Shown here: one piece after another, positions 1 through 56,699 of the stretch
Layout: every line of letters begins with the position of its first letter
Position numbering within the stretch: position 1 is the first letter of the stretch
Source of the DNA: a virus
Virus record (IMG/VR): IMGVR_UViG_3300046000_011464
Span: 1 to 56,699 of that record
DNA: 56,699 bases
Reading direction: 5' to 3' (one strand)
The notes under the pieces: model-generated
The model's input: only the letters and a program-made list of their open reading frames with translations
Databases searched by the model: none
Told to the model about the DNA's origin: nothing
Made by a program: the position numbers and the translations under genes

Positions 1-641
1 GGGTTTAATTCAGAACGTAGTTGAGCGATAGTGGACATAGCTTCTTCAAGCTGTTCATTTTCTTCTTCTTCAACTTCATTTTCTTCTTCTTCTTCAGTAC
101 CTTCTCCAAGTTCAGCTAAAAGTTCTTCTAAACTTAGTTCATCGTCTCCAGCCATTTCTCCTTCTTCGCCTGCCATTTCTTCTTCTTCGCCTGCTTCTTC
201 TGAATTACCTAATAGATCAGCTACTACATCTCTGATGATGTCTTTTAAATCATCAACTGTAATTTCACTTACGGTATCGTCGTCTTCAGCTTCGAAAATT
301 TCGTTTTCTTCCATGTAAGGGTTGTCTAGTCCTGGCTCTACTGATCCTTCTTCTTCAGAATAACCATCTTCTTCTTCAAGACCTTCTAGTTCAGCTAGTA
401 ATTCTTCTAATGAAATTTCATCCATTTGATCTTCTGGTGCTGCACCATTTGATTTCTCAAAATTTTCTTCCATGTTTTCATCGTCTCCAGCCATTGCTGC
501 TAACTTAGTAGACATCATTTCTTGCATGCGAGGTGCGAAAGCTTCTTCAAGAGCAAGTTTAGCGTTTGCCATTGCGGTTTCTCTAATAGCTTTAGCTTCA
601 GCGATTGCTTCACTAAAGATTTTAGTGTTTTCGTTTGCCAT
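1..641 (-). CDS. 22: Prohead core scaffold protein, gp22-like (3' end cut by window edge)
   Basis: This reading frame is open from an ATG at 641 to the left edge, giving at least 213 residues. The visible part begins MANENTKIFSEAIAEAKAI, has an Ala/Glu-rich helical N-terminus and then a very acidic middle with repeated LSLEELLAEL-type blocks and Glu runs. A helical segment (QLEEAMSTIAQLRSEL) reaches the edge. T4 gp22 is an acidic coiled-coil scaffold that forms the prohead core and is degraded by gp21. The identity is inferred from composition and from position just downstream of the gp21-like protease; the major capsid gene would be expected next. A late-type motif lies about 100 nt upstream and a terminator separates it from the preceding gene. 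Confidence 0.72.
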   Translation of the reverse strand, partial: MANENTKIFSEAIAEAKAIRETAMANAKLALEEAFAPRMQEMMSTKLAAMAGDDENMEENFEKSNGAAPEDQMDEISLEELLAELEGLEEEDGYSEEEGSVEPGLDNPYMEENEIFEAEDDDTVSEITVDDLKDIIRDVVADLLGNSEEAGEEEEMAGEEGEMAGDDELSLEELLAELGEGTEEEEENEVEEEENEQLEEAMSTIAQLRSELN

Positions 642-741
642 AATAATTTTTTGATTGTTTTTGATTACTTATTGAGAAGTAATATAGAATTTTTCGATTA
701 TGAGGGAGATTATATTGGGATAATCTATCATTGAGATATCC

Positions 742-750
742 ATAAATATA
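742..750 (-). promoter_or_regulatory. Late-type promoter motif before scaffold gene
   Basis: The minus strand reads TATATTTAT inside TATATATTTATGG, about 100 nt upstream of the scaffold ATG and just downstream of a terminator. It is one base off the ATATTTATA seen before other late genes. The long leader makes it less certain. Confidence 0.4.
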
Positions 751-760
751 TAAGGGGGAA

Positions 761-792
761 TAAAAAATGCACTCTTTTTAGGGAGTGCATTA
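761..792 (-). terminator. Rho-independent terminator
   Basis: A perfect 9-bp stem (AATGCACTC 766-774 with GAGTGCATT 783-791) and 8-nt loop is followed on the minus strand by a T run (complement of 762-767). It lies downstream of the small 836-1096 gene and upstream of the scaffold gene, separating the two. Confidence 0.8.
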
Positions 793-835
793 GTCTTTTA
801 CAATAGACTTGTAAAATCGGGAGAGTATTTTTAAT

Positions 836-1096
836 TTAGTTAAATTCAGTAGAATCTAAACTACCTCCATTCTGTTCAATGACATCTAAAGCCTCTAGTA
901 CAGCATCTGCTAAATCATCTAATGTTGCTTGTTTATATTGTGCTCCTTCAAGTGCTCTGTAAACTACGCTTCTTGGTCCTATTGGTCCATCATTAGTGTC
1001 AAGTAATGCACTTACAATTTTATCCATTGACATTCCTAAGTTTTCCTTAATTAATGCACCTTCAGCAAGGTATTTTTTAAAATCAAAATTTTCCAT
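836..1096 (-). CDS. Small phage protein with possible capsid-targeting leader
   Basis: About 86 residues, acidic, function not recognised. I chose the ATG at 1096 (MENFDFKKYLAEG) rather than 1126, because the longer form would start inside the end of the protease gene and the shorter one begins with a leader seen on other genes here. The leader FDFKKYLAE is followed by G, which fits an (L/I)xE cut site of gp21-type proteases. The rest is helical, with a C-terminal DDLADAVLEALDVIEQ. It sits between protease and scaffold genes, where T4 has small core proteins, so an internal head role is plausible but unproven. Confidence 0.6.
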   Translation of the reverse strand: MENFDFKKYLAEGALIKENLGMSMDKIVSALLDTNDGPIGPRSVVYRALEGAQYKQATLDDLADAVLEALDVIEQNGGSLDSTEFN

Positions 1097-1106
1097 GTTT
1101 GTGTTT

Positions 1107-1724
1107 TTATCTAATACAACATACACCTGATTGAGAACAGATAATGTCTGATATTAGTGTGTTAATTTTTGAGTATTTATTATTGTGTTGTGGTTTGTAT
1201 CCTTCACTTAGACCTGTTGGAGTCATAAAAGCACCTTGTGTTGAAGGAGTAGAAACAAAATCCCAACATAATAGTTCGAAATCATCTTGAACTTCAACTG
1301 TACCTTCCCCTAATGGTTGAACTGAACCCATACCACGAGAAGAAATACCTACAGTAATTTTATTTAAAAATAATTCTTTTAAGATGTTACCTGAAGGTGT
1401 TGGTAATACTTCTACTTTACCCATCAAATCATCTCCGTTCCACCATAATTTTTTGATGTTATGAGATACATTTTTTAAATTAATTACCATTGATTCTGGG
1501 TGATCTAATTCACCTAATGCTCTATTTTCAGATACAGGACCGTCAATGTATCTTTCAACTTCACGTTCTAAAATAGTTTTAGGGTAAACTCTACCGTTTT
1601 GATTTTTAGCATCTGCTCTTTGAATAACACCTTCAACTATTAAGTTTCTATCACCTTTACCCTCAGTTAATACTGTGGATTTAGGTGTGAATAAAGCGTA
1701 TTCTATTAATAATGATTTGCTCAT
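1107..1724 (-). CDS. 21: Prohead protease, gp21-like (peptidase family S80/U9)
   Basis: 205 residues, the expected length. Catalytic candidates are His75 in ALGELDHPES and Ser128/Ser129 in VGISSRGMGS; the conserved C-terminal WDFVSTPS follows at about 154-161. In T4 this enzyme sits in the prohead core and cuts scaffold, capsid and internal proteins after (L/I)xE. It follows the 552-residue gene directly (start at 1724 abuts that stop). The last dozen residues (IICSQSGVCCIR) are Cys-rich and look unlike the rest, so the extreme C-terminus may be variable. Its presence matters for the leader-bearing proteins elsewhere in the window. Confidence 0.9.
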   Translation of the reverse strand: MSKSLLIEYALFTPKSTVLTEGKGDRNLIVEGVIQRADAKNQNGRVYPKTILEREVERYIDGPVSENRALGELDHPESMVINLKNVSHNIKKLWWNGDDLMGKVEVLPTPSGNILKELFLNKITVGISSRGMGSVQPLGEGTVEVQDDFELLCWDFVSTPSTQGAFMTPTGLSEGYKPQHNNKYSKINTLISDIICSQSGVCCIR

Positions 1725-3382
1725 TATACTTGAGTTTTTGTTAAAATTACACCTTTAGTTTTAGCTGCTCTTTCTATATTTGAAGCTTCAGTTGAATCTT
1801 TAGCATATTGAGTATTACCAGCTTTATCTTTTAAAGCAATAGCTTCTTCCATTTCACCTTCTTCATTACCTACTGCTAAAGCGCTATCTAAATAATCTTT
1901 AGATCCTGCTAAATAATTTTTAGCTAAAACAATTTTTGCTTGCCACCAATGAGGAAAATCTACTTCACCCATATTATCTACAGCATCAATCATTTTATAT
2001 AATTCAGTAGCTTGTTTAGCAATTTGATATAACTCACCTTTAATCATACGTGGTTCGTTATCTTGATGACCTAAATCTAGATCTTCGTTAGTAGCTTGTT
2101 TTATAACTTTATCACGAGAACCTTTATATTCTTCTTCAGATGATTCTATTTCACCATCACCATCATAGTCTTTTTTAGCTTTTTTTTTAGCTTTAGCTTC
2201 AGCAACCATATTTAATAAATTTTCAAAAGCTATACCTGTTGATTCAGCATATTTTCTTATTACTGCTTCTTGATCTTCAGTCATTGGGAATGGGTTGTAA
2301 GATTCTTTTAACATCTCAATTTTCCAATTTTTTCCGTATCCAGTACTTTTTTCTAATTTACCTGATTTTTTGTCTCTGTACACAAAATCTCCTTTACCTA
2401 AGTCTTTTTCTATAGTACCAAAGTATTCTTTACCATCATTCTTATTAGTAAGTTTTACTTTTTTACCAATAATATTTTCTTTAATCTTACCTTGAGTACG
2501 TGGGTTTACATCAGCTACTTTACCAGCATATTGACCATGTTCATCTAGCCCCTTATCAGCAATATAGTTTTTAAAATCTTCAACATAGTCGTCTACGTCT
2601 TTAAATTTATCACCTGATTTTTCTAATGAGGTTAAGTATTGTCTAATTTCAGATTCACTACCCACATCATCAAGTGCATTTAATATTGCTCCTCTTGAAA
2701 CAAATCCTCCTTCAAATACTTCTTTAAATTGCTGATCAGCATTAACTACACTAGCTATATCTTGATTTATCATATAACCACCATCAGCAGTTACAAATGA
2801 TCTAGGATCATCTTTCATATGAAACCTAACATTTCTATAAATCTTACCATTTTTAAGTTTTACATTTTTAGGATCTTGTGAATATGCTACACCTTCTCTA
2901 ATTACATTTTTTTTACCTTTACCAATAGCATCCATTGATTTTTTATTAATTTCAACAGTTTTATCACCATCAAATTTAACTCTACCATACAATTTTTCAG
3001 TATAGTATGAAGGATTTTTAGTAAGATTAGCTAGTACTTTTTTCTGTGCTTTAAGTACATTACCTTCATCTAAATCTCCATCTGTTGCTGGTATATCTAT
3101 AATTCCCAATTCATAATCCATACCATTAGCATACTCATATGGGTTAACCATATCAATAGTTTTAGATATAATTTCAACATCTTGTTTTCCTGTAGACTGT
3201 TTAGCTTCTTTATGAGCTTTTTCTGAGATGATAGATTTGTTTTTAAGGATCTTAACTACATCATCAAATGAGTTGGTAGGGGAGATCATAGTAAGGTTTT
3301 GATCTCTACGAGCCTCGTAAAGAAATTTTTGTTTGGTTACCTTACCATCTAAGTATTGAGTGTATAAATCTTGTATTGTCAT
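1724..3382 (-). CDS. Large helical head-region protein with EF-hand-like loop
   Basis: 552 residues, function not established. The N-terminus (MTIQDLYTQYLDGKVTKQ then KFLYEA) ends in a possible FLYE|A cut site. At about 405-417, DYDGDGEIESSEE matches a calcium-binding EF-hand loop (DxDxDGxIxxxE). A later PHWWQAKIVLAKNYL segment resembles a helical module I know from uncharacterised marine T4-like phage proteins. It lies between the portal-side genes and the protease, so an internal or core head protein is likely. A late-type motif sits only 3 nt before its ATG. Confidence 0.65.
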   Translation of the reverse strand: MTIQDLYTQYLDGKVTKQKFLYEARRDQNLTMISPTNSFDDVVKILKNKSIISEKAHKEAKQSTGKQDVEIISKTIDMVNPYEYANGMDYELGIIDIPATDGDLDEGNVLKAQKKVLANLTKNPSYYTEKLYGRVKFDGDKTVEINKKSMDAIGKGKKNVIREGVAYSQDPKNVKLKNGKIYRNVRFHMKDDPRSFVTADGGYMINQDIASVVNADQQFKEVFEGGFVSRGAILNALDDVGSESEIRQYLTSLEKSGDKFKDVDDYVEDFKNYIADKGLDEHGQYAGKVADVNPRTQGKIKENIIGKKVKLTNKNDGKEYFGTIEKDLGKGDFVYRDKKSGKLEKSTGYGKNWKIEMLKESYNPFPMTEDQEAVIRKYAESTGIAFENLLNMVAEAKAKKKAKKDYDGDGEIESSEEEYKGSRDKVIKQATNEDLDLGHQDNEPRMIKGELYQIAKQATELYKMIDAVDNMGEVDFPHWWQAKIVLAKNYLAGSKDYLDSALAVGNEEGEMEEAIALKDKAGNTQYAKDSTEASNIERAAKTKGVILTKTQV

Positions 3383-3385
3383 GGG

Positions 3386-3394
3386 TATAAATAT
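3386..3394 (-). promoter_or_regulatory. Late-type promoter motif, 3 nt before a start codon
   Basis: The minus strand reads ATATTTATA followed by CCC and the ATG at 3382. If this is a -10 element, the transcript would begin at or next to the ATG, giving a nearly leaderless mRNA. Confidence 0.5.
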
Positions 3395-3395
3395 T

Positions 3396-3545
3396 TTATT
3401 TACCTTGTCCTCTGTTTAGTTTTTTATAGTTTTTAGAACTTTTTAATTTAGATGTTTTTGCTTTAGAGTGAACACCTGGTCTAGAAACTTTTGGTTTGTC
3501 TATTTTAGCTGTAGTAGAACTAACCTTTGCTTTTGCTGCTGCCAT
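3396..3545 (-). CDS. Small basic phage protein
   Basis: 49 residues starting MAAAKAKVSSTTAKIDKP, rich in Lys and Ser, ending SKNYKKLNRGQGK. The ATG at 3545 overlaps the stop of the preceding gene by one base (TAATG), typical of coupled translation. Small basic proteins with a VHSKxKTSKLKxSKNYKK...RGQG tail are familiar from T4-like phages next to portal genes; their role is unknown. Its charge suggests nucleic-acid or core binding. Confidence 0.75.
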   Translation of the reverse strand: MAAAKAKVSSTTAKIDKPKVSRPGVHSKAKTSKLKSSKNYKKLNRGQGK

Positions 3546-4228
3546 TACTCAGTTAAATCTTTAATTTTATTATTAATATCTTGGATCTTTTCATTTATTT
3601 TAAACAATGAATTATGAGTACGTTTTAGGTAGTTCATTTGATCAGCATCACCTTTTAATTCAGTTTTCATTCTAGTAGCAAATTCAACTAATTTATTAAT
3701 TTCATCTAATTTATGTTGAATCTGTTTAACACCCATATGCAATTGCTCTTGTGGTGTTCTATTTTTAGATTGTGATTTGAATTGAGAATAACGTACTTCA
3801 TTAAGTGGTTCTTCTTTCTTTTTAGAAGATTTTGTTGGGTCAACTATTTTAAATTTCACTAGTTCAAAATATTTATCTGGGTTAGGTAAATCTTCGTGTC
3901 CTGGTTTAGAGGTCTCGTTTTGTTTTTTAGGTTTTTTGAATGCTTTTGGAGTAGCGTATCCTATTCTTTCTTCAAGATGTTGCCCTTTCCACAAATCCTT
4001 AGCATCAATTCTTTCATTGGGTTTTACAATTCTAAATCCCATTTTTCTATAAACATCACCTGATTTAGGCATTTTTTCAAATCCTGCAGGAGCATTTTTA
4101 TCTTGAGAAGTAGATTTTCTAACAAAAGCTTTAGTTAAATATCCACCAGCACCACCAGTTGCTGAAGTTTCATCGAGAAGTTCAGCTAGATATTTTAGGA
4201 CTAATTCTCTTAGTTTATCTTTATCCAT
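3545..4228 (-). CDS. Head-region protein, possible internal/core protein
   Basis: 227 residues, Lys-rich, function not recognised. It begins MDKDKLRELVLKYLAELLDE, an amphipathic helix ending in LLDE|T that resembles a capsid-targeting leader. A Gly-rich stretch (SATGGAGGYLTKAFVRK) follows, then a charged helical C-terminal half likely to form coiled coil (HKLDEINKLVEFATRMK onward). The start overlaps the upstream gene by 8 nt. The location beside portal and protease supports a prohead-core role. Confidence 0.6.
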   Translation of the reverse strand: MDKDKLRELVLKYLAELLDETSATGGAGGYLTKAFVRKSTSQDKNAPAGFEKMPKSGDVYRKMGFRIVKPNERIDAKDLWKGQHLEERIGYATPKAFKKPKKQNETSKPGHEDLPNPDKYFELVKFKIVDPTKSSKKKEEPLNEVRYSQFKSQSKNRTPQEQLHMGVKQIQHKLDEINKLVEFATRMKTELKGDADQMNYLKRTHNSLFKINEKIQDINNKIKDLTE

Positions 4229-5075
4229 TATGAATTTTAGTTAGCTCACTATGTAATTCTTGATATTGTAATAATGCAACTATATTATCGTCTTTTATTG
4301 TTTTAGCTTCTAAAATAGGGTTAATAAGATTTATTGTCTCATTCACTTTAATTTTAATTGTAGCGTCCTCTATTGTAGGTAATAATTTTAAAAGAGATTC
4401 TTTTAGGTATGTGAATTTAGTATCCACGTATTTTTTCAGGTTAGTCGTGTTAGTAATATTATTAATGTATTCTTTTAACACATCTTTTTGATCATCAGAT
4501 AATGTATTAAATCTATCATTAAATTTTTCTAGCATAATTTTGTAAACTAACGCACGAGTTCCTTTATCTAAAGTTTCAAACTCACTTACTGTAGGTTGTG
4601 GAACAGATATAGCATTAGTTTGAGCTATATGTTCTAAGATATTAATTTTTGAGGATAAAATATCGTCTAGATTTTTTGTGGGTGTTAAATTAGCTTCTAA
4701 TAAAGTGTATGTTGAAGATAATAATTTGTAGTTACTAATTTTAGCTTTAAAAAAATCTTCAATATCGAAATTGGATTTAATTTCTTTAATTAAATTATAT
4801 TTCTCTTTAGCTAATTTAGTTCTATCTAAAGTTTTATTTACTTCTAGAATTGTAGAAAGAATTGACTCAGCTTGAGCCTCACTAATATTCTGGGATTTTG
4901 ATATCGATTGGTATAATTTGTTTTCTCTTGATAATTCAGTATTAACAAAATACTTCTTAATCAAAGATACCGCCTTAGAATCGTGACTGGACATTGTATC
5001 AGCTGTAATTTTTCTTACAAGTAATTCAAATAGTATTCCAGTATTACGGAATTTGTTATGCTTTATATTAGCCAT
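4221..5075 (-). CDS. Conserved helical protein beside the portal gene
   Basis: 284 residues, almost entirely predicted helix and without recognised motifs. It begins MANIKHNKFRNTGILFELLV. In T4 the small core genes 67 and 68 follow the portal gene; this protein occupies that place but is longer, so no homology is claimed. It carries its own late-type motif 27 nt upstream and overlaps the next gene by 8 nt. Confidence 0.6.
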   Translation of the reverse strand: MANIKHNKFRNTGILFELLVRKITADTMSSHDSKAVSLIKKYFVNTELSRENKLYQSISKSQNISEAQAESILSTILEVNKTLDRTKLAKEKYNLIKEIKSNFDIEDFFKAKISNYKLLSSTYTLLEANLTPTKNLDDILSSKINILEHIAQTNAISVPQPTVSEFETLDKGTRALVYKIMLEKFNDRFNTLSDDQKDVLKEYINNITNTTNLKKYVDTKFTYLKESLLKLLPTIEDATIKIKVNETINLINPILEAKTIKDDNIVALLQYQELHSELTKIHNG

Positions 5076-5102
5076 TTATTCAAAATATAGTTAACTACTA
5101 GT

Positions 5103-5111
5103 TATAAATAT
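5103..5111 (-). promoter_or_regulatory. Late-type promoter motif
   Basis: ATATTTATA on the minus strand, 27 nt upstream of the ATG at 5075, in the short gap after the portal gene. Confidence 0.5.
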
Positions 5112-5116
5112 TAATT

Positions 5117-7042
5117 TTATTTATCTTCTTTTAAGAGGTTGTCTTCGTTTAATAAATCACTTTCTTCAAACAAACTTACCTTCTGTTTAGGAAACATATT
5201 TTTCAAATTACTTGAGATTTGGTGATAAACTGCTTGTGTTGATAAATTTTCTAAGGATAATGAAGAGGCTTGTCTTGCTGATGGTTTAAAACCATTAGGT
5301 TCATCTCCATTTTTCATTCCATCTCTACCTAATCTATCTTTACCAAATGGATTTTCTTGTGTATTGATATTTGATGCTTTTTCTTTAGGACGACCTAATA
5401 CTTGATCAGGATAGGTATCACCATCTTCATTATACCCTGTTGGTACACCTTCAGTACCTGGGTATCTACCTGGCCCATAAAGTGTAGCTAAAGTGTGTGG
5501 TGTACCATAAGCTTCACCTGTTTTACTTGGATCATTACCTTCTGTTTCAATTTGATCTAATCTAAATTTACGTTTAGCATCTTCAATCATTAAATCTCTA
5601 TATTCATCGTATTGATCTTCACTAAAGTGGAAAATATTATCATAAACCCAATCAGTAGGTACAATTTTATTTTGAATCAATTCAGTAGCTAATGCAGATT
5701 TCTCTTTCATCAATGCTACTTTTTCTTGTTCGTATATGATTGAAGGAACAGTTAATGATAAATCAAAATTTGTTAATGATTCTCCATCATACCCTTGTGA
5801 ATACAAGTGAACTAAAGCAATTTTTGTTAATTCAGATACTAAAATTCTTTGGATTCTTTCTACTGTACGAGCAAAACGAATATCTTCAGCAGCTAAGGTA
5901 GCTTTACCTGTTAAATCTTTTTCATACCCAAAATATGCTTTTGGTACTTTTAAAGCAGCAAATAATTTATCTCTTAAATAAGTAACATCCTCAATAGCTG
6001 TATAATCTAATCCTTTTGTAGTTTCAATTCTAGTTGTTGCATCACCACCTCTTACAGGAATATAAAAATCCTCAAGAATGTTTTGCATATTGTATTTTAA
6101 ATTATACTCACCTGTACTTGGATCCATGTAAGGTGTTTTCTTCATTTTATTAATAGTACGTTGCATGAAGTTTTCTACTTCATTTGGTGGAATATTACCA
6201 ACGTTAATAAAAAAAGTACGTTTTTCAGGTGCTCTTACAATACGATGTATCAACATCGCATCTTCCATTAAAGTTAATTGTTTAAATATTTTACGAGCAG
6301 GTTCAATATAACTTCTACCATAAGGTAAAAAGTTAAAATCAGATAATAATCTAAAGTGGGCCATTTCGTAATTATCAAATACTATACCCTCACTTTGGTT
6401 ACGAGTATAACCAGAAACCGTTTGTGGTCCCATTGTAGATTGTTGAGAAGAGAAAGTAGGATCGTATTTGAATTTTACTTCTTGTGGTTTTTCAGGGTTT
6501 CTACCTTCTAATCTTAAAATTGAGTAAGAAGAGAATGGTATTACATTATAAACACCAAATTTTTCTGATATTTCTAATTTAAGATAGAAATCACCATACT
6601 TACACATGTTACGAGTCCATGACCATAGATTAAATTCTATGTTTAATACATCATAAAATAAATTATATAGAATTTTTTGAATAGTTTCATCAGAAGAACG
6701 TATTTGTAATACTTCTCCCATGTCATTTCTCAAACAAGTCTCATCAGCTAAAATATCTAATGTAGAAGCAATAATTGAATCACTATCCATTAACTCATAG
6801 TCAGTATATAACTGGATACGTGTAGTAGGATATGATAAATCGTTATTAAAATTAAAGTTTAGCCCACCTGTTGTAGTGTATACTTTATTGTATCTATCAA
6901 AAAGTGAGTTTGTTTGAATAGTACCAAGTTGTTGGATACGATCTGTATCCATTACTTTTAATTGATTACCTCCAACGTTTCTTATTATAACGTCAGTTGA
7001 AAACAATCGTTGTAATCTACCAAAAAATGAAGTATCTACCAT
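5117..7042 (-). CDS. 20: Portal vertex protein, gp20-like
   Basis: 641 residues, somewhat longer than T4 gp20 (524). Recognisable stretches include SYPTTRIQLYTDYELMDSD, the ILADE block, the VRAPEKRTFFINVGNIPP segment typical of T4-type portals, and KVPKAYFGYE. The portal forms the dodecameric ring through which DNA is packaged and to which terminase docks. The C-terminal ~100 residues are charged and low in order. It lies immediately downstream of terminase; T4 has sheath gp18 and tube gp19 between them, and these are absent here. Confidence 0.93.
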   Translation of the reverse strand: MVDTSFFGRLQRLFSTDVIIRNVGGNQLKVMDTDRIQQLGTIQTNSLFDRYNKVYTTTGGLNFNFNNDLSYPTTRIQLYTDYELMDSDSIIASTLDILADETCLRNDMGEVLQIRSSDETIQKILYNLFYDVLNIEFNLWSWTRNMCKYGDFYLKLEISEKFGVYNVIPFSSYSILRLEGRNPEKPQEVKFKYDPTFSSQQSTMGPQTVSGYTRNQSEGIVFDNYEMAHFRLLSDFNFLPYGRSYIEPARKIFKQLTLMEDAMLIHRIVRAPEKRTFFINVGNIPPNEVENFMQRTINKMKKTPYMDPSTGEYNLKYNMQNILEDFYIPVRGGDATTRIETTKGLDYTAIEDVTYLRDKLFAALKVPKAYFGYEKDLTGKATLAAEDIRFARTVERIQRILVSELTKIALVHLYSQGYDGESLTNFDLSLTVPSIIYEQEKVALMKEKSALATELIQNKIVPTDWVYDNIFHFSEDQYDEYRDLMIEDAKRKFRLDQIETEGNDPSKTGEAYGTPHTLATLYGPGRYPGTEGVPTGYNEDGDTYPDQVLGRPKEKASNINTQENPFGKDRLGRDGMKNGDEPNGFKPSARQASSLSLENLSTQAVYHQISSNLKNMFPKQKVSLFEESDLLNEDNLLKEDK

Positions 7043-7059
7043 AAAATTCTATTATATAT

Positions 7060-7068
7060 TATAAATAT
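7060..7068 (-). promoter_or_regulatory. Late-type promoter motif before portal gene
   Basis: ATATTTATA on the minus strand, 17 nt upstream of the portal ATG at 7042. Confidence 0.5.
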
Positions 7069-7074
7069 TTAAAA

Positions 7075-8676
7075 TTAACCGAGAAGCCAATTTAAGTCCT
7101 CGGTCCCACCTTTACCATCATCCATTTTATATGGGTTATCATTTTGATGGCTATATGAAAATATTCCAGGTGATTGGTGGTTAGAAACACCAAAACTACC
7201 TAAAGTAGCTCTAGTTAAATCTAAACCTTGTTGTCTGAAACGTAATGCTGTATCTCTCAGGAATAAACCAATAGAAAACGACATTACCAAGTCATCGTTA
7301 TACCCTGATTGGGATTGAGCTTTACCGTTCTTCCAAACGAATACTCTTAATTCATCCATCAATCTACGAGATTGAAAAACAACTGACCTTTCTTGAAGGT
7401 ACGAAACTAATTTTGAAACACAAAGTGGTCTTGTCTTCATTGAAGTAGTAAAACCTGGTAGCATACCTTGACCGTTTTCCATTCTTGCTAATTGATTTTC
7501 ATTAGCACCCATTGTGGTATCGGCTTTAGAAGAGTAATATAAATTTCTATAACCTCTATCTATTAATTGTTCAATTACACTCCACCCAATATTAGCGTTT
7601 TCTACTACTAATAAAGCATCATTGTATTCTGTTGCTATTGAAAATAATATATGAGCGTAATCTTTGGTTTGGCATTGTGATTTAAATTCAGCTACTTGTT
7701 TAGCTTCAGCTACATCAAAAATATGAAACGCAGAGTAGTCAGCTCCATCTCCACGAGCAACGTCAGCTACTACCATATATGATTTAGAGTAATCAGGTAG
7801 CTCCCAAACCCATAAATCACCACCAGGTCCTCTTCTTTCAATTGGATCTGAAATGTAAGTTGATTCATAGAAATTAAGTAAATCTGGTTCAATAACAGTA
7901 TCTCCTGAGGTACTGAAATCACAATCACATTCTTGTGCTGCGTGTCTTAATCCTAGAATTTCGTCTTGATCATCTCTCCATGTTTGATCTCGTTCAGGGT
8001 GAACGGTCCAAGGTAATTTTAATGGAACAAATTTGTTTTCTTTAGCTTGTGCTTTAGTAAAGGATCTGTGAAACCAGTTACCTGTACCATAAGGGGTAGA
8101 TAATGCTAAACATTGACCCCCAGTAGCTAAAGTTTGTTGTGCTGAAGCGAAAATTTCATCAATTCCTTCAATAAAAGCAGCCTCATCAATAATAAGAAAA
8201 GAAACGGCTTCTGAACGACCCGCATCCGCTGTAGCACCAACTGCTTTAATTTGTGAACCATTAGTTAATTTAAGTGATAACTTATTATTTTCTGATGGTT
8301 TATCACCTGTTTTTAACCATTTAGGTAAATTATCGTAGGCAAAACGTACTTTAGTTACCATGTTTTTAGCAGTTTCTTGTTTAGTTGCTATACACAGTAC
8401 GTTTTTATCTTTATTAAATAACATTAACCACAAAGAATAAGCTGAGGCTAATGTTGATATACCTAATTGGCGGGATTTATTGATAATGGTATACTCATTC
8501 TTTTGAAGTTGATGTAATACTTTTTCTTGAAATGGGAATAAGTTAAATTGGATTCTACCTCTTTGTGGGTGTTGAATCCAATAATATTTTTTCATGAAGT
8601 ACACAGGATCTTGAGCACATCTTACCCATTCCTGTTTTATCATTTCTTTTAAGGGAATTGCTTGTTGTTCACTCAT
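7075..8676 (-). CDS. 17: Terminase large subunit, gp17-like
   Basis: 533 residues. The ATPase domain shows a Walker A-like KSRQLGIST (67-75), Walker B with catalytic acid FLIIDEAAF (160-168) and coupling motif ALSTPYGTGN (191-200). The C-terminal RNase H-fold nuclease starts with DVARGDGADYS (305-315), with further acidic positions in VVENANIG and YNDDLVMSF. The protein cuts concatemeric DNA and pumps it into the prohead at the portal. No small terminase (gp16) gene is evident next to it. A late-type motif lies 14 nt upstream. Confidence 0.97.
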   Translation of the reverse strand: MSEQQAIPLKEMIKQEWVRCAQDPVYFMKKYYWIQHPQRGRIQFNLFPFQEKVLHQLQKNEYTIINKSRQLGISTLASAYSLWLMLFNKDKNVLCIATKQETAKNMVTKVRFAYDNLPKWLKTGDKPSENNKLSLKLTNGSQIKAVGATADAGRSEAVSFLIIDEAAFIEGIDEIFASAQQTLATGGQCLALSTPYGTGNWFHRSFTKAQAKENKFVPLKLPWTVHPERDQTWRDDQDEILGLRHAAQECDCDFSTSGDTVIEPDLLNFYESTYISDPIERRGPGGDLWVWELPDYSKSYMVVADVARGDGADYSAFHIFDVAEAKQVAEFKSQCQTKDYAHILFSIATEYNDALLVVENANIGWSVIEQLIDRGYRNLYYSSKADTTMGANENQLARMENGQGMLPGFTTSMKTRPLCVSKLVSYLQERSVVFQSRRLMDELRVFVWKNGKAQSQSGYNDDLVMSFSIGLFLRDTALRFRQQGLDLTRATLGSFGVSNHQSPGIFSYSHQNDNPYKMDDGKGGTEDLNWLLG

Positions 8677-8690
8677 TGGATGTGTTTCTA

Positions 8691-8699
8691 TATAAATAT
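8691..8699 (-). promoter_or_regulatory. Late-type promoter motif before terminase
   Basis: ATATTTATA on the minus strand within TATATATTTATATAG, 14 nt upstream of the terminase ATG and just after a terminator. Confidence 0.55.
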
Positions 8700-8707
8700 A
8701 TAGAAGA

Positions 8708-8737
8708 GAAAAAAGCCTAACATTTTAAGTTAGGCTA
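8708..8737 (-). terminator. Rho-independent terminator
   Basis: GCCTAAC (8715-8721) pairs with GTTAGGC (8729-8735), extended by one A-T pair; on the minus strand it is followed by TTTTTTCTC. It ends the 8761-9642 transcript before terminase. Confidence 0.8.
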
Positions 8738-8760
8738 ATTTAAATTTATTAATTTTTTAA

Positions 8761-9642
8761 TTATACTTCTTCGCCACCCATCAAATCAGCAGCACTTAAT
8801 GATTTTGGTGCTTTGAATACTTTAGCTTCTAGTGATTTTTTCTCGGCAGTTAAAGCTCTTAATTGAGCTACAATAGCAGCTTCTTTATCAGTACCTTTAG
8901 CTGCTTGATAAGCAGGAATTAAAGCTTTCATTTCTTTAGTTATTTGAGCTAATTTTTCAGCAGCAGTACCTAATCTTTTACTACCTTTAGCAGCAGCAAT
9001 AGCTTGTTTTTCAGCAGCCATTTCTTCTTCATCTTCACCATCAATAAATGATGTAGCAACTGGTTTTTCACCTACAGTAGGATCAGTAATTCTTAATTTT
9101 GGTGATTTTTCTTTAGCTGGTTTTTCTGCTTTTACTTTTGGTTCAGCAGCTGGTTTATTTGGGTCTGCTTTTCTACCTCTTTGTCCTAATTCTCTTTCAC
9201 CTTTAGTTAAAGCAATAAATTTATTAAGTTGATTATCAAATAAATCTTCACCATCTAAAGCATTAATTACAGCTGCATCTCCTTTAATTGCTTTTTTGAG
9301 TGCAAGACCTTGCAGTTCAGGATTAGCAGTTATTACAGATTCAATTGAAGATTTTAAATCACCAGCAATTTTAGCCATTTCGTCTAATTGACTTTCATTG
9401 ACCTCAACTGCTTTCTCATTCCCATTTTCACCATCATAGTACCCATCAGTGTAACCATCACCATACCCTTTCATATATTCTGGTGAGTTATTTTCGTCTA
9501 ATGATTCCCCCTCATCAATGAAGTCACTATCATTATAGTAATCTTGCATTTCATCTTCACTTTCAAACCCTTGTTCTTGGTATCCTTCGCTTAATAAAAG
9601 GCTTTTTGCTTTCTTTAAATCAAAATCGATATTAAAATTCAT
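8761..9642 (-). CDS. Lys/Ala/Glu-rich coiled-coil protein with leader, possible internal head protein
   Basis: 293 residues. The N-terminus (MNFNIDFDLKKAKSLLLSEG) ends in a possible LLSE|G cut site. An acidic DYNDSDFIDEGES region follows, then YMKGYGDGYTDGYYDG with repeated Gly-Asp-Tyr. The second half has a Lys/Pro/Ala linker and a coiled-coil tail. No enzyme motif is visible. It is flanked by its own late-type motif and a strong terminator, so it forms a single-gene unit. The position before terminase is where a small terminase might be sought, but nothing supports that call. Confidence 0.6.
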   Translation of the reverse strand: MNFNIDFDLKKAKSLLLSEGYQEQGFESEDEMQDYYNDSDFIDEGESLDENNSPEYMKGYGDGYTDGYYDGENGNEKAVEVNESQLDEMAKIAGDLKSSIESVITANPELQGLALKKAIKGDAAVINALDGEDLFDNQLNKFIALTKGERELGQRGRKADPNKPAAEPKVKAEKPAKEKSPKLRITDPTVGEKPVATSFIDGEDEEEMAAEKQAIAAAKGSKRLGTAAEKLAQITKEMKALIPAYQAAKGTDKEAAIVAQLRALTAEKKSLEAKVFKAPKSLSAADLMGGEEV

Positions 9643-9673
9643 TTGTTTATTATTTTTTAGATTAGTATTTTGA

Positions 9674-9682
9674 TATAAATAT
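9674..9682 (-). promoter_or_regulatory. Late-type promoter motif
   Basis: ATATTTATA on the minus strand, 31 nt upstream of the ATG at 9642; its first base overlaps the stop codon of the NadR-like kinase gene. Confidence 0.5.
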
Positions 9683-10215
9683 TACAAAGAAATAACTTCT
9701 AGTATTTGATTAATTCTATCTTCAGTTGTACCTGATATCATAGTGAATTTTTTCATTCTATGATTATATAATTGACAAAATCCTTTAATAGTAAAATCTA
9801 TTAAATCTCTATATTCAGCATTAGTTTCTCGTACACCATTGTTCTCTATTTCTATCCCTTCAGGAGAAACATAAAAAATGTAATCATACTCATTAATAAA
9901 ATTACGAGCATATTCTTCAAATGAAGTTTTATCAGCTTGATTTATTGATTTAGCATTCAGAGTAAATGCCATTACATCAATAACTGTTCTATCAGTAATT
10001 AAGTTTTCATGCATTAATTCACTTACTCGTTCAGCTAAAAATACTGTTTGGCCCTTTAATGTAGAATCAGTATTCAATGGAATACCTAAATCTCTTAAAT
10101 ACTTGCTACGCTCAGTAGCAAATTTATAATCTTTGAATTGTGATAATTCTTTTAAAGCATTAACTAAAGTAGTTTTGCCTACAGAGACAGTCCCTGTTAA
10201 TCCAATACGAGCCAT
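9682..10215 (-). CDS. P-loop kinase, AAA_28 / NadR-like
   Basis: 177 residues. A Walker A motif GTVSVGKTT sits at 8-16 right at the N-terminus, and YDYIFYVSPEG is a typical core strand. The overall size and pattern match the AAA_28 or NadR C-terminal (ribosylnicotinamide kinase) group, which phosphorylates nicotinamide riboside or similar small substrates. Substrate cannot be read from sequence. It may cooperate with the nucleotidyltransferase-containing protein at 19074-20360 in NAD metabolism, a pairing known from some large T4-like phages, but that is inference. Confidence 0.7.
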   Translation of the reverse strand: MARIGLTGTVSVGKTTLVNALKELSQFKDYKFATERSKYLRDLGIPLNTDSTLKGQTVFLAERVSELMHENLITDRTVIDVMAFTLNAKSINQADKTSFEEYARNFINEYDYIFYVSPEGIEIENNGVRETNAEYRDLIDFTIKGFCQLYNHRMKKFTMISGTTEDRINQILEVISL

Positions 10216-10245
10216 ATTTTATTTTTTAAAATTGTATTAATATTA

Positions 10246-10488
10246 TTAAAATCTTGATTTTACTTGTGGATTTTTATCTGGTGGTACTCCATTTCTATCT
10301 TTACGTGCTTCAACCCAACCATCTTTAGTGAGTTGAAAACCATATAGATAATATTCGTCTTTCTTTTTTTCACTTTTTGGATACTTTAATGCTGGTCCAT
10401 CCCAGTTATGAAGTTTGCCATCAAAATACGTAATTGTTCTACCATCAGTAGAACTAAATGTTCTAGTTTTATAATCTTTATTTTCCAT
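10246..10488 (-). CDS. Small phage protein with GKLHNWDGPA motif
   Basis: 80 residues from the ATG at 10488 (MENKDYKTRTFSSTDGRTI). A longer frame from 10563 would run into the HNH gene and is unlikely. The segment YFDGKLHNWDGPALKYP resembles the repeat of MORN-like or 'HREDGPA' phage proteins. Function is unknown. The HNH endonuclease gene lies just upstream, so this gene may have been separated from its original neighbour by homing-gene insertion. Confidence 0.65.
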   Translation of the reverse strand: MENKDYKTRTFSSTDGRTITYFDGKLHNWDGPALKYPKSEKKKDEYYLYGFQLTKDGWVEARKDRNGVPPDKNPQVKSRF

Positions 10489-10508
10489 AATATTAAATAT
10501 AATAAAAT

Positions 10509-11456
10509 TTATTTGTATTTCCAAATAAATCCATAAGCTGTTTTTTGTAAACCTTTTAGACATTTTCTAATGGTTTCACCATTAGTTCCTTTGATTTCTA
10601 ATCCTGCTTGCATTATGCTGGTCCACTTTTTAATAAAGTTCCCATTTAAGTCTGATTGTATTATTGGGAGAGCCTTACTATGGCCTAATTTAGGTTTACC
10701 TTGGTGTTTAATTCTAATTCTATTTCTTCTTAGTAATTCAACTTCACTAGTAGATAGGTTTTCTATTTCTTTTTTTCTTAATCGTTCTTTACTATTATCC
10801 CATAAACCCTTTTTTTCTTTAGTTTGTAATGAAATTTCTTTATTGTATAAATTTGCACATTTTTGACAACAATATTTTTTATATCCTTTGGTATAATTTT
10901 GAAATCTTTTTACCCCATTATTACATAAGCAAATAATATTTTTAATATTAAGTTTATTATTATAACAATAGTTTATACAATGTTTAGAATTTTCTGTTAA
11001 ATTAATATTAGGGTATAACTCTATAAAAATATTAATATAAATCTCATTTATAATTAAACCTTGCTCCTTACGTTTATTTAACCATTGAGACTTTTGGGAT
11101 TGAATACGTTTTTGTTTTTCCTCAAGGGTTTGAATACGATTTTTATAGATTTCAGAAGCTACTATTTTAATCCTTTCATAAACTCTTGATGACACCTTAT
11201 ACCTTTTACCTTCCTTTTTATTTTTATTAGTAGACATTAACCACAAAGCTTGATATAATTTTATACTTTTAGGATAAATTTCACAAAGCAACATATGGCA
11301 TAAAAAATGTTCTCTTGCTGTTAATTCTATTAAATTTTCTTTATCATTACTCCCCCCTAAACATTTAGGGAGGATATGATGTTTTTCTTTATAACCTTCT
11401 AAGGTTCTATTTTGAGCTCTTTCTACTATTTGATTGTAAATTCTTTGATAATCCAT
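10509..11456 (-). CDS. HNH homing endonuclease with NUMOD-type C-terminus
   Basis: 315 residues. The HNH core is EKHHILPKCLGGSNDKENL with His26/His27, Asn41 and His50 (REHFLCHML). A Cys-bearing middle section (CLCNNGVKRFQNYTKGYKK ... CCQKC) may bind zinc. The C-terminus (IIQSDLNGNFIKKWTSI ... KTAYGFIWKYK) matches the NUMOD1-like DNA-recognition modules of phage homing enzymes. These free-standing enzymes cut phage DNA lacking the insertion. Its richness in AAA and AAT codons is high even for this genome. A late-type motif lies 21 nt upstream. Confidence 0.9.
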   Translation of the reverse strand: MDYQRIYNQIVERAQNRTLEGYKEKHHILPKCLGGSNDKENLIELTAREHFLCHMLLCEIYPKSIKLYQALWLMSTNKNKKEGKRYKVSSRVYERIKIVASEIYKNRIQTLEEKQKRIQSQKSQWLNKRKEQGLIINEIYINIFIELYPNINLTENSKHCINYCYNNKLNIKNIICLCNNGVKRFQNYTKGYKKYCCQKCANLYNKEISLQTKEKKGLWDNSKERLRKKEIENLSTSEVELLRRNRIRIKHQGKPKLGHSKALPIIQSDLNGNFIKKWTSIMQAGLEIKGTNGETIRKCLKGLQKTAYGFIWKYK

Positions 11457-11477
11457 AATATACGTTTTTTATTCGCG

Positions 11478-11486
11478 TATAAATAT
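11478..11486 (-). promoter_or_regulatory. Late-type promoter motif before HNH gene
   Basis: ATATTTATA on the minus strand, 21 nt upstream of the ATG at 11456 and between the FAD enzyme stop and the HNH start. Confidence 0.5.
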
Positions 11487-12794
11487 TTAAGAATTTTGAA
11501 GGATCGAAGAAGCTATGTAAATACCTTGTGCACCACTTACGGTTATACCGCGCGCACTTAGAGCATCTCCTGCAAAATAAACATTTGGATATCCTATTAG
11601 AGATAAATCATCATAATTTACTATAACTTCATCATTTAAATACTTGACCTCCGGAATATATATCCCATAATCATCTCCTAATGTTGGAAATACTTTTTTC
11701 ATATCATCTATAAATTCATCAATATAACTGAAGTAACCTTCAAATGTTTCTCTTACTTCATCCATTCCTAATTTATCTATTTGATAAGCTTCTACAAAAT
11801 CACCTTCTGATGTTTTAGACACTGTACGAGTTGGAGAGTAATATAGACCTTGTTCACTAATTGATTGACATTGTTTTACAACATTTCTACTCCAAGTAAA
11901 TGGATCTTCAATACCATTTAATTCCATTATGATACCAAAGTTAGTCATATCGTTTCGATAACGCTCGTCTTTTTTAGCATGACCATTATAAGTATAGTTC
12001 CCGTATGTTTCTTCTACTGCAACATATGCAGCATTATTGTTGGTACAGAATGAACGTAGTGATACTCCTTTATCATCAAATTTTCTATATAACTTAAAGT
12101 CATATGATACATCAATCAATTTTTGAAAGTGATGTTGTGGTGCTTCAAAACGAACACCAATTTGTACTGATTTAGGTTCAGTTGGTAATTTGTATCTATC
12201 TGCTAATTCTTTACCAAAGTCAATACCTGATTTACCTACACCAAATATAAGTTCATCATATTCTATACTATCTCCTCCTTGTAAATGAACTGTATTAATA
12301 TTAAATAAAATGTCAGTTACTTTAGTTTCCCATTTAAATTCAACTCCATTATCAACTAAATACTTATACCAGTTTTTTCCTATTTCGTGTAGGTAGTCAG
12401 TTCCAATATGATATACCCCAAATAAACGCAGACCGAAATATGGTTTAATAAAGTCTGGTTCTTCTGTTGGGTTTGAGTACATGATAGCTTCAGGTTTTGG
12501 GTGAAAACGTTTTACCATTTCTATAACCTGGTTCATTAAATTGTATGCTTTGTCTTCTCCACAATATTTTGAAAGTTGACCTCCAATAGATGTGTGATAT
12601 GTTAATTTACCATCACTCCAAAGTCCACACCCCATGAAACCTGACATGACTTCATCAGGTTGGCGTTTGTAGGGATCTTTACCCATATCTATTATTGTGA
12701 TGAGTTCTCCAGGGTAGCCGTTATCTACAAGTTTAGTAGCAGCACATATACCAGCAACTCCTCCACCTACAAATACAATTTTCTTTTTTTCCAT
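11487..12794 (-). CDS. FAD-dependent oxidoreductase (COG2509-like)
   Basis: 435 residues, full length. A Rossmann FAD-binding motif VGGGVAGICAATKL is at about 9-22, an internal VQIGVRFEAP fits the COG2509 'uncharacterised FAD-dependent dehydrogenase' group, and the C-terminal VYFAGDALSARGITVSGA is the usual second FAD contact. The electron donor and substrate are unknown. Such enzymes are uncommon in phages. It precedes the HNH gene and follows a terminator, so it seems to be an independently acquired cargo gene; the AT-rich leader (12795-12835) holds no exact late motif. Confidence 0.82.
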   Translation of the reverse strand: MEKKKIVFVGGGVAGICAATKLVDNGYPGELITIIDMGKDPYKRQPDEVMSGFMGCGLWSDGKLTYHTSIGGQLSKYCGEDKAYNLMNQVIEMVKRFHPKPEAIMYSNPTEEPDFIKPYFGLRLFGVYHIGTDYLHEIGKNWYKYLVDNGVEFKWETKVTDILFNINTVHLQGGDSIEYDELIFGVGKSGIDFGKELADRYKLPTEPKSVQIGVRFEAPQHHFQKLIDVSYDFKLYRKFDDKGVSLRSFCTNNNAAYVAVEETYGNYTYNGHAKKDERYRNDMTNFGIIMELNGIEDPFTWSRNVVKQCQSISEQGLYYSPTRTVSKTSEGDFVEAYQIDKLGMDEVRETFEGYFSYIDEFIDDMKKVFPTLGDDYGIYIPEVKYLNDEVIVNYDDLSLIGYPNVYFAGDALSARGITVSGAQGIYIASSILQNS

Positions 12795-12834
12795 TTTATT
12801 TTATAAATTTTTAATAGGTTATAATATAATTAAG

Positions 12835-12868
12835 AAAATCTGCTTATCCAAATGGAATTGCAGATTTC
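12835..12868 (-). terminator. Hairpin terminator (possibly bidirectional)
   Basis: AAATCTGC (12836-12843) pairs with GCAGATTT (12860-12867), with an inner TCCA/TGGA stem. T-rich flanks occur on both sides. It follows the 12892-14727 gene on the minus strand. Confidence 0.7.
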
Positions 12869-12891
12869 TTTTGTTTTATTTTAAATTAAAG

Positions 12892-14727
12892 TTATGATAC
12901 TTTTACAAATACTGAACTTGATTTTGTTGATGAAGAAGCATAATTTAACATATCTGATATTACTTCATTCTGTCTATTAGGTTCTAATGAATTTATGATA
13001 AATGCTAGTTTTGTTGATAAGTATTTAGAAACTAACCAGTTTAAATCTTTTGATTGTACTAATGCATTAAATTCTTCAGTATTTATGTTTTCAACGATAG
13101 TAGAATATGATTGATAAAAATCATCAATTAATCTTTGATTATTAGATTTAAACCCTTCTTGTACTTCTTTAGCATTAGGTAATAATGGTAAATCATTCAA
13201 TTTTAAAACATCATTAATAGGACCTTGACCTATTTTACCACCAGCTGCTTTTTTACCTTTTATTTCACCTGCAAAATTACCTGCAAAATTAAATGTTCTA
13301 AATGTGATAGATCCATCATCGTAAAGTAAAACTGTATTGTTATTAGTAGGTCTTGAATCGTATCCTTTGTATTGATATGATTGGGTTGAGTCTTTAGCTA
13401 AATTATATATTTTTATTTCTCCACCTCCAGAAAGTTGTTTTAATGAAACACCAATTAATTTTCTATCATTATATAGTTCAACTAACATTCCGTTTAATTC
13501 TTCAAAATTAGTTGGAAATTCAATTCCCAAAATAGATTCATCTACCATCCAAATATCGGCAGGATTCCATTTATCAGAATTTAATGAACTATCTGCTTTT
13601 TTCTTAGCTGCATTAAATGCACTATAAATTGATTTTACAAATGAAGAACCTCTATGTTGTTGTAAGGATTTACTTGGAAATGTTTTTAATAATAAATTTG
13701 CAGTATTAACAAAAGTTGATGTCCATTGTTTTTTATTAGCAACATATTCTATAATAGAATCTAATCCAGCAGTAACATCACTTATAGCATAAGCTGCTGT
13801 TAAGTTTTCAGGAGTTAAATCTTCAGCACTTATAATTTTTCCTAAAATTTTATATGCAATAGAATTTACTACACTTTGAGCTGATTCTTGTATTTCAGTA
13901 TTTTCAGCTCCACCTCCTTGCCCGGCTCCGCTTCCAAATTCAGGTGTTTTTTTAAATGCAGATAATCCATAAGCATTACCTTCAGTATCAATAAATACTT
14001 TACCTTTACCTAATGTTTTATAATCTTTAGATTGTAAAACTTTAATGGCATCAGCAGTTGCTTTAGGGTCTAAAACTACTTGGGTACCATCATTTAATTC
14101 AAAAGGTTCTTGATTTTTTAGTTTATCTAAAAATCTTTCACCTCTATCATCATATTGATCTTTAAATTCAGATTTAGAAGTAAATGGTTTTTCTAATTCG
14201 GCAGGTGATAAACTTGCCTCTTTAATATAAAATTTTAATTTTTTTTTTAATCCCTCTTTTACTTCTTCAGGTGTTGTTTCTTCTGCAGGTGCTTCTTCTG
14301 TATCTTTATCTTGTAAATCAGCTTGATTTTCTTCAGGATTATTAGGACCTGAGCTACCAGGTGGTACTCCTAATTCTAACAATTGAGCAATAGAAGTAAT
14401 AGCAAATTGTTCTTCAGATAAATTTAATAAGTAATATTTTTTACCTGCTATTTTGGCAGTGTATGCTTCAGGACCATATATTAAATAAAATTCTTGCCCA
14501 TTATGAAGTATAACTCTAAATGTAGTTGGTTTTGGAGCTGTAACAAATACACCTGAAATATAATCTCTATAATGTGGTGTCATTAAATCAGACATTGTAG
14601 CATCTAATGAAGGATATTTTTGGAGAATATATTCTAAAGGATCACTTTCAAAAGTCAGAAGTTGAGAATTTTTAAAATCCTCAATTTCTTCTTTAATTAA
14701 TTGTCTTAATATTGATATTTTAGTCAT
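12892..14727 (-). CDS. Large unrecognised protein with capsid-targeting-like leader
   Basis: 611 residues. It begins MTKISILRQLIKEEIEDFKN, an amphipathic helix with LIKE|E. A second similar helix (VKEGLKKKLKFYIKEAS) occurs at about 155-170, after an acidic Glu/Thr/Pro linker. In the second half KWNPADIWMVDES is followed by LIGVSLKQLSGGG; a D...(V)SLK arrangement is compatible with a PD-(D/E)XK-type nuclease core, but this is only a motif-level suggestion. It lies in the block of leader-bearing genes and its transcript ends at the 12835 hairpin. Confidence 0.55.
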   Translation of the reverse strand: MTKISILRQLIKEEIEDFKNSQLLTFESDPLEYILQKYPSLDATMSDLMTPHYRDYISGVFVTAPKPTTFRVILHNGQEFYLIYGPEAYTAKIAGKKYYLLNLSEEQFAITSIAQLLELGVPPGSSGPNNPEENQADLQDKDTEEAPAEETTPEEVKEGLKKKLKFYIKEASLSPAELEKPFTSKSEFKDQYDDRGERFLDKLKNQEPFELNDGTQVVLDPKATADAIKVLQSKDYKTLGKGKVFIDTEGNAYGLSAFKKTPEFGSGAGQGGGAENTEIQESAQSVVNSIAYKILGKIISAEDLTPENLTAAYAISDVTAGLDSIIEYVANKKQWTSTFVNTANLLLKTFPSKSLQQHRGSSFVKSIYSAFNAAKKKADSSLNSDKWNPADIWMVDESILGIEFPTNFEELNGMLVELYNDRKLIGVSLKQLSGGGEIKIYNLAKDSTQSYQYKGYDSRPTNNNTVLLYDDGSITFRTFNFAGNFAGEIKGKKAAGGKIGQGPINDVLKLNDLPLLPNAKEVQEGFKSNNQRLIDDFYQSYSTIVENINTEEFNALVQSKDLNWLVSKYLSTKLAFIINSLEPNRQNEVISDMLNYASSSTKSSSVFVKVS

Positions 14728-14730
14728 AAT

Positions 14731-15075
14731 TTAATCTTGGGTTGAATAAGGTGTTCCTTGTTCTTTAAATCCTATTACCCCTGGAATGTTTCTAATACCA
14801 TCAGTAATGGTTTTAAGAGTAGTTTCAGAATCAAATTTATTTTGTTTAACGTATGGGTAAGGATCAACTTTAATTTCTAATTTACTTCTAAAGTATCTTG
14901 AGGTTGAATCTTGTTCCATCTCTACATTACGTACAACAGTAATAGCAGGTAAGGCTCTAACATCAGAAAGAATATCTTTTTGATTTCTTTTCTCGTCATC
15001 TACAATTAATATTCCTTCTAAGTGAAATATTTTGTCTAGATTACCTTCGTTTAATAATTTACTTATTGATATCAT
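14731..15075 (-). CDS. Small protein with 10-residue leader MISISKLLNE
   Basis: 114 residues, function unrecognised. The first ten residues (MISISKLLNE) match the length and end pattern of T4 internal-protein leaders, with a predicted LLNE|G cut. The remainder (IFHLEGILIVDDEKRNQKD ... RNIPGVIGFKEQGTPYSTQ) looks like a compact alpha/beta fold with strand-rich halves. It is tightly spaced with its neighbours (3 nt to the next gene). Confidence 0.65.
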   Translation of the reverse strand: MISISKLLNEGNLDKIFHLEGILIVDDEKRNQKDILSDVRALPAITVVRNVEMEQDSTSRYFRSKLEIKVDPYPYVKQNKFDSETTLKTITDGIRNIPGVIGFKEQGTPYSTQD

Positions 15076-15077
15076 AA

Positions 15078-15323
15078 TTATTTATTTAAGGGTTCCCACC
15101 AATTAGTACAATATTCGTCAGCAGCATATGGTATAGTATTGGTACCAGCCCAATCATAATAATAATTACTAGTACAAATTTGTTCTTCTTGATTCCACCA
15201 TTTACAATTTGCGCAACATGAACCTCCTTTAGGTACCTGTAATCCTGCTTTATGGTTAGGAGGTAAAACCATTTCACCTGGCCCTCCGTAATTTTCAGTT
15301 AGTATGTTTTGTAGCTTTATCAT
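15078..15323 (-). CDS. Cys-rich small protein, possible metal or Fe-S binder
   Basis: 81 residues from the ATG at 15323 (MIKLQNILTENYGG), which overlaps the upstream stop as ATGA. A start at 15338 is possible but spoils the leader. The core GGSCCANCKWW ... CTSN ... YCTNWWEP carries five Cys with aromatic partners, resembling small high-potential iron-sulfur-like proteins known from phages. A leader cut at ILTE|N would leave this domain intact. Confidence 0.7.
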   Translation of the reverse strand: MIKLQNILTENYGGPGEMVLPPNHKAGLQVPKGGSCCANCKWWNQEEQICTSNYYYDWAGTNTIPYAADEYCTNWWEPLNK

Positions 15324-15715
15324 TTTGTTTTTCCCCAAGTTTTACCTTTACCTTTTCTTTTACATCCAGCAGGAGTAGGTCTACAAGCAGGATATTTAGC
15401 ACGTTTTTCACCTTCTTTTCTACCACAAGCTTTATAACCTCCTTTACCATCAGGTGCATTACAATCTACCCATCCACCTTCTTTACCTTTAGGGCCTGAA
15501 CGTTTAAACCAAGTACGTAATGTTTCTTTTTGTGCTTCAGTTAATTTTTCAAATTTTTCTTTTAAATCTTTCCAAATATCACCTTGACGACATCTAACAA
15601 TTTGACCTGATCTATATGCTGATGATTTTGGGTTTTTGCGTCTTGCAATACGTAAACATCTATCTGCTTTTTTCTCAGATAATATTTGGTTTAATATTTC
15701 AGAAAGTTTTATCAC
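15320..15715 (-). CDS. DUF5872-like small basic Cys protein
   Basis: 131 residues. The leader MIKLSEILNQILSE|K precedes a basic domain: AYRSGQIVRCRQGDIWKDL, then GGWVDCNAPDGKGGYKACG and a tail YPACRPTPAGCKRKGKGK. This arrangement matches DUF5872 as I know it from large viruses and T4-like phages; four or five Cys may bind zinc. Function is unknown; the strong positive charge fits nucleic-acid binding. It overlaps the genes on both sides by 4 nt. Confidence 0.75.
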   Translation of the reverse strand: MIKLSEILNQILSEKKADRCLRIARRKNPKSSAYRSGQIVRCRQGDIWKDLKEKFEKLTEAQKETLRTWFKRSGPKGKEGGWVDCNAPDGKGGYKACGRKEGEKRAKYPACRPTPAGCKRKGKGKTWGKTK

Positions 15716-15960
15716 TTTTTACTAACTATTTTATTATAGTCAGTCATAGATAAAGTTTTTCCATTAGCACTTAAAGCAATAGCTTTTTCAGTTACATCAT
15801 GTAAATCCATATCAGTTTTAGCATCTTCCCTCGCATATTCTAACATACGAATAAATAGTGGAACGTCCAAAATTATTTTGTCTGTTGGATTAGATTGTTT
15901 TTCTAAAAAAACTTGTTCTACTGCTTCTCTAATGAGGAATCTTAAGGTTGATTTATCCAT
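15712..15960 (-). CDS. Small helical protein with leader
   Basis: 82 residues. It begins MDKSTLRFLIREAVEQVFLE|K, an amphipathic helix with two candidate (L/I)xE sites. The remainder is acidic and helical (MLEYAREDAKTDMDLHDVT). No function recognised. It is translationally coupled to the DUF5872-like gene (ATGA overlap). Confidence 0.6.
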   Translation of the reverse strand: MDKSTLRFLIREAVEQVFLEKQSNPTDKIILDVPLFIRMLEYAREDAKTDMDLHDVTEKAIALSANGKTLSMTDYNKIVSKK

Positions 15961-15961
15961 T

Positions 15962-16069
15962 TTATTTATATTTAGCTAAAATTTGTTCGTTATTTTTAAT
16001 AACGTTTTGTCTTTTAACTTGATTTCCGTGGTTAGGTTTTTGTTTGCCTGGTTTTCTTGATTTAGACAT
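15962..16069 (-). CDS. Very small basic phage protein
   Basis: 35 residues, MSKSRKPGKQKPNHGNQVKR then QNVIKNNEQILAKYK. The ATG at 16069 lies inside the end of the upstream gene (overlap 8 nt). Compact size, high Lys content and conservation of the KPGKQKPNHGNQVKR type in related phages support it being real. Function unknown. Confidence 0.65.
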   Translation of the reverse strand: MSKSRKPGKQKPNHGNQVKRQNVIKNNEQILAKYK

Positions 16070-17366
16070 TTTCTTCTAAATTATCAGCGTATTTAGTTAA
16101 TTTATCTTTAGCGTAATCAGCTGCTTGATCTAATTTTCCTTTTACTTTATCTTTTAAAGTATTGTAAACTGCTTTTAATGCTTGATCAGCTTCAGCATCA
16201 TCTTCAATATTTAAAGCAGCTTGGAATGCATTTAAAATATCATCCATTGAAGTTTCTCCTTCAGCTTCAGCTAGTTTTTTAGCTTTAGCAGTAGCAATAG
16301 CATATGTTTTAGAATCTTTTGAAGCACCTTGTTTAGCCATAGCTTTTACAATATCTTCTTTTTTATTTTTTTCAGCTTTAGATAATTTCTTCTCTTGAAG
16401 AACTTCCATTACAGCTTGTTTGATTTGGTCTTTGATTGATTCTTTCATTGGTTTTTTAGGTTGTGATGCTATAAATTGTAAAGCAGATGTTATTAAGTTT
16501 TTCTTTTGTGAATCAGTAATATCAGCTACAGTGATTTTACCTCCATCAACAGTAGTTTTTTCAGCAAAATCTTTTGGTATTAATTTTTTAAATTTAGCTG
16601 CTAATTCAGGTGTATCAAAAGTTTTAATAAAGTTGATTTTTTCTACTTTACCTTGCGTATTTGAAGTTGTTGCAGGTTGATCATCTGATTCTTGTTGAGA
16701 TATGCTATATTGTAGTTTAGCATTACCCATTATAGTTTTAAGTACTTTAGTTAAGTAATCTTTAGTTTCGAATGGATTTTTCTTTTGTGGAAAAACAATT
16801 TTATCACCATCAACTACAAAATCTTTATCTTTAGCCATTACACCACTGTACTTTTTTAAGTTATCAGGTGTTTTCATTGGGTAAAATGTAGATGCGTATT
16901 TACCAAAGAAATCCATTGGTAAATCTTTAGCTTCCAATGTAATTATAAATTCATTAAATGAATCATTATCATTTTCAACTGACCATTCATCAAATTTGCT
17001 TTGTAGTTGTTGTTCTACTTTAGCCCATTCTTGTGGTGCTCTACTTTTAATATCAATTATTTTGGAAAGTCTTTCGTTTTCGTTACTTTGATCCCAAGTT
17101 TCTTTAGCTACTCTACCTTTAGTTGCAGGTACAGATGGGCCAAATATTTTAGAAATAATTTTTGGATCTCTTAAGTTATTAGCATAAATACCGTAATTTT
17201 TAATATCGGATAATGCTGCTAAAGCAGATTCTAAATTAGCAGGTTCAAGTACTAAATCATACAGAGCTTTTTCAAGTCCTGTTTGTTTTTCCTCTTCACC
17301 ACCTTCAAGTTCCTCTTTAATTAACTTATATAGATGAGTTTTTAAAAGTTCAAAATTATTTGTCAT
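16062..17366 (-). CDS. Helical Lys/Glu-rich protein with leader, possible internal protein
   Basis: 434 residues. It starts MTNNFELLKTHLYKLIKEE, with LIKE|E. A similar helix recurs inside (MKESIKDQIKQAVMEVLQE|K, about residue 309), followed by LSKAEKNKKEDIVKAMAKQG. The C-terminus is a long helix (DEADQALKAVYNTLKDK-like). No enzyme motif. Repeated leader-like helices could mean the polypeptide is cut into pieces during head maturation. It overlaps the next gene upstream by 11 nt. Confidence 0.6.
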   Translation of the reverse strand: MTNNFELLKTHLYKLIKEELEGGEEEKQTGLEKALYDLVLEPANLESALAALSDIKNYGIYANNLRDPKIISKIFGPSVPATKGRVAKETWDQSNENERLSKIIDIKSRAPQEWAKVEQQLQSKFDEWSVENDNDSFNEFIITLEAKDLPMDFFGKYASTFYPMKTPDNLKKYSGVMAKDKDFVVDGDKIVFPQKKNPFETKDYLTKVLKTIMGNAKLQYSISQQESDDQPATTSNTQGKVEKINFIKTFDTPELAAKFKKLIPKDFAEKTTVDGGKITVADITDSQKKNLITSALQFIASQPKKPMKESIKDQIKQAVMEVLQEKKLSKAEKNKKEDIVKAMAKQGASKDSKTYAIATAKAKKLAEAEGETSMDDILNAFQAALNIEDDAEADQALKAVYNTLKDKVKGKLDQAADYAKDKLTKYADNLEENV

Positions 17367-17931
17367 CTTTAGTTTCTTTCTTTTCTTTTTTAGGAGATGA
17401 TTTTTCTAATGCTGATTTTAGTTTTTCTAGTACTTGTTCAGCTTTTTCTAATTTAGCAGTATAGTTTGATAATTCACCTCTCATTTCAGGATTATCAATT
17501 AATTTAGCCATTTCAGCTTTTAAATCAGCTACTTGTTTTTCTAAACCACCTACTTTAACTTGACCTTTTTTAACATTCTCTTTTAATTCCAAATCTCTTT
17601 GTTTAAGAGCTTTTTTACCAGCTGCTAAAGCTTGATTAGAATTTAAATAAGCACCTACATATTCATTACCACCAATAATATTGCCATCTAAAAGTTCTTC
17701 TAGAGTTACTGTTTCAATAATACCTCCTTCACTCATATCTTTAGTAGCTTTTTTAACTAAATAAATTTTACCATCTTTAGTTACTTTATCTTCAAACATT
17801 GAACCTGGGGTAGATGTTAATGATTCTTCTGTTTTTTCTTCAGTTTTTCCTTCTTCGGTAACTGAATTTAGTTCTGATAAATAATCAGTAATGCTTTCTT
17901 TAATTATGTTTTTTAATTCTAATCTTTTCAT
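17356..17931 (-). CDS. Coiled-coil protein with leader
   Basis: 191 residues. It starts MKRLELKNIIKESITDYLSE with two possible cut sites (IIKE|S and YLSE|L). The middle (KDGKIYLVKKATKDMSEGG) is strand-rich; the C-terminal 80 residues are a predicted coiled coil ending in a Lys/Glu tail. Function is unknown; it may partner the overlapping 434-residue protein. A late-type motif lies 16 nt upstream. Confidence 0.6.
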   Translation of the reverse strand: MKRLELKNIIKESITDYLSELNSVTEEGKTEEKTEESLTSTPGSMFEDKVTKDGKIYLVKKATKDMSEGGIIETVTLEELLDGNIIGGNEYVGAYLNSNQALAAGKKALKQRDLELKENVKKGQVKVGGLEKQVADLKAEMAKLIDNPEMRGELSNYTAKLEKAEQVLEKLKSALEKSSPKKEKKETKDDK

Positions 17932-17947
17932 GGGTGTTAGTTTTTGA

Positions 17948-17956
17948 TATAAATAT
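17948..17956 (-). promoter_or_regulatory. Late-type promoter motif
   Basis: ATATTTATA on the minus strand, 16 nt before the ATG at 17931, directly after the stop of the next gene upstream. Confidence 0.5.
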
Positions 17957-18526
17957 TTATATTTCTAAGTTTCTTAATCGTTTTATATTGCTTTTAATTG
18001 CTTTTATAACTTCAGGATCAATACTCCCACCATCCCATTTTTCTATATCACCTGCTTCGGTAACATACGTTGTATTTTTTGAATTAAAGTACTCATCGAA
18101 CATTTGTTCGGCATCATCTATAGTAGCATTTTTGTTAGCATTAAGCATTTCTTTTTCATAGGCTTCATACTTACCTGTTACTCTTAATTTACCTTCCATT
18201 TTAATAACACAATCAAAACAGGTGCTATGTATGTTATACATTTTTCTATTTAATGGAAAATCTTTCATGGGTTTAGAACAACATGGGCAATTAAGTGGAA
18301 ATTCTACCATTGCCTTTAGCGCATCATGCTTGGTGATGGTTTGCTTAATACCGTTGTAAATAGTCCAGGTTTTACCGTTTTCTTCCCACATATCACCCTC
18401 AATATGAGTAACTTGTTTTTTACTATAACCGGCTTGAATTCTAGTAGCATTTCCAGTATTACCTGAAATAATATTTCGCATTCTTTGAATGTCGTGTTCC
18501 GAAAATTCTTTATTTAATTGTGACAT
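17957..18526 (-). CDS. Zinc-finger-like phage protein
   Basis: 189 residues. A Cys cluster, CPCC then HSTCFDC some 25 residues later, looks like a four-Cys zinc site. The segment GDMWEENGKTWTIYNGIKQT is shared, as far as I recall, with uncharacterised proteins of marine T4-like phages. It lacks the amphipathic leader of its neighbours. It starts 3 nt after the HAD gene stop. Function unknown. Confidence 0.7.
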   Translation of the reverse strand: MSQLNKEFSEHDIQRMRNIISGNTGNATRIQAGYSKKQVTHIEGDMWEENGKTWTIYNGIKQTITKHDALKAMVEFPLNCPCCSKPMKDFPLNRKMYNIHSTCFDCVIKMEGKLRVTGKYEAYEKEMLNANKNATIDDAEQMFDEYFNSKNTTYVTEAGDIEKWDGGSIDPEVIKAIKSNIKRLRNLEI

Positions 18527-18529
18527 AAC

Positions 18530-19069
18530 TTATATTCCTAATTTTTTTAAATCGTTTATTGCTTGATCTGTGTTTTTATATAAAATTCCAATACCATTTT
18601 TAGATTTCCAATTCATAATGGTATCTTCTCTATCGTCAATTAGTATTTTGTTTGGTCCTGCTAAATCAGATTTTTGTTTAGCTTGTTTAAAAACAATTGG
18701 AGTACCTGGGATGTGATCTTGTACCCATAGTGTTTTTCCTATGCGGCTTGATTCATGGTATGAAGGAGCGGTAAGTAAAGTTGGTTTGTAAGGTTTAATG
18801 TAATCCCATAATTCTTTACCTCCAGGCATCCAAGGAATACCTCTCCAAAATCTTACTCCAATTTCATTATCAATAAGTTTCCAAAACATTTCTGTAGCTT
18901 TATTTTCACCATATTTTTGGGTCATTTCAGCTCTATATTGATCAGGAGACATTCCTGTAAAATGTTCAAAGCGACCTTCAAAATCTGCTAAAACTCCATC
19001 CTGATCGGAGAATATCTGATAGTTTATTTTTGGTTTTTCTTCTTCAAAAAGTTTATTTATTGATATCAT
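18530..19069 (-). CDS. HAD-superfamily phosphatase, 5'(3')-nucleotidase-like, with leader
   Basis: 179 residues. Leader MISINKLFEE|E precedes a HAD domain: nucleophile motif SDQDGVLADF (Asp22, Asp24), a Thr/Ser-bearing LLTAPS strand, and the acidic motif ILIDDREDTIMNWKSKNG near residue 147. The layout matches small deoxyribonucleotidases that dephosphorylate nucleotides. The leader matches T4 Alt-type leaders in length, so this enzyme may be carried in the capsid. It is 4 nt from the upstream fusion gene. Confidence 0.8.
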   Translation of the reverse strand: MISINKLFEEEKPKINYQIFSDQDGVLADFEGRFEHFTGMSPDQYRAEMTQKYGENKATEMFWKLIDNEIGVRFWRGIPWMPGGKELWDYIKPYKPTLLTAPSYHESSRIGKTLWVQDHIPGTPIVFKQAKQKSDLAGPNKILIDDREDTIMNWKSKNGIGILYKNTDQAINDLKKLGI

Positions 19070-19073
19070 TTTT

Positions 19074-20360
19074 TTACCATTTCTTGCAAGACCAATAATT
19101 AGCTTTCCAACGTGGTCCTGGGTTAGCGCAGTTATGTCTTGCTCTATAAGCTGCTCTTCTTTTAGGGTTTTTGGCTTTAATTACCATTCTTTTACCTTTA
19201 GCAGATTTACCACCAAAGCCAAAGTTAACTTTAACTACTTTACCCTTATTATTTTTAACATATACCTTAAATTTCTTAATATCACCTTGCATAATTTTAC
19301 CTAAGGTAACTTTACGACCCTGATATTCAGCTTCAGTTAAGGTTGATTCAGATAACTGTTTAGTATATTCTTTTAGAAAAGAAATAAATTCTTTTAAATC
19401 TTGTTCGTTTTCAACATCATATTCATCTATTTCTTCAGTAGTTTGACTTTCAAATATTTCAGGATTTTCACGTCCAAATTCTCTCATTATTACCCCTGCC
19501 ATTGCATTAGCTTCATTTTCAGTATCAGAACCATCTTCTCCATTTAATTCATTACCATTTAAATTTTGCATATGATGAACTAATTCATGAGCTAATGTTC
19601 TTAAAATATCAGCCATATTTCGATTATGAACTACTATTTTTATTTCTTGCTCTTGTGGGTAATATCCTCCAAAACTTTTATGTTCTTGTGAGTATGTTGG
19701 AGAATTAATAACAAAAACTTTAGGTTTATCCACATTTAATTTATCACAAGTATAATCAACAAATTTATCTATTAATGGAGCTTTTTGTGGGGTAAAGTTT
19801 TCATGTAATATAGGGCCAGGTTTAAATTCGTCTTTAGAGTAAATAGAAAATATTTGTTTAGCATCAATACCTTTAGGTAAAAATGTTTGTATATCTTCTA
19901 AATCTTTATTTCTGATAGCTGTTCTTAAATCCGTAGCATTAAAGTTTTCGGTAGTACCTGCATCAACTATTTGAACATTAGAGTATTTTTCTCTATCTTT
20001 ATCAATAGCAGCATATCTACTTCTTTCTCCTTTACCATAAAGTACAATAAAATCTCTTGATTTGTCTTTTATAATATCAAATACTTCACTTACAGGAGAT
20101 GATTTAGTTGCAACTTTTATTTCAACATTTGAAGGTAATAAATCTTTATATAAAGACCAAACTTCCATTGATTGTTCAGGTGTGAATTCATCTTTAGGCA
20201 CATTAGACATTATTACAATTACTTCATCAGCAATTTCAGAAGCTTTATTGACAACATTAAAATGTCCTTGGTGTGGTGGTTTAAATTTACCAGGATACAA
20301 AGCTACTATTGGAGTAGATTGTTCTAATAGTTCTTGTACAATTTCTTGACCTATATTCAT
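19074..20360 (-). CDS. Three-domain fusion: nucleotidyltransferase, zincin metallopeptidase, RARHNC-YWSC C-terminal domain
   Basis: 428 residues in one frame. Domain 1 (about 15-175) is a cytidylyltransferase-fold enzyme: VALYPGKFKPPHQGHF has the HxGH motif (His30, His33) and NFNATDLRTAIR is the second nucleotide-binding motif, as in NMN or pantetheine adenylyltransferases. Domain 2 (about 195-305) has HELVHH (258-263) followed by ENEANA, the zinc site of gluzincin-like peptidases. Domain 3 (about 345-428) is basic and ends YRARHNC ... YWSCKKW, a module known from T4-like phage head-region proteins. LTE|A just before domain 3 is a candidate gp21 cut site. The start overlaps the preceding kinase stop. 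Confidence 0.8.
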   Translation of the reverse strand: MNIGQEIVQELLEQSTPIVALYPGKFKPPHQGHFNVVNKASEIADEVIVIMSNVPKDEFTPEQSMEVWSLYKDLLPSNVEIKVATKSSPVSEVFDIIKDKSRDFIVLYGKGERSRYAAIDKDREKYSNVQIVDAGTTENFNATDLRTAIRNKDLEDIQTFLPKGIDAKQIFSIYSKDEFKPGPILHENFTPQKAPLIDKFVDYTCDKLNVDKPKVFVINSPTYSQEHKSFGGYYPQEQEIKIVVHNRNMADILRTLAHELVHHMQNLNGNELNGEDGSDTENEANAMAGVIMREFGRENPEIFESQTTEEIDEYDVENEQDLKEFISFLKEYTKQLSESTLTEAEYQGRKVTLGKIMQGDIKKFKVYVKNNKGKVVKVNFGFGGKSAKGKRMVIKAKNPKRRAAYRARHNCANPGPRWKANYWSCKKW

Positions 20361-21112
20361 TAAATAAAATTTTGAATTTTAGACTTTGCAGAACTTATAC
20401 CATCAAATTTAGGTAAAGTTTTTACCATTGATTCGATATCTTTATTTAATTGATCTTTTTCAGCTCTTGATTTAGCCATTTCTTCGGGTGTTTTAGGTTT
20501 TCCTATAGCAGAAGAAGCTTGTGTAAATGGTTTAACTAATTCAGGACTAAATTCTTTATTTGCATTTTCAGAATCATTATTTAATAATATAAAATTATCT
20601 CCAAATGCTTGCTCGTACACACCGATGTTTTTATTAACATCTCTCCAAGTACGTAAAACAATACCAGGCATTAAACTTCTATCACGTTCTTGATTACGTT
20701 CAAGTGAAGTTAAAGGTGAAACATAAATCATTAACATAAATGTTTCGTACCCTAAATCCTCTAATTGTTGTTTTTTCTTTAAAACCGGACCTGAAGCAGC
20801 ACCAGTTCCATCGATAATAATATTATTTTTATCTTCGATGGATTGTGCTAAGGTATCTTGTGTTGTTTTTCGAGCTTGTGCTTGTAATTTAGCTGCTTGT
20901 GATAATTGATCAGGAGTAAAATCTTTTTGTTTTAAACCTATACCACTTGCTTTTAAAAGTTCTTCATAAGTGTCATCTGAATTAATGACTTGATATGATG
21001 AAGGTAATAACTGTTTTGTTAAAGTAGATTTTCCACTACCAGCAGGTCCTGCTAAAAATATAGCTTTAGGTGTACCTTTTATTTCTTTTAATAAAGTAGC
21101 TAATTTAATCAT
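20360..21112 (-). CDS. Zeta-toxin / polynucleotide-kinase-like P-loop kinase with leader
   Basis: 250 residues. Leader MIKLATLLKE|I precedes AIFLAGPAGSGKST (P-loop 22-30) and the substrate acid pair in VINSDDTYEE (46-47). NIIIDGTG and the Arg-rich RNQERDRSLMPG lid fit the AAA_33/zeta group, which phosphorylates either nucleic-acid ends or small metabolites such as UDP-GlcNAc. Which of these applies cannot be told from sequence. With the leader, it could be injected with phage DNA. A late-type motif lies 14 nt upstream. Confidence 0.82.
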   Translation of the reverse strand: MIKLATLLKEIKGTPKAIFLAGPAGSGKSTLTKQLLPSSYQVINSDDTYEELLKASGIGLKQKDFTPDQLSQAAKLQAQARKTTQDTLAQSIEDKNNIIIDGTGAASGPVLKKKQQLEDLGYETFMLMIYVSPLTSLERNQERDRSLMPGIVLRTWRDVNKNIGVYEQAFGDNFILLNNDSENANKEFSPELVKPFTQASSAIGKPKTPEEMAKSRAEKDQLNKDIESMVKTLPKFDGISSAKSKIQNFI

Positions 21113-21126
21113 TTTTCTATTATTGA

Positions 21127-21135
21127 TATAAATAT
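21127..21135 (-). promoter_or_regulatory. Late-type promoter motif before kinase gene
   Basis: ATATTTATA on the minus strand, 14 nt before the ATG at 21112. It likely starts the kinase, fusion and HAD gene operon. Confidence 0.5.
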
Positions 21136-21900
21136 TTACACTTCCCTTTTAACTGTAGTTCTTAATGTTAAAATATGTGGTTTGGGAATAGGATTTTCTA
21201 AATCAAATAAAGCTTTAACATTATTGAAAATGCTTAGGTTTTGTTCTTGTGATCTATCTGATTCAACTATTTCCCAGTTTTTACCTTTTAATCTTTTACA
21301 GGTTTTGTCTTCACCTCTAGAACGAGATTTTAACCATAAGATACCATAACGATTTATTTTCTTACCAAAACATTCCTCATAACACTGACCATAAACAGCT
21401 GTTTGTAGATCGTATGTTGTTTGTAAGTGATTAGAAGTTTTTAAATCTATAACCCATAATTCACCATTAATTTCAACAATTAAATCACAGGTACCTGCTA
21501 CTCTTAAAGTATCGGAAAATAAATGAACTTCAGTTTCAATTAATGTAGGTTTAACAGTTTCCCAAAAATTAACAAAATTTAAAAACATTGACCATACGTG
21601 AGGGGGATATGCAGGATTACCATATTGATTTAAAAATGAACATTCTTTTCCATTTAAATAATCTTCACACAAATTATGAGTTTGAGTACCTTCTTCAGCT
21701 GCTTTTTTTACAATGTATTCTGAGGCGTAACCTACCTTTTTTAACCAGTCTTCAAAGTGTTTTCCTTTTGGATAATAAGATAAAACGTGTGTTACTGAAG
21801 GATAATAATCTCCATTTCGTCTGTAAAACCTTGAATCTGGGAGAGTGATCATTTTAAAGTCATCTGAAATTTGGAGAATTCTGTCGTAAGATTTTTTCAT
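21136..21900 (-). CDS. PD-(D/E)XK (RecB-like) nuclease
   Basis: 254 residues. The nuclease core is RVAGTCDLIVEIN (Asp139) and LWVIDLKTS (Asp152, Lys154), with the supporting QTAVYG helix (Gln166). An upstream GTQTHNLCEDYL provides the conserved His/Glu helix of RecB-family exonucleases. It probably degrades or processes DNA ends in replication and recombination. The ATG at 21900 overlaps the stop of the primase gene, so the two are likely made together. Confidence 0.9.
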   Translation of the reverse strand: MKKSYDRILQISDDFKMITLPDSRFYRRNGDYYPSVTHVLSYYPKGKHFEDWLKKVGYASEYIVKKAAEEGTQTHNLCEDYLNGKECSFLNQYGNPAYPPHVWSMFLNFVNFWETVKPTLIETEVHLFSDTLRVAGTCDLIVEINGELWVIDLKTSNHLQTTYDLQTAVYGQCYEECFGKKINRYGILWLKSRSRGEDKTCKRLKGKNWEIVESDRSQEQNLSIFNNVKALFDLENPIPKPHILTLRTTVKREV

Positions 21901-22835
21901 TAGTTTACTTCTAATTTGAGTGAAAAAAGATCAGAAAATGTAAATTCTTGAGAATTTTGTACTAAATGTGTAAAATGTTCGAAGCCCATATCTGATGGAT
22001 CTTTACCTTCTAGTTTCACAACATGTAATTTCTTTCCTGAGTGGAGTAGATCTCCTGCAATCTTAAGTGTACTTTTTAAAGCATCACTATCTAAAGCTAA
22101 GTATATGTCTTTAATATTATTAGACAATAGTTTTTTAGTTAACTGTTTTGACATTGTTTTACCATATAAAGGTATAGCATTTCTTTTAATAGCAATCGCG
22201 TCAAATGCTCCTTCACAAAGTATAACAGGTAAATCCCAATTTATTAAGTTTTCAAATCCAATTATAGCATTTTTATCAGTAGATATAGCATCATATTTTC
22301 GGGCAGGATCTTTTTCAAATGAACGAGCTATAAAATAATTTAACTTACCATTAGCATCATAATTGGGTATAATAATTTTATTAGCGTATCTTCCTACCTC
22401 ACAATACCCTATTTGATATTTGAGTATATCTGTGGGTGTTATACCGCGTTTTTTAACATAAAACAACGCGTGCCTTGCAGTAATATCTGCCTTCGATAGG
22501 TTATATAAAGGTTTATATTCCTTAGGTAATTCAACGTTAAGGTTAAAGTCTGATTGGTCTATTTTAGTTGTAGTACCTAGAATTGAATTTAATTCAGAAT
22601 ATTTTTCTCTATCTGCTTTTACAGATTTAAATAAAGAAGCAATTGTTTTACCTTTAATATCACAAGCCCAACAGTGCCAAGGATTTTCATTCTTAGTTGT
22701 TGGGACTAGATTAATTTCTAATTTAGGTTTTCTATGATTGCATAGAGGGCAGTGAAAGGCATAGTTACCTTTTGAAGTAGCATTGCCTTTTCCTAGTACC
22801 GATTGTACTAGACCTAATAATATTCCGTTTACCAT
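21900..22835 (-). CDS. 61: DNA primase, gp61-like
   Basis: 311 residues. An N-terminal zinc ribbon (CPLC at 29-32 and CWAC at 55-58) is followed by a Toprim domain with catalytic Glu208 in ILCEGAFDAIA and LALDSDALK (247-254). It synthesises RNA primers with a hexameric helicase (gp41 in T4), which is not in this window. It is shorter than many bacterial primases but normal for T4-type enzymes (342 in T4). Confidence 0.92.
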   Translation of the reverse strand: MVNGILLGLVQSVLGKGNATSKGNYAFHCPLCNHRKPKLEINLVPTTKNENPWHCWACDIKGKTIASLFKSVKADREKYSELNSILGTTTKIDQSDFNLNVELPKEYKPLYNLSKADITARHALFYVKKRGITPTDILKYQIGYCEVGRYANKIIIPNYDANGKLNYFIARSFEKDPARKYDAISTDKNAIIGFENLINWDLPVILCEGAFDAIAIKRNAIPLYGKTMSKQLTKKLLSNNIKDIYLALDSDALKSTLKIAGDLLHSGKKLHVVKLEGKDPSDMGFEHFTHLVQNSQEFTFSDLFSLKLEVN

Positions 22836-22850
22836 AACCTTATTTTTTTA

Positions 22851-23003
22851 TTATATTTCTCTTACATCAAATAATCCATCAAAAATATTAACCATTAATC
22901 TCTTTTGAGCAGCAAAAAATAATATTGCTCCATCTAAAGAAACGGATTTAATTGAATTGATAGGCTCATTTGAATTTTTTGAAAAAAGACCGTAGCGTTT
23001 CAT
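22851..23003 (-). CDS. Small conserved phage protein
   Basis: 50 residues, beginning MKRYGLFSKNSNEPINSI and ending FDGLFDVREI. The first line (RYGLFxKxSNEPI) resembles a small protein that I associate with primase neighbourhoods of marine T4-like phages. The coding gap between primase and the GIY-YIG gene is fully used by it. Function unknown. Confidence 0.65.
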   Translation of the reverse strand: MKRYGLFSKNSNEPINSIKSVSLDGAILFFAAQKRLMVNIFDGLFDVREI

Positions 23004-23032
23004 ATAGGGGATTTTTGTGGTAATATAATAAA

Positions 23033-23494
23033 TTATTTTGAGGTATCAAAGTCTTTTTTAAAAAAACGTCCACTTATATTATCATTAAAATAAATTGATC
23101 CTTCTTCTATTACTTCATTAATGTAAAGGTATTTATCTTCATAATAAGTTAATAACTTTTTTGTAGGAACAAACATAAGTATTTCTCTTGTGAATTCATC
23201 GTGTTTACCTTCAACTAACATTTGTTTAATTGTAGGGTTAGACCCATAATAAGTTTTCCAATCAGTTTCTTTAGTAACTGTTTTTTTCTTAGAAGCTCTT
23301 TTATCAACAATTAAAGCTAGTTCTTTTTTACCTAAAGCTTTTCTTTGAACAGATATTAATTGTTTTTTACCTAAGTATTTTCTACCTGATGGAATATGAG
23401 TCACTTCATAAATAAATCCGAAAGTGTTTTCGGGCATATCTAAGAGTTCTGTTATTATTTTACCTTTATAAATCCAAGTTGGAATTGTAATCAT
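23033..23494 (-). CDS. GIY-YIG-like endonuclease
   Basis: 153 residues. GFIYEV (26-31) and KYLGKKQL (39-46) stand for the GIY and YIG strands, with a Lys-rich middle (KASKKKTVTKETDW) and DWKTYYGSNPTIK, a block seen in phage Seg/Pbu-type endonucleases. Probably a mobile or former homing enzyme. Length is short for a homing enzyme with a separate DNA-recognition domain. Confidence 0.75.
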   Translation of the reverse strand: MITIPTWIYKGKIITELLDMPENTFGFIYEVTHIPSGRKYLGKKQLISVQRKALGKKELALIVDKRASKKKTVTKETDWKTYYGSNPTIKQMLVEGKHDEFTREILMFVPTKKLLTYYEDKYLYINEVIEEGSIYFNDNISGRFFKKDFDTSK

Positions 23495-23503
23495 AATTTT
23501 ATT

Positions 23504-23830
23504 CTAAATATCGTATTTAACTACAAAAACTGTATCTGTTGTTGAAGAGAGGGGGATTGGTTGAGCTAATTTAGCTACCGCTAGTAATTCACTTCTATTG
23601 TTATATAGTCCTACTGTTGTAACATAAGGAGCAAAAAATGAACCTGTAGCAAAATCTCTTAATGAACCTGAATTATCTGTTGATATAGTGGGGTTCATAG
23701 ACATATTAAAGTCATTTTCTCCTACTTTGCAACGAACTTCATTTTCATAAATGATATGTTCATTTTTAAAGCTTAGTACAGCATTTGGATCTTGCACTAC
23801 GGGTGCCGTTAAAGGGGGTGTTACAGCCAT
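23504..23830 (-). CDS. Tail/baseplate structural protein sharing a C-terminal domain with the 27000-28040 product
   Basis: 108 residues. The segment NDFNMSMNPTIS ... YVTTVGLYNNRSELLAVAKL and the final VVKYDI line up with the last ~90 residues of the 346-residue protein at 27000-28040. It therefore looks like a free-standing copy of that domain, perhaps an assembly or capping module of the tail fibre. It lies 3 nt from the SprB-repeat gene and is probably translated with it. Confidence 0.7.
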   Translation of the reverse strand: MAVTPPLTAPVVQDPNAVLSFKNEHIIYENEVRCKVGENDFNMSMNPTISTDNSGSLRDFATGSFFAPYVTTVGLYNNRSELLAVAKLAQPIPLSSTTDTVFVVKYDI

Positions 23831-23833
23831 ATG

Positions 23834-26800
23834 TTAAGTTATATAATCTATTGAACAAGTTATAGTAAAAGCTTCTCCATAAACATTTCGATCTATACTT
23901 ACACGAAGTTCTGAGGGATCATCATCATTTCCAAGAATATAACTATCAGAATATATGAAAGTATTATTTCCAGTTGAATAATTATCCCAAAAATTTACAG
24001 ATGGATAGAGATTACCATTAACATCTGAGTTAAGTTCAGTATTAACACTTCCATTTATAGGATTATTACTAGTTATAGTAGCTTTATATTTAAGATTATT
24101 GCTAACATCTCTAACATTATAATTATTAGGTCTATTTATAAAACTAAGTGTAACATTTCTTTGGTTTGGATCCCCAGTAGACTGTTCATTTTGATCAAAT
24201 ATAAAATCATATGCAATAAGTAAAGGAGGTGAGGTTTGATTAGGAAATACAGTAAATGTATCACGTAAAAATCCTTGCATTGCAGGGAGAATACCATATA
24301 GAGTTGCTTGAACATTATTAACTATAACAATATATACATTATCATAAAAATTTGGTGGTGGTGGTGGTGATTCACAACTAGTTGTTATAATATTACTATA
24401 AGAAGAAGTTGATCCATTACTACAACTGTTATATGCTCTAAAATACATTATGTCATAAGGATCAGTATAAGTTCCATAATCGTCATAAAAATTAAGAGGT
24501 AATACAGAAGGAGATGAATTATTTATGGTATGAGAAGCATAACTTGAAAAATCTGACCAAGGACCATATTGAACTATAGTATGTGAAGCATTAGCTGAGG
24601 ATGAATTATAAATTAATGAATATTCAGCTTGCCAATCTTCAAAACTACAGGTTACAGGTGTAGCTGATATTAATATTGGTGAGTAACATCCACTTATTGC
24701 GCATGAAGCTGTATTTTCATAATAATTTTGATATAAAATATTAGAGCATGGGTTAAATTTATCAATTGCTCCTGAAATAAAATTTTGGGTAAAGTTTATA
24801 GTAGGACCAAATAAATTAGTACCATTAGAGTAACTAGAAGTTACTACTGAACCCGAGTAAAGACCTGAGGTAAATACTTGTTGTATCCCTGAACTAGAAA
24901 TGTATCCTGTATTTATTCCAGAGGCTGTTACACAATATGAACCTGTATATTCATAATTTCTTTTAAATATTTGTATACTTGAAGTAGAACTACTACAACC
25001 ATTAGAATCTACTGTAAAAGTAGAATAAGAACCTGAATTAAGACCATTTATATTTACTGGGGTTGTGTCAGATGAATACACAGTATTTCCTCCATCTCTT
25101 GAAGATGGTGGGGCATTTTCAGAAGCATAATAAGTATATGGAGGAGTACCACCAGTTACATTAAATATTATAGCATTAGAACATGAATTTATGTAAGATG
25201 CTGTTACTACCTGTGTTATAGCAGTTGGAGAAGTTATACTAAAAGTATTATTATAAGATTGACATTGTAAATCTCTTGAAGCTGTTATATTTAATTGATA
25301 ACTTCCTGTAGTTAGATTTGAAGCTGTTATGGTATTATTAGGAAATGAACTTAATAAAACATTATTATATATATAACTTCCTGTTGGACCTAGTAAATCA
25401 ACTACTAATCTATCAGTTACATTAGTAAATGCTATTGAAAGAGCCCCATTTATACCACCATAACATGATACATTAGATTGAGTTACACTAGCTGTTAATG
25501 GAGTATAAACTCCTAAATTTACTACTGAACTTGTTACACACTCATTTATATCTCTAGCTTGTATAGTAATAGAGCCTGTAGGTAATCCTGTAAAAGTAAC
25601 AGGGAGATTTTGATAAAGTCCTGAACCGCTTATTCTTGCTTGAACTGCTGTTCCATCAGTTTCAACATAAATTTGACCATCATTACTTGTTGGGGAACAT
25701 GGTGTTTTTAATATAGTGGTTGTATAAGATACAGGTTTATGCCAAGAATTAAATGAAGCCGAATATACAGTTTCAGTATGATCTTTAACATATATTACAT
25801 TATTAGAACTAGCAGATATAAATCCTGTAACATTAGCATTAAATATAGTACTTGAACCTGTATAACTAACCCCTCCATCTAATGAATAACTGTAGTAAGG
25901 TACTCCATAATTTATATCAAAGTTTACTTCTAGACTGCCTGTAACCCCATAACATAATTTATCTAATGTAATATTAGTTATTTCTAAAGGTAAAGAAGTT
26001 ATTTCTAAGTTTATAGAACTCGTATTACTTCTAATACTATTATAATTTCCTACTGTATAAAGTAATTGGTAATTTCCAGGTATTAATGAGGTTTGATTAG
26101 GGGTAATAGTAATTATACCATTATTTATAGTATAATCTGGAAAATTAGTACCATATATCTCTACACTAGTCGGATCTATAGCCCCACAATCAGCAAAATC
26201 ATTTGATATAATATCTAGGGTTTGAGAAGTATATTCAGTATTTCTATATGAATAATAATCATTTACAGATATTGGAGGAGCCCCTAAAACACATATATAA
26301 ATTTGATTTGTAATTACTATTAATCCTTGAGAATAAAATACATTACCGACATATGTTGAAGTATTAATATCTAAAAGATTACCTTCACCATCATCTTGGA
26401 TATTGTAAGTTGAACCTGAGATTAATATAGTGTTAGGGTATAGACCTGATCCAAATATATTTTGATCTATAGATATTACTACTATTTTACTACCTTTATC
26501 GGGGTCATATCCAGTTGTATCGTATAAACTTGATGAAATATCATATAAATTAGTATCAAAAACTGTTGGACGAATCCCTAAAGCAGAGCTACCTGTTATA
26601 GTAGGAAGGTTTCTATTAGCTGCTAACATTGACCCTGAGGTTAATGTTGATTGTTCATAATTGAAGAATGATGAAGAATGGAAAAATCGTCCTGTAAGAG
26701 ATCCTGATGTATAGTTTTGGTAATAAAGATTTTTTATAGAATTATAAATTAATCTTCTATATTCATCGTTTGAGGTTTCTGAGTCATTTATAGGATCAAA

Positions 26801-26953
26801 AGGATTTAATTGATTAATAGGTAAATTTTCACCCATGTATATTGTAATTCCATTTTGAGATAATGTAGAATTATTAACCTCCCATTGCTTATTAGCTATA
26901 TAGGAGGTTAATGTTATATCATTTGAATTTAAGGTTTTGTATGAAAAACTCAT
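23834..26953 (-). CDS. Tail adhesin/fibre with SprB-type repeats
   Basis: 1039 residues. The N-terminal ~230 residues (MSFSYKTLNSNDITLTSYI onward) look like a phage attachment domain. From about 320 to 680 there are several SprB-like beta repeats, each with the pattern Cys-x-Gly then GG-x-PP/PYTY: for example SNVSCYGGINGALSI, and INSC followed by VTGGTPPYTY. These repeats occur in Bacteroidota gliding and surface adhesins. A poly-Pro hinge (ESPPPPPNFYDN) precedes a C-terminal beta domain. It is rich in Ser, Thr and Asn and probably binds the host surface. Confidence 0.8.
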   Translation of the reverse strand: MSFSYKTLNSNDITLTSYIANKQWEVNNSTLSQNGITIYMGENLPINQLNPFDPINDSETSNDEYRRLIYNSIKNLYYQNYTSGSLTGRFFHSSSFFNYEQSTLTSGSMLAANRNLPTITGSSALGIRPTVFDTNLYDISSSLYDTTGYDPDKGSKIVVISIDQNIFGSGLYPNTILISGSTYNIQDDGEGNLLDINTSTYVGNVFYSQGLIVITNQIYICVLGAPPISVNDYYSYRNTEYTSQTLDIISNDFADCGAIDPTSVEIYGTNFPDYTINNGIITITPNQTSLIPGNYQLLYTVGNYNSIRSNTSSINLEITSLPLEITNITLDKLCYGVTGSLEVNFDINYGVPYYSYSLDGGVSYTGSSTIFNANVTGFISASSNNVIYVKDHTETVYSASFNSWHKPVSYTTTILKTPCSPTSNDGQIYVETDGTAVQARISGSGLYQNLPVTFTGLPTGSITIQARDINECVTSSVVNLGVYTPLTASVTQSNVSCYGGINGALSIAFTNVTDRLVVDLLGPTGSYIYNNVLLSSFPNNTITASNLTTGSYQLNITASRDLQCQSYNNTFSITSPTAITQVVTASYINSCSNAIIFNVTGGTPPYTYYASENAPPSSRDGGNTVYSSDTTPVNINGLNSGSYSTFTVDSNGCSSSTSSIQIFKRNYEYTGSYCVTASGINTGYISSSGIQQVFTSGLYSGSVVTSSYSNGTNLFGPTINFTQNFISGAIDKFNPCSNILYQNYYENTASCAISGCYSPILISATPVTCSFEDWQAEYSLIYNSSSANASHTIVQYGPWSDFSSYASHTINNSSPSVLPLNFYDDYGTYTDPYDIMYFRAYNSCSNGSTSSYSNIITTSCESPPPPPNFYDNVYIVIVNNVQATLYGILPAMQGFLRDTFTVFPNQTSPPLLIAYDFIFDQNEQSTGDPNQRNVTLSFINRPNNYNVRDVSNNLKYKATITSNNPINGSVNTELNSDVNGNLYPSVNFWDNYSTGNNTFIYSDSYILGNDDDPSELRVSIDRNVYGEAFTITCSIDYIT

Positions 26954-26999
26954 ATTATATTTTTCAATTTAAACATAACAATTAATATAATATTTTTAA

Positions 27000-28040
27000 T
27001 TAAAAATCTAACTTAACCCTAATAAGTGCTTCTTTTGTAAAATCTTTTGGTAGGGGTTTAGATAATTTAGCTACCGCTAATAACTCATTATTATCGTTAT
27101 ACATTCCTACAGTTGTAACAAATGTTTGTGGGTTATTAACTAGTGTTGGGTAGTAAAAATCACCACTACCACTTATCATTGAAGGATTAGTAGTATAGTT
27201 AAAATCATTATTTTTAATTCTAACAAATATATAATCAGATGTTATAGTTTCTTCACTGTTTAAAGCAAATCCACCATTTCCTCCAGCTCTATTCATAGCG
27301 TTAAATAATGCAGAATTTATTAAATCTAAGTTATTAGAATTACTAGATGTTGGAATTGATAGTTGTATTCCTCCAAAACTAGAAGATAAAGTTAAAGCTC
27401 GAGTATTTAATAAAATTAAACCTACATCTGGTAAAAATTTACCATATGAACCTGAATTAGTATATCCTGCAATTGCACTGCTACTTGGTGGGGTAGATGT
27501 AGTAGCTGAACCATTAGATCCACTTACTATATCAAATACTCTACCAGCATCACAGTATGTTAATGTAGTAACATTATTACTATTGTTAGTTAAACTAATT
27601 AATCCTGATCCTGATAAGGTTAGATTAAAAGTGCTTAAGAATAATTTTTCCTTATAATTAGCTCTATTAATATTAATTACATAAAAATCAGGTGAATTAT
27701 TATTTCCAGTTCCAAAATTAATATTAGTATTTTCATCTCCATTTATTAACGTTCTAAATTGACCATATGTAATTCTAGTTGGAGATATTCCAGGTATACT
27801 TGAATTTAAAGGTGCAGATCCTGATCCATTAACTTGCCCATAAGCTATAGAGAATTGAGGTAGTGCTGAGGTGAAAGTATTTGGATTTTGATTATATACA
27901 GGAAGATATGCATTATTATTAATTACAGTTGAAGATGTAAAGTATGAAGTTAAAGCAGTTTGATTATTACTCCATAGTGTTGAAACTATTGAATCTGAAC
28001 TCACTACAAAGTCTTCAGTATTTAAAGGTATAAAGCTCAT
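27000..28040 (-). CDS. Tail structural protein, Ser/Thr/Asn-rich
   Basis: 346 residues, no signal peptide. The start (MSFIPLNTEDFVVSSDSIV) resembles that of the SprB-repeat protein, suggesting a shared baseplate-docking element. The C-terminal domain (NDFNYTTNPSMISG ... FVTTVGMYNDNNELLAVAKL) is duplicated as the 23504-23830 protein. The middle is low-complexity beta-rich. It probably belongs to the tail-fibre or baseplate periphery; it lies downstream of another virion gene with 12 nt spacing. Confidence 0.7.
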   Translation of the reverse strand: MSFIPLNTEDFVVSSDSIVSTLWSNNQTALTSYFTSSTVINNNAYLPVYNQNPNTFTSALPQFSIAYGQVNGSGSAPLNSSIPGISPTRITYGQFRTLINGDENTNINFGTGNNNSPDFYVININRANYKEKLFLSTFNLTLSGSGLISLTNNSNNVTTLTYCDAGRVFDIVSGSNGSATTSTPPSSSAIAGYTNSGSYGKFLPDVGLILLNTRALTLSSSFGGIQLSIPTSSNSNNLDLINSALFNAMNRAGGNGGFALNSEETITSDYIFVRIKNNDFNYTTNPSMISGSGDFYYPTLVNNPQTFVTTVGMYNDNNELLAVAKLSKPLPKDFTKEALIRVKLDF

Positions 28041-28052
28041 GTTTTATTTTTA

Positions 28053-28712
28053 TTAGCTAGTTACTTTAGTTATTGTTACAGGAATTGTTACTCTAGCACC
28101 TGAATCTCTACCAATTATAGTTAAAATGGTAGATAATGAAGATTGATTACCAAATAGTGTATTAACAGTAGTTGCTGTTAAGTTTATAGTAGCTCCAATT
28201 ACAGTTCTTGAAACATTAGTTCCAATTGTTGTTGTTGAATTTAAAGTCGCAACTTCAGCTGTATTAATACCTACACCATTAAATGTAGCTAATAATCTAG
28301 AATCACCAATAGTAGCTGTATAACCTGAAGATTCAAATGTAGTTGAAGTTCCTAAGTAATTTAATGTTTGAGGTGTAATTGCTAAAGTAGCTCCTTGACG
28401 TAATGTTATAGAAGTATAACCTACATCTAATACAGGTAATTTAGCAGTACCACGTGGTAAAGTTAAAAGTTTATACTTCATAATTTGAGTCTCATCAGGG
28501 AAGGCTTCCAATATTGGCATAGCTTCAATAGCTTCACCATAAAAAGCTGATCCTGATGGATGGTTGGGGTTGTAAAGAGTATAATCAATTTCATCATCGG
28601 ATAATGAGAATTGAGTAATTCTAAATGAGCCATCATTTTTAGCTAGTAGTTCTCTACCTTTTTTAGTAAGAATTGCATCTACTGTTACTGAAGTGTTATT
28701 AAGAAATCCCAT
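28053..28712 (-). CDS. Virion structural protein
   Basis: 219 residues. The N-terminus (MGFLNNTSVTVDAILTKKG then RELLAKND) and ITQFSLSDDEIDYTLY match a virion protein class present in many marine T4-like phages. The C-terminal half is Thr-rich beta sequence, perhaps Ig-like. Likely a tail or baseplate component. It has its own late-type motif 22 nt upstream. Confidence 0.75.
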   Translation of the reverse strand: MGFLNNTSVTVDAILTKKGRELLAKNDGSFRITQFSLSDDEIDYTLYNPNHPSGSAFYGEAIEAMPILEAFPDETQIMKYKLLTLPRGTAKLPVLDVGYTSITLRQGATLAITPQTLNYLGTSTTFESSGYTATIGDSRLLATFNGVGINTAEVATLNSTTTIGTNVSRTVIGATINLTATTVNTLFGNQSSLSTILTIIGRDSGARVTIPVTITKVTS

Positions 28713-28734
28713 GTAATTTTATTATTTTTCTAAT

Positions 28735-28743
28735 TATAAATAT
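28735..28743 (-). promoter_or_regulatory. Late-type promoter motif
   Basis: ATATTTATA on the minus strand, 22 nt before the ATG at 28712, in the gap after the giant tail gene. It probably drives the tail-fibre genes to its left. Confidence 0.5.
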
Positions 28744-28771
28744 ATGTAGTTTTAGTTTTTTTAGATTTAGT

Positions 28772-31700
28772 TTAATTATTATTAGAAGTAAAGATATCTA
28801 ATAAGTTTTGAGCTTTTAATCTTTTAACAATATTACCTGCATCATCTTTAGTTTTTTCATCTAAAAATTCAGGTAATAATATTCCAGGAGATGTTTGTCC
28901 AGGTTTTTTATCCGCAATTAACACAACATTGGTTTCATCAGGTACTTTTGTTAGCATTATAAAATTTAAAACTCTACCTATAACTGAACCTGTTGGATTA
29001 TTTTTACAGGCTTGAGATGGTATATCTGGGGGTAGACTTATTAATGAGTTATTTAATTCACTAACTTCAAATACTAATCTATCGTTATATGAACCACTTC
29101 CATTAGAACCTGAACCTGGAAATCTACCAGGAGGATAAATATTAATGATTTCTCTTTCAAAAATAGGTGAAAAAGGAAATTTGGCATTATCGTGATTATA
29201 AAATCTTATTAAATCTCCTTTTTTAGGATTAAAATATTCTGTTATATCTTGATAACCTGATGCTAATGATTGACTAGGTACTATTTGTTTTAAGTAATTT
29301 CCATAATTTGAAGCACTAGGTGTATAATGATTATAATATAATTTAGATAAATCATATGATGCTGTTAATAGAGTAAATACACTACCACTTACAACTTTAT
29401 TTCCTCTCTCAAAATACCAATTATTAGTAGTACTTGAACCCGAACTAAAACCATTATCATATAATTCTGTAAGATAAATAATACTAGGAGCTTGAGTATT
29501 ATAATATGGGAAATCAGGATATGTTGAAACTATACTATAAGTAGGGGCAGTTGTAAATTGTATATTAGTACTTGTAGATTGTTTAGTAAATGTAAAGGTT
29601 TGTTGTATATTACCTATAACTCCACCTAAAGTTTGTAAGGGGATATCAACAGGACCATTTTGTCCTTCTCCTTGAGGTAGTACTATTTCACCTTCAAAAG
29701 GATATATTGCTTCTATAGTTAACCCATCTAGTTCTTCTAAAGGATAAGATTCTGGAGGTTGATTTAGAGAAACTAATGGTGATGTTGTTTTATATGAATT
29801 AAAAACAGAAGATGTTGAAAAAGTAGTTGAACAATTTAAAACTGTAACTGTAATTTCATTGGAACCATTTACACCATAAACTAAAGGACGTGGTGGTGCA
29901 GGTCTATAATTAGATTGCCACGGATATCCATCTGCATCAATTTCTTCTCCACTTGCACTAGCAGGTCCTGTTATAGTTATACCTGAATATATATTATTTC
30001 CGGGGTCATAGATAGATACACTTTTACCATCAGGGACTTTAACACTTATTAAATTATCTTGATAATTTCTAAGAATATCCCCATCTAGATAGGTTAAAGT
30101 AGATAGTTGAGTAGGTGATCCTGGAGTATTAATTTCAGTTAATTGATATTCTGATCCTGAAAAATTTGCTCTGTTATATAGTAATACTGGTGCTCCTTCA
30201 TCTGGTGGAGATACTTTTATAGTTAATTTAACACTTCCTGTTACTCTTTGTCTAATTTCTCCATCATATGGAGTATTTCTAGTTACAGTAAATAATATAG
30301 GTGAGTTTATTGTTACAGAAAGTACTGATTGTAATGAACCTATAGCACTAGATGAAATGGGATTTTGTAATATAGGAGGGGATTGGATAATTAAACTACC
30401 TTGTAAACTAGCTGTTACTTGGGAACCCGAAGCAGGATTAGGAATTGGGACTTCATCTAAAAGTGAAAATTCTAGACTAGACCAATTTGAAGTGGTATTA
30501 GAAATATTTTGTAAAATAGGTTCATATCTAAATCCACCAGCATAAATAGGTTTTAAACCATTTAAAGCTTTTTGTTTAGTTGGTTGGTTTACATTATCTA
30601 AAGCTACATTCACATCGGATTTAGCAAATATAGATTGAACATCAAATAAATTTTTATTAGCTTCTGTTAATTCTATTACATTAGAAGCACTATCAATTAA
30701 ATACTTAGTATTAACATTTACTCTTCCAGGGAATGTTAAAGATTGAGATGTTATTTCTCTAAAATAAGCAAATTTAACCGAATTTAAATCTATTACAGGA
30801 GAATTACCATAAGAAATATCTCCAGGAGAATATATGTTGTATAAATTACCAAATAATCTACTTCCATTATATCTTGGATTAGTATGTCTTTTTAAAGTAT
30901 AATTACTGTCTTGAACTGGAGCATTTAAAAATCCATACCCAGTACCATTTAAATTAACTTTTAAACTAGCAGTTAAAAAATTAAGATTAACGGGTAAAAT
31001 TGAATCATACCCATAATCCACATCTAGATATTGGGGTGAAGTTCTAGCAATTAAAACGTTGTTTAATGTTGGATTTATGGGTAATCTATAGTAGTTATCA
31101 TATATGCTAGAAGAAATATTAAGTGCTAAATTATTCAATTCATACACTATATTATCTAATGATTGTGAATGAACTGTTATTACAGTACCACCTAATTCAC
31201 CTGTAAATAACTCTCTATTATCATCATTATATTTAGTTATACTACCTGAAATGTATGATGTTGATGAAGTATAAGCTGTATTATAAATTTCGTCTAATCC
31301 ATTTGATCCTGTTATAAAAGCAGTATCAATAGAACCACTATAATCTATAAAAGTCATTACAGGTTCGTGTCTTGCTATTTTATTTCTTTCTAAGATATTA
31401 GTATTAATAACTAATCCTGTTGATAAATTAGTTTTAGCAGGAACAAAATCCTTTATCATTTTGAATAATGAATTATCAAAATAAGATAAAAGTTTAATTA
31501 AATCAAAAACATTTTGTGAATTAGTATATTTTTGAAAATAAAAATTTCTTAAATCAGTTAGTGCAGGGTACGAATCTGAGGAATCTAATCTTGGATCGCC
31601 AATATATTCGTCAATATTAAATGAACCTAATTGTGCTATTATATCCTCATTAATTGAGTCTTGTAGTGAAATTGATACTTCAACTACATTTAAATCAGTT

Positions 31701-34435
31701 GTGTATGGGTAAGTTTCAGGTTTTTGAATTGAAATATAAGGAGTTATTACATCTCCAGGTACTAAATTTGGAATAGCTATTCTTACTTTGTCATCTATTT
31801 CAGTAATACTTCCTAAATTAGGAGTATTAACTAAGAATGTTTCATGATTATCTAAGTAATTAGCATTAGTAAAATTTATTAAAGATATATTAGATGTAAT
31901 AACATTACTCTCATCTCCAAAAGAAGCTGTTTGAGAAGGATGAACCGATACATATGTACTTTTAATTGTATTATCTAATTCACTTCCAAAAGGATATCTA
32001 AATATCAATTTATCATAAGAACCTGTAACACTATTTTCAGGATAAGCTATAGGATTTAAAATATGGTCTTTAAAATTATTTATTGAGATAGAGTCTATCC
32101 ATAATCTAAATTCTTGTAAAGAAGCAGAAGTAGGATAATAGATATTACTGTTACCTATATTAATACGATCAAAAGTATTCCAACCATATAAATTATAATT
32201 GGATTGTGTAGCTCCATCTATAGTAATAGAACTTGATTTTAGATATTGAATCCCATAATCATTTTTATTACCTATAGTTAAAGTATAAGTATTAGTAGTT
32301 GTATAAGTAGTTAAACTATTAGCATCTAAACTACCTGTTTCTCTAGTTAAATTTAATACCCACCAATCATCATTATAAATTGGAATGTTTATTGGAGTTG
32401 AATATATAAAATTATTACCATCACTTAACCCAAAACTAACATCACCAAAAGAACCTGAGTCTTGGGTTACTTTTATATGTTTGTAGTTACTTTCTAGAAT
32501 AGATTGAGTTGGATATGTACCGTTTAATTTAAATCTATATTCTATAGTATCAGGAAATATACTTAAACCTGTATCTAGATATTGTTTATATGAAGATCTG
32601 AAAGGTGATTGTATATATGAGCTACCACTGAGATTTAAACTATAGTTAAATTTAGGAGTGATTTGTTCTATTGTATCTAAATCTTTTCTATTTCCACCAT
32701 ATTCTTTAATTTTTAATATTGTATCGGGAATACCGAAACAATTAATTAAAGAACGTAATCCTCTTCTTGTACCTTTAGTTTTAAGTAAATAAGGTAAGTT
32801 GTGATATATCCTTTTATATGTTTCTTTTACGATATCATTATCAGGAATAGTATTATTAGAAGCTGTTATATAAGTATCTATTAAATATGAGCCTGTAGAA
32901 GGTAAAGTACTATTGTTAGAATCAATTCCTAATAAAGATAAATATAAATCTTCTTGATTTCTTGAATTAGTATAAAGTTTAATACCAAAATTTCTTAAGG
33001 TATCTGCTACTAAATCCTTAGAAATACCATAATCAACTCTATTATCTGCAACTTGTAAATCAGTAATATCTTTGATGTAGGTCCAAATATAATCATAATG
33101 TTGACCTAACATTGCAGAGAATAATTCTAAATTAGCATTTTGAGAATCTTCTTTTATAAATTCAGGGAAGTTATTCCAAATATAATTTTTATTCTCAATA
33201 TCATAATTATCTGCATTTACTACAGCACCACCATAATAAGGAGAAGTATAATCAGTTGATCCAAACCAAACTAATGATTCTGGGTTTGTAGGAGATAAAT
33301 TAGTATAAGGCTTAACTGATCCTGATTTGGGCCAAGAATAACTCCCAGATTCATAATATAAAAAATATTCATATCCATCAAATTTTTCAATAAGAGTATT
33401 TAATTGAGTTTGTAAGTTAAGTACACTTGCTGAAGTGTAAGTTCTACTTGAAGATATATTTAAACCATTTATATTATTAATATCTGATTGTAGGGATTGG
33501 ATTTGAGTTAACTTATATTTAAAATTTTCCAATCTTTCTCTAGCAGATGAAAAATGAACAAAATTGTTAAAATCAGTGTAATCAACTGTAATTTCAATAC
33601 TTTTTTCCTCTAACCAAGACTGTAATTGTTGATATGAAGAAGAAACGTTAGAACTTAATAAAGAAGATAAATTTAAGTAAGGTGTAGTTAAATTTGTCTT
33701 TTCTACTAATCCAATATTAATATTAGGTCCTCTTAAAGGAGTAGTATCAGGAGTAGCTTCAGCTATAAATTCGGTATTTACTTCAAAAACATAAGGTTCA
33801 GAAATACTTTCTACTACCCAAAAAGTATCTTTTAATCTGAAATCTGGTGGAAGTGGTTCGTATAATTTAATATATAAACTAGCATAGGATTCATTTGAAT
33901 TATCAAATGCCACATTTACTCCAATAAGAGTTTTATTATCACCAAAATTTAAAAGAAAATCCGAATAGAAGGCTCTTGAATTTCTTTCAGAAATAAATGT
34001 TAAATAGGATTGTCCTAAGTCAGTATATGAAATTGAGTTATTAGAAACTTTAAGTTCAGTTCTATCTGAAGATATTTCTGATATGAAGAATGGAAGAGTA
34101 TAAGAACTAAAAAATAATTGTCTGTAAAAATTATAAATTATCTCATATCTTCCTAATCCAATCCCAAATGATTCTAAATCCGCTTTAGGATCTAATTCAA
34201 CTTGATCATAAAGAGAAGTACCTTGGATTGTTTGTCTTGTAGTATAATTTTTAAAATCATATGCAGAGTTTAACACATCACCATTAGGAGATATAACATG
34301 CACTTCTACTTTATCCTCAGGTAAACCAAACTCTTTATTAATGTTTAATGAATTTAATAAGGATTCATCACTAATTTTATAGTCTTGGTTTATAAATTCA
34401 GTAGGATCAAGTTGGGATATATTTGTAATTTCCAT
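28772..34435 (-). CDS. Giant baseplate/tail protein with lectin-like (LamG/ConA) domain
   Basis: 1887 residues, the largest product here. The N-terminal third is baseplate-like (LFFSSYTLPFFISEISSDR). LPYLLKTKGTRRGLRSLIN at about 560 matches a motif of phage tail proteins that sit on the baseplate wedge. It is followed by a jelly-roll region (SYIQSPFRSSYKQYLDTG ... LQEFRLWIDSISINNFKDH) of the LamG/concanavalin type, a possible sugar-binding domain. The C-terminus is beta-rich with Ser/Gly linkers. The start overlaps the stop of the small upstream gene. Confidence 0.78.
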   Translation of the reverse strand: MEITNISQLDPTEFINQDYKISDESLLNSLNINKEFGLPEDKVEVHVISPNGDVLNSAYDFKNYTTRQTIQGTSLYDQVELDPKADLESFGIGLGRYEIIYNFYRQLFFSSYTLPFFISEISSDRTELKVSNNSISYTDLGQSYLTFISERNSRAFYSDFLLNFGDNKTLIGVNVAFDNSNESYASLYIKLYEPLPPDFRLKDTFWVVESISEPYVFEVNTEFIAEATPDTTPLRGPNINIGLVEKTNLTTPYLNLSSLLSSNVSSSYQQLQSWLEEKSIEITVDYTDFNNFVHFSSARERLENFKYKLTQIQSLQSDINNINGLNISSSRTYTSASVLNLQTQLNTLIEKFDGYEYFLYYESGSYSWPKSGSVKPYTNLSPTNPESLVWFGSTDYTSPYYGGAVVNADNYDIENKNYIWNNFPEFIKEDSQNANLELFSAMLGQHYDYIWTYIKDITDLQVADNRVDYGISKDLVADTLRNFGIKLYTNSRNQEDLYLSLLGIDSNNSTLPSTGSYLIDTYITASNNTIPDNDIVKETYKRIYHNLPYLLKTKGTRRGLRSLINCFGIPDTILKIKEYGGNRKDLDTIEQITPKFNYSLNLSGSSYIQSPFRSSYKQYLDTGLSIFPDTIEYRFKLNGTYPTQSILESNYKHIKVTQDSGSFGDVSFGLSDGNNFIYSTPINIPIYNDDWWVLNLTRETGSLDANSLTTYTTTNTYTLTIGNKNDYGIQYLKSSSITIDGATQSNYNLYGWNTFDRINIGNSNIYYPTSASLQEFRLWIDSISINNFKDHILNPIAYPENSVTGSYDKLIFRYPFGSELDNTIKSTYVSVHPSQTASFGDESNVITSNISLINFTNANYLDNHETFLVNTPNLGSITEIDDKVRIAIPNLVPGDVITPYISIQKPETYPYTTDLNVVEVSISLQDSINEDIIAQLGSFNIDEYIGDPRLDSSDSYPALTDLRNFYFQKYTNSQNVFDLIKLLSYFDNSLFKMIKDFVPAKTNLSTGLVINTNILERNKIARHEPVMTFIDYSGSIDTAFITGSNGLDEIYNTAYTSSTSYISGSITKYNDDNRELFTGELGGTVITVHSQSLDNIVYELNNLALNISSSIYDNYYRLPINPTLNNVLIARTSPQYLDVDYGYDSILPVNLNFLTASLKVNLNGTGYGFLNAPVQDSNYTLKRHTNPRYNGSRLFGNLYNIYSPGDISYGNSPVIDLNSVKFAYFREITSQSLTFPGRVNVNTKYLIDSASNVIELTEANKNLFDVQSIFAKSDVNVALDNVNQPTKQKALNGLKPIYAGGFRYEPILQNISNTTSNWSSLEFSLLDEVPIPNPASGSQVTASLQGSLIIQSPPILQNPISSSAIGSLQSVLSVTINSPILFTVTRNTPYDGEIRQRVTGSVKLTIKVSPPDEGAPVLLYNRANFSGSEYQLTEINTPGSPTQLSTLTYLDGDILRNYQDNLISVKVPDGKSVSIYDPGNNIYSGITITGPASASGEEIDADGYPWQSNYRPAPPRPLVYGVNGSNEITVTVLNCSTTFSTSSVFNSYKTTSPLVSLNQPPESYPLEELDGLTIEAIYPFEGEIVLPQGEGQNGPVDIPLQTLGGVIGNIQQTFTFTKQSTSTNIQFTTAPTYSIVSTYPDFPYYNTQAPSIIYLTELYDNGFSSGSSTTNNWYFERGNKVVSGSVFTLLTASYDLSKLYYNHYTPSASNYGNYLKQIVPSQSLASGYQDITEYFNPKKGDLIRFYNHDNAKFPFSPIFEREIINIYPPGRFPGSGSNGSGSYNDRLVFEVSELNNSLISLPPDIPSQACKNNPTGSVIGRVLNFIMLTKVPDETNVVLIADKKPGQTSPGILLPEFLDEKTKDDAGNIVKRLKAQNLLDIFTSNNN

Positions 34436-34776
34436 TATTTGGATATTGTTAAATCATTTATGGTTTGCTGTAATGTTAAGTTTTCAAGTCGTAATTGATT
34501 AATCTCATCTAATAGAGCATCTATTTCTCCTGCATTTTGATTAACACCAGTATATTCTGTACTTCTTCTAATTAATTCTAAATGTGAATTTATATCTCCT
34601 TCTACAGGGATTTCATAAAATAAGTCATTATATGCCTGAAAAAATTCATTTATGTTAATAGCATTATCTTCTATAACTGTTTGAGGTTGCAATAATTGAG
34701 AAAATTGAGTATCAATTACATTTAAATATGTAACCTTACCATAAACTGTTTTATTTAATTTAATTTGTTCCGCCAT
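34435..34776 (-). CDS. Small baseplate-region protein with C-terminal coiled coil
   Basis: 113 residues. The N-terminal part is strand-rich (LNKTVYGKVTYLNVIDTQ), the last 30 residues (LLDEINQLRLENLTLQQTI) are a leucine-patterned coiled coil. Its start and stop overlap both neighbours by one base, so it is produced with them, perhaps as an oligomerising adaptor or chaperone for the giant tail protein. Not recognised further. Confidence 0.65.
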   Translation of the reverse strand: MAEQIKLNKTVYGKVTYLNVIDTQFSQLLQPQTVIEDNAININEFFQAYNDLFYEIPVEGDINSHLELIRRSTEYTGVNQNAGEIDALLDEINQLRLENLTLQQTINDLTISK

Positions 34777-35807
34777 TATCTAACTATTTTAAAATAATTT
34801 GACTCATCATCTATAATTATAATTTCACCATTTGAAAGTATAGTTTTAATTAAAATTTGATAATATCTTTCAGGTTCTAAACCATTCATATATAATTTAA
34901 AATAATTACTTGTATTATCACAACTTACTTTAGTAGAAACAATATTAAAATCTACTATAATTTCATCAGTTTTTACATCTTTTAATGCCCAATATGTAGT
35001 TGGGGGTAAAGCCTTTACATTTAAATATACTGATGATGTGGAAAAAGCACGAGCAGGGAATGTATCTCGGCATTTTATTCTAAAAGTATAGACAGTATTT
35101 TCTTCAAATTCTACTTTATTATTAGATATTACAGGTATAAAATTTGATGTAGTAATTTGAGTTAATGAAGAATTATATATACTATCATCCCATCTAAATT
35201 CTAATTGGGGTGGATATATAGTATGAGTATCCATTGAAAAGAATCTGGTAATTAAAGGAGTAGTACTATTTTCTATACTAGAAGAAAGTTTTAATAATAT
35301 ACCATAATTGGGGATTGAACTTGAATACCATAAATTAGTGATAGAAGTTAAGTTCATATCAATATCTTTACTATCAGTATAAATAAATGATTGCGAAGTA
35401 AATGAACTTGTAATAAATGAACTACCAGAAGAAGCCCAATTTGTACTACCATTACTAATCCATGTACAACCATCAGTTGTTATAGGAGTATTGGCAGATC
35501 TACCTAACCCCATAATCCAACTTTGAGAAACAGGATATCCTAAAATTGTATAATCTATAGGTAAAGTAGCAGTAGCTAAAAATAATTTAAGATATGAAGT
35601 AAAATTACTTCCACTTATTTTATTATTAATTACATCGGTTATTTGAGAAGTAGGAAATTGAATTAACGCTCGTGTTACATCAGCGTTTATAGAAGTAATC
35701 TCAGTTTCATTTGATACCTCTAAAATTTCGTCTCTACCAAAATTTTGAGTATTACGATATGATGAAATGAAAGTATCTTTTTCAGGAAATATTTTATAAA
35801 CAGCCAT
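34776..35807 (-). CDS. Tail protein with DNRLRE-like domain
   Basis: 343 residues. The N-terminal segment KDTFISSYRNTQNFGRDEIL with later RALIQFPTS follows the DNRLRE/CBM-like pattern (a disulphide-free beta sandwich found in surface proteins). The rest is Ser-rich beta sequence ending in an Ig-like module (YFKLYMNGLEPERYYQIL). A surface-exposed baseplate or fibre part is likely. A late-type motif lies 15 nt upstream. Confidence 0.65.
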   Translation of the reverse strand: MAVYKIFPEKDTFISSYRNTQNFGRDEILEVSNETEITSINADVTRALIQFPTSQITDVINNKISGSNFTSYLKLFLATATLPIDYTILGYPVSQSWIMGLGRSANTPITTDGCTWISNGSTNWASSGSSFITSSFTSQSFIYTDSKDIDMNLTSITNLWYSSSIPNYGILLKLSSSIENSTTPLITRFFSMDTHTIYPPQLEFRWDDSIYNSSLTQITTSNFIPVISNNKVEFEENTVYTFRIKCRDTFPARAFSTSSVYLNVKALPPTTYWALKDVKTDEIIVDFNIVSTKVSCDNTSNYFKLYMNGLEPERYYQILIKTILSNGEIIIIDDESNYFKIVR

Positions 35808-35822
35808 AAATCTAATATATAA

Positions 35823-35831
35823 TATAAATAT
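35823..35831 (-). promoter_or_regulatory. Late-type promoter motif
   Basis: ATATTTATA on the minus strand, 15 nt upstream of the ATG at 35807. It lies between the small membrane-protein frame and the DNRLRE-like gene. Confidence 0.5.
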
Positions 35832-35848
35832 ACATTAGGTGAATTTTT

Positions 35849-35944
35849 TTATTGCTTATTTCTTTTACTATCTACTATTAGTATCAATATTAAAAATACT
35901 ACTACACCTACCATTAAGTAATATCCTGTTAACCCCCCATCCAC
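35849..35944 (-). CDS. Possible small single-pass membrane protein (GTG start)
   Basis: 31 residues if started at the GTG at 35944: VDGGLTGYYLMVGVVV, then FLILILIV and a basic tail DSKRNKQ. This is a textbook single membrane helix with positive-inside tail. The frame continues upstream, in frame with the stop of the gp6 gene, for a further 9 codons, so stop-codon readthrough is another option. The only ATG in frame gives 21 residues. A small holin-like or membrane factor is conceivable; evidence is limited to composition. Confidence 0.4.
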   Translation of the reverse strand: MDGGLTGYYLMVGVVVFLILILIVDSKRNKQ

Positions 35945-35968
35945 TATAATTAAATTATCTGTTAAATT

Positions 35969-37846
35969 TTAAAAAGTAACTACTCTCCCTTGAATATCTG
36001 TTGTTAAGTTTTTTACTTCAAAAATACTAGGGTCTAGTGAAGGATATAAAATATTATTAATAGTTGCTCCTTTAATATCATAAGCATATTGTGAGTAACC
36101 TGAATTAGTTCCTGCTTTATTTACTATATTTACTTTTTGTACTGTTTGTACTCCTTCGACTTGGTCTAAAGTACTGTAAATATCAGCAATTAAAATAGGT
36201 TGGTTAATTTGCCATTTATCTATACTAAAATATGATTGTAAAGTAGTTAAGCAGTTATTTATAACTAATTTTCCATTATAGTTTGGTCTAACTACTACAT
36301 CAAAATCTACTCCAATATTAATAATAAAAGCATCTTTTATATTAACACCATCAGTTATCATTCTGTATTCAGAAAGAAATGTTTTTATATTTTGTTTTAA
36401 AGCAGGACTAGAAACTGTTAAATTACCTGTAGAATTTCTAGATAAAATATAGATTGAAATAGCATTTGGGTTTTGAGTAGCTAATAAATCTGTTGGATAG
36501 TTAACACTAATCCCCATATCTTGAGTAACAAATGCTTTAGAAACTAAACCATATTTAGAAGGTAAAGATAAAGTTCTAATAATATAGTCATCATTAGTTA
36601 TAGTTCTTAACTGTGTAGGATACATAGCTAAAGAATTTTGTCTTATTTCTTCATTTGTATCTCCATCTCCTCCTCCTACAGCAGCATCATCATTATTAAA
36701 AGCTAATGAATTAATTACTGTTGTTTGCATAGCAGGATCTAACCCACTACCTGCAAATGAATTTGTTCCTCCAATACGATTAGTTAAAGTATTTGAAGGT
36801 ATATTTGATGTAGCTCCTCCTCCTTTTAAGTAAGTTACTGTTAAAGTAGTATTTGAAGGGGCTAAACCATAAGTTTGTGTATATAAGAAATTGGATGGAT
36901 CCCAAGCAGTAGTCATTTTATCTACTCCATAAGGTAATCCTAAACCAATATTATCTGGGTTTGGTGTTATTTCTTCATCAGCTCCTGATGATACACCTGG
37001 GCCAAATTGTAACTCTAAGGTATTATTAGTTTTAAAACGAGAAATAAATCTTCTAGGTACTTTTCTTAGTTTAAGTAAATATGGAGTTGAATCATTATAT
37101 TGTGATAAACTAGGATCATTTGTAGCAGTATTTTCAGTAGCCTCAAAAATAGTATCTTGAGCTAAGTAAGGTACTTCATACCATTTATTATTATCAGAAT
37201 CAACTACATCTACTATAGAAATTACATTATTATCAGTAAGAGTAACGGTAGGATAACGTTCAGGATTACCAAATGTAAATGTTGTTGTAGTTAAAGTTCC
37301 AGCCGTAGCTTTCACTGTTTTTTGTAATAAATAAAATAAGGGATTACCATTAATATCATAACTATAAACTGAAATTTCTGTAGAAGTTGATCCTGAGTTA
37401 GAAAAATCTACTTTATCTGTTATATAAAAAGGGACATTTCCATTTCCATTAGTTTGTAATTGTGTTCCTTCTTCTAATATTAAAGCATAATTAAAATCTG
37501 GTATATACTGGCTACCAGATATAGTTGAAGGAATAACTTGAAATACATTAACATCAACTGAGGCGGCACTTGTTACTTTAGGTTGATATCCAAAGTTATA
37601 AGCTAGGGCTAATAGATTTTTCCTTTGCTTAGCAAATTGTAAGAAATTTTCTTGAATTTGATTATCAGTATAAAATGATAAAACATCTCCAACATATGAA
37701 GCCATTTCAATAAGCATCATACCTGGAGATGCCTCTGAAAAATCATTATATGTGTTTGGATAATAAATTTTAGCAAAGTTAACTAACTGTGCTTTTAAAC
37801 TATCAAAATCACGATTTAAATATTGTACTGTTTTTGAATTAGCCAT
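35969..37846 (-). CDS. 6: Baseplate wedge protein, gp6-like
   Basis: 625 residues (T4 gp6 is 660). The N-terminal YLNRDFDSLKAQLVNFAK and SPGMMLIEMASYVGDVLSFY are the standard start of gp6/J-type wedge proteins, including the region that dimerises around the baseplate. YILSRNSTGNL and the C-terminal IYSTLDQVEGVQTVQKV follow as expected. It forms the inner ring with gp25 and gp53. It overlaps the gp25 gene by 8 nt. Confidence 0.93.
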   Translation of the reverse strand: MANSKTVQYLNRDFDSLKAQLVNFAKIYYPNTYNDFSEASPGMMLIEMASYVGDVLSFYTDNQIQENFLQFAKQRKNLLALAYNFGYQPKVTSAASVDVNVFQVIPSTISGSQYIPDFNYALILEEGTQLQTNGNGNVPFYITDKVDFSNSGSTSTEISVYSYDINGNPLFYLLQKTVKATAGTLTTTTFTFGNPERYPTVTLTDNNVISIVDVVDSDNNKWYEVPYLAQDTIFEATENTATNDPSLSQYNDSTPYLLKLRKVPRRFISRFKTNNTLELQFGPGVSSGADEEITPNPDNIGLGLPYGVDKMTTAWDPSNFLYTQTYGLAPSNTTLTVTYLKGGGATSNIPSNTLTNRIGGTNSFAGSGLDPAMQTTVINSLAFNNDDAAVGGGDGDTNEEIRQNSLAMYPTQLRTITNDDYIIRTLSLPSKYGLVSKAFVTQDMGISVNYPTDLLATQNPNAISIYILSRNSTGNLTVSSPALKQNIKTFLSEYRMITDGVNIKDAFIINIGVDFDVVVRPNYNGKLVINNCLTTLQSYFSIDKWQINQPILIADIYSTLDQVEGVQTVQKVNIVNKAGTNSGYSQYAYDIKGATINNILYPSLDPSIFEVKNLTTDIQGRVVTF

Positions 37847-38252
37847 TGTTGAAATTTATTGAAATTTCGTCTTGTATGTTAGTATTAAGTATAGAATATG
37901 AAAAATATACTTGTATTAAATTCTCATCAGGCGACGCGTTTACTGATAAATTATTTAATCTTATTTGGGGGAAATATTCTTGTAAACCAAAAGATATGAT
38001 ATCTTCTATATTTTGAGCAGTACCTTGAGATATTTGTTCAAATAATTGTTCTCTTATACCTGCTCCAAAAATTGGATTCATTATTCTTTCTTTCTTTCCT
38101 GTAAGAAAAAAATTTAAAATATTAGATTTAACAGCATCCTTAGTAGTATAAGTAATATTTAACCCAGTTGGACCATCAAAAGGAATTTGAATCCCAACAC
38201 CTTTACTAGGTGATAGATCTAATGGATTTATATTTACTGTATTATACGCCAT
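37839..38252 (-). CDS. 25: Baseplate wedge protein, gp25-like
   Basis: 137 residues (T4 gp25 is 132). TKDAVKSNILNFFLTGKKER followed by IMNPIFGAG is the conserved core of gp25/W proteins, in which the Glu-Arg and Pro contact gp6 and the sheath. The order gp25-gp6 with overlapping ends is the same in many contractile systems. It starts at 38252, one base before the stop of the preceding gene. Confidence 0.93.
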   Translation of the reverse strand: MAYNTVNINPLDLSPSKGVGIQIPFDGPTGLNITYTTKDAVKSNILNFFLTGKKERIMNPIFGAGIREQLFEQISQGTAQNIEDIISFGLQEYFPQIRLNNLSVNASPDENLIQVYFSYSILNTNIQDEISINFNNG

Positions 38253-38740
38253 TAAATGCTACCTTTTTCTTTTAAAGCACCCATAAATTTAGAAAAATCA
38301 GGTACTACATCAATACTTACATCATTTATATCTCTAACAGGACCTTGGGATTTAATCATTTCATCTACTGTAGCTACTACAGGAATATTAGAATCACCAC
38401 CTATCATTCCAGGTGCACCTCCAGCCCATCCTACTGCTTGAGAGGCATTAAATTCACCTCCATTTAAAGTTCTCCATTCACCTGCTTGAGCAGTTTCATT
38501 TAAGATATCTAACATAGGATTACCTGTAGAAGGAATTGGTTTTCTTTCTTCAGAAATTATATCTGAAAATGATGGTTTATAAGTAGATTCTACTTTAGAA
38601 TAAGGTTGAGTAGATTTATTTTCGGTTAATTTAGGTTTATTAGCTGATTTAACCGCCTCAAGTAAAATGTCTCTCATTTCTTCTTGAATAGCTTTCTTAA
38701 CTTCTTCTCTAATTACTTTTCTGAATGCATCTAATTTCAT
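38252..38740 (-). CDS. Leader-bearing protein in baseplate operon
   Basis: 162 residues. It starts MKLDAFRKVIREEVKKAIQE, an amphipathic helix with VIRE|E, then ILLE|A at about 27-30, closely similar to leaders of the 12.8-18 kb block. The middle is disordered, and the C-terminal half has NPMLDILNETAQAGEWRTL and IPVVATVDEMIKSQGPV. It lies within the tail gene cluster, which makes a head-targeting role odd; the helix might instead dock onto the baseplate hub. A late-type motif is only 3 nt upstream. Confidence 0.6.
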   Translation of the reverse strand: MKLDAFRKVIREEVKKAIQEEMRDILLEAVKSANKPKLTENKSTQPYSKVESTYKPSFSDIISEERKPIPSTGNPMLDILNETAQAGEWRTLNGGEFNASQAVGWAGGAPGMIGGDSNIPVVATVDEMIKSQGPVRDINDVSIDVVPDFSKFMGALKEKGSI

Positions 38741-38743
38741 ACA

Positions 38744-38752
38744 TATAAATAT
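38744..38752 (-). promoter_or_regulatory. Late-type promoter motif, 3 nt before a start codon
   Basis: ATATTTATA on the minus strand ends 3 nt before the ATG at 38740; the second case of a nearly leaderless arrangement. Confidence 0.5.
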
Positions 38753-38770
38753 TTAATATTAAAACTTATT

Positions 38771-40237
38771 TTAATCTGGTGTTACTGGACCGTCGATTGT
38801 ATTATCGGGATTATATCCTATTTGGGTTACTATATCTGTTATATCTTGATCTGTAGGTGAATCATTACCTTGATCACTTGTTCCCGTTTGACCTTGTTTA
38901 TCAATATAAAATTGTCCTTCTTTAATCAAAACTTGATCATCTGTAGCATAAGTACCTTTACCTTCATATTGAATAATACCTCTTTGATCAGCTACTATTA
39001 CTCTTCTTCTCAGTAAAGAAATACCTTCATCAACTACTTCTTCTTTTATTATATCGATCGCATACCCATTATATACTGAAGGTAATACTGCATTTCCGTA
39101 TTGCGCGGTAGGGAATAATTCATCTAATGTAGCTAAACTATTATTTAATGAATCTATTCCTCCTTGTACAGCATCTAATAATCCTGTATCTCCTGAAGTA
39201 TAACTACATTCTCTTAAATTTTTATATAAAATATTAAGACCTGTTAAAATTCTAAGAATTTCTTTTCTAATTCTACCTATTTCTAATAGTACTACTCCTG
39301 TTAAAAAACTAGATATAGTATCAACTAATTTTTCTAAATCATTAATAAAAACTGTAGCTGTAGAAAGGGTATCTGCTTGGGTATTAGTAGAAGCGTTAGT
39401 TTGTGAAATTACAGGTGATCCTCCTCCTCCTACTGCTAAGGGTACAGCTAAACGTTTTAAAACTTTCTTTATGAATTTATAAACTTTAATTAATACATTA
39501 ATAATTCTTAGAATACTATTCATAAGTTTAACTATTTTTTGTATTTGAACAATTGCTCTATCAACTGTTTGAACTTGTCTAATTAAAAATGCTACACTTT
39601 CTTTAAACCTTTGAGGTTGAATTATACCTGCTAATTTTTTATTTAATTCATCAGCATTTTTAGATATAATATTATTAGCAATATTAATTGGACTCATAAA
39701 TGGAGTTAATTTCCTTGCAAATGATCTTAATAAAGTAACTTTAGTTATAATTAATTGAGTAGGATCAGCAGCAGCTCCAACTACATCACTAGTAGCTACT
39801 AATACTAGATTTAATTGCTGAATAGTTTTTACTATACCTTCTCCACCAGGAATTATATCAACTAAATCATCAGGTGGTACTATATCTTCTAAAGCTAATC
39901 TAATTTCTTCAAGAGCTGATTGGTATGATAATAGTCTTGCTCTATATTGTTCATCGGTTTCTCCAGGTAATTTACCAGGAGTTAATTTATTTTCAATATT
40001 ATTTACAAATTGAGTTATTTTTAATCCAAATTGTAGAAGTTTACTTTCTAAAAGACCACCAGGTGGCATAGCTTTAGTTAAAATATAACCTAAAGGATTA
40101 CAAAAATCAATAGAATTTATTTCCCTTAATACAGCATTTATCCTGAACAAGACATCTAATACCTTTTCAGTACCATCGTTTATCCTTTCAGGTGCGATTT
40201 CGGTTAATATTCTAGATAAGCCAGCAGGTATTCTCAT
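38771..40237 (-). CDS. Helical baseplate/tail-associated protein
   Basis: 488 residues, not recognised by family. The N-terminal 250 residues are long amphipathic helices, with a hydrophobic, Lys-rich run (ILRIINVLIKVYKFIKKVLK) near 245 that could be membrane-active. A Gly/Ser-rich linker precedes a C-terminal beta part (RRRVIVADQRGIIQYEG) with an acidic tail. It lies between spike-like and gp25 genes. Tape-measure-type or hub-associated roles are both possible; the length is short for a tape measure of a T4-size tail. Confidence 0.6.
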   Translation of the reverse strand: MRIPAGLSRILTEIAPERINDGTEKVLDVLFRINAVLREINSIDFCNPLGYILTKAMPPGGLLESKLLQFGLKITQFVNNIENKLTPGKLPGETDEQYRARLLSYQSALEEIRLALEDIVPPDDLVDIIPGGEGIVKTIQQLNLVLVATSDVVGAAADPTQLIITKVTLLRSFARKLTPFMSPINIANNIISKNADELNKKLAGIIQPQRFKESVAFLIRQVQTVDRAIVQIQKIVKLMNSILRIINVLIKVYKFIKKVLKRLAVPLAVGGGGSPVISQTNASTNTQADTLSTATVFINDLEKLVDTISSFLTGVVLLEIGRIRKEILRILTGLNILYKNLRECSYTSGDTGLLDAVQGGIDSLNNSLATLDELFPTAQYGNAVLPSVYNGYAIDIIKEEVVDEGISLLRRRVIVADQRGIIQYEGKGTYATDDQVLIKEGQFYIDKQGQTGTSDQGNDSPTDQDITDIVTQIGYNPDNTIDGPVTPD

Positions 40238-40665
40238 TATAATGTATAAGTTTTATCAGATTTAATACCTTTGATTTGTGTTTTAAGTCTTGTAACAGAT
40301 TTTATTAAACTGTTTCCTGCTGTTCTTATTACAGGAATACCTACTCCATTACTATCTTTAGCTTTAGAAAGTTTTTGACCTAAATTATTTAAGTCATCTA
40401 ACATATCTATTAATAGAGTTTCTAAATTATCCCCTTTAATAGCAGGTTGTGGTTTAGCTGTATCGGTTTCTAATCCTAGATAAATTTTTTTAGCATTAAC
40501 TACCATATCTCCATCGGCATCAAAGTTAATTGTACCTGCAGAAGAAAAACCAATTGCTTGTTTAGCAAATAAAAATACAGAATCATCCTTAGAGTTAAGA
40601 GTAACTCTTCCAGAATTAATTATTATTTGGTCTCCTAAATAAGGAAAATCAGGTTTATAAGCCAT
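40237..40665 (-). CDS. Baseplate spike-like protein
   Basis: 142 residues. IIINSGRVTLNSKDDSVFLF, then GFSSAGTINFDADGDMVVNA followed by KKIYLGL, is a short beta-prism repeat like the C-terminal part of gp5/VgrG-type puncturing spikes. The remaining 60 residues are helical (LLIDMLDDLNNLGQKLSKA). It likely forms or caps the central spike on the adjacent hub protein. Its start overlaps the upstream gene closely. Confidence 0.65.
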   Translation of the reverse strand: MAYKPDFPYLGDQIIINSGRVTLNSKDDSVFLFAKQAIGFSSAGTINFDADGDMVVNAKKIYLGLETDTAKPQPAIKGDNLETLLIDMLDDLNNLGQKLSKAKDSNGVGIPVIRTAGNSLIKSVTRLKTQIKGIKSDKTYTL

Positions 40666-40667
40666 AT

Positions 40668-42050
40668 CTATTGTGTGAATGGGTCACTTATTAAATTTAT
40701 TTTGGTATAATTAGAATCCATATAATCTAATTTCATAACATAAGTTCCACTAGCTCCACCCATTAAAGTTACTTGTGTAGTTTGATTAGTATCTATTCCT
40801 CCATACCCTTGATATTGTAAGGGATGATCTAATACAGTTGGATATATAAATTCAGCTGTACCAATACCTCTAGGGTTAAATTCAGTTACAGTTTCTAATT
40901 TTATAACAATATATTTACCATTACTTTTTAAAATATTATAATAATTAACATCGTCACCTACCATTGAAGGTGAATCAGTATTTAATATTCTTAGAGAAGC
41001 AATTGGTATTGATTGAGTTGTACTTCCCGTTGGTTCAGGTGTACTAGAAGTTACAGCTAAACTAGCAGTAGGTACAGGTGCTATAGGAGTTACTGGAGAA
41101 GTAGGTGTAAAAGATGATGTAGCTAATAAAGAAGTTAGGGATGATGTTGAAGGTGTTATTTGAGTAATAGATTCTGTTACATAATATAATGGTTCAGGTT
41201 GTTTTAAATTATCTGCTTCTTGTGCTGATTGATTAGGGGTAGTAAATCTTGGGTCTGGTATTTGAAGTGAACTATTAAATCCTGCTCCTAATGTTACATT
41301 AAATGATTTTAAATTTTTAGAGGCATACTCTAAAGGTATATCTTGTCCTGCACATAAATAAATTGATGAACCATCATTGTTAGGATCCTCATAAACAGGT
41401 ACCCATGGATCAGGATTAATATCTAAAGTAGATTGACGGTTTCTAATTATAGTAATAGGTGAGCCAGCATCACCTTGAGTACTCCAGGGATTATTTATAA
41501 CTTTTTGTTTAGTAGTAGATGAAAAACGGATTGAATTACCCCATCTTCCTTCTAATAATACATCACCTTCTTCAGGTAATAAACTACGAATATCTTCTTT
41601 TTCAACGAATGTTTGACCAAAATTTAAATCTCCACCTCCATACGATATTATATCAGGAAAAGCATTATGATGTACACTATTCCATAACCCAACTGTAGTT
41701 AAATAATAAAAAGTTTTAGCTTGTGGATCATCATTTAATCCATATGAAGGAGCATTTAATATTAATACTAATTCCTCTAAAATAGGATATTTAGAAATAT
41801 TATTAAATAAAGGTTTAGCTATTAAGTTTGAAGGATTATCTTCATCTACTATAGTTCCTATAGGGGTAAATTTAATTGAACCTAATCCTGTCCATCCTCC
41901 TCCATCAGAAAAGAAATTATTTGTTTTAGTTTGTGGAGATAATAAAATATCATTAACACGAGCAAAGAAAAATAGACTTTTACCTCCATTTCCTTTACCC
42001 GATGCTATATTTGATATACTACCTTGTAAACTAGGATATAAACTACTCAT
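40668..42050 (-). CDS. Baseplate hub protein, gp5-like N-terminal/OB region
   Basis: 460 residues. VGLWNSVHHNAFPDI and EEGDVLLEGRWGNSIRFSST are typical of the hub OB-fold proteins in T4-type flavobacterial and marine phages. The middle has LNINPDPW-like loops and ends in a Ser/Thr/Pro-rich linker (SSLTSLLATSSFTPTS) before a C-terminal beta domain with YNILKSNGKYIVIKLE. No lysozyme catalytic motif is visible, so cell-wall cleavage must be carried by another protein. Confidence 0.65.
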   Translation of the reverse strand: MSSLYPSLQGSISNIASGKGNGGKSLFFFARVNDILLSPQTKTNNFFSDGGGWTGLGSIKFTPIGTIVDEDNPSNLIAKPLFNNISKYPILEELVLILNAPSYGLNDDPQAKTFYYLTTVGLWNSVHHNAFPDIISYGGGDLNFGQTFVEKEDIRSLLPEEGDVLLEGRWGNSIRFSSTTKQKVINNPWSTQGDAGSPITIIRNRQSTLDINPDPWVPVYEDPNNDGSSIYLCAGQDIPLEYASKNLKSFNVTLGAGFNSSLQIPDPRFTTPNQSAQEADNLKQPEPLYYVTESITQITPSTSSLTSLLATSSFTPTSPVTPIAPVPTASLAVTSSTPEPTGSTTQSIPIASLRILNTDSPSMVGDDVNYYNILKSNGKYIVIKLETVTEFNPRGIGTAEFIYPTVLDHPLQYQGYGGIDTNQTTQVTLMGGASGTYVMKLDYMDSNYTKINLISDPFTQ

Positions 42051-42417
42051 TTATATTTAACTTTCTAACTGGAATTTCTTCTTCAGATTTACTATTTAAT
42101 TGTTGAATTGATTCAAATAACATTTCTTTTTCAGCATCTGAAATTAACATAGTATCTTCACCTGAAGAAGAATTCATAGCTCGTTGTACTATACCAGCCA
42201 TTTTGATTAAAAGATCATCATTTTTAACTGATACATCTAAGTAATCTTTAATTAAAGGAACTATAATAACAGCATCACCTGCTGAAGTAATAAATGGTTT
42301 TAAACTTTCTATTAATCCTCTAATTTCTTTTTCTTTCCCTGAAGAATTAGTATGTATCTCTTTAAGTAAATCAGCAAATGTTTTTTTACCAAAAAGAGTT
42401 ATGCTATTAAAATCCAT
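42043..42417 (-). CDS. Small helical protein in tail operon
   Basis: 124 residues, mostly helix, acidic: MDFNSITLFGKKTFADLL, later VIIVPLIKDYLDVSVKND. Function not recognised. It overlaps the hub gene by 8 nt and is the first gene of the baseplate operon, with a late-type motif 13 nt upstream. A tail-assembly chaperone or hub connector is possible. Confidence 0.6.
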   Translation of the reverse strand: MDFNSITLFGKKTFADLLKEIHTNSSGKEKEIRGLIESLKPFITSAGDAVIIVPLIKDYLDVSVKNDDLLIKMAGIVQRAMNSSSGEDTMLISDAEKEMLFESIQQLNSKSEEEIPVRKLNINE

Positions 42418-42430
42418 AATATGTTTTTAT

Positions 42431-42439
42431 TATAAATAT
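42431..42439 (-). promoter_or_regulatory. Late-type promoter motif before baseplate operon
   Basis: ATATTTATA on the minus strand, 13 nt upstream of the ATG at 42417, directly after the sigma factor gene. Confidence 0.5.
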
Positions 42440-42457
42440 AAATTTTACAAATCTTTC

Positions 42458-43258
42458 TTAATAATTTAAACTAACAAAACCATAATCTAAATATTGGTTA
42501 TGTAACCGTCTATATACTTTTTCTAACTTTTTCATCACCTTAGTTATTTGAGGAGTATCTTGATCGGTTTGTTCTCTAATATAAATGTAAATTCCTTTTT
42601 TATTAAAAATATCTAAGTTTTCTCTATGCTTAAATAGCTGCATAACTGCATCAGCAGTTTTAGCATCTTCATGTTCAGGAAAAACTTTAAATAAAAATAA
42701 ATCCATATAATGAATAAATTTATCCATAAAATAATTTTCACCCATTAATGGATCATCTAAACTTTCAGAGCTATTTACTATATTTAAAACAATGGTTTTA
42801 TCTTCATCTATAGCTTCTACTTCGGCTTTACCCTTCAATTTTTCATAATTTTTATTATTATAAAGAATTAAATAACGTTTAGCAATCGTGCCAAAATACG
42901 AGAAAGCTTTACCTTTTGATTGGTTGTATAAATGTAGTTTTTCTAGCAAGAAAGCCGTTACTTCATGTTGAAGTTCGGCTATTGTCTCTACCTCGGTATA
43001 ATAAAATTTAAACGTATGAATAATATTTTCTGTTAATTTATGAAAACCATAATCTATACGTTCATTATATATTCTATTTCGCTTGTGAGGATCAGTTTCA
43101 GCTAGATATTCAATAATAGCATCTTCTGTATCTTGAGTGAAATACATTTTTTTGGTTTTAGGTTTTCTTTTACGAACCGTTCCCTTTTTTGTATACTGTA
43201 CTTCTGTTTCTTCTTGGGGTACATGAAGAATTTTAATTTCGGAATTTAATACCTCCAT
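42458..43258 (-). CDS. 55: Late-transcription sigma factor, gp55-like
   Basis: 266 residues (T4 gp55 is 185, so extended). The region-2 core (AFSYFGTIAKRYLILYNNKN, about 117-136) is the hallmark of phage gp55-type factors that bind core RNA polymerase and recognise the simple late promoter. A basic N-terminal patch (KKGTVRKRKPKTKK) may contact DNA or the polymerase. The factor probably reads the ATATTTATA motifs to its left. No own promoter motif is obvious; it follows the 43260 gene with a 1-nt gap. Confidence 0.9.
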   Translation of the reverse strand: MEVLNSEIKILHVPQEETEVQYTKKGTVRKRKPKTKKMYFTQDTEDAIIEYLAETDPHKRNRIYNERIDYGFHKLTENIIHTFKFYYTEVETIAELQHEVTAFLLEKLHLYNQSKGKAFSYFGTIAKRYLILYNNKNYEKLKGKAEVEAIDEDKTIVLNIVNSSESLDDPLMGENYFMDKFIHYMDLFLFKVFPEHEDAKTADAVMQLFKHRENLDIFNKKGIYIYIREQTDQDTPQITKVMKKLEKVYRRLHNQYLDYGFVSLNY

Positions 43259-43259
43259 A

Positions 43260-43538
43260 TTATTTAATAAATTTGATATAATCCGAAAGGGCTTCTTGGA
43301 TTGTTTTTAAATTAGTAAAGAAAAACCCTACTTCATCATCTGATTGAAATAATTGTTTAGAATCAATTTCTTTAATTTTTTCTTCTGAAATTTTAACTAA
43401 ATCATAGAATTCAAGAATGTATTTTTCTTGGACTGTAATTTGGTTTTCTAATTTTTCTGTTTTTTTAAGTAAGTTCCAAATAACATATCCTATAATTCCT
43501 AGAATAATTACTCCTATATTGATTAATATTAATATCAT
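43260..43538 (-). CDS. Small membrane-anchored coiled-coil protein
   Basis: 92 residues. A membrane helix fills residues 2-23 (ILILINIGVIILGIIGYVIW), then a Lys-rich stop-transfer and a coiled coil (EKLENQITVQEKYILEFY). Topology suggests an anchored N-terminus with the coil in the cytoplasm, similar in layout to small phage spanin or inner-membrane proteins. It lies between the sigma factor and HD genes, so a regulatory tether is equally possible. Function unknown. Confidence 0.65.
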   Translation of the reverse strand: MILILINIGVIILGIIGYVIWNLLKKTEKLENQITVQEKYILEFYDLVKISEEKIKEIDSKQLFQSDDEVGFFFTNLKTIQEALSDYIKFIK

Positions 43539-43539
43539 A

Positions 43540-44295
43540 TTATATATTGTTTAATAGATTTGCAAATGGTGCATCTGGGTTAGATAATTTAGGTGTTTTA
43601 ACTAAAAATTTGTTAGGTACCTTAATTTCTACTTTCTTATCTTGTTTAAATTTAGGTAACCATTCCTTCTCAAATTCAATACGAGCAGCCATCATATCAG
43701 CCTGATGTAATATTAATGGTAAAGCGGTGCGTGGTTTTTGTTCGGGCATAAAGGTCATAAGGTATTTTTTATTCCCTTCATCATATAAACCATCATGTGT
43801 CTGAATGGCAACCATTTCATTAAATGAATACTGGATACCATGAGACATCAATGAAAATAATGAACGATCGGGAACAGATGCAAATGCTAATTTAGTATTA
43901 AACATATAATCTTCTCCTAATTTATCTTTTCTCCATTGATCAGTCTGGGGAATATATGCTTCATGTTGATCATCTCCCATTTTACCTAAATCATGATTTA
44001 AAGCAGAAAATACTAATTCTTCCTTAGTGTAAGTAGAAGTATCGGTTCCCATTTCTTCCCAGATATTATGTAATTTAAGGGAACAATCAATTACACGAAT
44101 AACATGATCAACATATCCTCCAGGAAAAGCATTATGGTATTCTTTTTTATGTGCCGCGGGCATCATAATAATACGTTCTTGATATTTGGAGTAAAATTCT
44201 TTTAATTGAGTACGTCTTGGTTCAGGAATATAAGCATCAATACGAGACATTAAAATATCCCAATTTCCTTTAATCTGTTCGGCGTTTAATTGCAT
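43540..44295 (-). CDS. HD-domain phosphohydrolase
   Basis: 251 residues. The metal ligands fit the HD family: His64 in GGYVDHVIRVID, His101-Asp102 in ALNHDLGKMGDD, and Asp199 in HQADMMAARIE. Members hydrolyse nucleotide phosphates or cyclic nucleotides; the phage substrate is not deducible. It is followed at 1-nt spacing by the small membrane gene. Roles in nucleotide-pool control or in countering nucleotide-signal defences are both plausible. Confidence 0.88.
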   Translation of the reverse strand: MQLNAEQIKGNWDILMSRIDAYIPEPRRTQLKEFYSKYQERIIMMPAAHKKEYHNAFPGGYVDHVIRVIDCSLKLHNIWEEMGTDTSTYTKEELVFSALNHDLGKMGDDQHEAYIPQTDQWRKDKLGEDYMFNTKLAFASVPDRSLFSLMSHGIQYSFNEMVAIQTHDGLYDEGNKKYLMTFMPEQKPRTALPLILHQADMMAARIEFEKEWLPKFKQDKKVEIKVPNKFLVKTPKLSNPDAPFANLLNNI

Positions 44296-44300
44296 AACTT

Positions 44301-44600
44301 TTATTTATTAAATGTGTTAAAAATTTCATCTATTAATCCATAGATGTTGTTATATACTTTTATATTGGGAGAAGGTAATAAAAAAGATTCGGGAAGCCAA
44401 ACGTAATTATAGGGTTCCTTCAATATTACCATAGGATATGAATCGCATTTATATAACTGTTCTATCTTATCCCCTAAATAAGAATTAGAAGAAACATCAA
44501 TGTCGGTATAGGATATATTTAAGGTATTTAACCCTTCTTTTAATTGTTTACAATGTTCACATCCCCGTAACGTAAACATTACCATTTCCCATTTTCTCAT
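44301..44600 (-). CDS. Thioredoxin-fold protein (glutaredoxin-like)
   Basis: 99 residues. The active-site motif is CEHC (Cys14, Cys17) in MFTLRGCEHCKQL, and YPMVILKEP is the cis-Pro loop expected near residue 57. The size suits a glutaredoxin, as T4 NrdC, which reduces phage ribonucleotide reductase. No reductase is in the window. It starts 5 nt before the HD gene. A late-type motif lies 108 nt upstream. Confidence 0.82.
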   Translation of the reverse strand: MRKWEMVMFTLRGCEHCKQLKEGLNTLNISYTDIDVSSNSYLGDKIEQLYKCDSYPMVILKEPYNYVWLPESFLLPSPNIKVYNNIYGLIDEIFNTFNK

Positions 44601-44708
44601 CTTTCTATCTTATCTACTTTTTTTCTTTTCCCATACCCTAATTATACGGGAGAAATTTCTAATCTCCAAATTATTTATATGACGTTTCTATGACTCTTTA
44701 GATGCCAA

Positions 44709-44717
44709 TATAAATAT
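44709..44717 (-). promoter_or_regulatory. Late-type promoter motif in 129-nt gap
   Basis: ATATTTATA on the minus strand inside the gap 44601-44728, about 108 nt before the glutaredoxin ATG. The gap also contains a weak GGAGA/TCTCC inverted repeat (44649-44667). It is the most distant and rightmost copy of the motif. Confidence 0.4.
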
Positions 44718-44728
44718 ATAAAATTAAA

Positions 44729-44998
44729 TTATTTCTTAATTTCTTCTTGTGGATCATATACCTTATCGAAATCTGATAGTTTATAATTCATATCCATGAT
44801 TCTACCGTAAATTTTTGGAGATAATAAATGTTTATATTCACCAAAATTATCTTCCAAATCTAAAAGTAAATTAGAGACTTCATCTCTATCAAAATTTTCC
44901 CCTGAATTTATAATTTTTTCAATCATATTTAAAGATTGAGCAATTATAGGTTCTAATAGAGGAATTAACTGTTTGTCAAAATCAATTTCATTCTTCAT
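44729..44998 (-). CDS. Small acidic hypothetical protein
   Basis: 89 residues, helical and acidic (KIINSGENFDRDEVSNLL). No recognised family. It overlaps the end of the membrane-protein gene upstream by 11 nt, suggesting coupled translation. Confidence 0.6.
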   Translation of the reverse strand: MKNEIDFDKQLIPLLEPIIAQSLNMIEKIINSGENFDRDEVSNLLLDLEDNFGEYKHLLSPKIYGRIMDMNYKLSDFDKVYDPQEEIKK

Positions 44999-45194
44999 AA
45001 TTTTCCAATTCTTTAATAAAATAATAAACCACTATAGGGTGTAGTAATATTGTAAAAATAAATTCTTTGAAAGTAAAACTTATATTTCCTTCAGAGGTTA
45101 TAGACAAATAACTAATAATTATAGAAATGATTAAGCCTACCCCTAAATACGCTCTAACCCCAATCCATATATACAATAAAATTTCAATACTCAT
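44988..45194 (-). CDS. Small integral membrane protein
   Basis: 68 residues from the ATG at 45194 (MSIEILLYIWIGVRAYLGVG). Longer starts up to 45272 would overlap the T5orf172 gene deeply, so I prefer this one (11-nt overlap). Two or three hydrophobic helices: ILLYIWIGVRAYLGVGLIIS and FIFTILLHPIVVYYFI, with an acidic C-terminus. Possible holin-like or defence-related membrane factor; no family recognised. Confidence 0.55.
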   Translation of the reverse strand: MSIEILLYIWIGVRAYLGVGLIISIIISYLSITSEGNISFTFKEFIFTILLHPIVVYYFIKELENYEE

Positions 45195-45816
45195 AATAAA
45201 TTCCATCAGAAGTTTTAAACATTTCACCCAAATTTTCAACGGTTTGAATAGCTTCCTCAAGAGAAATTTCAAAAAATTCCCTAGAAGACCCTTGAAATGA
45301 ACTCATCCTAACATCCTCCAAATATTGGTGTACTACATTTTCCAAAGCATAACCATTAGAAACAGGTAAAGCCCAACGCAATTGCCATTCAGAAACGGTA
45401 CCCGCACCATTAATTTGTTTAATCCTAGAAATTGGCGAAACAGCTTTACCTATTTTACACACCTCAGGATATGCCTCGTTGGTTAAAATATACACGTATT
45501 GCCCTTTAGTGGTGGAGTGGTGAAATTTAAGGGCTGACTCGGTGCTTTTCCCATACATATATGTCCAAACCAATTGTGGAGGATCTTGATGAAGTAATTC
45601 TTCTTTATATTCTATAATGAAATCGAAGGAAAGAAAATCCAGGAGTTTACCACGTGGTATTTTTTTATATTTTTGAGTTAATTCCTGGAAATTATTTCTC
45701 CAAGAAGAAAATTGTGGTAACTGATTTAAAGAAGACTGGGCACCATCGGTATGATAAAGTATAAGTTCACCGTGTGATTCCATTTTTTGTGCCTGAGAAA
45801 TATTAATTGATTTCAT
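45184..45816 (-). CDS. T5orf172 / MUG113-type GIY-YIG nuclease-like protein
   Basis: 210 residues. The C-terminal half holds the T5orf172 pattern: YVYILTNEAYPEVCKIGKA (about 108-126), an Arg in RIKQINGAGT, ENVVHQYLEDVR and SSREFFEISLEEA. This fold is a branch of the GIY-YIG superfamily found in phages, often unrelated to homing. The N-terminal ~100 residues are phage-specific. Its product may act on DNA in replication or host takeover. Confidence 0.8.
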   Translation of the reverse strand: MKSINISQAQKMESHGELILYHTDGAQSSLNQLPQFSSWRNNFQELTQKYKKIPRGKLLDFLSFDFIIEYKEELLHQDPPQLVWTYMYGKSTESALKFHHSTTKGQYVYILTNEAYPEVCKIGKAVSPISRIKQINGAGTVSEWQLRWALPVSNGYALENVVHQYLEDVRMSSFQGSSREFFEISLEEAIQTVENLGEMFKTSDGIYYEY

Positions 45817-45827
45817 AGGGAGAAAAT

Positions 45828-46067
45828 TTAAATTATAATGGCTTTAACTACCTCAATATGTTTCCCATATTGGTGATGTTGGGGAGAAACTCTTTCATGA
45901 TTTCCATAATACCATTGAGGGTTAACATTTAGGGCAACATCTATGGTTAGAGGAGTACCCTCGGGAAATTCTATATCATCATATCCACGCTCGTAACCCT
46001 TGATAACTACTCTTAAATCTTGATCCTTGATTTGGGAAAGGATTTCTATTAGTTGTTTGACTGTCAT
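45828..46067 (-). CDS. Small conserved phage protein
   Basis: 79 residues: MTVKQLIEILSQIKDQDLRV and VVIKGYERGYDDIEF. This helix-then-strand layout resembles widespread small phage and bacterial proteins of unknown role (the pattern 'VKELIExLxxLPxD...VVxGYEGGYDD'). It overlaps its upstream gene by 4 nt. Confidence 0.6.
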   Translation of the reverse strand: MTVKQLIEILSQIKDQDLRVVIKGYERGYDDIEFPEGTPLTIDVALNVNPQWYYGNHERVSPQHHQYGKHIEVVKAIII

Positions 46068-46255
46068 AATCCTTTTTCTTTTTTATAGATTTCTAAAGAT
46101 TCTTTGTTTGAATATCTTGGTTTTGTTGTAAGCCACTCTGCAAATCCAATAGCAAAATCTTCTGCTATTAATTGAGATTCATTGCTTAAAAACTCTGAAA
46201 CCTCTTTAAATCCGTAAGCTTGGAAAAACTTTTCAAACTTTTCTTTTAGTGTCAT
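46064..46255 (-). CDS. Small hypothetical protein
   Basis: 63 residues, MTLKEKFEKFFQAYGFKEVS, helical, no family recognised. It is packed between neighbours with a 4-nt overlap downstream. Confidence 0.5.
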   Translation of the reverse strand: MTLKEKFEKFFQAYGFKEVSEFLSNESQLIAEDFAIGFAEWLTTKPRYSNKESLEIYKKEKGL

Positions 46256-46256
46256 A

Positions 46257-46460
46257 TTAATATGATTTTCTTACTCCTGTTATCATTATATATTGAAATT
46301 CTCCTTGTTCAGTGAAAAAATGCTGAATGAACTTTATTGTATAATGTTCTTCATGTTCTGGAAGTGTAATTACTTCTTTCAATCTAGGTCTTATCATTTG
46401 GGTTTCAATGTCATGTTCTACTTTACCCTGAAACATTAATATTAATCTAACTTTTATCAT
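46257..46460 (-). CDS. Small hypothetical protein
   Basis: 67 residues from the ATG at 46460 (MIKVRLILMFQGKVEHDIET). I prefer this start to 46484 because it lies 2 nt after the upstream stop and has the GTTATG context shared by many genes in this region. Strand-rich, function unknown. Confidence 0.5.
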   Translation of the reverse strand: MIKVRLILMFQGKVEHDIETQMIRPRLKEVITLPEHEEHYTIKFIQHFFTEQGEFQYIMITGVRKSY

Positions 46461-46462
46461 AA

Positions 46463-46654
46463 CTATCTTATTTTTATTGTCCAAACTCGTTTTAATCTCA
46501 TACCACCATACTTAGGATCATACATTCCTATATACTTGTACAATGAAATGTTTGAATACTTTTTGTCTAGGGTAAATGTTTGTGGATCCCATCTATCCTC
46601 AATTAGGAAAGTATATCCTATTAACCTGCATAATTTATAATATACCTTTCTCAT
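46463..46654 (-). CDS. Small hypothetical protein
   Basis: 63 residues, basic and aromatic (KYSNISLYKYIGMYDPKYGG). It is the first gene after the structured 46.66-47.01 kb gap and after the leftmost TTCGTATATT promoter copy. No function recognised. Confidence 0.5.
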   Translation of the reverse strand: MRKVYYKLCRLIGYTFLIEDRWDPQTFTLDKKYSNISLYKYIGMYDPKYGGMRLKRVWTIKIR

Positions 46655-46675
46655 ACATTTAATTTTTAATGAGGT

Positions 46676-46708
46676 AATATACGAAAAAGGAATTGGAAAA
46701 CCAAATAA
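46676..46708 (-). promoter_or_regulatory. Early-type promoter, leftmost copy
   Basis: TTCGTATATT at 46676-46685, 21 nt before the ATG at 46654. No GGAAT box at the 18-nt position (the sequence there is TTATT); the spacer overlaps the 46693-46785 inverted-repeat structure. Confidence 0.4.
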
Positions 46709-46785
46709 TCCCTAACTAAAAGTTAAGGATTAACATCTTCAACTAATTTATTAGTTTAAGTAGGGATATACCAAAGGTTTTCCAA
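46693..46785 (-). repeat. Nested inverted repeats, possible structured RNA
   Basis: TTGGAAAACC (46693-46702) is the exact reverse complement of GGTTTTCCAA (46776-46785). Inside, ATCCCTA (46708-46714) pairs with TAGGGAT (46761-46767), and AACTAA (46741-46746) pairs with TTAGTT (46751-46756). An alternative inner hairpin is AATCC-TAACT with AGTTA-GGATT. Two nested stems plus a hairpin are unlikely by chance. No reading frame covers the segment. Confidence 0.55.
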
Positions 46786-46870
46786 AAAAATTTTTAAAAG
46801 AGGATTTTACAATTTCGTAAAGTGTGGGTGAAATGGTTATTTCGGAATTGCGATATATGAGTATATATGA

Positions 46871-47010
46871 GGGGGTGGGTGAAAGATCGTAGTCGATCTG
46901 AGAGTGGCACATTCCTTCCCCCACCCGCCACCGCCACGCGTATGGACAGCAACGCGGTGTGGGCGCACCCCTATAAGCCGCGCACGGTCGCTATCGTCCC
47001 GAGGTCAAAC
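46871..47010 (-). other. GC-rich, non-coding, hairpin-bearing island
   Basis: Together with the 46693-46785 structure this fills the 359-nt gap 46655-47013. In this stretch 89 of 140 bases are G or C in an otherwise strongly AT-rich genome. It contains a perfect AGATCG/CGATCT hairpin (46884-46889 with 46894-46899) inside a GGGTGGG/CCCACCC pair (46873-46879 with 46920-46926), a CGCGG/CCGCG pair (46943-46947 with 46978-46982) and, on the minus strand, a G-quadruplex-like run GGCGGTGGCGGGTGGGGG. No minus-strand frame is open through it. Candidate structured RNA or cis-element; the strand is a guess from neighbouring genes. Confidence 0.45.
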
Positions 47011-47013
47011 GAA

Positions 47014-47247
47014 TTAGTCCCACTCTTCAAATTCTTCTGCCTCGGGATCATCCTCATACATTCCTTCAGAAATATCATCACAGGCGATATCCAAGTGCGT
47101 AAGTGCGTTATCCAAGTGGATTTTTACGTTATTATCGATTTCGCTGTACAATTCATCATTATCGATATAATCCATCGTGCGTTCCAAATCCTCCAATAAT
47201 TCTTGCAGTTGGGCGCTTAATTTGGTAAGTTGTTTAAGTGTATTCAT
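47014..47247 (-). CDS. Small acidic helical protein
   Basis: 77 residues, strongly acidic C-terminus (YEDDPEAEEFEEWD) after two amphipathic helices (LTKLSAQLQELLEDLERT). Highly negative small proteins of early phage regions sometimes mimic DNA, but no family is recognised. Its stop directly borders the GC-rich island. Confidence 0.6.
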   Translation of the reverse strand: MNTLKQLTKLSAQLQELLEDLERTMDYIDNDELYSEIDNNVKIHLDNALTHLDIACDDISEGMYEDDPEAEEFEEWD

Positions 47248-47283
47248 AATGTATAGTATTTTTAACCATACATATATGGGGGA

Positions 47284-47562
47284 TTACTCCCCCACACTTG
47301 TTTCTGGGATGTATGGTACTAGATTATCAAATCTAACAGTTGTTACCACTTTTTTACCTAACACAAAGGTGAATCCGGTGAAACTTACTCTATTCATTTT
47401 AATTACATTACATTCGTAATCATTAAGTACTATCTTATCATCAATTGATGAACGGGATTGTCTTGAAATGTGACCACCATCAAAGTAATAAGTTGAATCA
47501 CCTAAGTATTTTTTACCTCCAATGTAGAATGGGGTACCGTCTAAAAATTGTTCTTTTGTCAT
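47284..47562 (-). CDS. Small hypothetical protein
   Basis: 92 residues (MTKEQFLDGTPFYIGGKKYL), strand-rich, likely a small beta fold. The start has the AAAGGTTATG context common to this region. Driven by the promoter copy at 47591. Confidence 0.6.
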   Translation of the reverse strand: MTKEQFLDGTPFYIGGKKYLGDSTYYFDGGHISRQSRSSIDDKIVLNDYECNVIKMNRVSFTGFTFVLGKKVVTTVRFDNLVPYIPETSVGE

Positions 47563-47590
47563 AACCTTTTATATTTTATTATTATACTTA

Positions 47591-47600
47591 AATATACGAA
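47591..47600 (-). promoter_or_regulatory. Early-type promoter
   Basis: TTCGTATATTTAAGTATAA, 28 nt before the ATG at 47562. No box at the 18-nt position; a GGATA occurs 12 nt upstream instead. Confidence 0.5.
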
Positions 47601-47622
47601 ATGATATCTGAGTATCCAAGTT

Positions 47623-47850
47623 TTACTGAGCGCTTCTTAAAGTGGATTGTATTACACGGTGTTCTGTGCCCCGAGCACTCCTAAGGATAGCCCACCCATC
47701 ATTGTATGATAGTAGTAAACCAACCACCATATTGGCATTACCAGTGTCTCCCCAGTATACGACTCCTATTTGAAGGGTAGGCGTTGTGGGTTGAGTGGTA
47801 ACTATGGTATTGAGCCATTTGGTATAACGTTTACTGTACACCATTTTCAA
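47623..47850 (-). CDS. Small hypothetical protein
   Basis: 75 residues (MKMVYSKRYTKWLNTIVTTQ), with a beta-like core GVVYWGDTGNANMVVGLLLS that resembles SH3-type small barrels. It overlaps the end of the upstream signal-peptide gene by 20 nt. Confidence 0.5.
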   Translation of the reverse strand: MKMVYSKRYTKWLNTIVTTQPTTPTLQIGVVYWGDTGNANMVVGLLLSYNDGWAILRSARGTEHRVIQSTLRSAQ

Positions 47851-48019
47851 ACATAATTATCTGGTTATTAACAATGGCAAACTGTTTATGCTGTACCATC
47901 TTATCATAGTATTTTTGGGTTTTACTCTGAGATAATTTACGTTGGGATCCACATGATTGACATGATAGCCAAACAAAAAATAGGGCAATTGCGATTGCGT
48001 AGGGTCTAAATGCTTTCAT
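47831..48019 (-). CDS. Small exported protein, possible lipoprotein
   Basis: 62 residues. A signal sequence MKAFRPYAIAIALFFVWLSC has a basic start, a hydrophobic core and Cys at 20 and 23 (CQSCGS), a near-lipobox. The mature part is a short Lys/Gln-rich helix. Exported small proteins of early regions often block superinfection at the envelope; that role is inference. A hairpin (48049-48067) precedes the gene. Confidence 0.55.
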   Translation of the reverse strand: MKAFRPYAIAIALFFVWLSCQSCGSQRKLSQSKTQKYYDKMVQHKQFAIVNNQIIMFENGVQ

Positions 48020-48048
48020 AACTTGTTGTTTTAAATGGGATTTGAGTG

Positions 48049-48067
48049 GGGTATTTTTGGTACCCCG
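48049..48067 (-). promoter_or_regulatory. Leader hairpin before exported-protein gene
   Basis: GGGGTA (48049-48054) pairs with TACCCC (48062-48067), loop 7 nt, located between promoter 48111 and the ATG at 48019. No T run follows, so a translational or RNA-stability element is more likely than a terminator. Confidence 0.4.
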
Positions 48068-48110
48068 TGGCTATTAACCTACCTTTACTCTATCACCTTA
48101 TTACATGTTA

Positions 48111-48120
48111 AATATACGAA
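48111..48120 (-). promoter_or_regulatory. Early-type promoter
   Basis: TTCGTATATTTAACATGTAATAAGG on this strand (motif core at 48111-48120), about 90 nt before the ATG at 48019. GGATCC lies 12-17 nt upstream; no GGAAT at 18 nt. Confidence 0.5.
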
Positions 48121-48127
48121 ATTGATC

Positions 48128-48604
48128 TTATGGATCCAATCGCTGTTTAAGGAGTTGTTTAAGTTCTTTAATTTGAGATTTCATTTTAACTATATGGGCC
48201 TCTTTCTGTCTCATTCTTGCAATCCACTTCCAAGCATCCTCCATCTCTAATATATCATTAAGGGTTTTATGCAATTGAGCATTTTTAGTATGTAATGCTT
48301 GATTTTCGAAAATTAATTCATAATTGGATCTATTATGTATGGAGTTAGTAAGATAAGGGGATTTATATTGACCAATCCAATATTTTTCTCTGTCATTAAT
48401 ACTGGATTTATCACATTGTTCTAATATACAGAATTCAAATTTTTTGTTATGTTTTATTAAATGCTCCTTTAAATTAACAAGTGTTGGATTTATAGGTTTA
48501 TTCCAGTGGGCATCCCATCGTTGGTTTAAATTCTTAGATTGCCCCACATATACAACTTCATTATACATGGGGTTTATTATCCCATAAACATAATACATTT
48601 TCAT
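48128..48604 (-). CDS. GIY-YIG endonuclease
   Basis: 158 residues. GIY and YIG strands are YYVYGI (4-9) and VVYVGQS (17-23), with catalytic Arg29 in LNQRWDAHW and Glu72 in INDREKYWIGQY. A C-terminal ~60-residue coiled coil (MRQKEAHIVKMKSQIKELKQ) replaces the usual DNA-binding tail. Probably a homing enzyme. It has no early-type promoter of its own, unlike its neighbours, consistent with insertion. Confidence 0.85.
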   Translation of the reverse strand: MKMYYVYGIINPMYNEVVYVGQSKNLNQRWDAHWNKPINPTLVNLKEHLIKHNKKFEFCILEQCDKSSINDREKYWIGQYKSPYLTNSIHNRSNYELIFENQALHTKNAQLHKTLNDILEMEDAWKWIARMRQKEAHIVKMKSQIKELKQLLKQRLDP

Positions 48605-48746
48605 AATTTATATTAATATTAACAGATGCTCAACATTTTGGTAAGATTATTGAATATTATTCATGTCTCCTTTCTCTTTCACATGTAACGTAGAGCATTC
48701 TTCACCATAATGGGCGCCTTATATTGAATATCCTCCATTCGCCTAT

Positions 48747-48788
48747 AAAAAATATAGTGGGCCTGTGAGAGCAGGCCCGAAACTATAT
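48747..48788 (-). terminator. Strong Rho-independent terminator
   Basis: GGGCCTG (48759-48765) pairs with CAGGCCC (48772-48778), extended by ATATAGT (48752-48758) with ACTATAT (48782-48788) across a 3-nt bulge, then TTTTTT on the minus strand. It ends the AT-hook-like gene. The rest of the gap 48605-48746 holds no convincing gene. Confidence 0.88.
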
Positions 48789-48798
48789 TGGGGGAAAA

Positions 48799-49164
48799 TT
48801 ATTCCGCTTTGGCGGGACGACCTAACTTAATGGTTCCGTTTAAACGTTTCGCTTCCAATTCCATTTTACGTTTGTAGGAAGCACTTTCCGGGTTTGGTTT
48901 ACGTCCCAATTTAACTAATCCTTTAACTGATAGTCTCATTTGGCGTTTTGAACCCTCTACTACGGGACGACCTTTTTTAAGTTCACCTGCCGCACGTTTA
49001 GCTTCTAATTCCGCCTTACGAGTGGCATGTTTGCTTTCAAAATTCACGGGTCTTCCACGTTTAATTTCGCCTGCCTCACGTTTGGCAGCCAACTCGGCCA
49101 ATCTGATTTGTCTTACTGAATTTGTGTTAACTGGTCTACCTAATGTTTTTACTGTGTTTGTCAT
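48799..49164 (-). CDS. AT-hook-like tandem-repeat DNA-binding protein
   Basis: 121 residues made of about four repeats of roughly 28 residues, each opening with an AT-hook-like (K)(R/K/L)GRP: TLGRPVN, KRGRPVN, KKGRPVV, LGRKPN and a final KLGRPAK. Between hooks lie basic helices such as KAELEAKRAAGELKK. AT-hooks bind the minor groove of AT-rich DNA. In an AT-rich phage this could be a nucleoid-like organiser, a silencer antagonist or a regulator of the AT-rich promoters. The third repeat is shorter (22). Followed by a strong terminator. Confidence 0.75.
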   Translation of the reverse strand: MTNTVKTLGRPVNTNSVRQIRLAELAAKREAGEIKRGRPVNFESKHATRKAELEAKRAAGELKKGRPVVEGSKRQMRLSVKGLVKLGRKPNPESASYKRKMELEAKRLNGTIKLGRPAKAE

Positions 49165-49205
49165 AACCTTTATTTTTTTATTAATTAATTTCTTATTACA
49201 TGTTA

Positions 49206-49215
49206 AATATACGAA
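49206..49215 (-). promoter_or_regulatory. Early-type promoter before AT-hook-like gene
   Basis: TTCGTATATTTAACATGTAATAAG, 41 nt before the ATG at 49164. The -33 region is AAGTTTGG, closer to the Bacteroidota TTTG box than to GGAAT. Confidence 0.5.
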
Positions 49216-49222
49216 TCCTATT

Positions 49223-49405
49223 TTACGAAACCAAACTTACTTTGATATAATTTCGATCTAATATTCTTTTACATTCAGAATAATCTGATGGATTAACTAG
49301 GAAAGTATTTCCTGTATTGTAAAATACATTGGAAAGCTTGTTTGAATTGATTAACAATTGGTTCGCTTTTTTTCTTAGACCTAATTCTACTGTAAATTTT
49401 TTCAT
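49223..49405 (-). CDS. Small basic hypothetical protein
   Basis: 60 residues (MKKFTVELGLRKKANQLLIN), mixed helix and strand. No family recognised. Preceded by the promoter copy at 49443. Confidence 0.5.
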   Translation of the reverse strand: MKKFTVELGLRKKANQLLINSNKLSNVFYNTGNTFLVNPSDYSECKRILDRNYIKVSLVS

Positions 49406-49442
49406 ATTTTTTCTTTTTAATTATTAACTTTCTTACATGTTA

Positions 49443-49452
49443 AATATACGAA
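49443..49452 (-). promoter_or_regulatory. Early-type promoter
   Basis: TTCGTATATTTAACATGTAAG, 37 nt before the ATG at 49405. No GGAAT at the 18-nt position. Confidence 0.5.
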
Positions 49453-49722
49453 ATTAACTTTAAAAATCCAAATCTATTTTATAGAGCGTTAGTAATTAAC
49501 GTTTTAAAAGTATATACCTTTTTTTAAAGGAGGAAGTGGAGGGGCGGGGGAAGAAGGGTACCGTATTATGCCCCTAACTCAACACATTCCACCTATACTC
49601 GTTTCCACATACCATCCTAAGCCCTCGCCACTCTAGGAATATCTTTCCTAAATGCGTTCCCTCATAGGAAATTGTTTCCACATTATAACATTAGGTAGGA
49701 ACCACGTTCCCTTACCAATTTT
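49453..49722 (-). other. Gene-free stretch with G-rich tract and three hairpins
   Basis: Part of the 581-nt gap 49406-49986. At 49527-49558 the plus strand is a purine run (AAAGGAGGAAGTGGAGGGGC then GGGGGAAGAAGGG), G-quadruplex-like; the minus strand there reads CTTCCTCCTTTA, close to the 3' end of 16S rRNA. Further right lie hairpins AGGAA/TTCCT, GGAAA/TTTCC and GGTA-GGAAC with GTTCC-TTACC (49694-49716). No coding frame is convincing. Processed RNA or transcript-end structures are possible. Confidence 0.35.
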
Positions 49723-49782
49723 GCGGAGTGAGAGGAGTCGAACCTCTTGCGCAGACAGTCTTGCTTTAAACCAACCACTCCA
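49723..49782 (-). tRNA. tRNA-like element, short or incomplete
   Basis: A clear T-arm (AGAGG-TTCGACT-CCTCT) is followed by CACTCCG, which pairs with TGGAGTG at the 5' end (49776-49782). Only 60 nt separate the ends, about 13 too few for a cloverleaf with both D and anticodon arms. Upstream, AGGAT-CTGCAG-GTCCT and AGGAT-TGCAATG-GTCCT form two near-identical anticodon-like hairpins. A degenerate tRNA or tRNA-like RNA seems likely; isotype not assigned. Confidence 0.4.
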
Positions 49783-49861
49783 GGACCTGCAGATCCTATT
49801 ATAAAAATTAAGCTAGGACCATTGCAATCCTAGGGTTTAACCTGCCCTTGCTTATTTTTTG

Positions 49862-49980
49862 ATGTTGTGACAGGATTCGAACCTGCATCTTTTTAATTCT
49901 TCTCACAGGATACCGAATATCTATCTCAATCTTGAGGCCTTCTTGTAGGAAGGTGCTTATACCTATTACGCCACACAACA
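49862..49980 (-). tRNA. Unusually long tRNA-like gene
   Basis: The 7-bp acceptor TGTTGTG (49974-49980) pairs with CACAACA (49863-49869). T8-G9, a Leu-like D-arm (GCGTAATAGGTATAAGC) and a good T-arm (GCAGG-TTCGAAT-CCTGT) are present. The ends are 118 nt apart, roughly 30 more than a long-variable-arm tRNA. The anticodon-like hairpin CCTTC-CTACAA-GAAGG has a 6-nt loop, and CTCAAGA further on would suit a Leu(CAA) loop but lacks a matching stem. Either an insertion in a Leu-type tRNA or a tRNA-like RNA. Confidence 0.55.
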
Positions 49981-49986
49981 AACTTA

Positions 49987-50244
49987 TTATGATTTAATAA
50001 TCTCCACTATATCATGATCTTCTTCAGGTATTCTAAAATTTTTGAATACAAACCCATCATGTGTTCTTGTACCATAGTTATTGTTACTATTACCAAAAGA
50101 ATTACCATCTTTATCTTTAACATATCTCACCACATGGTCTAGGTAAGTATAATTATTCCAAGGTGTAGGTGCAATATATTCTAACACTGCTCCTTGTGAG
50201 GATATCAATTTATCCCCCGGTTTACAATCTCTCAAATCTACCAT
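49987..50244 (-). CDS. Small hypothetical protein
   Basis: 85 residues (MVDLRDCKPGDKLISSQGAV), a short beta-type fold with an Asn-rich loop (GNSFGNSNNNYGTRTHDG). No family recognised. It lies right after the tRNA-like genes, driven by promoter 50277. Confidence 0.6.
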   Translation of the reverse strand: MVDLRDCKPGDKLISSQGAVLEYIAPTPWNNYTYLDHVVRYVKDKDGNSFGNSNNNYGTRTHDGFVFKNFRIPEEDHDIVEIIKS

Positions 50245-50276
50245 TTCATTTCTTTTTTTATCATTATTACTCCATT

Positions 50277-50309
50277 AATATACGAAGTCTGATTTGCATA
50301 TGTTATTCC
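50277..50309 (-). promoter_or_regulatory. Early-type promoter with GGAAT box
   Basis: TTCGTATATTAATGG with GGAAT (50305-50309) exactly 18 nt upstream; drives 49987-50244. Confidence 0.6.
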
Positions 50310-50525
50310 TTATTTGTTAAATTTTTCGTTGTAGTATTGCTCTGATAGTTTATCTCTAAAAATAGCAGTTGAACCATAACCTTTTTTGCAAGCATCTATT
50401 ATCTGTTGCTTTTCCATTTCTTTGGCTTGTTCTATTAATTCAGAATTTATAACTCCGTTAAAAATAAAATCACCTTTGCCATCATCTCCTCTTAATTCTT
50501 GTATTAACCATTGTACTGCTGTCAT
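50310..50525 (-). CDS. Small phage protein (MTAVQWL type)
   Basis: 71 residues from the ATG at 50525 (MTAVQWLIQELRGDDGKG). The frame is open to 50564 but that start would overlap its neighbour. SELIEQAKEMEKQQIIDA then YNEKFNK is a pattern I know from many small Bacteroidota phage proteins of unknown function. Confidence 0.65.
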   Translation of the reverse strand: MTAVQWLIQELRGDDGKGDFIFNGVINSELIEQAKEMEKQQIIDACKKGYGSTAIFRDKLSEQYYNEKFNK

Positions 50526-50536
50526 CTTATTTCTTT

Positions 50537-50746
50537 TTAAATTCTTTTTCTGTAATCTGAACAAGCTTTAACCCAACCTCTATCCCAAGCATCATCTGCT
50601 CCTGGGCATTGGTTAAATAATACCGTAGGGTCTTTACCTTTTTTTATTTCATTTTCCGCTTCAGTATAACCTTCTTCAAACATTCCTTTACCATTGTAGT
50701 TAGTTTCTTTAAAAATTTTACCCCAATGTTCTAAAAATTGTATCAT
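50537..50746 (-). CDS. Small phage protein
   Basis: 69 residues. The second half, CPGADDAWDRGWVKACSDYR, has an AWxxGW pattern vaguely like ribosome-modulation-factor proteins; I would not assign it on that basis. Tight spacing with both neighbours suggests one operon with 50310 and 50749. Confidence 0.55.
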   Translation of the reverse strand: MIQFLEHWGKIFKETNYNGKGMFEEGYTEAENEIKKGKDPTVLFNQCPGADDAWDRGWVKACSDYRKRI

Positions 50747-50748
50747 AA

Positions 50749-51735
50749 TTATTTCTTTTTAAATTGTTCAAACCAGATTTTGTTTTCTTCCATATCATTT
50801 TTATCAATATATTGATATATGAAAGTTTCTAAATATTTAGTATGGTGCTCTAATATTTCTAACACATCTTCCTCATTATACATTTTTTCAGCTTGCCATT
50901 TAGCACCATACACACAACCTTTTTTAAAAATAATTCTTTCATCTTGATTGAGATATTCTTTTGAATATAAAGAATTATCAGCAACTTCTTCAAGTGTTTC
51001 TTGTTTAGGATGTTTTAAACCCAATAATTCCGTGTATTTAGAATTGTGCCATCTTAAATGTGATGGTACCCCCAATTCTTGTTCCATCTCATATATTTCC
51101 CTTTGTATTTTATTCATTTTAGGTTCTTCTTTTGGAATGTAATCTTTTCCTAACCAAACTGTAACTTTTTTACCATCAATAAAATCTTCGTGAAAATACT
51201 CTTGGTGTTCTTCGTGAAACATTACTTCTTGATTGTTTGGATTTACAAGGTTTGGAATGATGATTTTGTAACCTACATCGCATAAATCTTGTTTATCATA
51301 AGCACCTTGACTTGGACAATTATCTCCATGTTTACAAAATGATTCAACTTCAACCTCTTCACAACTTGGATTCTTAACAAACCATTCTAAAAATGTATCA
51401 TCAATAGCTTGAACACCATCATTTTCAGCGGTAAATTTGATTAAATCTTTGTCTGTTGTTAGGATGATTTTTCTACAATATGATTTTTGAAATTGTAAAA
51501 CACCACTCTCATAGTGATTAGACAAAGTTCTTTCACATTTAAAAACTCTATTATCTCTAATATCAATACCATATTCTCCTTCTTTAATTTCTTCTGAATT
51601 AGTGATGTAGATATTTTGACAAATTACATTATCAATCTTTGGCATAGGACTGTTAAACAAATCCCAACTATTATTCTTTAAATAATGTATTAACCTACTT
51701 GGTTTATCTGTTGGGATTATAAATATATTTTTCAT
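50749..51735 (-). CDS. Conserved phage protein of unknown function (328 aa)
   Basis: 328 residues, the largest product of the early region. It begins MKNIFIIPTDKPSRLIHYLK, continues ICQNIYITNSEEIKEGEYG and has IDDTFLEWFVKNPSCEEVEV, a combination seen, as far as I recall, in many flavobacterial phages. A Cys/His cluster (ESFCKHGDNCPS ... DLCDVGYK) may bind zinc. The C-terminus (GCVYGAKWQAEKMYNEEDVL) is a helical motif seen in the same type of proteins. Its biochemical role is unknown. Probably transcribed with 51739-51840 from promoter 51872. Confidence 0.7.
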   Translation of the reverse strand: MKNIFIIPTDKPSRLIHYLKNNSWDLFNSPMPKIDNVICQNIYITNSEEIKEGEYGIDIRDNRVFKCERTLSNHYESGVLQFQKSYCRKIILTTDKDLIKFTAENDGVQAIDDTFLEWFVKNPSCEEVEVESFCKHGDNCPSQGAYDKQDLCDVGYKIIIPNLVNPNNQEVMFHEEHQEYFHEDFIDGKKVTVWLGKDYIPKEEPKMNKIQREIYEMEQELGVPSHLRWHNSKYTELLGLKHPKQETLEEVADNSLYSKEYLNQDERIIFKKGCVYGAKWQAEKMYNEEDVLEILEHHTKYLETFIYQYIDKNDMEENKIWFEQFKKK

Positions 51736-51738
51736 AAG

Positions 51739-51840
51739 TTATATAGAATTTGAAATTAAACAATACATGAAGATTCCCCACACGATAATTAACCCTACCT
51801 TTGCAACGTTTGCTGCTCGTTGAACTGATTTTTCTGACAT
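51739..51840 (-). CDS. Small single-pass membrane protein
   Basis: 33 residues, MSEKSVQRAANVAKVGLIIV followed by WGIFMYCLISNSI: a basic N-terminus and one hydrophobic helix. The AAGGTTATG start context and promoter 51872 directly upstream support it. The stop lies 3 nt before the next start. Confidence 0.55.
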   Translation of the reverse strand: MSEKSVQRAANVAKVGLIIVWGIFMYCLISNSI

Positions 51841-51871
51841 AACCTTCTATTTTTTATCTTATTACATTCGA

Positions 51872-51904
51872 AATATACGAAAGCAGCTTAAATTAGCTGC
51901 TTCC
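51872..51904 (-). promoter_or_regulatory. Early-type promoter with hairpin in spacer
   Basis: TTCGTATATTTCGAATG with GGAAG (51900-51904) 18 nt upstream. The spacer is a perfect 8-bp inverted repeat, AAGCAGCT/AGCTGCTT (51881-51888 with 51895-51902). Confidence 0.6.
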
Positions 51905-51916
51905 CTAGTATTGTTT

Positions 51917-52114
51917 TTATTTAATTTTTATCCAAATACCTCTTTTAAAGTAATCAACTACTTGTTCATCTCTGTAAACTGTAGTGAAAGATGAGTGTGA
52001 TTTGTTTTTCCAATGAATATCACATATACCATCAACACTTTTACCTACTACGTAAATTGGAAACTCCTCACTACAGTGAGTAAATTCCTTACCTCTTAAA
52101 TCATCTATTTTCAT
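51917..52114 (-). CDS. Small hypothetical protein
   Basis: 65 residues (MKIDDLRGKEFTHCSEEFPI), strand-rich with IHWKNKSHSSFTTVYRDEQV, possibly a small SH3-like or DUF fold. Its upstream region has only a degenerate promoter (TATCTTTAAGTATTAA around 52139-52151). Confidence 0.55.
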   Translation of the reverse strand: MKIDDLRGKEFTHCSEEFPIYVVGKSVDGICDIHWKNKSHSSFTTVYRDEQVVDYFKRGIWIKIK

Positions 52115-52166
52115 AACTGTTTGTTGTTTTAATTATTAATACTTAAAGATAGTGATTAAACTAATA

Positions 52167-52349
52167 CTAGGCAACTTTTTCTTTAACTTTTTTCACAATA
52201 TATGCCATTCCATAATAACTCTTTTCTCCTGGAGATAGGAAAGATCTTCTTAGCTTAGCATACGCTTTGGCCTCTTCATGGTCTTCAAATTCCTTAACAA
52301 CTTTAATTTTCGACCCTATAGGTCCACCTATTCGAATAACTTGTGTCAT
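52167..52349 (-). CDS. Small basic hypothetical protein
   Basis: 60 residues (MTQVIRIGGPIGSKIKVVKE), short alpha/beta with LRRSFLSPGEKSYYGMAYIV. Function unknown. Driven by promoter 52386. Confidence 0.55.
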   Translation of the reverse strand: MTQVIRIGGPIGSKIKVVKEFEDHEEAKAYAKLRRSFLSPGEKSYYGMAYIVKKVKEKVA

Positions 52350-52385
52350 ATTACCTCTTTTTAATTATTATTTCTTGAACGTTTA

Positions 52386-52418
52386 AATATACGAAATCTA
52401 ATTTAATTATTTAGTTCC
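52386..52418 (-). promoter_or_regulatory. Early-type promoter with GGAAC box
   Basis: TTCGTATATTTAAACG with GGAAC (52414-52418) at the 18-nt spacing; drives 52167-52349. Confidence 0.6.
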
Positions 52419-52426
52419 TTAGCCTA

Positions 52427-52534
52427 TTAATTATTTATAATTTTTTGATAAGCTTTACACATTTCCTCATTATCACCTAAATAAATGTTACCTAATTTTT
52501 TCATCCACTCGTAGAATTTTTCTGCTTCTTTCAT
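52427..52534 (-). CDS. Very small hypothetical protein
   Basis: 35 residues, MKEAEKFYEWMKKLGNIYLG then DNEEMCKAYQKIINN, amphipathic helical. The ATG at 52534 is 1 nt past the stop of the 52536 gene, which supports translational coupling. Confidence 0.5.
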   Translation of the reverse strand: MKEAEKFYEWMKKLGNIYLGDNEEMCKAYQKIINN

Positions 52535-52535
52535 A

Positions 52536-52817
52536 TTATTTACCTTTATTTAATTCATTTAAAACAGCAACCTCAATAGTACCAATTCCCTTAAATATAT
52601 TATTATTCAAGTAAATAGCATGGTGATATTCATCTACTAAATCATGTAATTTACTCATAAATTCCTGTAAATCTTTCTTTTGAATATTATTATATATTCT
52701 TTGTTTTAATTCACCTAATGCTTCACTTATGGTATCACCATCTTCGATAATCTCATTTTCAACTAATTGGTTTTCAATATTTCTAATTCCTTCTAACAAT
52801 AAATCTAAATTTTTCAT
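52536..52817 (-). CDS. Small helical hypothetical protein
   Basis: 93 residues, nearly all helix (LLLEGIRNIENQLVENEIIE ... LHDLVDEYHHAIYL). No family recognised. AAAGTTATG start context; driven by promoter 52859. Confidence 0.6.
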   Translation of the reverse strand: MKNLDLLLEGIRNIENQLVENEIIEDGDTISEALGELKQRIYNNIQKKDLQEFMSKLHDLVDEYHHAIYLNNNIFKGIGTIEVAVLNELNKGK

Positions 52818-52858
52818 AACTTTACGTTTTTATCTTATTACATCTTTTTAACATTCGA

Positions 52859-52891
52859 AATATACGAAATTTACTTATAATCTCAAATACC
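52859..52891 (-). promoter_or_regulatory. Early-type promoter with GGTAT box
   Basis: TTCGTATATTTCGAATG with GGTAT (52887-52891) at 18 nt. The box straddles the end of the 52892 gene. Confidence 0.55.
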
Positions 52892-53134
52892 CTATACGTA
52901 ATAATAGTAGTAATTTCTGTTATCACTTTTCTTCTTCCATAACAATCTTTTAACAAGACCCTTAGCAAGACCCCGTCGTAACATGTCAGCATATTTTTTA
53001 TTTGACTTAATAGTTTCATTTCTGTAATATCCAAAAACTTGTTCTTGAATTTGCCCTTCAGTTTTATAATTAGTAGTTTTTAAAAAATCTACAATTTCAT
53101 TTACTGAACGATAAGGTGCTGTTTGTGGCCACAT
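52892..53134 (-). CDS. Small basic protein, possible winged-helix type
   Basis: 80 residues (MWPQTAPYRSVNEIVDFLKT). YADMLRRGLAKGLVKRLLWK has a helix-wing-like arrangement with basic residues, and the tail is NYYYYYV. A winged-helix DNA-binding fold is possible. Driven by promoter 53173. Confidence 0.55.
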   Translation of the reverse strand: MWPQTAPYRSVNEIVDFLKTTNYKTEGQIQEQVFGYYRNETIKSNKKYADMLRRGLAKGLVKRLLWKKKSDNRNYYYYYV

Positions 53135-53172
53135 AATATTTTCTTTTTAATTATTAACTTTCTTACATGTTA

Positions 53173-53205
53173 AATATACGAAAAGAGGATATAAAATCCT
53201 CTTCC
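53173..53205 (-). promoter_or_regulatory. Early-type promoter with hairpin in spacer
   Basis: TTCGTATATTTAACATGTAAG with GGAAG (53201-53205) at 18 nt. The spacer is a perfect 8-bp inverted repeat, AAGAGGAT/ATCCTCTT (53183-53190 with 53196-53203). Confidence 0.6.
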
Positions 53206-53215
53206 ATTATTACTT

Positions 53216-53461
53216 TTAATAAAATAATCCGTTCCAAACCAACCAACTTGGTTTTTGGAAAATACCTAATTTAGGTTCGTTTTTTGAATACTCTCCAACA
53301 ACTTCCATAGTATAACAAATATTACCACATTCGCTTACATCAACTAATATGCTTCGATTGGTTGAACTATAATTATCACTGAATTCATTACCAATTTCTT
53401 CTTTTAGCATTTGAATTTTGTTGTGACCGTCAATTGAATCTTGAATACTTAAATTTACCAT
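53216..53461 (-). CDS. Small hypothetical protein
   Basis: 81 residues: helix IDGHNKIQMLKEEIGNEFSD then strands (CGNICYTMEVVGEYSKNEPK). Function unknown. AAAGTTATG start; promoter 53487. Confidence 0.55.
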   Translation of the reverse strand: MVNLSIQDSIDGHNKIQMLKEEIGNEFSDNYSSTNRSILVDVSECGNICYTMEVVGEYSKNEPKLGIFQKPSWLVWNGLFY

Positions 53462-53486
53462 AACTTTGATTTTTTAATTATACTTA

Positions 53487-53519
53487 AATATACGAATTAT
53501 AGCTTAAATATCTTATTCC
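53487..53519 (-). promoter_or_regulatory. Early-type promoter with GGAAT box
   Basis: TTCGTATATTTAAGTATAA with GGAAT (53515-53519) at 18 nt; drives 53216-53461. Confidence 0.65.
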
Positions 53520-53798
53520 TTAATTTAATAGTTTAAATCTCATTAAACGACCTTCTCCAACAGCAACACTATTCATGTTACCTATACTTTGCCAAACAAA
53601 TTTAATATTGAATGCTTGCATATGATCACCTAATTTAGTTCTCACTTGCTCATATATATCATTTGGGAAAATATGTTCAGATAAATCAAAACCATTTTCA
53701 GCATATGTAGCTATTTTATCTAATGCTTCAAGGTAGTATTTATTTACTTGCTGATTAATTCTTTGATCTCTTGCTTCTGTGTTTAATTTAATTTCCAT
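53520..53798 (-). CDS. Small hypothetical protein
   Basis: 92 residues (MEIKLNTEARDQRINQQVNK), helical first half and a strand-rich tail (AFNIKFVWQSIGNMNSVAVG). Function unknown. Promoter 53837. Confidence 0.6.
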   Translation of the reverse strand: MEIKLNTEARDQRINQQVNKYYLEALDKIATYAENGFDLSEHIFPNDIYEQVRTKLGDHMQAFNIKFVWQSIGNMNSVAVGEGRLMRFKLLN

Positions 53799-53836
53799 AA
53801 CTTTACATTTTTAATTATTAACTTTCTTACAGATTA

Positions 53837-53869
53837 AATATACGAAATATGTTTTATTAATCATATTCC
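53837..53869 (-). promoter_or_regulatory. Early-type promoter with GGAAT inside coding sequence
   Basis: TTCGTATATTTAATCTG with GGAAT (53865-53869) at 18 nt. Here the box lies inside the last codons of the 53857 gene, so the fixed spacing holds even in coding DNA. Confidence 0.65.
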
Positions 53870-54129
53870 TTATCTAAACTCATTAAAATGTAATGAGATA
53901 CACTTGTATAATCACGTAATATATCTGTTCTCCAGGAACCAACTTCATAAACCAAGTCCTCTAATGTTGTACACTCGTTTAATGCTAGAATATATTCATT
54001 ATCCATAACATTTCGATCAATTTCACTTTGAATAAACTTTTCTATAATACTAATACATGAAGGAAAGGTATTTTGTCTTTCTTCCTCTAAATCACGTGCA
54101 TTTTTTCTAAAATCTTCATTATATGACAT
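53857..54129 (-). CDS. Small acidic hypothetical protein
   Basis: 90 residues (MSYNEDFRKNARDLEEERQN), helical; ends LMSLDKEYD. The last codons carry the GGAAT box of the next promoter. Function unknown. Promoter 54156. Confidence 0.6.
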   Translation of the reverse strand: MSYNEDFRKNARDLEEERQNTFPSCISIIEKFIQSEIDRNVMDNEYILALNECTTLEDLVYEVGSWRTDILRDYTSVSHYILMSLDKEYD

Positions 54130-54155
54130 AATATTTGTTTTAATTATTATACTTA

Positions 54156-54188
54156 AATATACGAACTTTATTTTAAAAAATCTCTTCC
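54156..54188 (-). promoter_or_regulatory. Early-type promoter with GGAAG box
   Basis: TTCGTATATTTAAGTATAAT with GGAAG (54184-54188) at 18 nt; the box overlaps the final codons of 54173-54469. Confidence 0.65.
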
Positions 54189-54469
54189 TTTATACTAACA
54201 ATTGCTATTTCATTTGCAATAAATTCATCCAATTCCTGCTCTAATTGTTGAGCTTCATTGTATAATTTTTCACCTCTAAATTTCCAAATCAAAATAGAAA
54301 AATCATTTCTACTCATATCAAATCTAAATTCATTACCTTCACTTTCAATAGAAAAAGAAAAATAACCACGACCTTCTTCATCATTGAAATCTTCAATTAC
54401 ATTAAAATTCTTTTGTACAGCATCAATTACATGTTTTGTAATAATGTTTTTTTGTTCTTTCTTTGTCAT
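54173..54469 (-). CDS. Small acidic alpha/beta hypothetical protein
   Basis: 98 residues. GRGYFSFSIESEGNEFRFDM is a beta pair, and a helical tail follows (QLEQELDEFIANEIAIV). No family recognised. AAAGTTATG start; promoter 54496. Confidence 0.6.
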   Translation of the reverse strand: MTKKEQKNIITKHVIDAVQKNFNVIEDFNDEEGRGYFSFSIESEGNEFRFDMSRNDFSILIWKFRGEKLYNEAQQLEQELDEFIANEIAIVSIKEEIF

Positions 54470-54495
54470 AACTTTTATCTTTTTTCTTATACTTA

Positions 54496-54528
54496 AATAT
54501 ACGAAATTAATCTTAATCTTCTAATTCC
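54496..54528 (-). promoter_or_regulatory. Early-type promoter with GGAAT inside coding sequence
   Basis: TTCGTATATTTAAGTATAAG with GGAAT (54524-54528) at 18 nt, within the EEL codons at the end of the 54513 gene. Confidence 0.65.
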
Positions 54529-54725
54529 TCTATATAATTAAATTTTAATATACCTTCTTCAACTCTACCAATTCCTCTTTTTACTATTTCACTAATATAA
54601 TACTCTATACCAGTTGAAGGAACACAGTGCATTGTATTTTGTAATGCTAATTTATTACCATTTTTATGATAAATTTCTGCTAATCGTAATTCAAGATTTA
54701 CTCTATTCAATGTTCTTTCTTTCAT
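54513..54725 (-). CDS. Small hypothetical protein
   Basis: 70 residues (MKERTLNRVNLELRLAEIYH), helix then short strands. Function unknown. Promoter 54750. Confidence 0.55.
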   Translation of the reverse strand: MKERTLNRVNLELRLAEIYHKNGNKLALQNTMHCVPSTGIEYYISEIVKRGIGRVEEGILKFNYIEELED

Positions 54726-54749
54726 AATATATCTTTTTAATTATACTTA

Positions 54750-54782
54750 AATATACGAACTTTATTTTACTTATCCATTTCC
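54750..54782 (-). promoter_or_regulatory. Early-type promoter with GGAAA box
   Basis: TTCGTATATTTAAGTATAA with GGAAA (54778-54782) at 18 nt; drives 54513-54725. It lies just past the terminator of the tRNA unit. Confidence 0.6.
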
Positions 54783-54790
54783 TTAGTCAC

Positions 54791-54814
54791 AAAAAGCCCC
54801 TTAAAAAGGAGCTT
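54791..54814 (-). terminator. Terminator after tRNA
   Basis: AAGCTCCTT and AAGGGGCTT pair on the minus strand with a short T loop and one mismatch, followed by TTTTTG. It lies 53 nt downstream of the 54867-54939 tRNA. Confidence 0.7.
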
Positions 54815-54866
54815 AATGTTTCGTAATAATTAAAAAAGAATAAGGGGTTATGAAGCACTTATTTTG

Positions 54867-54939
54867 TAGTCAGGGAGGACTCGAACCTTAAAGCAACCAT
54901 ATAGGACTCGGCAACCACGCCTCATTACGCCACCTGACT
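54867..54939 (-). tRNA. tRNA gene, isotype uncertain
   Basis: 73 nt. Acceptor AGTCAGG (54933-54939) pairs with CCTGACT (54868-54874), with A73. T8, A14 and a GG in the D-loop are present (D-arm GCGTAATGAGGCGT) and the T-loop is TTCGAGT. The T-stem pairs only about three positions well, and the anticodon arm is unclear: loop GTCCTAT would give CCT (Arg) but has a mismatched closing pair. Real tRNA by length and acceptor; function possibly impaired. Confidence 0.7.
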
Positions 54940-54947
54940 GATTTATT

Positions 54948-55319
54948 TTATAATTCGTTATTAGCAATTGCCTTAATTACTTCTTTATTTTCTTCATCTT
55001 GTTCCTCATCAGTTTCTCCTAAATCCATAAAATTGTTTTCCAATGCCTCTCTTAAATTATCTACATTAATAGGAGCTCCTACTACTTCAATTCTATTATC
55101 ATAGTTTAATTCAAACTCAACTGAATCTAAATCAACCAAATCTCTTTCATTATTCTCTGCCCATTCAATAACATTATCAATTGCTCTTCCAATATCAAAA
55201 GTAGTAATAACTCTACCTTTATTTTCTTCAATACTATTAATTAAATTAATAACATCTTCTTTTGAGAAAATTGAACTTACTGAACTTTGAACTGACTGTA
55301 ATACTAAATCTTTTTTCAT
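54948..55319 (-). CDS. Acidic hypothetical protein
   Basis: 123 residues, acidic. The N-terminal half is helical (SIFSKEDVINLINSIEENKG), then DSVEFELNYDNRIEVVGA strands and a very acidic tail (LGETDEEQDEENKE). The tRNA lies 8 nt downstream of its stop, so both may share a transcript. Promoter 55359. Confidence 0.6.
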   Translation of the reverse strand: MKKDLVLQSVQSSVSSIFSKEDVINLINSIEENKGRVITTFDIGRAIDNVIEWAENNERDLVDLDSVEFELNYDNRIEVVGAPINVDNLREALENNFMDLGETDEEQDEENKEVIKAIANNEL

Positions 55320-55358
55320 AACCTTTTATTTTTAAATTATTAATTTTTCTTATACTTA

Positions 55359-55391
55359 AATATACGAACTTTATTTTAAATCTCTTATTCC
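55359..55391 (-). promoter_or_regulatory. Early-type promoter with GGAAT box
   Basis: TTCGTATATTTAAGTATAAG with GGAAT (55387-55391) at 18 nt; drives 54948-55319 and probably the tRNA. Confidence 0.65.
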
Positions 55392-55395
55392 TTTT

Positions 55396-55620
55396 TTAAA
55401 TTTTTTCTTCAATTATTAACTGAGTACTAACTTCACATTGCATTTCTCTAAATAGTTCAGGTCCCTTTTTAGAACCTAATGTTAAATAAAATACAGCATC
55501 TACATCTTCAGCATTAACAAATTCTAATTCCTTGTAGAGAAAATCAAAATTCTCAGCTAATTTAATTTCGTTTTTAGTGTTTAACCAGTTAACGATTGAT
55601 TTTTTATTCATTGTTTTCAT
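55396..55620 (-). CDS. Small hypothetical protein
   Basis: 74 residues (MKTMNKKSIVNWLNTKNEIK), mixed helix and strand. M4 could also be the start. Spaced 5 nt from the 55626 gene. Function unknown. Confidence 0.55.
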   Translation of the reverse strand: MKTMNKKSIVNWLNTKNEIKLAENFDFLYKELEFVNAEDVDAVFYLTLGSKKGPELFREMQCEVSTQLIIEEKI

Positions 55621-55625
55621 AACCT

Positions 55626-55760
55626 TTATTTTTTTAAGTTTTTAGCTAATGCTGATTTGAAATTCATTTCATGATTAAGTTTATCTTGAGCTAATATTTT
55701 CTCTTGATTTGCTTCCCACCATAATTGATATTCTTTTGAAGCAATACTTTTACCTTCCAT
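55626..55760 (-). CDS. Very small helical protein
   Basis: 44 residues, MEGKSIASKEYQLWWEANQE then a Lys-rich helical tail. AAAGTTATG start context and promoter 55786 directly upstream support it. Confidence 0.55.
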   Translation of the reverse strand: MEGKSIASKEYQLWWEANQEKILAQDKLNHEMNFKSALAKNLKK

Positions 55761-55785
55761 AACTTTATCTTTTTAATTATACTTA

Positions 55786-55818
55786 AATATACGAACTTTA
55801 TTTTAAATAAACTATTCC
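55786..55818 (-). promoter_or_regulatory. Early-type promoter with GGAAT box
   Basis: TTCGTATATTTAAGTATAA with GGAAT (55814-55818) at 18 nt; drives 55626-55760 and 55396-55620. Confidence 0.65.
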
Positions 55819-55823
55819 TTTAA

Positions 55824-56129
55824 TTAAAATAAATCATTTAAGTGTTTTTGAACTTCCATTCTAGCAACATTTGAAATACTTTTAGAAAACGACCCTATAT
55901 GCCATTCTATTACTTCAATATCACTAATTTTTCTATATTCCTTCCAATCATAGATTGTGAATACGTCACCTTCTTCAGTTTCCATGTCCCAAACAAAATT
56001 TACTTTGTCTTCACCCGTATTATTATTATCAGGTTCACCTAATGCTCTAGTTAAATCTTGAACACTTGCTTTAATTGTTACACCTTGAAATGAAGTTCCA
56101 TCTACATTTTTGTACGTTTTTTTAGCCAT
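55824..56129 (-). CDS. Small hypothetical protein
   Basis: 101 residues (MAKKTYKNVDGTSFQGVTIK). VQDLTRALGEPDNNNTGEDK then NFVWDMETEEGDVFTIYDWK and IEVIEWHIGS resemble a small beta-lactamase-inhibitor/DUF-type alpha-beta fold found in many phages. Function unknown. Promoter 56170. Confidence 0.65.
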   Translation of the reverse strand: MAKKTYKNVDGTSFQGVTIKASVQDLTRALGEPDNNNTGEDKVNFVWDMETEEGDVFTIYDWKEYRKISDIEVIEWHIGSFSKSISNVARMEVQKHLNDLF

Positions 56130-56169
56130 AACCTTTATTTCTTTAAATTATTAATTTTTCTTATACTTA

Positions 56170-56202
56170 AATATACGAAATTAAATTTAATTATCTAATT
56201 CC
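56170..56202 (-). promoter_or_regulatory. Early-type promoter with GGAAT box
   Basis: TTCGTATATTTAAGTATAAG with GGAAT (56198-56202) at 18 nt; the box overlaps the end of the 56195 gene. Confidence 0.65.
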
Positions 56203-56647
56203 CTTGTAAATCTTCTATATCACCTTCATATTCAAATTCCTCTTCATACTCTTCTCTTTCTTCAATCATATATCTTACCTCTTCAATTGGCTGAGACATT
56301 ATTAATTGTTTTAACATTTGATCTTCCATACCTACTTCTTTAAGTATGTATTGCATTGTTTCTCCATCAACACAATCTCCTTTTAATGTTAGAGATCTTA
56401 AGTTATTAATGATCTGTTCAATTCTATTTCGAACAAACTCTCCTTCACTCATTTGAGCTGTCTCGTAGATCACTTTGTATGACTTGTAGTAATTATCTTC
56501 CCAAGTAATAACTACAGTTCTACCACACTCGGTAGTAAGTTCTGTTGAATTCGTATCAAAGACATTAATAACATCTGCCCAATCTAATTCAAATTCCTTT
56601 TGTGTTGAATTTTCAGCTTGATCTAAAAAATAATTTACATCCATCAT
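56195..56647 (-). CDS. Acidic helical hypothetical protein
   Basis: 150 residues: a helix-rich core (RNRIEQIINNLRSLTLKGD) and a strongly acidic C-terminus (REEYEEEFEYEGDIEDLQG). No family recognised. AAAGTTATG start; driven by the last promoter copy. Confidence 0.6.
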   Translation of the reverse strand: MMDVNYFLDQAENSTQKEFELDWADVINVFDTNSTELTTECGRTVVITWEDNYYKSYKVIYETAQMSEGEFVRNRIEQIINNLRSLTLKGDCVDGETMQYILKEVGMEDQMLKQLIMSQPIEEVRYMIEEREEYEEEFEYEGDIEDLQGN

Positions 56648-56685
56648 AACTTTTTCCTTTTTAATTAATATCTCTTGAACACTTA

Positions 56686-56695
56686 AATATACGAA
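56686..56695 (-). promoter_or_regulatory. Early-type promoter, rightmost copy
   Basis: TTCGTATATTTAAGTG; its upstream box would lie beyond the window edge. Drives 56195-56647. Confidence 0.55.
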
Positions 56696-56699
56696 ATTC

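Follow-up and report, generated by a model that had tools for sequence, protein, structure and literature searches.

The genes at positions 12892–21112 of the viral DNA analysed here (IMG/VR record IMGVR_UViG_3300046000_011464; the whole stretch of 56,699 nucleotides is hereafter the window) very probably encode proteins whose N-terminal leaders are capsid-targeting propeptides, cut by this phage's own gp21-like protease. The source phage is a freshwater/marine relative of phage T4, and a search for a close DNA relative among sequenced phages found none. The block lies between primase/exonuclease genes and the terminase. A short amphipathic leader with (L/I)xE was present in ten of its 11 genes compared with 15 of the 64 genes elsewhere (Fisher p=3.4e-5), and the leaders named in a preliminary description of this DNA were all recovered, each in its place on the minus strand. 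Three leader classes were distinguished, namely class A (T4-like), class B ('LRxLIREE') and class C ('MENFDxKKYLxE'). The genes of the block are given below, with ↓ marking the predicted cut.

20360–21112, minus strand: Zeta-toxin/AAA_33-like P-loop kinase; class A leader MIKLATLLKE (21083–21112).
19074–20360, minus strand: NMNAT/cytidylyltransferase-like protein with an HExxH metalloprotease-like segment; leader MNIGQEIVQELLE (20322–20360).
18530–19069, minus strand: HAD 5'(3')-deoxyribonucleotidase-like enzyme; class A leader MISINKLFEE (19040–19069).
17957–18526, minus strand: conserved protein with CxxC, leaderless (internal control).
17356–17931, minus strand: acidic helical protein; class B leader MKRLELKNIIKE↓S (17896–17931).
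16062–17366, minus strand: large protein; leader MTNNFELLKTHLYKLIKE↓E (17313–17366).
15712–15960, minus strand: small protein; class B leader MDKSTLRFLIRE↓A (15925–15960).
15320–15715, minus strand: small, very basic, Cys-containing DUF5872-like protein; leader VIKLSEILNQILSE↓KK (15674–15715); GTG start.
15078–15323, minus strand: small Cys-rich protein; class A leader MIKLQNILTE↓N (15294–15323).
14731–15075, minus strand: small protein; class A leader MISISKLLNE↓G (15046–15075).
12892–14727, minus strand: 611-residue protein; class B leader MTKISILRQLIKE↓E (14689–14727); C-terminal phrog_1462 domain.

Because (L/I)xE is short and common, a loose pattern, defined as (L/I)xE at residues 8–24 preceded at a distance of one helical turn by a hydrophobic residue, was noisy and matched ~18–23% of the genes outside the block. 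Over the whole window it matched 25 of 75 genes, with 11.1 expected from shuffled N-termini, 10.5 from internal windows and 8.7 from composition. It was dropped as a genome-wide detector; in the relative G003 it also matches gp32-like and exonuclease genes. An independent test used the T4 spacing, i.e. hydrophobic residues at positions 4, 7 and 8 together with E10, as shared by T4 IPII/IPIII (MKTYQEFIAE), Alt (MELITELFDE) and gp24 (MAKINELLRE). In the T4 IPIII leader, positions 4 and 7 serve targeting, and positions 8 and 10 processing (PMC9026906). Five of the 75 window genes had this spacing, against 0.18 expected and a maximum of three in 2000 shuffles; at internal methionines, taken as a control, it occurred once in 226. 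Four of the five lie inside the block, and the fifth (50310) is probably a chance match. The full spacing was present in class A, whereas classes B and C differ in length and share only (L/I)xE. The cut in the HAD protein was corrected by this spacing to follow E10; the start of the gene at 15078 was corrected to the ATG at 15323.

Alignment of N-termini across relatives, a check suggested in the preliminary description, showed that the leader motif was retained in 227 of 252 diverged orthologue comparisons (351 of 580 for incidental internal sites). Leader identity in most families was only 24–67%, and the motif was retained nonetheless. It was present in 28/29 distant orthologues of the kinase, 12/13 orthologues of 17356, 12/12 of 16062 and 7/7 of 15078, and (L/I)xE was retained in 27/33 orthologues of the NMNAT-like protein. 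Among 45 distinct orthologue N-termini of the kinase, positions 4, 7 (L/I), 8 and 10 were invariant, with positions 5, 6 and 11–14 free to vary. No leader was found in the control protein at 17957, and the motif occurred in only one of its 68 diverged orthologues.

The leaders are separable from the bodies behind them, since different classes were found on homologous bodies and leaderless homologues exist. In ~280 related loci, classes A, B and C were carried by 290, 161 and 64 ORFs respectively, compared with 0.1, 0.3 and 0.0 in shuffles; they were spread over at least 17 body families, several of which had different classes. Bodies homologous to the DUF5872-like protein carried four leader types, with at least eight changes on the body tree. 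Those homologous to 14731 had class A or class B leaders, and the trees of the 14731 and RGEG bodies each showed only a single class change among classified rows. At one locus (L268) five adjacent unrelated ORFs all begin MDNFDL(R/K)KYLAE. Orthologues of the HAD protein had unrelated leaders or none, and its homologues in phages without phrog_207 (OLIVR1 and phiM5) had no such leader, a weak control because most gp21-bearing outgroups are also without one. The block also occurs in the cultured Flavobacterium phage vB_FspM_immuto, where the leaders differ; one of them is MKKVMGNLADLLLEE, for which the predicted mature start after E is SDFMPKYQ... The leaders of pelagiphage HTVC008M fitted more poorly.

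The zeta-like kinase and HAD phosphatase of the preliminary description were correctly called. By profile, the former is a predicted member of the Zeta toxin/AAA_33 kinase family: its P-loop follows directly after the leader, and the Pfam AAA_33 and Zeta_toxin matches (1.5e-12; 47.9 and 48.5 bits, above the curated cut-offs of 22.3 and 27) begin at residues 18 and 13. The HAD protein matched phrog_2643 at 1.9e-21. The protein at 19074 matched Pfam CTP_transf_like from residue 21 as well as the PHROG profiles phrog_3041, 395 and 7595, and has LTE↓AEYQG ahead of its basic C-terminal phrog_7595 domain. For 15320, the score against Pfam DUF5872 (1.1e-4, 23.1 bits) was below the gathering cut-off of 27.5. 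The protein at 12892 matched phrog_1462 at 7.9e-51; a Foldseek search with its predicted structure (pLDDT 91) gave no PDB match at E≤0.001, and the significant structure matches were only to uncharacterised phage proteins, mostly from cyanophages. Its conserved DKWNPADIW ... GVSLK was considered as a PD-(D/E)XK nuclease signature and rejected, as Pfam and PDB profile searches were unconvincing, with no solved fold. The several basic proteins expected in the block came down to one that is strongly basic, 15320 (pI 10.3); of the ten mature block proteins, five had a pI below 5.5 and a sixth a pI of 5.5.

Outside the block, the protease and the gene at 836 fit the leader pattern well. The genes concerned are as follows.

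1–641, minus strand: gp22-like scaffold gene, truncated at the window end so that only its start is included; many (L/I)xE sites.
836–1096, minus strand: class C leader MENFDFKKYLAE↓G.
1107–1724, minus strand: gp21-type prohead protease; own site VLTE↓GKGD ahead of the core.
1724–3382, minus strand: probable prohead core protein; ...KQKFLYE↓A.
3545–4228, minus strand: leader-like helix; probable prohead core protein, placed as 67/68 are in T4.
8761–9642, minus strand: leader MNFNIDFDLKKAKSLLLSE↓G (class C-like).
38252–38740, minus strand: baseplate-cluster protein; class B-like N-terminal helix; conserved in G003 and immuto.

The protease matched phrog_207 at 1.2e-54, so that a gp21-family protease is encoded in the same genome as T4-type leaders, as had been claimed. 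Its own (L/I)xE site was present in 69 of 69 orthologues, and the capsid protein has a similar N-terminus, starting with LLE↓(T/S/G). Of the 13 long contigs to which cargo genes led, 11 had the protease; it was not seen in the other two, possibly incomplete, which counts against the propeptide reading. The leader of 836 recurs on unrelated bodies elsewhere, and the motif of 8761 was retained in three of five distant orthologues. The genes at 1724, 3545 and 38252 had also been put forward as injected cargo, and are more likely core or tail proteins. By comparison with the T4 gene order 20-67-68-21-22-23, the first two, with their site or motif retained in 6/6 and 6/10 orthologues respectively, are probable prohead core proteins at the place of 67/68; the third lies in the baseplate cluster, and its leader-like helix is therefore uncertain evidence.

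A literature search found no virion proteomics for this phage or near relatives, nor any description of capsid-targeting leaders for phages of Bacteroidota or for cyanophages. We compared the block cargo with virion-associated proteins of the T4-like cyanophages S-SCSM1, S-SM1 and S-CREM2. SSCSM1_89 to _93, encoded in a block similar to the present one, are virion proteins by mass spectrometry (PMC9602691), and T4-GC190 was detected in S-SM1 virions (PMC3037559). As here, the S-SCSM1 block has a phrog_1462 protein and an NMNAT, both present in purified virions; unlike here, no HAD or zeta-like kinase is annotated in it. SSCSM1_90 matches 12892 at 4e-39, and the virion NMNAT, with the N-terminus MKSFLQFLKE, shares profile families with 19074 and matches it only weakly by BLAST (1.9e-4), these being the grounds for linking the two. 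The cyanophage NMNATs examined begin MK(K/N/S)F..F(L/I).E↓A or close to it, giving leaders of the form MKxFxxF(L/I)xE↓A, whereas those of the window begin MI(K/S)(L/I) or LRxLIRE. Two points count against the propeptide reading or the virion data: SSCSM1_92 and _93 were virion-detected and have no obvious leader, and the cyanophage authors considered that NMNAT in virions could be a carry-over contaminant. The parts of the S-SCSM1, S-SM1 and S-CREM2 reports available to us mention no targeting leader. Since a homologue of 12892 and NMNAT-like enzymes were found in virions, packaging of the block proteins in this phage is a well supported prediction. The targeting-leader reading is strongly supported by the T4 spacing, orthologue retention, swapping, the protease's own site and the cyanophage virion data taken together.

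We propose that the amphipathic helix of the leader docks each protein onto the prohead core, and that the gp21-type protease would cut after the E of (L/I)-x-E at head maturation, leaving the mature protein free inside the shell. DNA would be packaged around the freed proteins, at least some of which may exit with it at infection, as suggested by T4 Alt and IPI (PMC9026906, PMC3012670). The block would be a cargo locus comprising the P-loop kinase, the HAD nucleotidase, the NMNAT-like enzyme with its protease-like segment, the basic DUF5872-like protein and several others, with new cargo acquired through leader gain or exchange, and its enzymes may have roles inside the host.

A possible, although rather unlikely, alternative is that the block proteins are themselves prohead core proteins, whose leaders dock into the assembly core and which contribute to the form of the head before being broken down or retained, with no delivery to the host. 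The genes 1724, 3545 and 836 do flank the protease at or near the T4 67/68 place, and 16062 and 17356 are mildly acidic with further (L/I)xE sites; however, the block holds recognisable enzymes (kinase, nucleotidase and NMNAT-like) without an evident scaffold role, and relatives of two block proteins are present in mature cyanophage virions. It is improbable that the helices are docking tags for the tail, membrane, RNA polymerase or another complex, with (L/I)xE a by-product of helix composition, as the helix on 38252 might suggest, because E10 and the residue at position 8 are fixed as firmly as the targeting residues, the pattern recurs in the capsid protein and at the protease's own site, and virion-detected NMNATs have T4-type leaders. 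Chance, given that AT-rich phage genes often encode helical N-termini and that the loose pattern also occurs outside the block, can hardly explain leader classes hundreds-fold above shuffles, the excess of T4 spacing or conservation confined to a few positions.

If the leaders are targeting signals, as we favour, this phage probably delivers a whole set of tools to its host with the DNA. Establishing which proteins are injected is difficult unless a virus has been cultured and its proteome analysed, and the payload of many uncultured T4-like phages would become predictable from sequence; the recurrent NMNAT-like enzymes in cyanophage virions would also be explained. The chances seem about even that a general, exchangeable packaging code operates across T4-superfamily phages of aquatic bacteria, with at least three leader classes (perhaps each docking to a different core protein) captured by unrelated genes and swapped among them, loading at least ten enzymes and other proteins into the head and making the payload readable from N-termini. 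The cultured relative immuto makes the leader reading directly testable.

The leader system itself is already known from T4; the new elements are how many cargo proteins there are and of what kinds, the exchange of leaders between bodies, and the spread of the system through T4-like phages of aquatic habitats. The gp21-cut T4 capsid-targeting sequences (IPI/II/III and Alt) and gp24 propeptide have the same leader of ~10 residues with positions 4/7/8 and E10 and the same (L/I)-x-E specificity, and both phages have a gp21-family protease and unrelated bodies behind similar leaders. T4, however, has four cargo genes (Alt and three IPs) and the present phage approximately ten in one block, with three leader classes exchanged among bodies and a cargo (kinase, nucleotidase, NMNAT-like and DUF5872-like) unlike that of T4. 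The cargo, described earlier as unusually many for one phage, is so in comparison with T4, but less so in comparison with cyanophages or with giant phages (~50 head proteins). In the giant phages SPN3US/phiKZ, similarly, a prohead protease removes propeptides from numerous head proteins by cutting after E, and these proteins are passed into the host; the giant phages differ in a virion RNA polymerase and in propeptides that are mostly much longer (>100 residues in gp50, gp53 and gp54; 20 in gp45).

A short amphipathic leader containing (L/I)xE opens 10 of the 11 genes of the minus-strand block at 12892-21112, compared with 15 of 64 elsewhere in the window (Fisher p=3.4e-5), bearing out the leader-tagged battery claimed in the preliminary description; the sole block gene without one is 17957 (genes are named by left coordinate). 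Because the (L/I)xE pattern is loose, a second one was derived from T4 sequences and not from the window itself; it requires hydrophobic residues in positions 4, 7 and 8 and E at 10, and T4 IPII, IPIII, Alt and gp24 all fit it. Five window genes matched, with 0.18 expected and a maximum of three across 2000 shuffles: 14731, 15078, 18530 and 20360 in the block, and 50310, probably by chance. At internal methionines, 1/226 fitted.

Among 45 distinct N-termini of the kinase family (20360), M1, L4, L/I7, L8 and E10 were fixed and position 2 was almost always I, with positions 5, 6 and 11-14 variable. In a mutational study of T4 IPIII, residues 4 and 7 served mainly targeting, and 8 and 10 processing (PMC9026906). 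Between orthologues <70% identical, the motif was retained in 227/252 cases and incidental internal (L/I)xE sites in 351/580, and mean leader identity in most families was just 24% (HAD) to 67%. Only 1/68 members of the leaderless 17957 family matched the motif.

Leader classes defined from the window and its relatives, A (MIKLxxLLxE), B (LRxLIREE type) and C (MENFDxKKYLxE), matched 290, 161 and 64 times in ORFs of ~280 loci against 0.1, 0.3 and 0.0 in shuffles, counts that include overlapping loci and are not independent events. The bodies behind the leaders formed 17 families, and in several of these two or more classes occurred. The 14731 body was found behind MISISKLLNE or MKLSELKQLIREE, HAD bodies behind MISINKLFEE, MYKLKLTDIYKQLKEE, MKTLIEILKE or no leader, and the DUF5872-like body behind MIKLSEILNQILSE, MENLNE, MEDKLKKLIKEVLTE or MDNFDLRKYLAESKLDASLSEE, its tree giving at least eight class changes with most forks weakly supported. 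At L268:112-3085 (also L267 and L269), MDNFDL(R/K)KYLAE opens five adjacent unrelated ORFs with synonymous DNA differences, which looks like a leader cassette copied and then held under protein-level constraint. L100:11768-13753 is a cargo fusion behind one N-terminal leader (MIDLNTILNE): the protein resembles a nucleotidyltransferase at its start and carries a HAD domain at its C-terminus. In the related genome G003 (15167-16184), class A leaders MIKLSNILKE and MIKLSNLLSE open two neighbouring genes directly upstream of a gp32-like gene, distant from the main block.

The 56,699 bases are the entire IMG/VR contig, probably a fragment. Its minus-strand order is T4-like (baseplate and tail, primase and exonuclease, block, terminase, portal, two core-like genes, protease, small gene, scaffold); 1724 and 3545 occupy the T4 67/68 position and are probably core proteins, and 38252 lies within the baseplate cluster. 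The gp21-like protease noticed earlier was recovered by profile, and the principal features, of which the last four are candidate cargo (as is 12892), are:

1107-1724, minus strand, gp21-family protease (phrog_207, 1.2e-54)
15320, minus strand, basic DUF5872-like protein (pI 10.3; under the Pfam cut-off)
18530, minus strand, HAD, NT5C-like nucleotidase (profile search)
19074, minus strand, cytidylyltransferase domain, HExxH segment and C-terminal phrog_7595 domain
20360, minus strand, kinase (by the Zeta_toxin/AAA_33 profile; PDB 1gvn matched weakly)

Protease orthologues carry their own (L/I)xE upstream of the protease core in 69/69, usually with A, N, G or S as the next residue, and capsid proteins of the group open with a similar leader (MSNLVNSLLE↓TANPY; MELNQLFE↓GANN in the cultured Flavobacterium phage immuto; arrows, putative cuts). 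Thirteen long contigs were reached by way of cargo genes and not through the protease itself; 11 of them contain it, and the remaining two are perhaps incomplete.

In 19074, LTE↓AEYQG precedes the phrog_7595 domain and is a possible internal cut site; in its relatives the residues before AEY/AKY vary, many fitting (L/I)xE. This domain (~100 aa, ...RARHNC...YWSC.KW) recurs alone or fused (window 19074-20360; L102, L103, L104, L121, L124, L276; pelagiphage HTVC008M 109011-109412), preceded by E-AEYxGRKV or a variant, possibly a prohead-protease site. The AlphaFold model of 12892 was confident (pLDDT 91), and no PDB match or solved fold was found for it; motifs KWNP.DIW and G.SLK are invariant in its phrog_1462 domain (12892-14235).

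In immuto, the block stands at the same place with different leaders; no proteomics of this phage was found in the literature. For the cyanophage S-SCSM1, whose virion proteome was determined by mass spectrometry (PMC9602691), the annotation lists the products of genes 89 to 93 as virion proteins. Gene 90 is the 12892 homologue (30% over 381 aa, 4e-39), each of the two matching phrog_1462. Gene 91 encodes an NMNAT whose PHROG families are also matched by 19074; this NMNAT begins MKSFLQFLKE↓AAES, and five further cyanophage NMNATs have like N-termini (F4, F7, L/I8, E10). The T4-GC190 orthologous cluster was detected in S-SM1 virions (PMC3037559), and for S-CREM2 the authors were unable to exclude carry-over (PMC10665884). 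We consider that a T4-type targeting leader on the cyanophage NMNATs makes genuine packaging more likely; its cut site is a predicted one.

Packaging of the block proteins is well supported; their injection into the host, for which the support is weaker, is reasonably probable. The leader concept is already known from T4, and capsid-targeting sequences have been suggested to let T4-like phages package various proteins (PMC9026906).

What the first reader, a model, noticed from the sequence alone, without database searches (positions are those of the whole stretch)
19074..20360. Nucleotidyltransferase-zincin-RARHNC/YWSC fusion protein
One 428-residue frame joins an HxGH nucleotidyltransferase domain, a HELVHH metallopeptidase-like domain and a basic C-terminal module ending YWSCKKW. 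LTE|A before the last module fits gp21 cleavage, so the C-terminal piece may be released in the head. I know of no standard family with this order.
Basis: partly seen in the sequence, partly recalled or inferred. Interest (0 to 1): 0.75.

Follow-up and report, generated by a model that had tools for sequence, protein, structure and literature searches.

The report
Cleavable phage head enzyme polyprotein
A T4-like phage gene joins a nucleotide-transferring enzyme, a zinc-protease-like domain and a very basic small protein in one chain, with predicted cut sites for the phage's own head protease exactly between the parts; relatives suggest that the pieces are packed in the virus head and probably injected into the host.

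Summary
In detail: one 428-aa ORF on the minus strand (19074-20360) joins an HxGH nucleotidyltransferase (NT), an HExxH...E zincin-like domain (ZN) and a basic C-terminal module (CT, net +23). It is not an assembly error: two other contigs carry the same fusion (97% and 88%) under purifying selection. The full architecture is rare. NT-ZN and CT are usually separate genes, and the window protein is a fusion of the two.

[LIVM]xE|[AGS] precedes CT in 72 of 73 T4-like homologues. In podo- and siphophages without a gp21-type protease, the CT gene starts at the equivalent residue (Met-Ala). The motif is 3-fold enriched in linkers of this protein family, depleted inside its domains, and near-variant motifs are not enriched. 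A gp21-type protease (S77) is encoded in the window. NT is homologous to the cyanophage core 'cytidylyltransferase' T4-GC190, which was found in S-SM1 virions by mass spectrometry and starts with a T4-type capsid-targeting sequence. Relatives of the window carry such leaders on about 20 protein families.

Best reading: a head-targeted internal polyprotein cut by gp21 and probably ejected. Substrates are unknown.

The parts
19074..20360 (-). fusion ORF, 428 aa: NT - zincin - acidic linker - basic CT module
   Evidence: same architecture in L001 and L002
20319..20360 (-). N-terminal amphipathic leader MNIGQEIVQELLEQ (residues 1-14), candidate capsid-targeting sequence
   Evidence: conserved as MN[LI]Gx..xxLLE in homologues, absent in L016/L017/L019 which start MKIAIYPGAFKPP; many homologues have LLE|A at residue 13; here LLE|Q
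19833..20306 (-). nucleotidyltransferase domain (residues 19-176); HxGH at 20262-20273
   Evidence: PF01467 and TIGR00125 over cut-off; hhalign to cyanophage T4-GC190 group 96.3%, E 2e-9
19449..19814 (-). zincin-like domain (residues 183-304); HELVHH at 19572-19589, Glu283 at 19512-19514
   Evidence: H258, E259, H262, E283 invariant in alignment A2
19332..19448 (-). acidic linker (residues 305-343, pI about 4) with gp21-type motifs IFE304|S305, LSE338|S339, LTE343|A344
   Evidence: the linker matches the N-terminal region of separate CT genes (...EIDEYDVENEQDLKEF...)
19077..19331 (-). basic CT module (residues 344-428), phrog_7595, net charge +23
1107..1724 (-). gp21-type prohead protease (Peptidase_S77)
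   Evidence: PF03420 108.9 bits, E 3e-31; phrog_207 head maturation protease E 1e-54
20360..21112 (-). neighbouring P-loop kinase with leader MIKLATLLKE
   Evidence: PF13671/PF06414 E 1.5e-12; strict leader pattern match
18530..19069 (-). neighbouring 5'(3')-deoxyribonucleotidase (NT5C-like) with leader MISINKLFEE
   Evidence: phrog_2643 E 2e-21; NT5C-like domain fused to NT-ZN in L010, L012 and L044
14731..15075 (-). neighbouring small protein with leader MISISKLLNE|G
   Evidence: strict leader pattern match, motif at residue 10

Best explanation
It is a virion-internal ('internal head') polyprotein of a T4-like phage. The N-terminal helix brings it into the prohead core, as the capsid-targeting sequences of T4 IPI-IPIII and Alt do (inferred). 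During head maturation the gp21-type protease cuts after LxE motifs in the acidic linker (inferred from conservation; the protease gene is present). This would give a roughly 35-kDa NT-zincin enzyme, a discarded acidic linker, and a 9.8-kDa +23 basic protein that should bind DNA in the head. The pieces are then ejected with the DNA (inferred from T4 precedent). In the host the NT part most likely adenylylates a small nucleotide-like substrate (NMN is one candidate) and the zincin part cleaves a host or phage protein; neither substrate is known. The window version arose by in-frame fusion of a leader-bearing NT-ZN gene with a leader-bearing CT gene; the leftover pro-region and cut site keep the two products separable.
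For: (1) CT boundary [LIVM]xE|[AGS] in 72/73 homologues with very different upstream sequence. (2) Non-T4 phages start CT at that residue: Aegir M-AKYQG, CRP-901 M-ATYKG, and most of the M-A starts in the L108-L187 set. (3) S77 protease co-occurs with the site-bearing form: complete named phages 3/3 against 0/5; contigs 32/57 against 0/20, Fisher p 2e-6, or p 4e-4 for contigs up to 60 kb. (4) In 54 dereplicated proteins the motif is 155 against 52 expected in linkers and 8 against 20 in domains; D, K, Q, reversed and shifted variants range from 0.7 to 1.4-fold in linkers. (5) Major capsid proteins of the same clade carry [LIVM]xE|[AGS] at residue 60-62 in 11/12, near the T4 gp23 cut. (6) NT is homologous to T4-GC190, found in purified S-SM1 virions by MS (PMC3037559); T4-GC190 begins MKKFSAFLNE|A, like T4 IPIII MKTYQEFIAE|A, and all 80 relatives fetched keep that pattern. 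(7) Strict leader pattern on 3 of 12 cassette genes against 0.07 expected and 0 of 55 elsewhere in the window; 91 of 593 ORFs in related loci against 1.8 expected, falling in 20 families. (8) CT is fused to XkdF-type prohead proteases in non-T4 phages. (9) No start codon between residues 300 and 356, so CT cannot be made alone by internal initiation at the boundary.
Against: No virion proteome or N-terminal sequence was found for this phage or for any NT-ZN-CT fusion. The window's own leader lacks a good cut site (LLE|Q) and does not match the strict T4 pattern. MCP sites allow P3 = V/M, broader than the T4 L/I-x-E rule. Homologues are related, so counts are not independent, and many contigs are fragments. 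Two homologues have a degenerate NT motif (L046, L075), so NT catalysis is not always needed.
Confidence: 0.7

Rival explanations
1. Autoprocessing: the zincin domain, not gp21, cuts the polyprotein, as proposed for polyvalent proteins and P1 DdrB.
For: Zincin is the commonest domain of polyvalent proteins and has been proposed to split them (PMC5512222); HExxH...E is invariant here.
Against: The linker motif is the gp21 motif, also found in proteins without a zincin (separate CT genes) and in gp23 of the clade, and it tracks S77 presence.
Confidence: 0.1
2. A soluble cytoplasmic enzyme (auxiliary metabolism or NAD+ restoration) synthesised during infection; the fusion and LxE motifs are incidental.
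For: HxGH nucleotidyltransferases of phages make NAD+ (PMC9503650); kinase and nucleotidase genes are neighbours.
Against: Leaders on unrelated neighbours, linker-specific motif enrichment, and virion detection of the cyanophage homologue.
Confidence: 0.12
3. CT is the head-packaging tag: it binds DNA or core and carries NT-ZN into the head, then is cut off; CT has no function of its own.
For: CT is fused to many partners and to XkdF-type prohead proteases; net charge +23.
Against: NT-ZN in most relatives lacks CT but has its own N-terminal leader; CT exists as a free-standing gene in podo- and siphophages.
Confidence: 0.15
4. Assembly or sequencing artefact joining separate genes.
For: CT is a separate gene in nearly all other homologues.
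Against: Two further contigs show the same in-frame fusion at 97% and 88% with dN/dS well below 1; the L002 linker differs by a 28-residue insertion, so it is not the same sequence.
Confidence: 0.01

Closest known systems
T4 internal proteins IPI, IPII, IPIII and Alt (capsid-targeting sequence + gp21 processing)
   Same: Short N-terminal leader, LxE cut sites, S77 protease in the genome, basic small product, T4-like head; the cyanophage homologue has an almost T4-identical leader.
   Different: T4 IPs are single products with only the leader removed; here several folded modules are joined and predicted to be cut apart; the window leader sequence differs and its own site is imperfect.
Cyanophage core cytidylyltransferase T4-GC190 (phrog_3041/395)
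   Same: Homologous NT domain; virion protein by MS (PMC3037559); T4-type leader in 80/80.
   Different: No zincin domain and no CT module in S-SM1; TxGH instead of HxGH; large, different C-terminal region.
Polyvalent proteins of phages and conjugative elements (Iyer et al. 2017, PMC5512222)
   Same: Multidomain, effector-like enzymes including zincins, thought to be packaged and injected and to be split into units.
   Different: I found no mention there of T4 leaders or gp21 sites; splitting was ascribed to their own zincins; this protein is small (428 aa).
NadM/NadR/CoaD-type adenylyltransferases
   Same: PF01467 fold family, HxGH, R-containing second motif; best PDB sequence matches are CoaD (PPAT) proteins.
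   Different: Scores far below all equivalog cut-offs; substrate cannot be assigned; no Nudix or kinase domain fused.
phrog_7595 / 'HVA1 family' small basic phage protein
   Same: CT module, RxRHxC...YWSC.
   Different: In podo- and siphophages it is free-standing, starting Met-Ala; in T4-like phages it carries an N-terminal pro-region with an LxE|A site.

Membership tests
T4-type internal head protein (CTS + gp21) | short N-terminal leader of T4 type | tested here: inconclusive
   Window leader MNIGQEIVQELLEQ is conserved in homologues and absent from a few but does not match the strict T4-derived pattern, which neighbours and relatives do match.
T4-type internal head protein (CTS + gp21) | L/I-x-E cleavage motif at product boundaries | tested here: met
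   LTE343|A344 plus two more linker sites; 72/73 homologues.
T4-type internal head protein (CTS + gp21) | S77 prohead protease in the same phage | tested here: met
   window 1107-1724, PF03420 E 3e-31.
T4-type internal head protein (CTS + gp21) | physical presence in the mature head and ejection | not testable with these tools
   Only the cyanophage homologue T4-GC190 has published virion MS (PMC3037559).
Cytidylyltransferase-like superfamily (PF01467) | profile score over cut-off and HxGH motif | tested here: met
   28.2 bits against 21; PHQGH at residues 29-33.
NMN adenylyltransferase (NadM/NadR) | equivalog score over cut-off | tested here: not met
   TIGR01526 26.9 against 341; TIGR01527 22.5 against 181.
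NMN adenylyltransferase (NadM/NadR) | catalysis NMN + ATP -> NAD+ | not testable with these tools
   Needs assay.
Zincin (gluzincin-like) metallopeptidase | HExxH plus a downstream Glu ligand, invariant | tested here: met
   H258, E259, H262, E283 invariant.
Zincin (gluzincin-like) metallopeptidase | zincin fold, curated profile over cut-off | tested here: not met
Polyvalent protein (Iyer et al. 2017) | several effector-type catalytic domains in one virion-delivered chain | tested here: inconclusive
   Two enzyme-type domains plus CT; delivery only inferred.

The most novel reading that the evidence does not exclude
T4-like phages of this clade make gp21-processed polyproteins. Genes for head-packaged enzymes (Pol-beta-like NT, HxGH NT, zincin, NT5C nucleotidase, zinc ribbons, basic CT) are fused, split and reshuffled between close relatives, and junctions keep LxE sites, so the prohead protease turns one targeted chain into a kit of separately injectable effectors. 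This would be a T4-type counterpart of polyvalent proteins that uses the head protease instead of an internal zincin.
Probability: 0.45. Interest if true: 0.8.

Novelty: new variant of a known kind. Interest (0 to 1): 0.62.

Why it matters
The cyanophage core cytidylyltransferase has been known as a virion protein since 2010, and I found no explanation of how it gets there. The T4-type leader and cut site in that protein, together with the modular fusions seen here, would explain it and predict that many unannotated T4-like genes are packaged and injected effectors. That gives a sequence rule (leader + LxE|A) for finding injected proteins in abundant marine and freshwater phages, and a direct mass-spectrometry test.

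Tried and rejected
A first mixed alignment of domain fragments (A1) was misaligned and discarded. Sequence search of solved structures for CT gave nothing. PADLOC: only weak, meaningless matches. Artefact: rejected because of L001 and L002. Internal translation start for CT: rejected, no start codon between residues 300 and 356. CT as a C2H2 zinc finger: not supported; the His is not invariant, only the two Cys are. Published virion proteome for Immutovirus or another Bacteroidetes T4-like phage: none found.

Full report
What is there. The ORF at 19074-20360 is on the minus strand and encodes 428 aa. Residues 19-176 are a cytidylyltransferase-like nucleotidyltransferase (PF01467, TIGR00125 over cut-off) with HxGH at 30-33. 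Residues 183-304 hold a zincin-like domain whose H258, E259, H262 and E283 are invariant in 26 homologues, although no curated peptidase profile passes its cut-off. Residues 344-428 are a small very basic module (+23, pI 10.9; phrog_7595, function unknown). The linker 305-343 is acidic. The protein contains three [LIVM]xE|[AGST] motifs, IFE304|S, LSE338|S and LTE343|A, all in the linker.

It is a real gene fusion. Of 80 viral loci with a relative, only L001 (97%) and L002 (88%) hold the three parts in one ORF. Elsewhere NT and ZN share an ORF, often with an insert between them, and CT is a separate ORF nearby, beginning for example MIKLTELITEEIDEYDVENEQDLKEF. The window linker ...SQTTEEIDEYDVENEQDLKEF... 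is the N-terminal region of such a CT gene minus its start. dN/dS against L001 and L002 is about 0.08 and 0.17. L174 shows an independent NT...CT fusion. Other joins are NT-ZN-NT5C in L010, L012 and L044, Pol-beta-like NT + NT-ZN in L028 and L030, and a zinc ribbon inserted into the linker of L002. Motif sites lie at or near these junctions; in L028 and L030 the former N-terminal leader survives internally as TNLGRYLASLILE|A.

Cleavage by the head protease. Among CT proteins of T4-like contigs 72 of 73 have [LIVM]xE|[AGS] at the module boundary. The same module in phages with no S77 protease starts there: Aegir M-AKYQG, CRP-901 M-ATYKG, and a large set of viral contigs. Removal of Met before Ala (established knowledge) would give the same mature N-terminus as cleavage at E|A. 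S77 presence follows the form of the gene: 3 of 3 complete named phages with the site against 0 of 5 without; contigs 32/57 against 0/20 (Fisher tests). In 54 dereplicated family members the motif occurs 155 times in linkers and extensions (52 expected after shuffling) and 8 times in the domains (20 expected). Motifs with D, K or Q for E, reversed, or with shifted spacing range from 0.7 to 1.4-fold in linkers. Window tail genes are at expectation (14 against 11.9); gp21-neighbouring head genes are enriched (21 against 7.0). Major capsid proteins of the clade carry the motif at residue 60-62 in 11 of 12, which gives a clade-specific yardstick. The window has its own S77 protease. There is no start codon between residues 300 and 356, so internal initiation cannot make CT at the boundary.

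Head targeting. The T4 capsid-targeting sequence is a 10-19-residue N-terminal propeptide, ten residues of which suffice (PMC9026906). A pattern drawn from T4 IPIII (M..[FYILVM]..[FILVM][FILVMA].E) fits 3 of 12 cassette genes of the window (0.07 expected) and none of the other 55. It fits 91 of 593 ORFs of related loci (1.8 expected). With the window included these 93 proteins fall into 20 families once the leader is removed. The window protein's own leader, MNIGQEIVQELLEQ, does not fit the strict pattern. It is conserved in homologues, is absent from three that start at MKIAIYPGAFKPP, and in many homologues ends in LLE|A; here it reads LLE|Q, so targeting without removal is possible. This is the weakest link.

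Independent experimental anchor. The NT domain is homologous to cyanophage cluster T4-GC190 (hhalign 96.3%, E 2e-9), which Sullivan et al. 2010 found in purified S-SM1 virions by mass spectrometry (PMC3037559). SSM1_190 is T4-GC190 and begins MKKFSAFLNE|A, against T4 IPIII MKTYQEFIAE|A. All 80 fetched relatives keep that leader, though these are close relatives of one another. I did not find this leader noted for T4-GC190 in the papers searched.

Function. Catalytic motifs suggest an adenylyl- or cytidylyltransferase and a metallopeptidase, but all substrate-specific NMN adenylyltransferase models fail their cut-offs, and the best solved relatives by sequence are CoaD proteins. Two homologues have lost the HxGH motif (L046, L075) while the zincin residues stay invariant. 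The kinase and nucleotidase neighbours recur in HTVC008M, in the order kinase, NT, CT, then NT5C, and NT5C follows NT in immuto. This is compatible with a nucleotide-metabolism kit, but that is inference.

Comparison with known systems. It works like T4 IP/Alt proteins and, in being multidomain, like polyvalent proteins (PMC5512222), for which processing by their own zincins was proposed. The new element is the use of gp21 sites between modules. I therefore call it a new variant of a known kind.

Limits. Homologue counts are not independent. Many contigs are fragments. The motif is short, so single sites mean little; the argument rests on position, conservation and controls. No structure was obtained. 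No experiment on this phage was found.

Noticed in passing
window 12892-21112 and loci L003-L046, L075: A shared leader (consensus about MIKLxDILxE) on 20 protein families: 91 of 593 ORFs in related loci against 1.8 expected. A second leader class (about MKxxxLRxLIxE) is visible on further genes.
   Followed up: partly
L002 linker; C-termini of L004 and L008; N-termini of L037 and L057: A movable zinc-ribbon module (CxxCxWxW...GGxDxYxCHKCGxDN) appears in different proteins and inside the linker of the L002 copy.
   Followed up: partly
L090:833-1522 and the CT ORF of L162: The basic CT module is fused to XkdF-type prohead proteases (PF14550) in non-T4 phages.
   Followed up: partly
L162, L174, L087:5079-6869; window 15320-15715: DUF5824 and weak DUF5872 modules recur in the same proteins or cassette as NT and CT; CT itself weakly resembles DUF5754.
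   Followed up: no
L046, L075: NT domains with a degenerate HxGH motif (PHKGN, PPYNN) while the zincin motif is kept.
   Followed up: no
window 10509-11456 (-): An ORF with a KEKHHILPKCLGGSNDKENLIELTAREHFLCH stretch, like an HNH homing endonuclease, lies between head genes and the cassette.
   Followed up: no
window 11487-12794 (-): A 435-aa ORF with an N-terminal GGGVAG dinucleotide-binding motif, probably an FAD/NAD(P) oxidoreductase, lies next to the head genes.
   Followed up: no

Follow-up and report, generated by a model that had tools for sequence, protein, structure and literature searches.

A GGAA box at a fixed distance from a sigma-A-type core marks a second putative prereplicative promoter class in relatives of Flavobacterium phage immuto

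Two classes of putative promoter, built on the same core, occur in a T4-like phage fragment related to Flavobacterium phage immuto (immuto_2-6A). Class A carries a TTG at the place of the Bacteroidota −33 element. Class B has lost the TTG and carries a GGAA box at a fixed register relative to the core. The box sequence, its register and the class split are direct observations, as are the restriction of the box to one clade and its lineage-specific variants. With somewhat more than even confidence, we favor reading these as two prereplicative sigma-A-type classes, one of them host-like and the other with a box at −39 to −35 that would be read by a phage-supplied factor, following a logic like that of T4 middle promoters.

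The stretch analyzed (the window) is a 56,699-nt fragment, IMGVR_UViG_3300046000_011464, for which ORFs of at least 50 aa were used. T4-type genes include those for a phrog_2 terminase, a phrog_213 portal and a phrog_219 baseplate wedge protein, along with the gp20/gp23 annotations of immuto (Immutovirus), whose terminase is 59.7% identical. Immuto was cultured on Flavobacterium sp. LMO8.

The first-pass annotation reported 19 minus-strand copies of TTCGTATATT, and the search of the window bore this out. Exact copies number 19, lie on the minus strand only and span 46676–56695, against 0.28 expected per shuffled window and a maximum of three in 100 shuffles. Of the 19, 16 are found 21–41 nt before an ORF of at least 50 aa, in agreement with the statement that each precedes a gene. 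As for the other three, shorter ORFs follow copies 55786 and 51872 (ATG 25–31 nt downstream) and copy 48111 is 91 nt from the next listed ORF. The window's structural genes contain no TTCGTATATT; their motif is another one, ATATTTATA.

According to an excerpt of PMC6847099, Bacteroidota sigma-A promoters have a −33 TTTG and, after ~20 nt, a −7 TAnnTTTG, with the start 4–5 nt after the −7 element. The core reads TATATTTA in most copies, matching the TA..TTT of this consensus with A as its final base; in F. johnsoniae numbering, where the T of TATATTTA is −12, it occupies −12 to −5. Besides TTTA for TTTG, the phage promoters differ from the Bacteroidota type in an extended TTCG upstream. Both classes have the architecture TTCG-TATATTTAA, with an A-tract ~8 nt before the core, an A-rich leader and a start codon usually 20–40 nt downstream of the core. 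The promoter-like appearance noted earlier was upheld by the Bacteroidota-type −7 core, the rigid upstream element, the A-rich leader, similar start-codon distances and an orientation that nearly always follows the genes. The class difference is confined to positions −29 to −16 before the core. With the core, A-tract and leader in common, the two classes are probably read by one form of polymerase.

The claim that copies left of 50 kb lack the box and form a class of their own was borne out and extended: beyond lacking the box, all five carry TTGG. In 5/5 the TTG lies exactly 16 nt before the core (TTG-N20-TA, −35 to −33), which is the classical place of the Bacteroidota −33 element; the shuffle control gave at most 3/5, a value reached once in 2000 shuffles. 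Likewise, a GG(A/T)AN sequence does lie 18 nt upstream in 13 of the 18 copies with full upstream sequence. A single offset serves all 13, compared with at most 4/18 copies sharing any offset in 2000 dinucleotide shuffles, and these are the 13/13 complete copies between 50277 and 56179 (Table 1). Twelve have GGAA and one has GGTA (at 52859). The box was described as either intergenic or within the previous gene, and four of the 13 indeed fall inside the end of the preceding ORF (minimum length 50 aa), the others outside. The earlier suggestion that GGAAT replaces TTTG at −33 is inexact. The box lies directly 5′ of the −35 to −33 register and overlaps it by one base; that register mostly reads TAGN or TAAN in class B, so the TTG contact is lost and the box comes in beside it. 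The class B consensus is A-GGAA-TA-(G/A)-G, starting at −39. For the core cut by the contig end, a locus from another record (L167, record G001) has GGAAT at the box place and agrees with the cut copy over the 25 nt downstream of the core.

Table 1. Predicted promoters and candidate regulatory genes of the window (window coordinates)
Feature	Position	Strand	Core	Upstream element	Remarks
Core TTCGTATATT	56686..56699	-	56686-56695		upstream part lost at contig end
Box class	56170..56202	-	56170-56179	GGAAT 56198-56202	box inside end of ORF 56195-56647
Box class	55786..55818	-	55786-55795	GGAAT 55814-55818	
Box class	55359..55391	-	55359-55368	GGAAT 55387-55391	
Box class	54750..54782	-	54750-54759	GGAAA 54778-54782	
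Box class	54496..54528	-	54496-54505	GGAAT 54524-54528	box inside end of ORF 54513-54725
Box class	54156..54188	-	54156-54165	GGAAG 54184-54188	box inside end of ORF 54173-54469
Box class	53837..53869	-	53837-53846	GGAAT 53865-53869	box inside end of ORF 53857-54129
Box class	53487..53519	-	53487-53496	GGAAT 53515-53519	
Box class	53173..53205	-	53173-53182	GGAAG 53201-53205	hairpin-like spacer GAGGATTTTATATCCTC
Box class	52859..52891	-	52859-52868	GGTAT 52887-52891	variant box
Box class	52386..52418	-	52386-52395	GGAAC 52414-52418	
Box class	51872..51904	-	51872-51881	GGAAG 51900-51904	hairpin-like spacer AGCAGCT...AGCTGCT
Box class	50277..50309	-	50277-50286	GGAAT 50305-50309	
TTG class	49443..49471	-	49443-49452	TTG of TTTGG 49469-49471	−33 element
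TTG class	49206..49234	-	49206-49215	TTG 49232-49234	upstream of AT-hook repeat gene
TTG class	48111..48139	-	48111-48120	TTG 48137-48139	
TTG class	47591..47619	-	47591-47600	TTG 47617-47619	
TTG class	46676..46704	-	46676-46685	TTG 46702-46704	
121-aa protein	48799..49164	-			repeated GRP (AT-hook-like) motifs; co-occurs with box
266-aa protein	42458..43258	-			probable late sigma, presumably gp55-like

The same register recurs in relatives. Among 345 cores from 12 box-bearing contigs (the window included) and immuto, 159 have GGAA, 72 have TTG, five have both, and most of the remaining 109 have GGAC, GGAT or GGTA at the box place. In 77/345, TTG lies 16 nt from the 10-mer core (20 nt from TA). 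Within the 12 box-bearing contigs, GGAA occurs at the exact offset 164 times, five of these together with TTG, but only once each one base nearer and one base further, and 15 times altogether at all other offsets within 40 nt. Loci fetched from IMG/VR give a similar picture: GGAAT-N18-core falls into 56 distinct flank clusters, versus at most six at any other offset. For example, the 39 matches to GGAAT-N19-core reduce to five clusters, and most of the 12 matches listed are one repeated sequence. The second-commonest form of the box varies with lineage, being GGAC in G005, G007, G009, G012 and G014, GGAT in G011, GGTA or GGCA in the lineage of the window, and GGTC in G010. Every one of the 59 multi-box loci has proteins in common with a single clade, although some derive from the reference contigs themselves. 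A box is present in 6/120 TTG-class loci, one in each, and one TTG-rich locus (L482, on a 412-kb contig) has no protein of the clade.

Immuto has a matching gene block, the same core and the same leader. In contrast to the box-bearing phages, it has the TTG(C) promoter class only, with no GGAA box in 160 kb. Its TTG promoters serve that block and precede some of the same orthologs. The replication genes of the box-bearing phages differ from those of immuto as well.

In the strongest rival reading, ordinary early promoters are used by the unmodified holoenzyme of the particular host of these phages, and the box serves them as an upstream element, such as a variant −35, an alpha-CTD site or a host-activator site. 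This is unlikely. In its favor, the small genes of the class B block look immediate-early, and immuto serves the matching block from TTG promoters. Against it, box and core occur together in only four stretches of an 84,980-species genome collection. In addition, 400 kb of F. jejuense, a single Flavobacterium genome not known as a host, show no enrichment of the box at its distance upstream of TAnnTTTG. The near absence of spacing tolerance, the divergence of box variants among phage lineages and the use of TTG promoters by the same phages also count against this reading. Host origin of the box was judged unlikely on the genome-collection and F. jejuense results. Across 41 genomes of the genus to which G018 belongs, GGAA (328 vs 242 in reversed controls) and TTTG (783 vs 584) are in excess by the same ratio, and these counts do not discriminate. 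Offsets near TAnnTTTG upstream of 181 F. jejuense genes are too sparse to be informative; a slight TTG excess at N20 (8) among them is gone over the whole 400 kb, so the case for a host-like class A comes from the published consensus.

Under the reading favored here, class A would make the host-type TTG(G) contact at −35 to −33. In class B, where the TTG is lost and the box starts at −39, a phage-made or phage-carried factor would most likely bind GGAA on host RNA polymerase, either adjacent to sigma region 4 or instead of it. With the box standing in for the −33 contact, the phage would switch on small prereplicative genes, as a block, separately from the TTG promoters. That the reader is supplied by the phage is suggested by the scarcity of the combination in the genome collection, the lack of F. 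jejuense enrichment, the single clade and the lineage-specific box forms. Transcription from these elements, the predicted start site and the time of expression are likewise inferred. Prereplicative expression is suggested by the gene block and by the lack of such cores among structural genes, and T4-style middle expression fits as well as early expression. Class B marks a dense block of tiny genes, which would be expected to be expressed first, before any new phage protein, and this speaks against the favored reading; if class B is expressed first, a reader that is either injected or made by the host would be needed.

T4 middle promoters, as described in an extract of PMC2988021, use AsiA and a MotA box, TGCTTtA, centered at −30 and placed 12 bp ± 1 from the −10. 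The proposed likeness is that, in a T4-like phage, a phage-specific box would take over from the −35 while the sigma −10 contact is kept, as suggested by the same core in both classes and the loss of TTG in class B. Host-like promoters and a separate late class also coexist. The differences are that the box here is GGAATAGG from −39 with almost no tolerance, that class B marks the tiny-gene block, and that no MotA/AsiA homologue was found as reader: the Pfam models MotCF (the one MotA model used) and AsiA each match 0/14 records at E ≤ 1, so that no known reader is present, although divergent analogues may be.

The gene that co-occurs best with the box encodes the AT-hook repeat protein, found in 17/18 box-bearing records versus 1/25 others. 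It is present in 20/67 loci with at least two boxes (GGAA, GGAC or GGAT), in 0/47 loci with at least two TTG promoters and no box, and in five of the other 162 of the 276 loci, which fall in neither group. In a terminase tree made by a quick method, the box trait changes only about three times and many box-less rows are fragments; with the differences in replication genes, this means that the association is not independent. The protein matches nothing in Pfam or PHROGs, and AT-hook motifs bind AT-rich DNA, not GGAA. As a trans-acting factor it is a weak candidate, a lead only. We give somewhat less than even weight to a tentative proposal in which these T4-like phages evolved their own appropriation of sigma: some phage protein, perhaps with help from the AT-hook protein, would recognize GGAATAGG from −39 and take the place of the −33 contact of the unusual Bacteroidota sigma-A.

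It is improbable that the box is instead recognized as a −35 element by an alternative sigma factor, whether phage-encoded or of the host ECF type. The −35 elements of ECF promoters are GGAAC-like, and the GGAA box resembles them. ECF-like sigma factors with Sigma70_r4_2 above the Pfam cut-off are encoded in three of 19 records, all box-bearing (G004, G011 and G015). However, a region-4 match above the cut-off is lacking in the other 16, including the long box-bearing G005–G008 and the window fragment, and a phage sigma was rejected as the general reader on this ground. Moreover, the −10 part is identical in the sigma-A-like TTG class, and the 20 nt from GGAAT to CGTA exceed ECF spacings. The 266-aa protein of the window, 47% identical to a relative's protein with a weak Sigma70_r2 match, is probably a late sigma of the kind of gp55, which we take it to resemble.

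It is very improbable that the box is the foot of a terminator hairpin of the preceding gene, with the TTTC of the core as its 3′ side. Stems of at least 5 bp do occur in 35/159 box spacers, versus 2.7% in shuffles, and by inspection pairing between the box and the T tract is feasible in some hairpin spacers. This reading was rejected: GG is at the box place in 205/302 cores without such a hairpin, the same measure finds hairpins in 0/70 TTG-class spacers, and 106/237 boxes lie inside an upstream ORF. Least probable of all is that recent duplication of promoter-gene units, not function, conserves the box: some copies do share spacer stretches (TTTAAAATAAAG), but flanks and spacers are diverse across the 56 clusters and several terminase lineages retain the box.

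Among the literature matches listed, including papers containing the letters TTCGTATATT, no description of a GGAA-box promoter class was found. To our knowledge, few experiments have addressed how transcription is controlled in Bacteroidota phages other than the crAss-like group. The present class can be recognized from sequence almost without noise, has hundreds of copies across many genomes, and offers a rule for annotating early gene blocks as well as, possibly, strong or inducible promoters for Bacteroidota genetics. Its absence from the sister lineage of immuto permits a direct test of phage capture of the divergent Bacteroidota sigma factor. If the proposed appropriation of sigma is true, these phages would have a second early or middle switch that is independent of MotA/AsiA and that the immuto lineage lacks.

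With a G+C content of 29.6% and nearly all of its long ORFs on the minus strand, the window (56,699 bases, from IMG/VR) shows T4-type family matches (terminase, portal, and baseplate wedge). At the terminase it shares 59.7% identity with Flavobacterium phage immuto_2-6A (immuto), which has a 160-kb genome and Flavobacterium sp. LMO8 as its host. The region at 46.7–56.7 kb is a block of small genes without assigned function, and a matching block at ~67–76 kb in immuto adjoins a T5orf172 gene, as it does in the window. Side observations (see table) include a G+C-rich stretch, a tRNA detected by Rfam for which ARAGORN made no call on the window, and further tRNA-like sequence.

Features of the window and ECF-like sigma factors of box-bearing phages
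Feature	Record	Position	Strand	Remark
ATATTTATA promoter-like motif (examples, structural region)	window	42432-42439, 35824-35831, 28736-28743, 21128-21135	minus
ATATTTATA promoter-like motif (examples, structural region)	window	11479-11486, 8692-8699, 7061-7068, 5104-5111	minus
gp55-like candidate	window	42458-43258	minus	266 aa
AT-hook repeat protein	window	48799-49164	minus	121 aa
G+C-rich stretch	window	46890-47010		short; by eye; between promoter block and T5orf172 side; window ~30% G+C
tRNA	window	49862-49980	minus	Rfam, 34.1 bits; long insertion in variable region
tRNA-like sequence	window	near 49725-49790 and 54867-54940		by eye
ECF-like sigma factor, full	G011	42484-43077 (oriented)		also matched by PHROGs
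ECF-like sigma factor, full	G004	17512-17976
ECF-like sigma factor, full	G015	11142-11624

A rigid, clade-wide, promoter-like system of two classes is real. In the window, all 19 copies of the 10-mer TTCGTATATT (the core, a -7-type element) claimed by the first-pass annotation were recovered, each on the minus strand. A GG(A/T)A box does lie at one offset in 13 of the 18 copies with upstream sequence, versus at most 4 of 18 in shuffles. The proposed division into two classes also held, but the remaining five copies are not merely box-less: all carry TTGG, with TTG 16 nt before the core (5/5 at a shared offset, versus no more than 3/5 in shuffles). The 19th copy is cut by the contig end, and sibling contig L167 has a box at the matching copy.

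Across 13 records (the window, 11 relatives, and immuto), 345 cores lie on the coding strand and six on the opposite strand. The former comprise 159 with GGAA, 72 with TTG, five with both, and 109 with neither, most of which have a different GG box at the same place. Of the 344 whose upstream sequence is long enough, 237 show GG but no TTG, seven both, 70 TTG, 12 TAGG at the -33 place, and 18 something else. GGAA offsets in the 12 box-bearing records are exact in 164 instances, with one at each neighbouring offset and 15 elsewhere. Base frequencies from 164 box and 70 TTG promoters, picked for GGAA and TTG respectively, show that an A-tract before the core and the leader are common to both classes, which differ mainly in the stretch -29 to -16 counted from the core; the consensus is A-GGAA-T-A-(G/A)-G for the box class and T-TTG-G for the TTG class. 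Relaxed cores, with one base altered, retain the same two offsets for most alterations. By the F. johnsoniae promoter numbering (PMC6847099), the box spans -39 to -35, or reaches -32 if the degenerate tail is counted, and TTG occupies -35 to -33. The second-commonest box form varies by lineage. Promoter class follows phage lineage more than gene, since some orthologous genes have a box upstream in the window's lineage and TTG in immuto.

The GGAA-N19-core pattern occurs in at least 120 IMG/VR stretches. In 25 loci with at least four cores each, all selected for at least one exact-offset GGAA, 100 of the 198 cores have GGAA exactly at that offset, one has it a base nearer, and none a base further. 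A stricter pattern was scanned collection-wide from N18 to N30, and below N18 only in fetched loci. At N18 it gave 68 hits within 41 stretches, while the twelve other spacings (N19–N30) summed to 71 stretches; the 39 hits at N19 form only five sequence clusters, and most of the N19 hits displayed are copies of a single sequence. Clusters with distinct flanks number 56 at N18 versus at most six at any other spacing. Seventeen whole records hold 4–25 box copies apiece, on a single strand per record, with none for the reversed control pattern; the whole-record count for immuto is zero.

Stems of at least 5 bp occur in 35/159 box spacers, 3/78 variant-box spacers, and 0/70 TTG spacers, against a background of 2.7% in shuffled box spacers. 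In many instances the preceding gene probably has its terminator nested in this spacer. That a terminator explains the box was rejected, because 205 of the 302 cores that lack such a stem have GG at the box position.

As for what reads the box, box plus core was found in only four stretches of an 84,980-species genome collection. In F. jejuense, TTCGTATATTTAA is not enriched (one versus three in the reversed control), nor, in 400 kb of that genome, is GG then A/T at box distance upstream of TAnnTTTG. Clade proteins, whose references came from 13 records that were in some cases also the source of loci, are present in 59/59 loci with at least two boxes versus 68/97 single-box loci. In a separate scan, among the matches listed, 115 of 120 TTG-class loci have clade proteins and six have a box, one apiece; locus L482, from a 412-kb contig, has eight TTG promoters and no clade protein. 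Together, the rarity in genomes, the lack of enrichment in F. jejuense, the sharing within the clade, and the lineage-specific box forms point to a putative reader that is phage-made or phage-carried. Models of the T4 middle-promoter proteins MotA (MotCF) and AsiA matched none of 14 records, and sigma region 4 exceeded the cut-off in only three of 19. A full ECF-like sigma factor gene is present in three box-bearing phages (see table).

Eight of 63 gene families found in no fewer than 8 of the 9 long box-bearing contigs lack an immuto match, including the AT-hook repeat protein and families named, from their sequences, GIY-YIG-like and clamp-loader-like. The AT-hook repeat protein is in all 12 box-bearing records of this comparison. 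Its profile matches 17/18 box-bearing records versus 1/25 others, and 20/67 loci with at least two boxes versus 0/47 with at least two TTG promoters and no box. This protein is a candidate reader, as a lead rather than evidence of function, because only three changes explain the box trait on a terminase tree. Clamp-like and clamp-loader-like genes of box-bearing phages have no immuto match, and immuto is annotated with family A polymerases; with gene identities partly inferred, there is an apparent replisome difference within one clade. Homologues of immuto's 7-deazaguanine genes (QueC/D/E, FolE) occur in records G005, G006, G007, and G008, and in part in G002 and G003, and a distant DpdA homologue in four relatives' records. 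DNA guanine, including that of the GG box, may be modified in these relatives.

The window's structural genes contain no core. ATATTTAT occurs 17 times on its coding strand, 12 of them 5–33 nt before an ORF, and across eight records 85 of 396 ORFs have it upstream, versus seven in a reverse-complement control. These 12 occurrences make up a third promoter-like motif of the structural region, ATATTTATA, which has no conserved -33 element and is likely a late promoter; its core is the reverse complement of T4's TATAAATA. A protein at the border is presumably of the gp55 kind; its relatives show a weak, below-cut-off Sigma70_r2 match, and it is 47% identical to one of them. Both classes are most likely prereplicative, given that structural genes lack the core and carry ATATTTAT instead, with a probable gp55-kind protein at the border. 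Early and middle timing both fit the box class.

T4 middle promoters, the best-known case of phage -35 takeover, would share this strategy, but differ in box sequence, box position, and known proteins, and the present system hence falls outside that family. Judged from sequence, it is a probable new form of phage takeover of the -35 contact.
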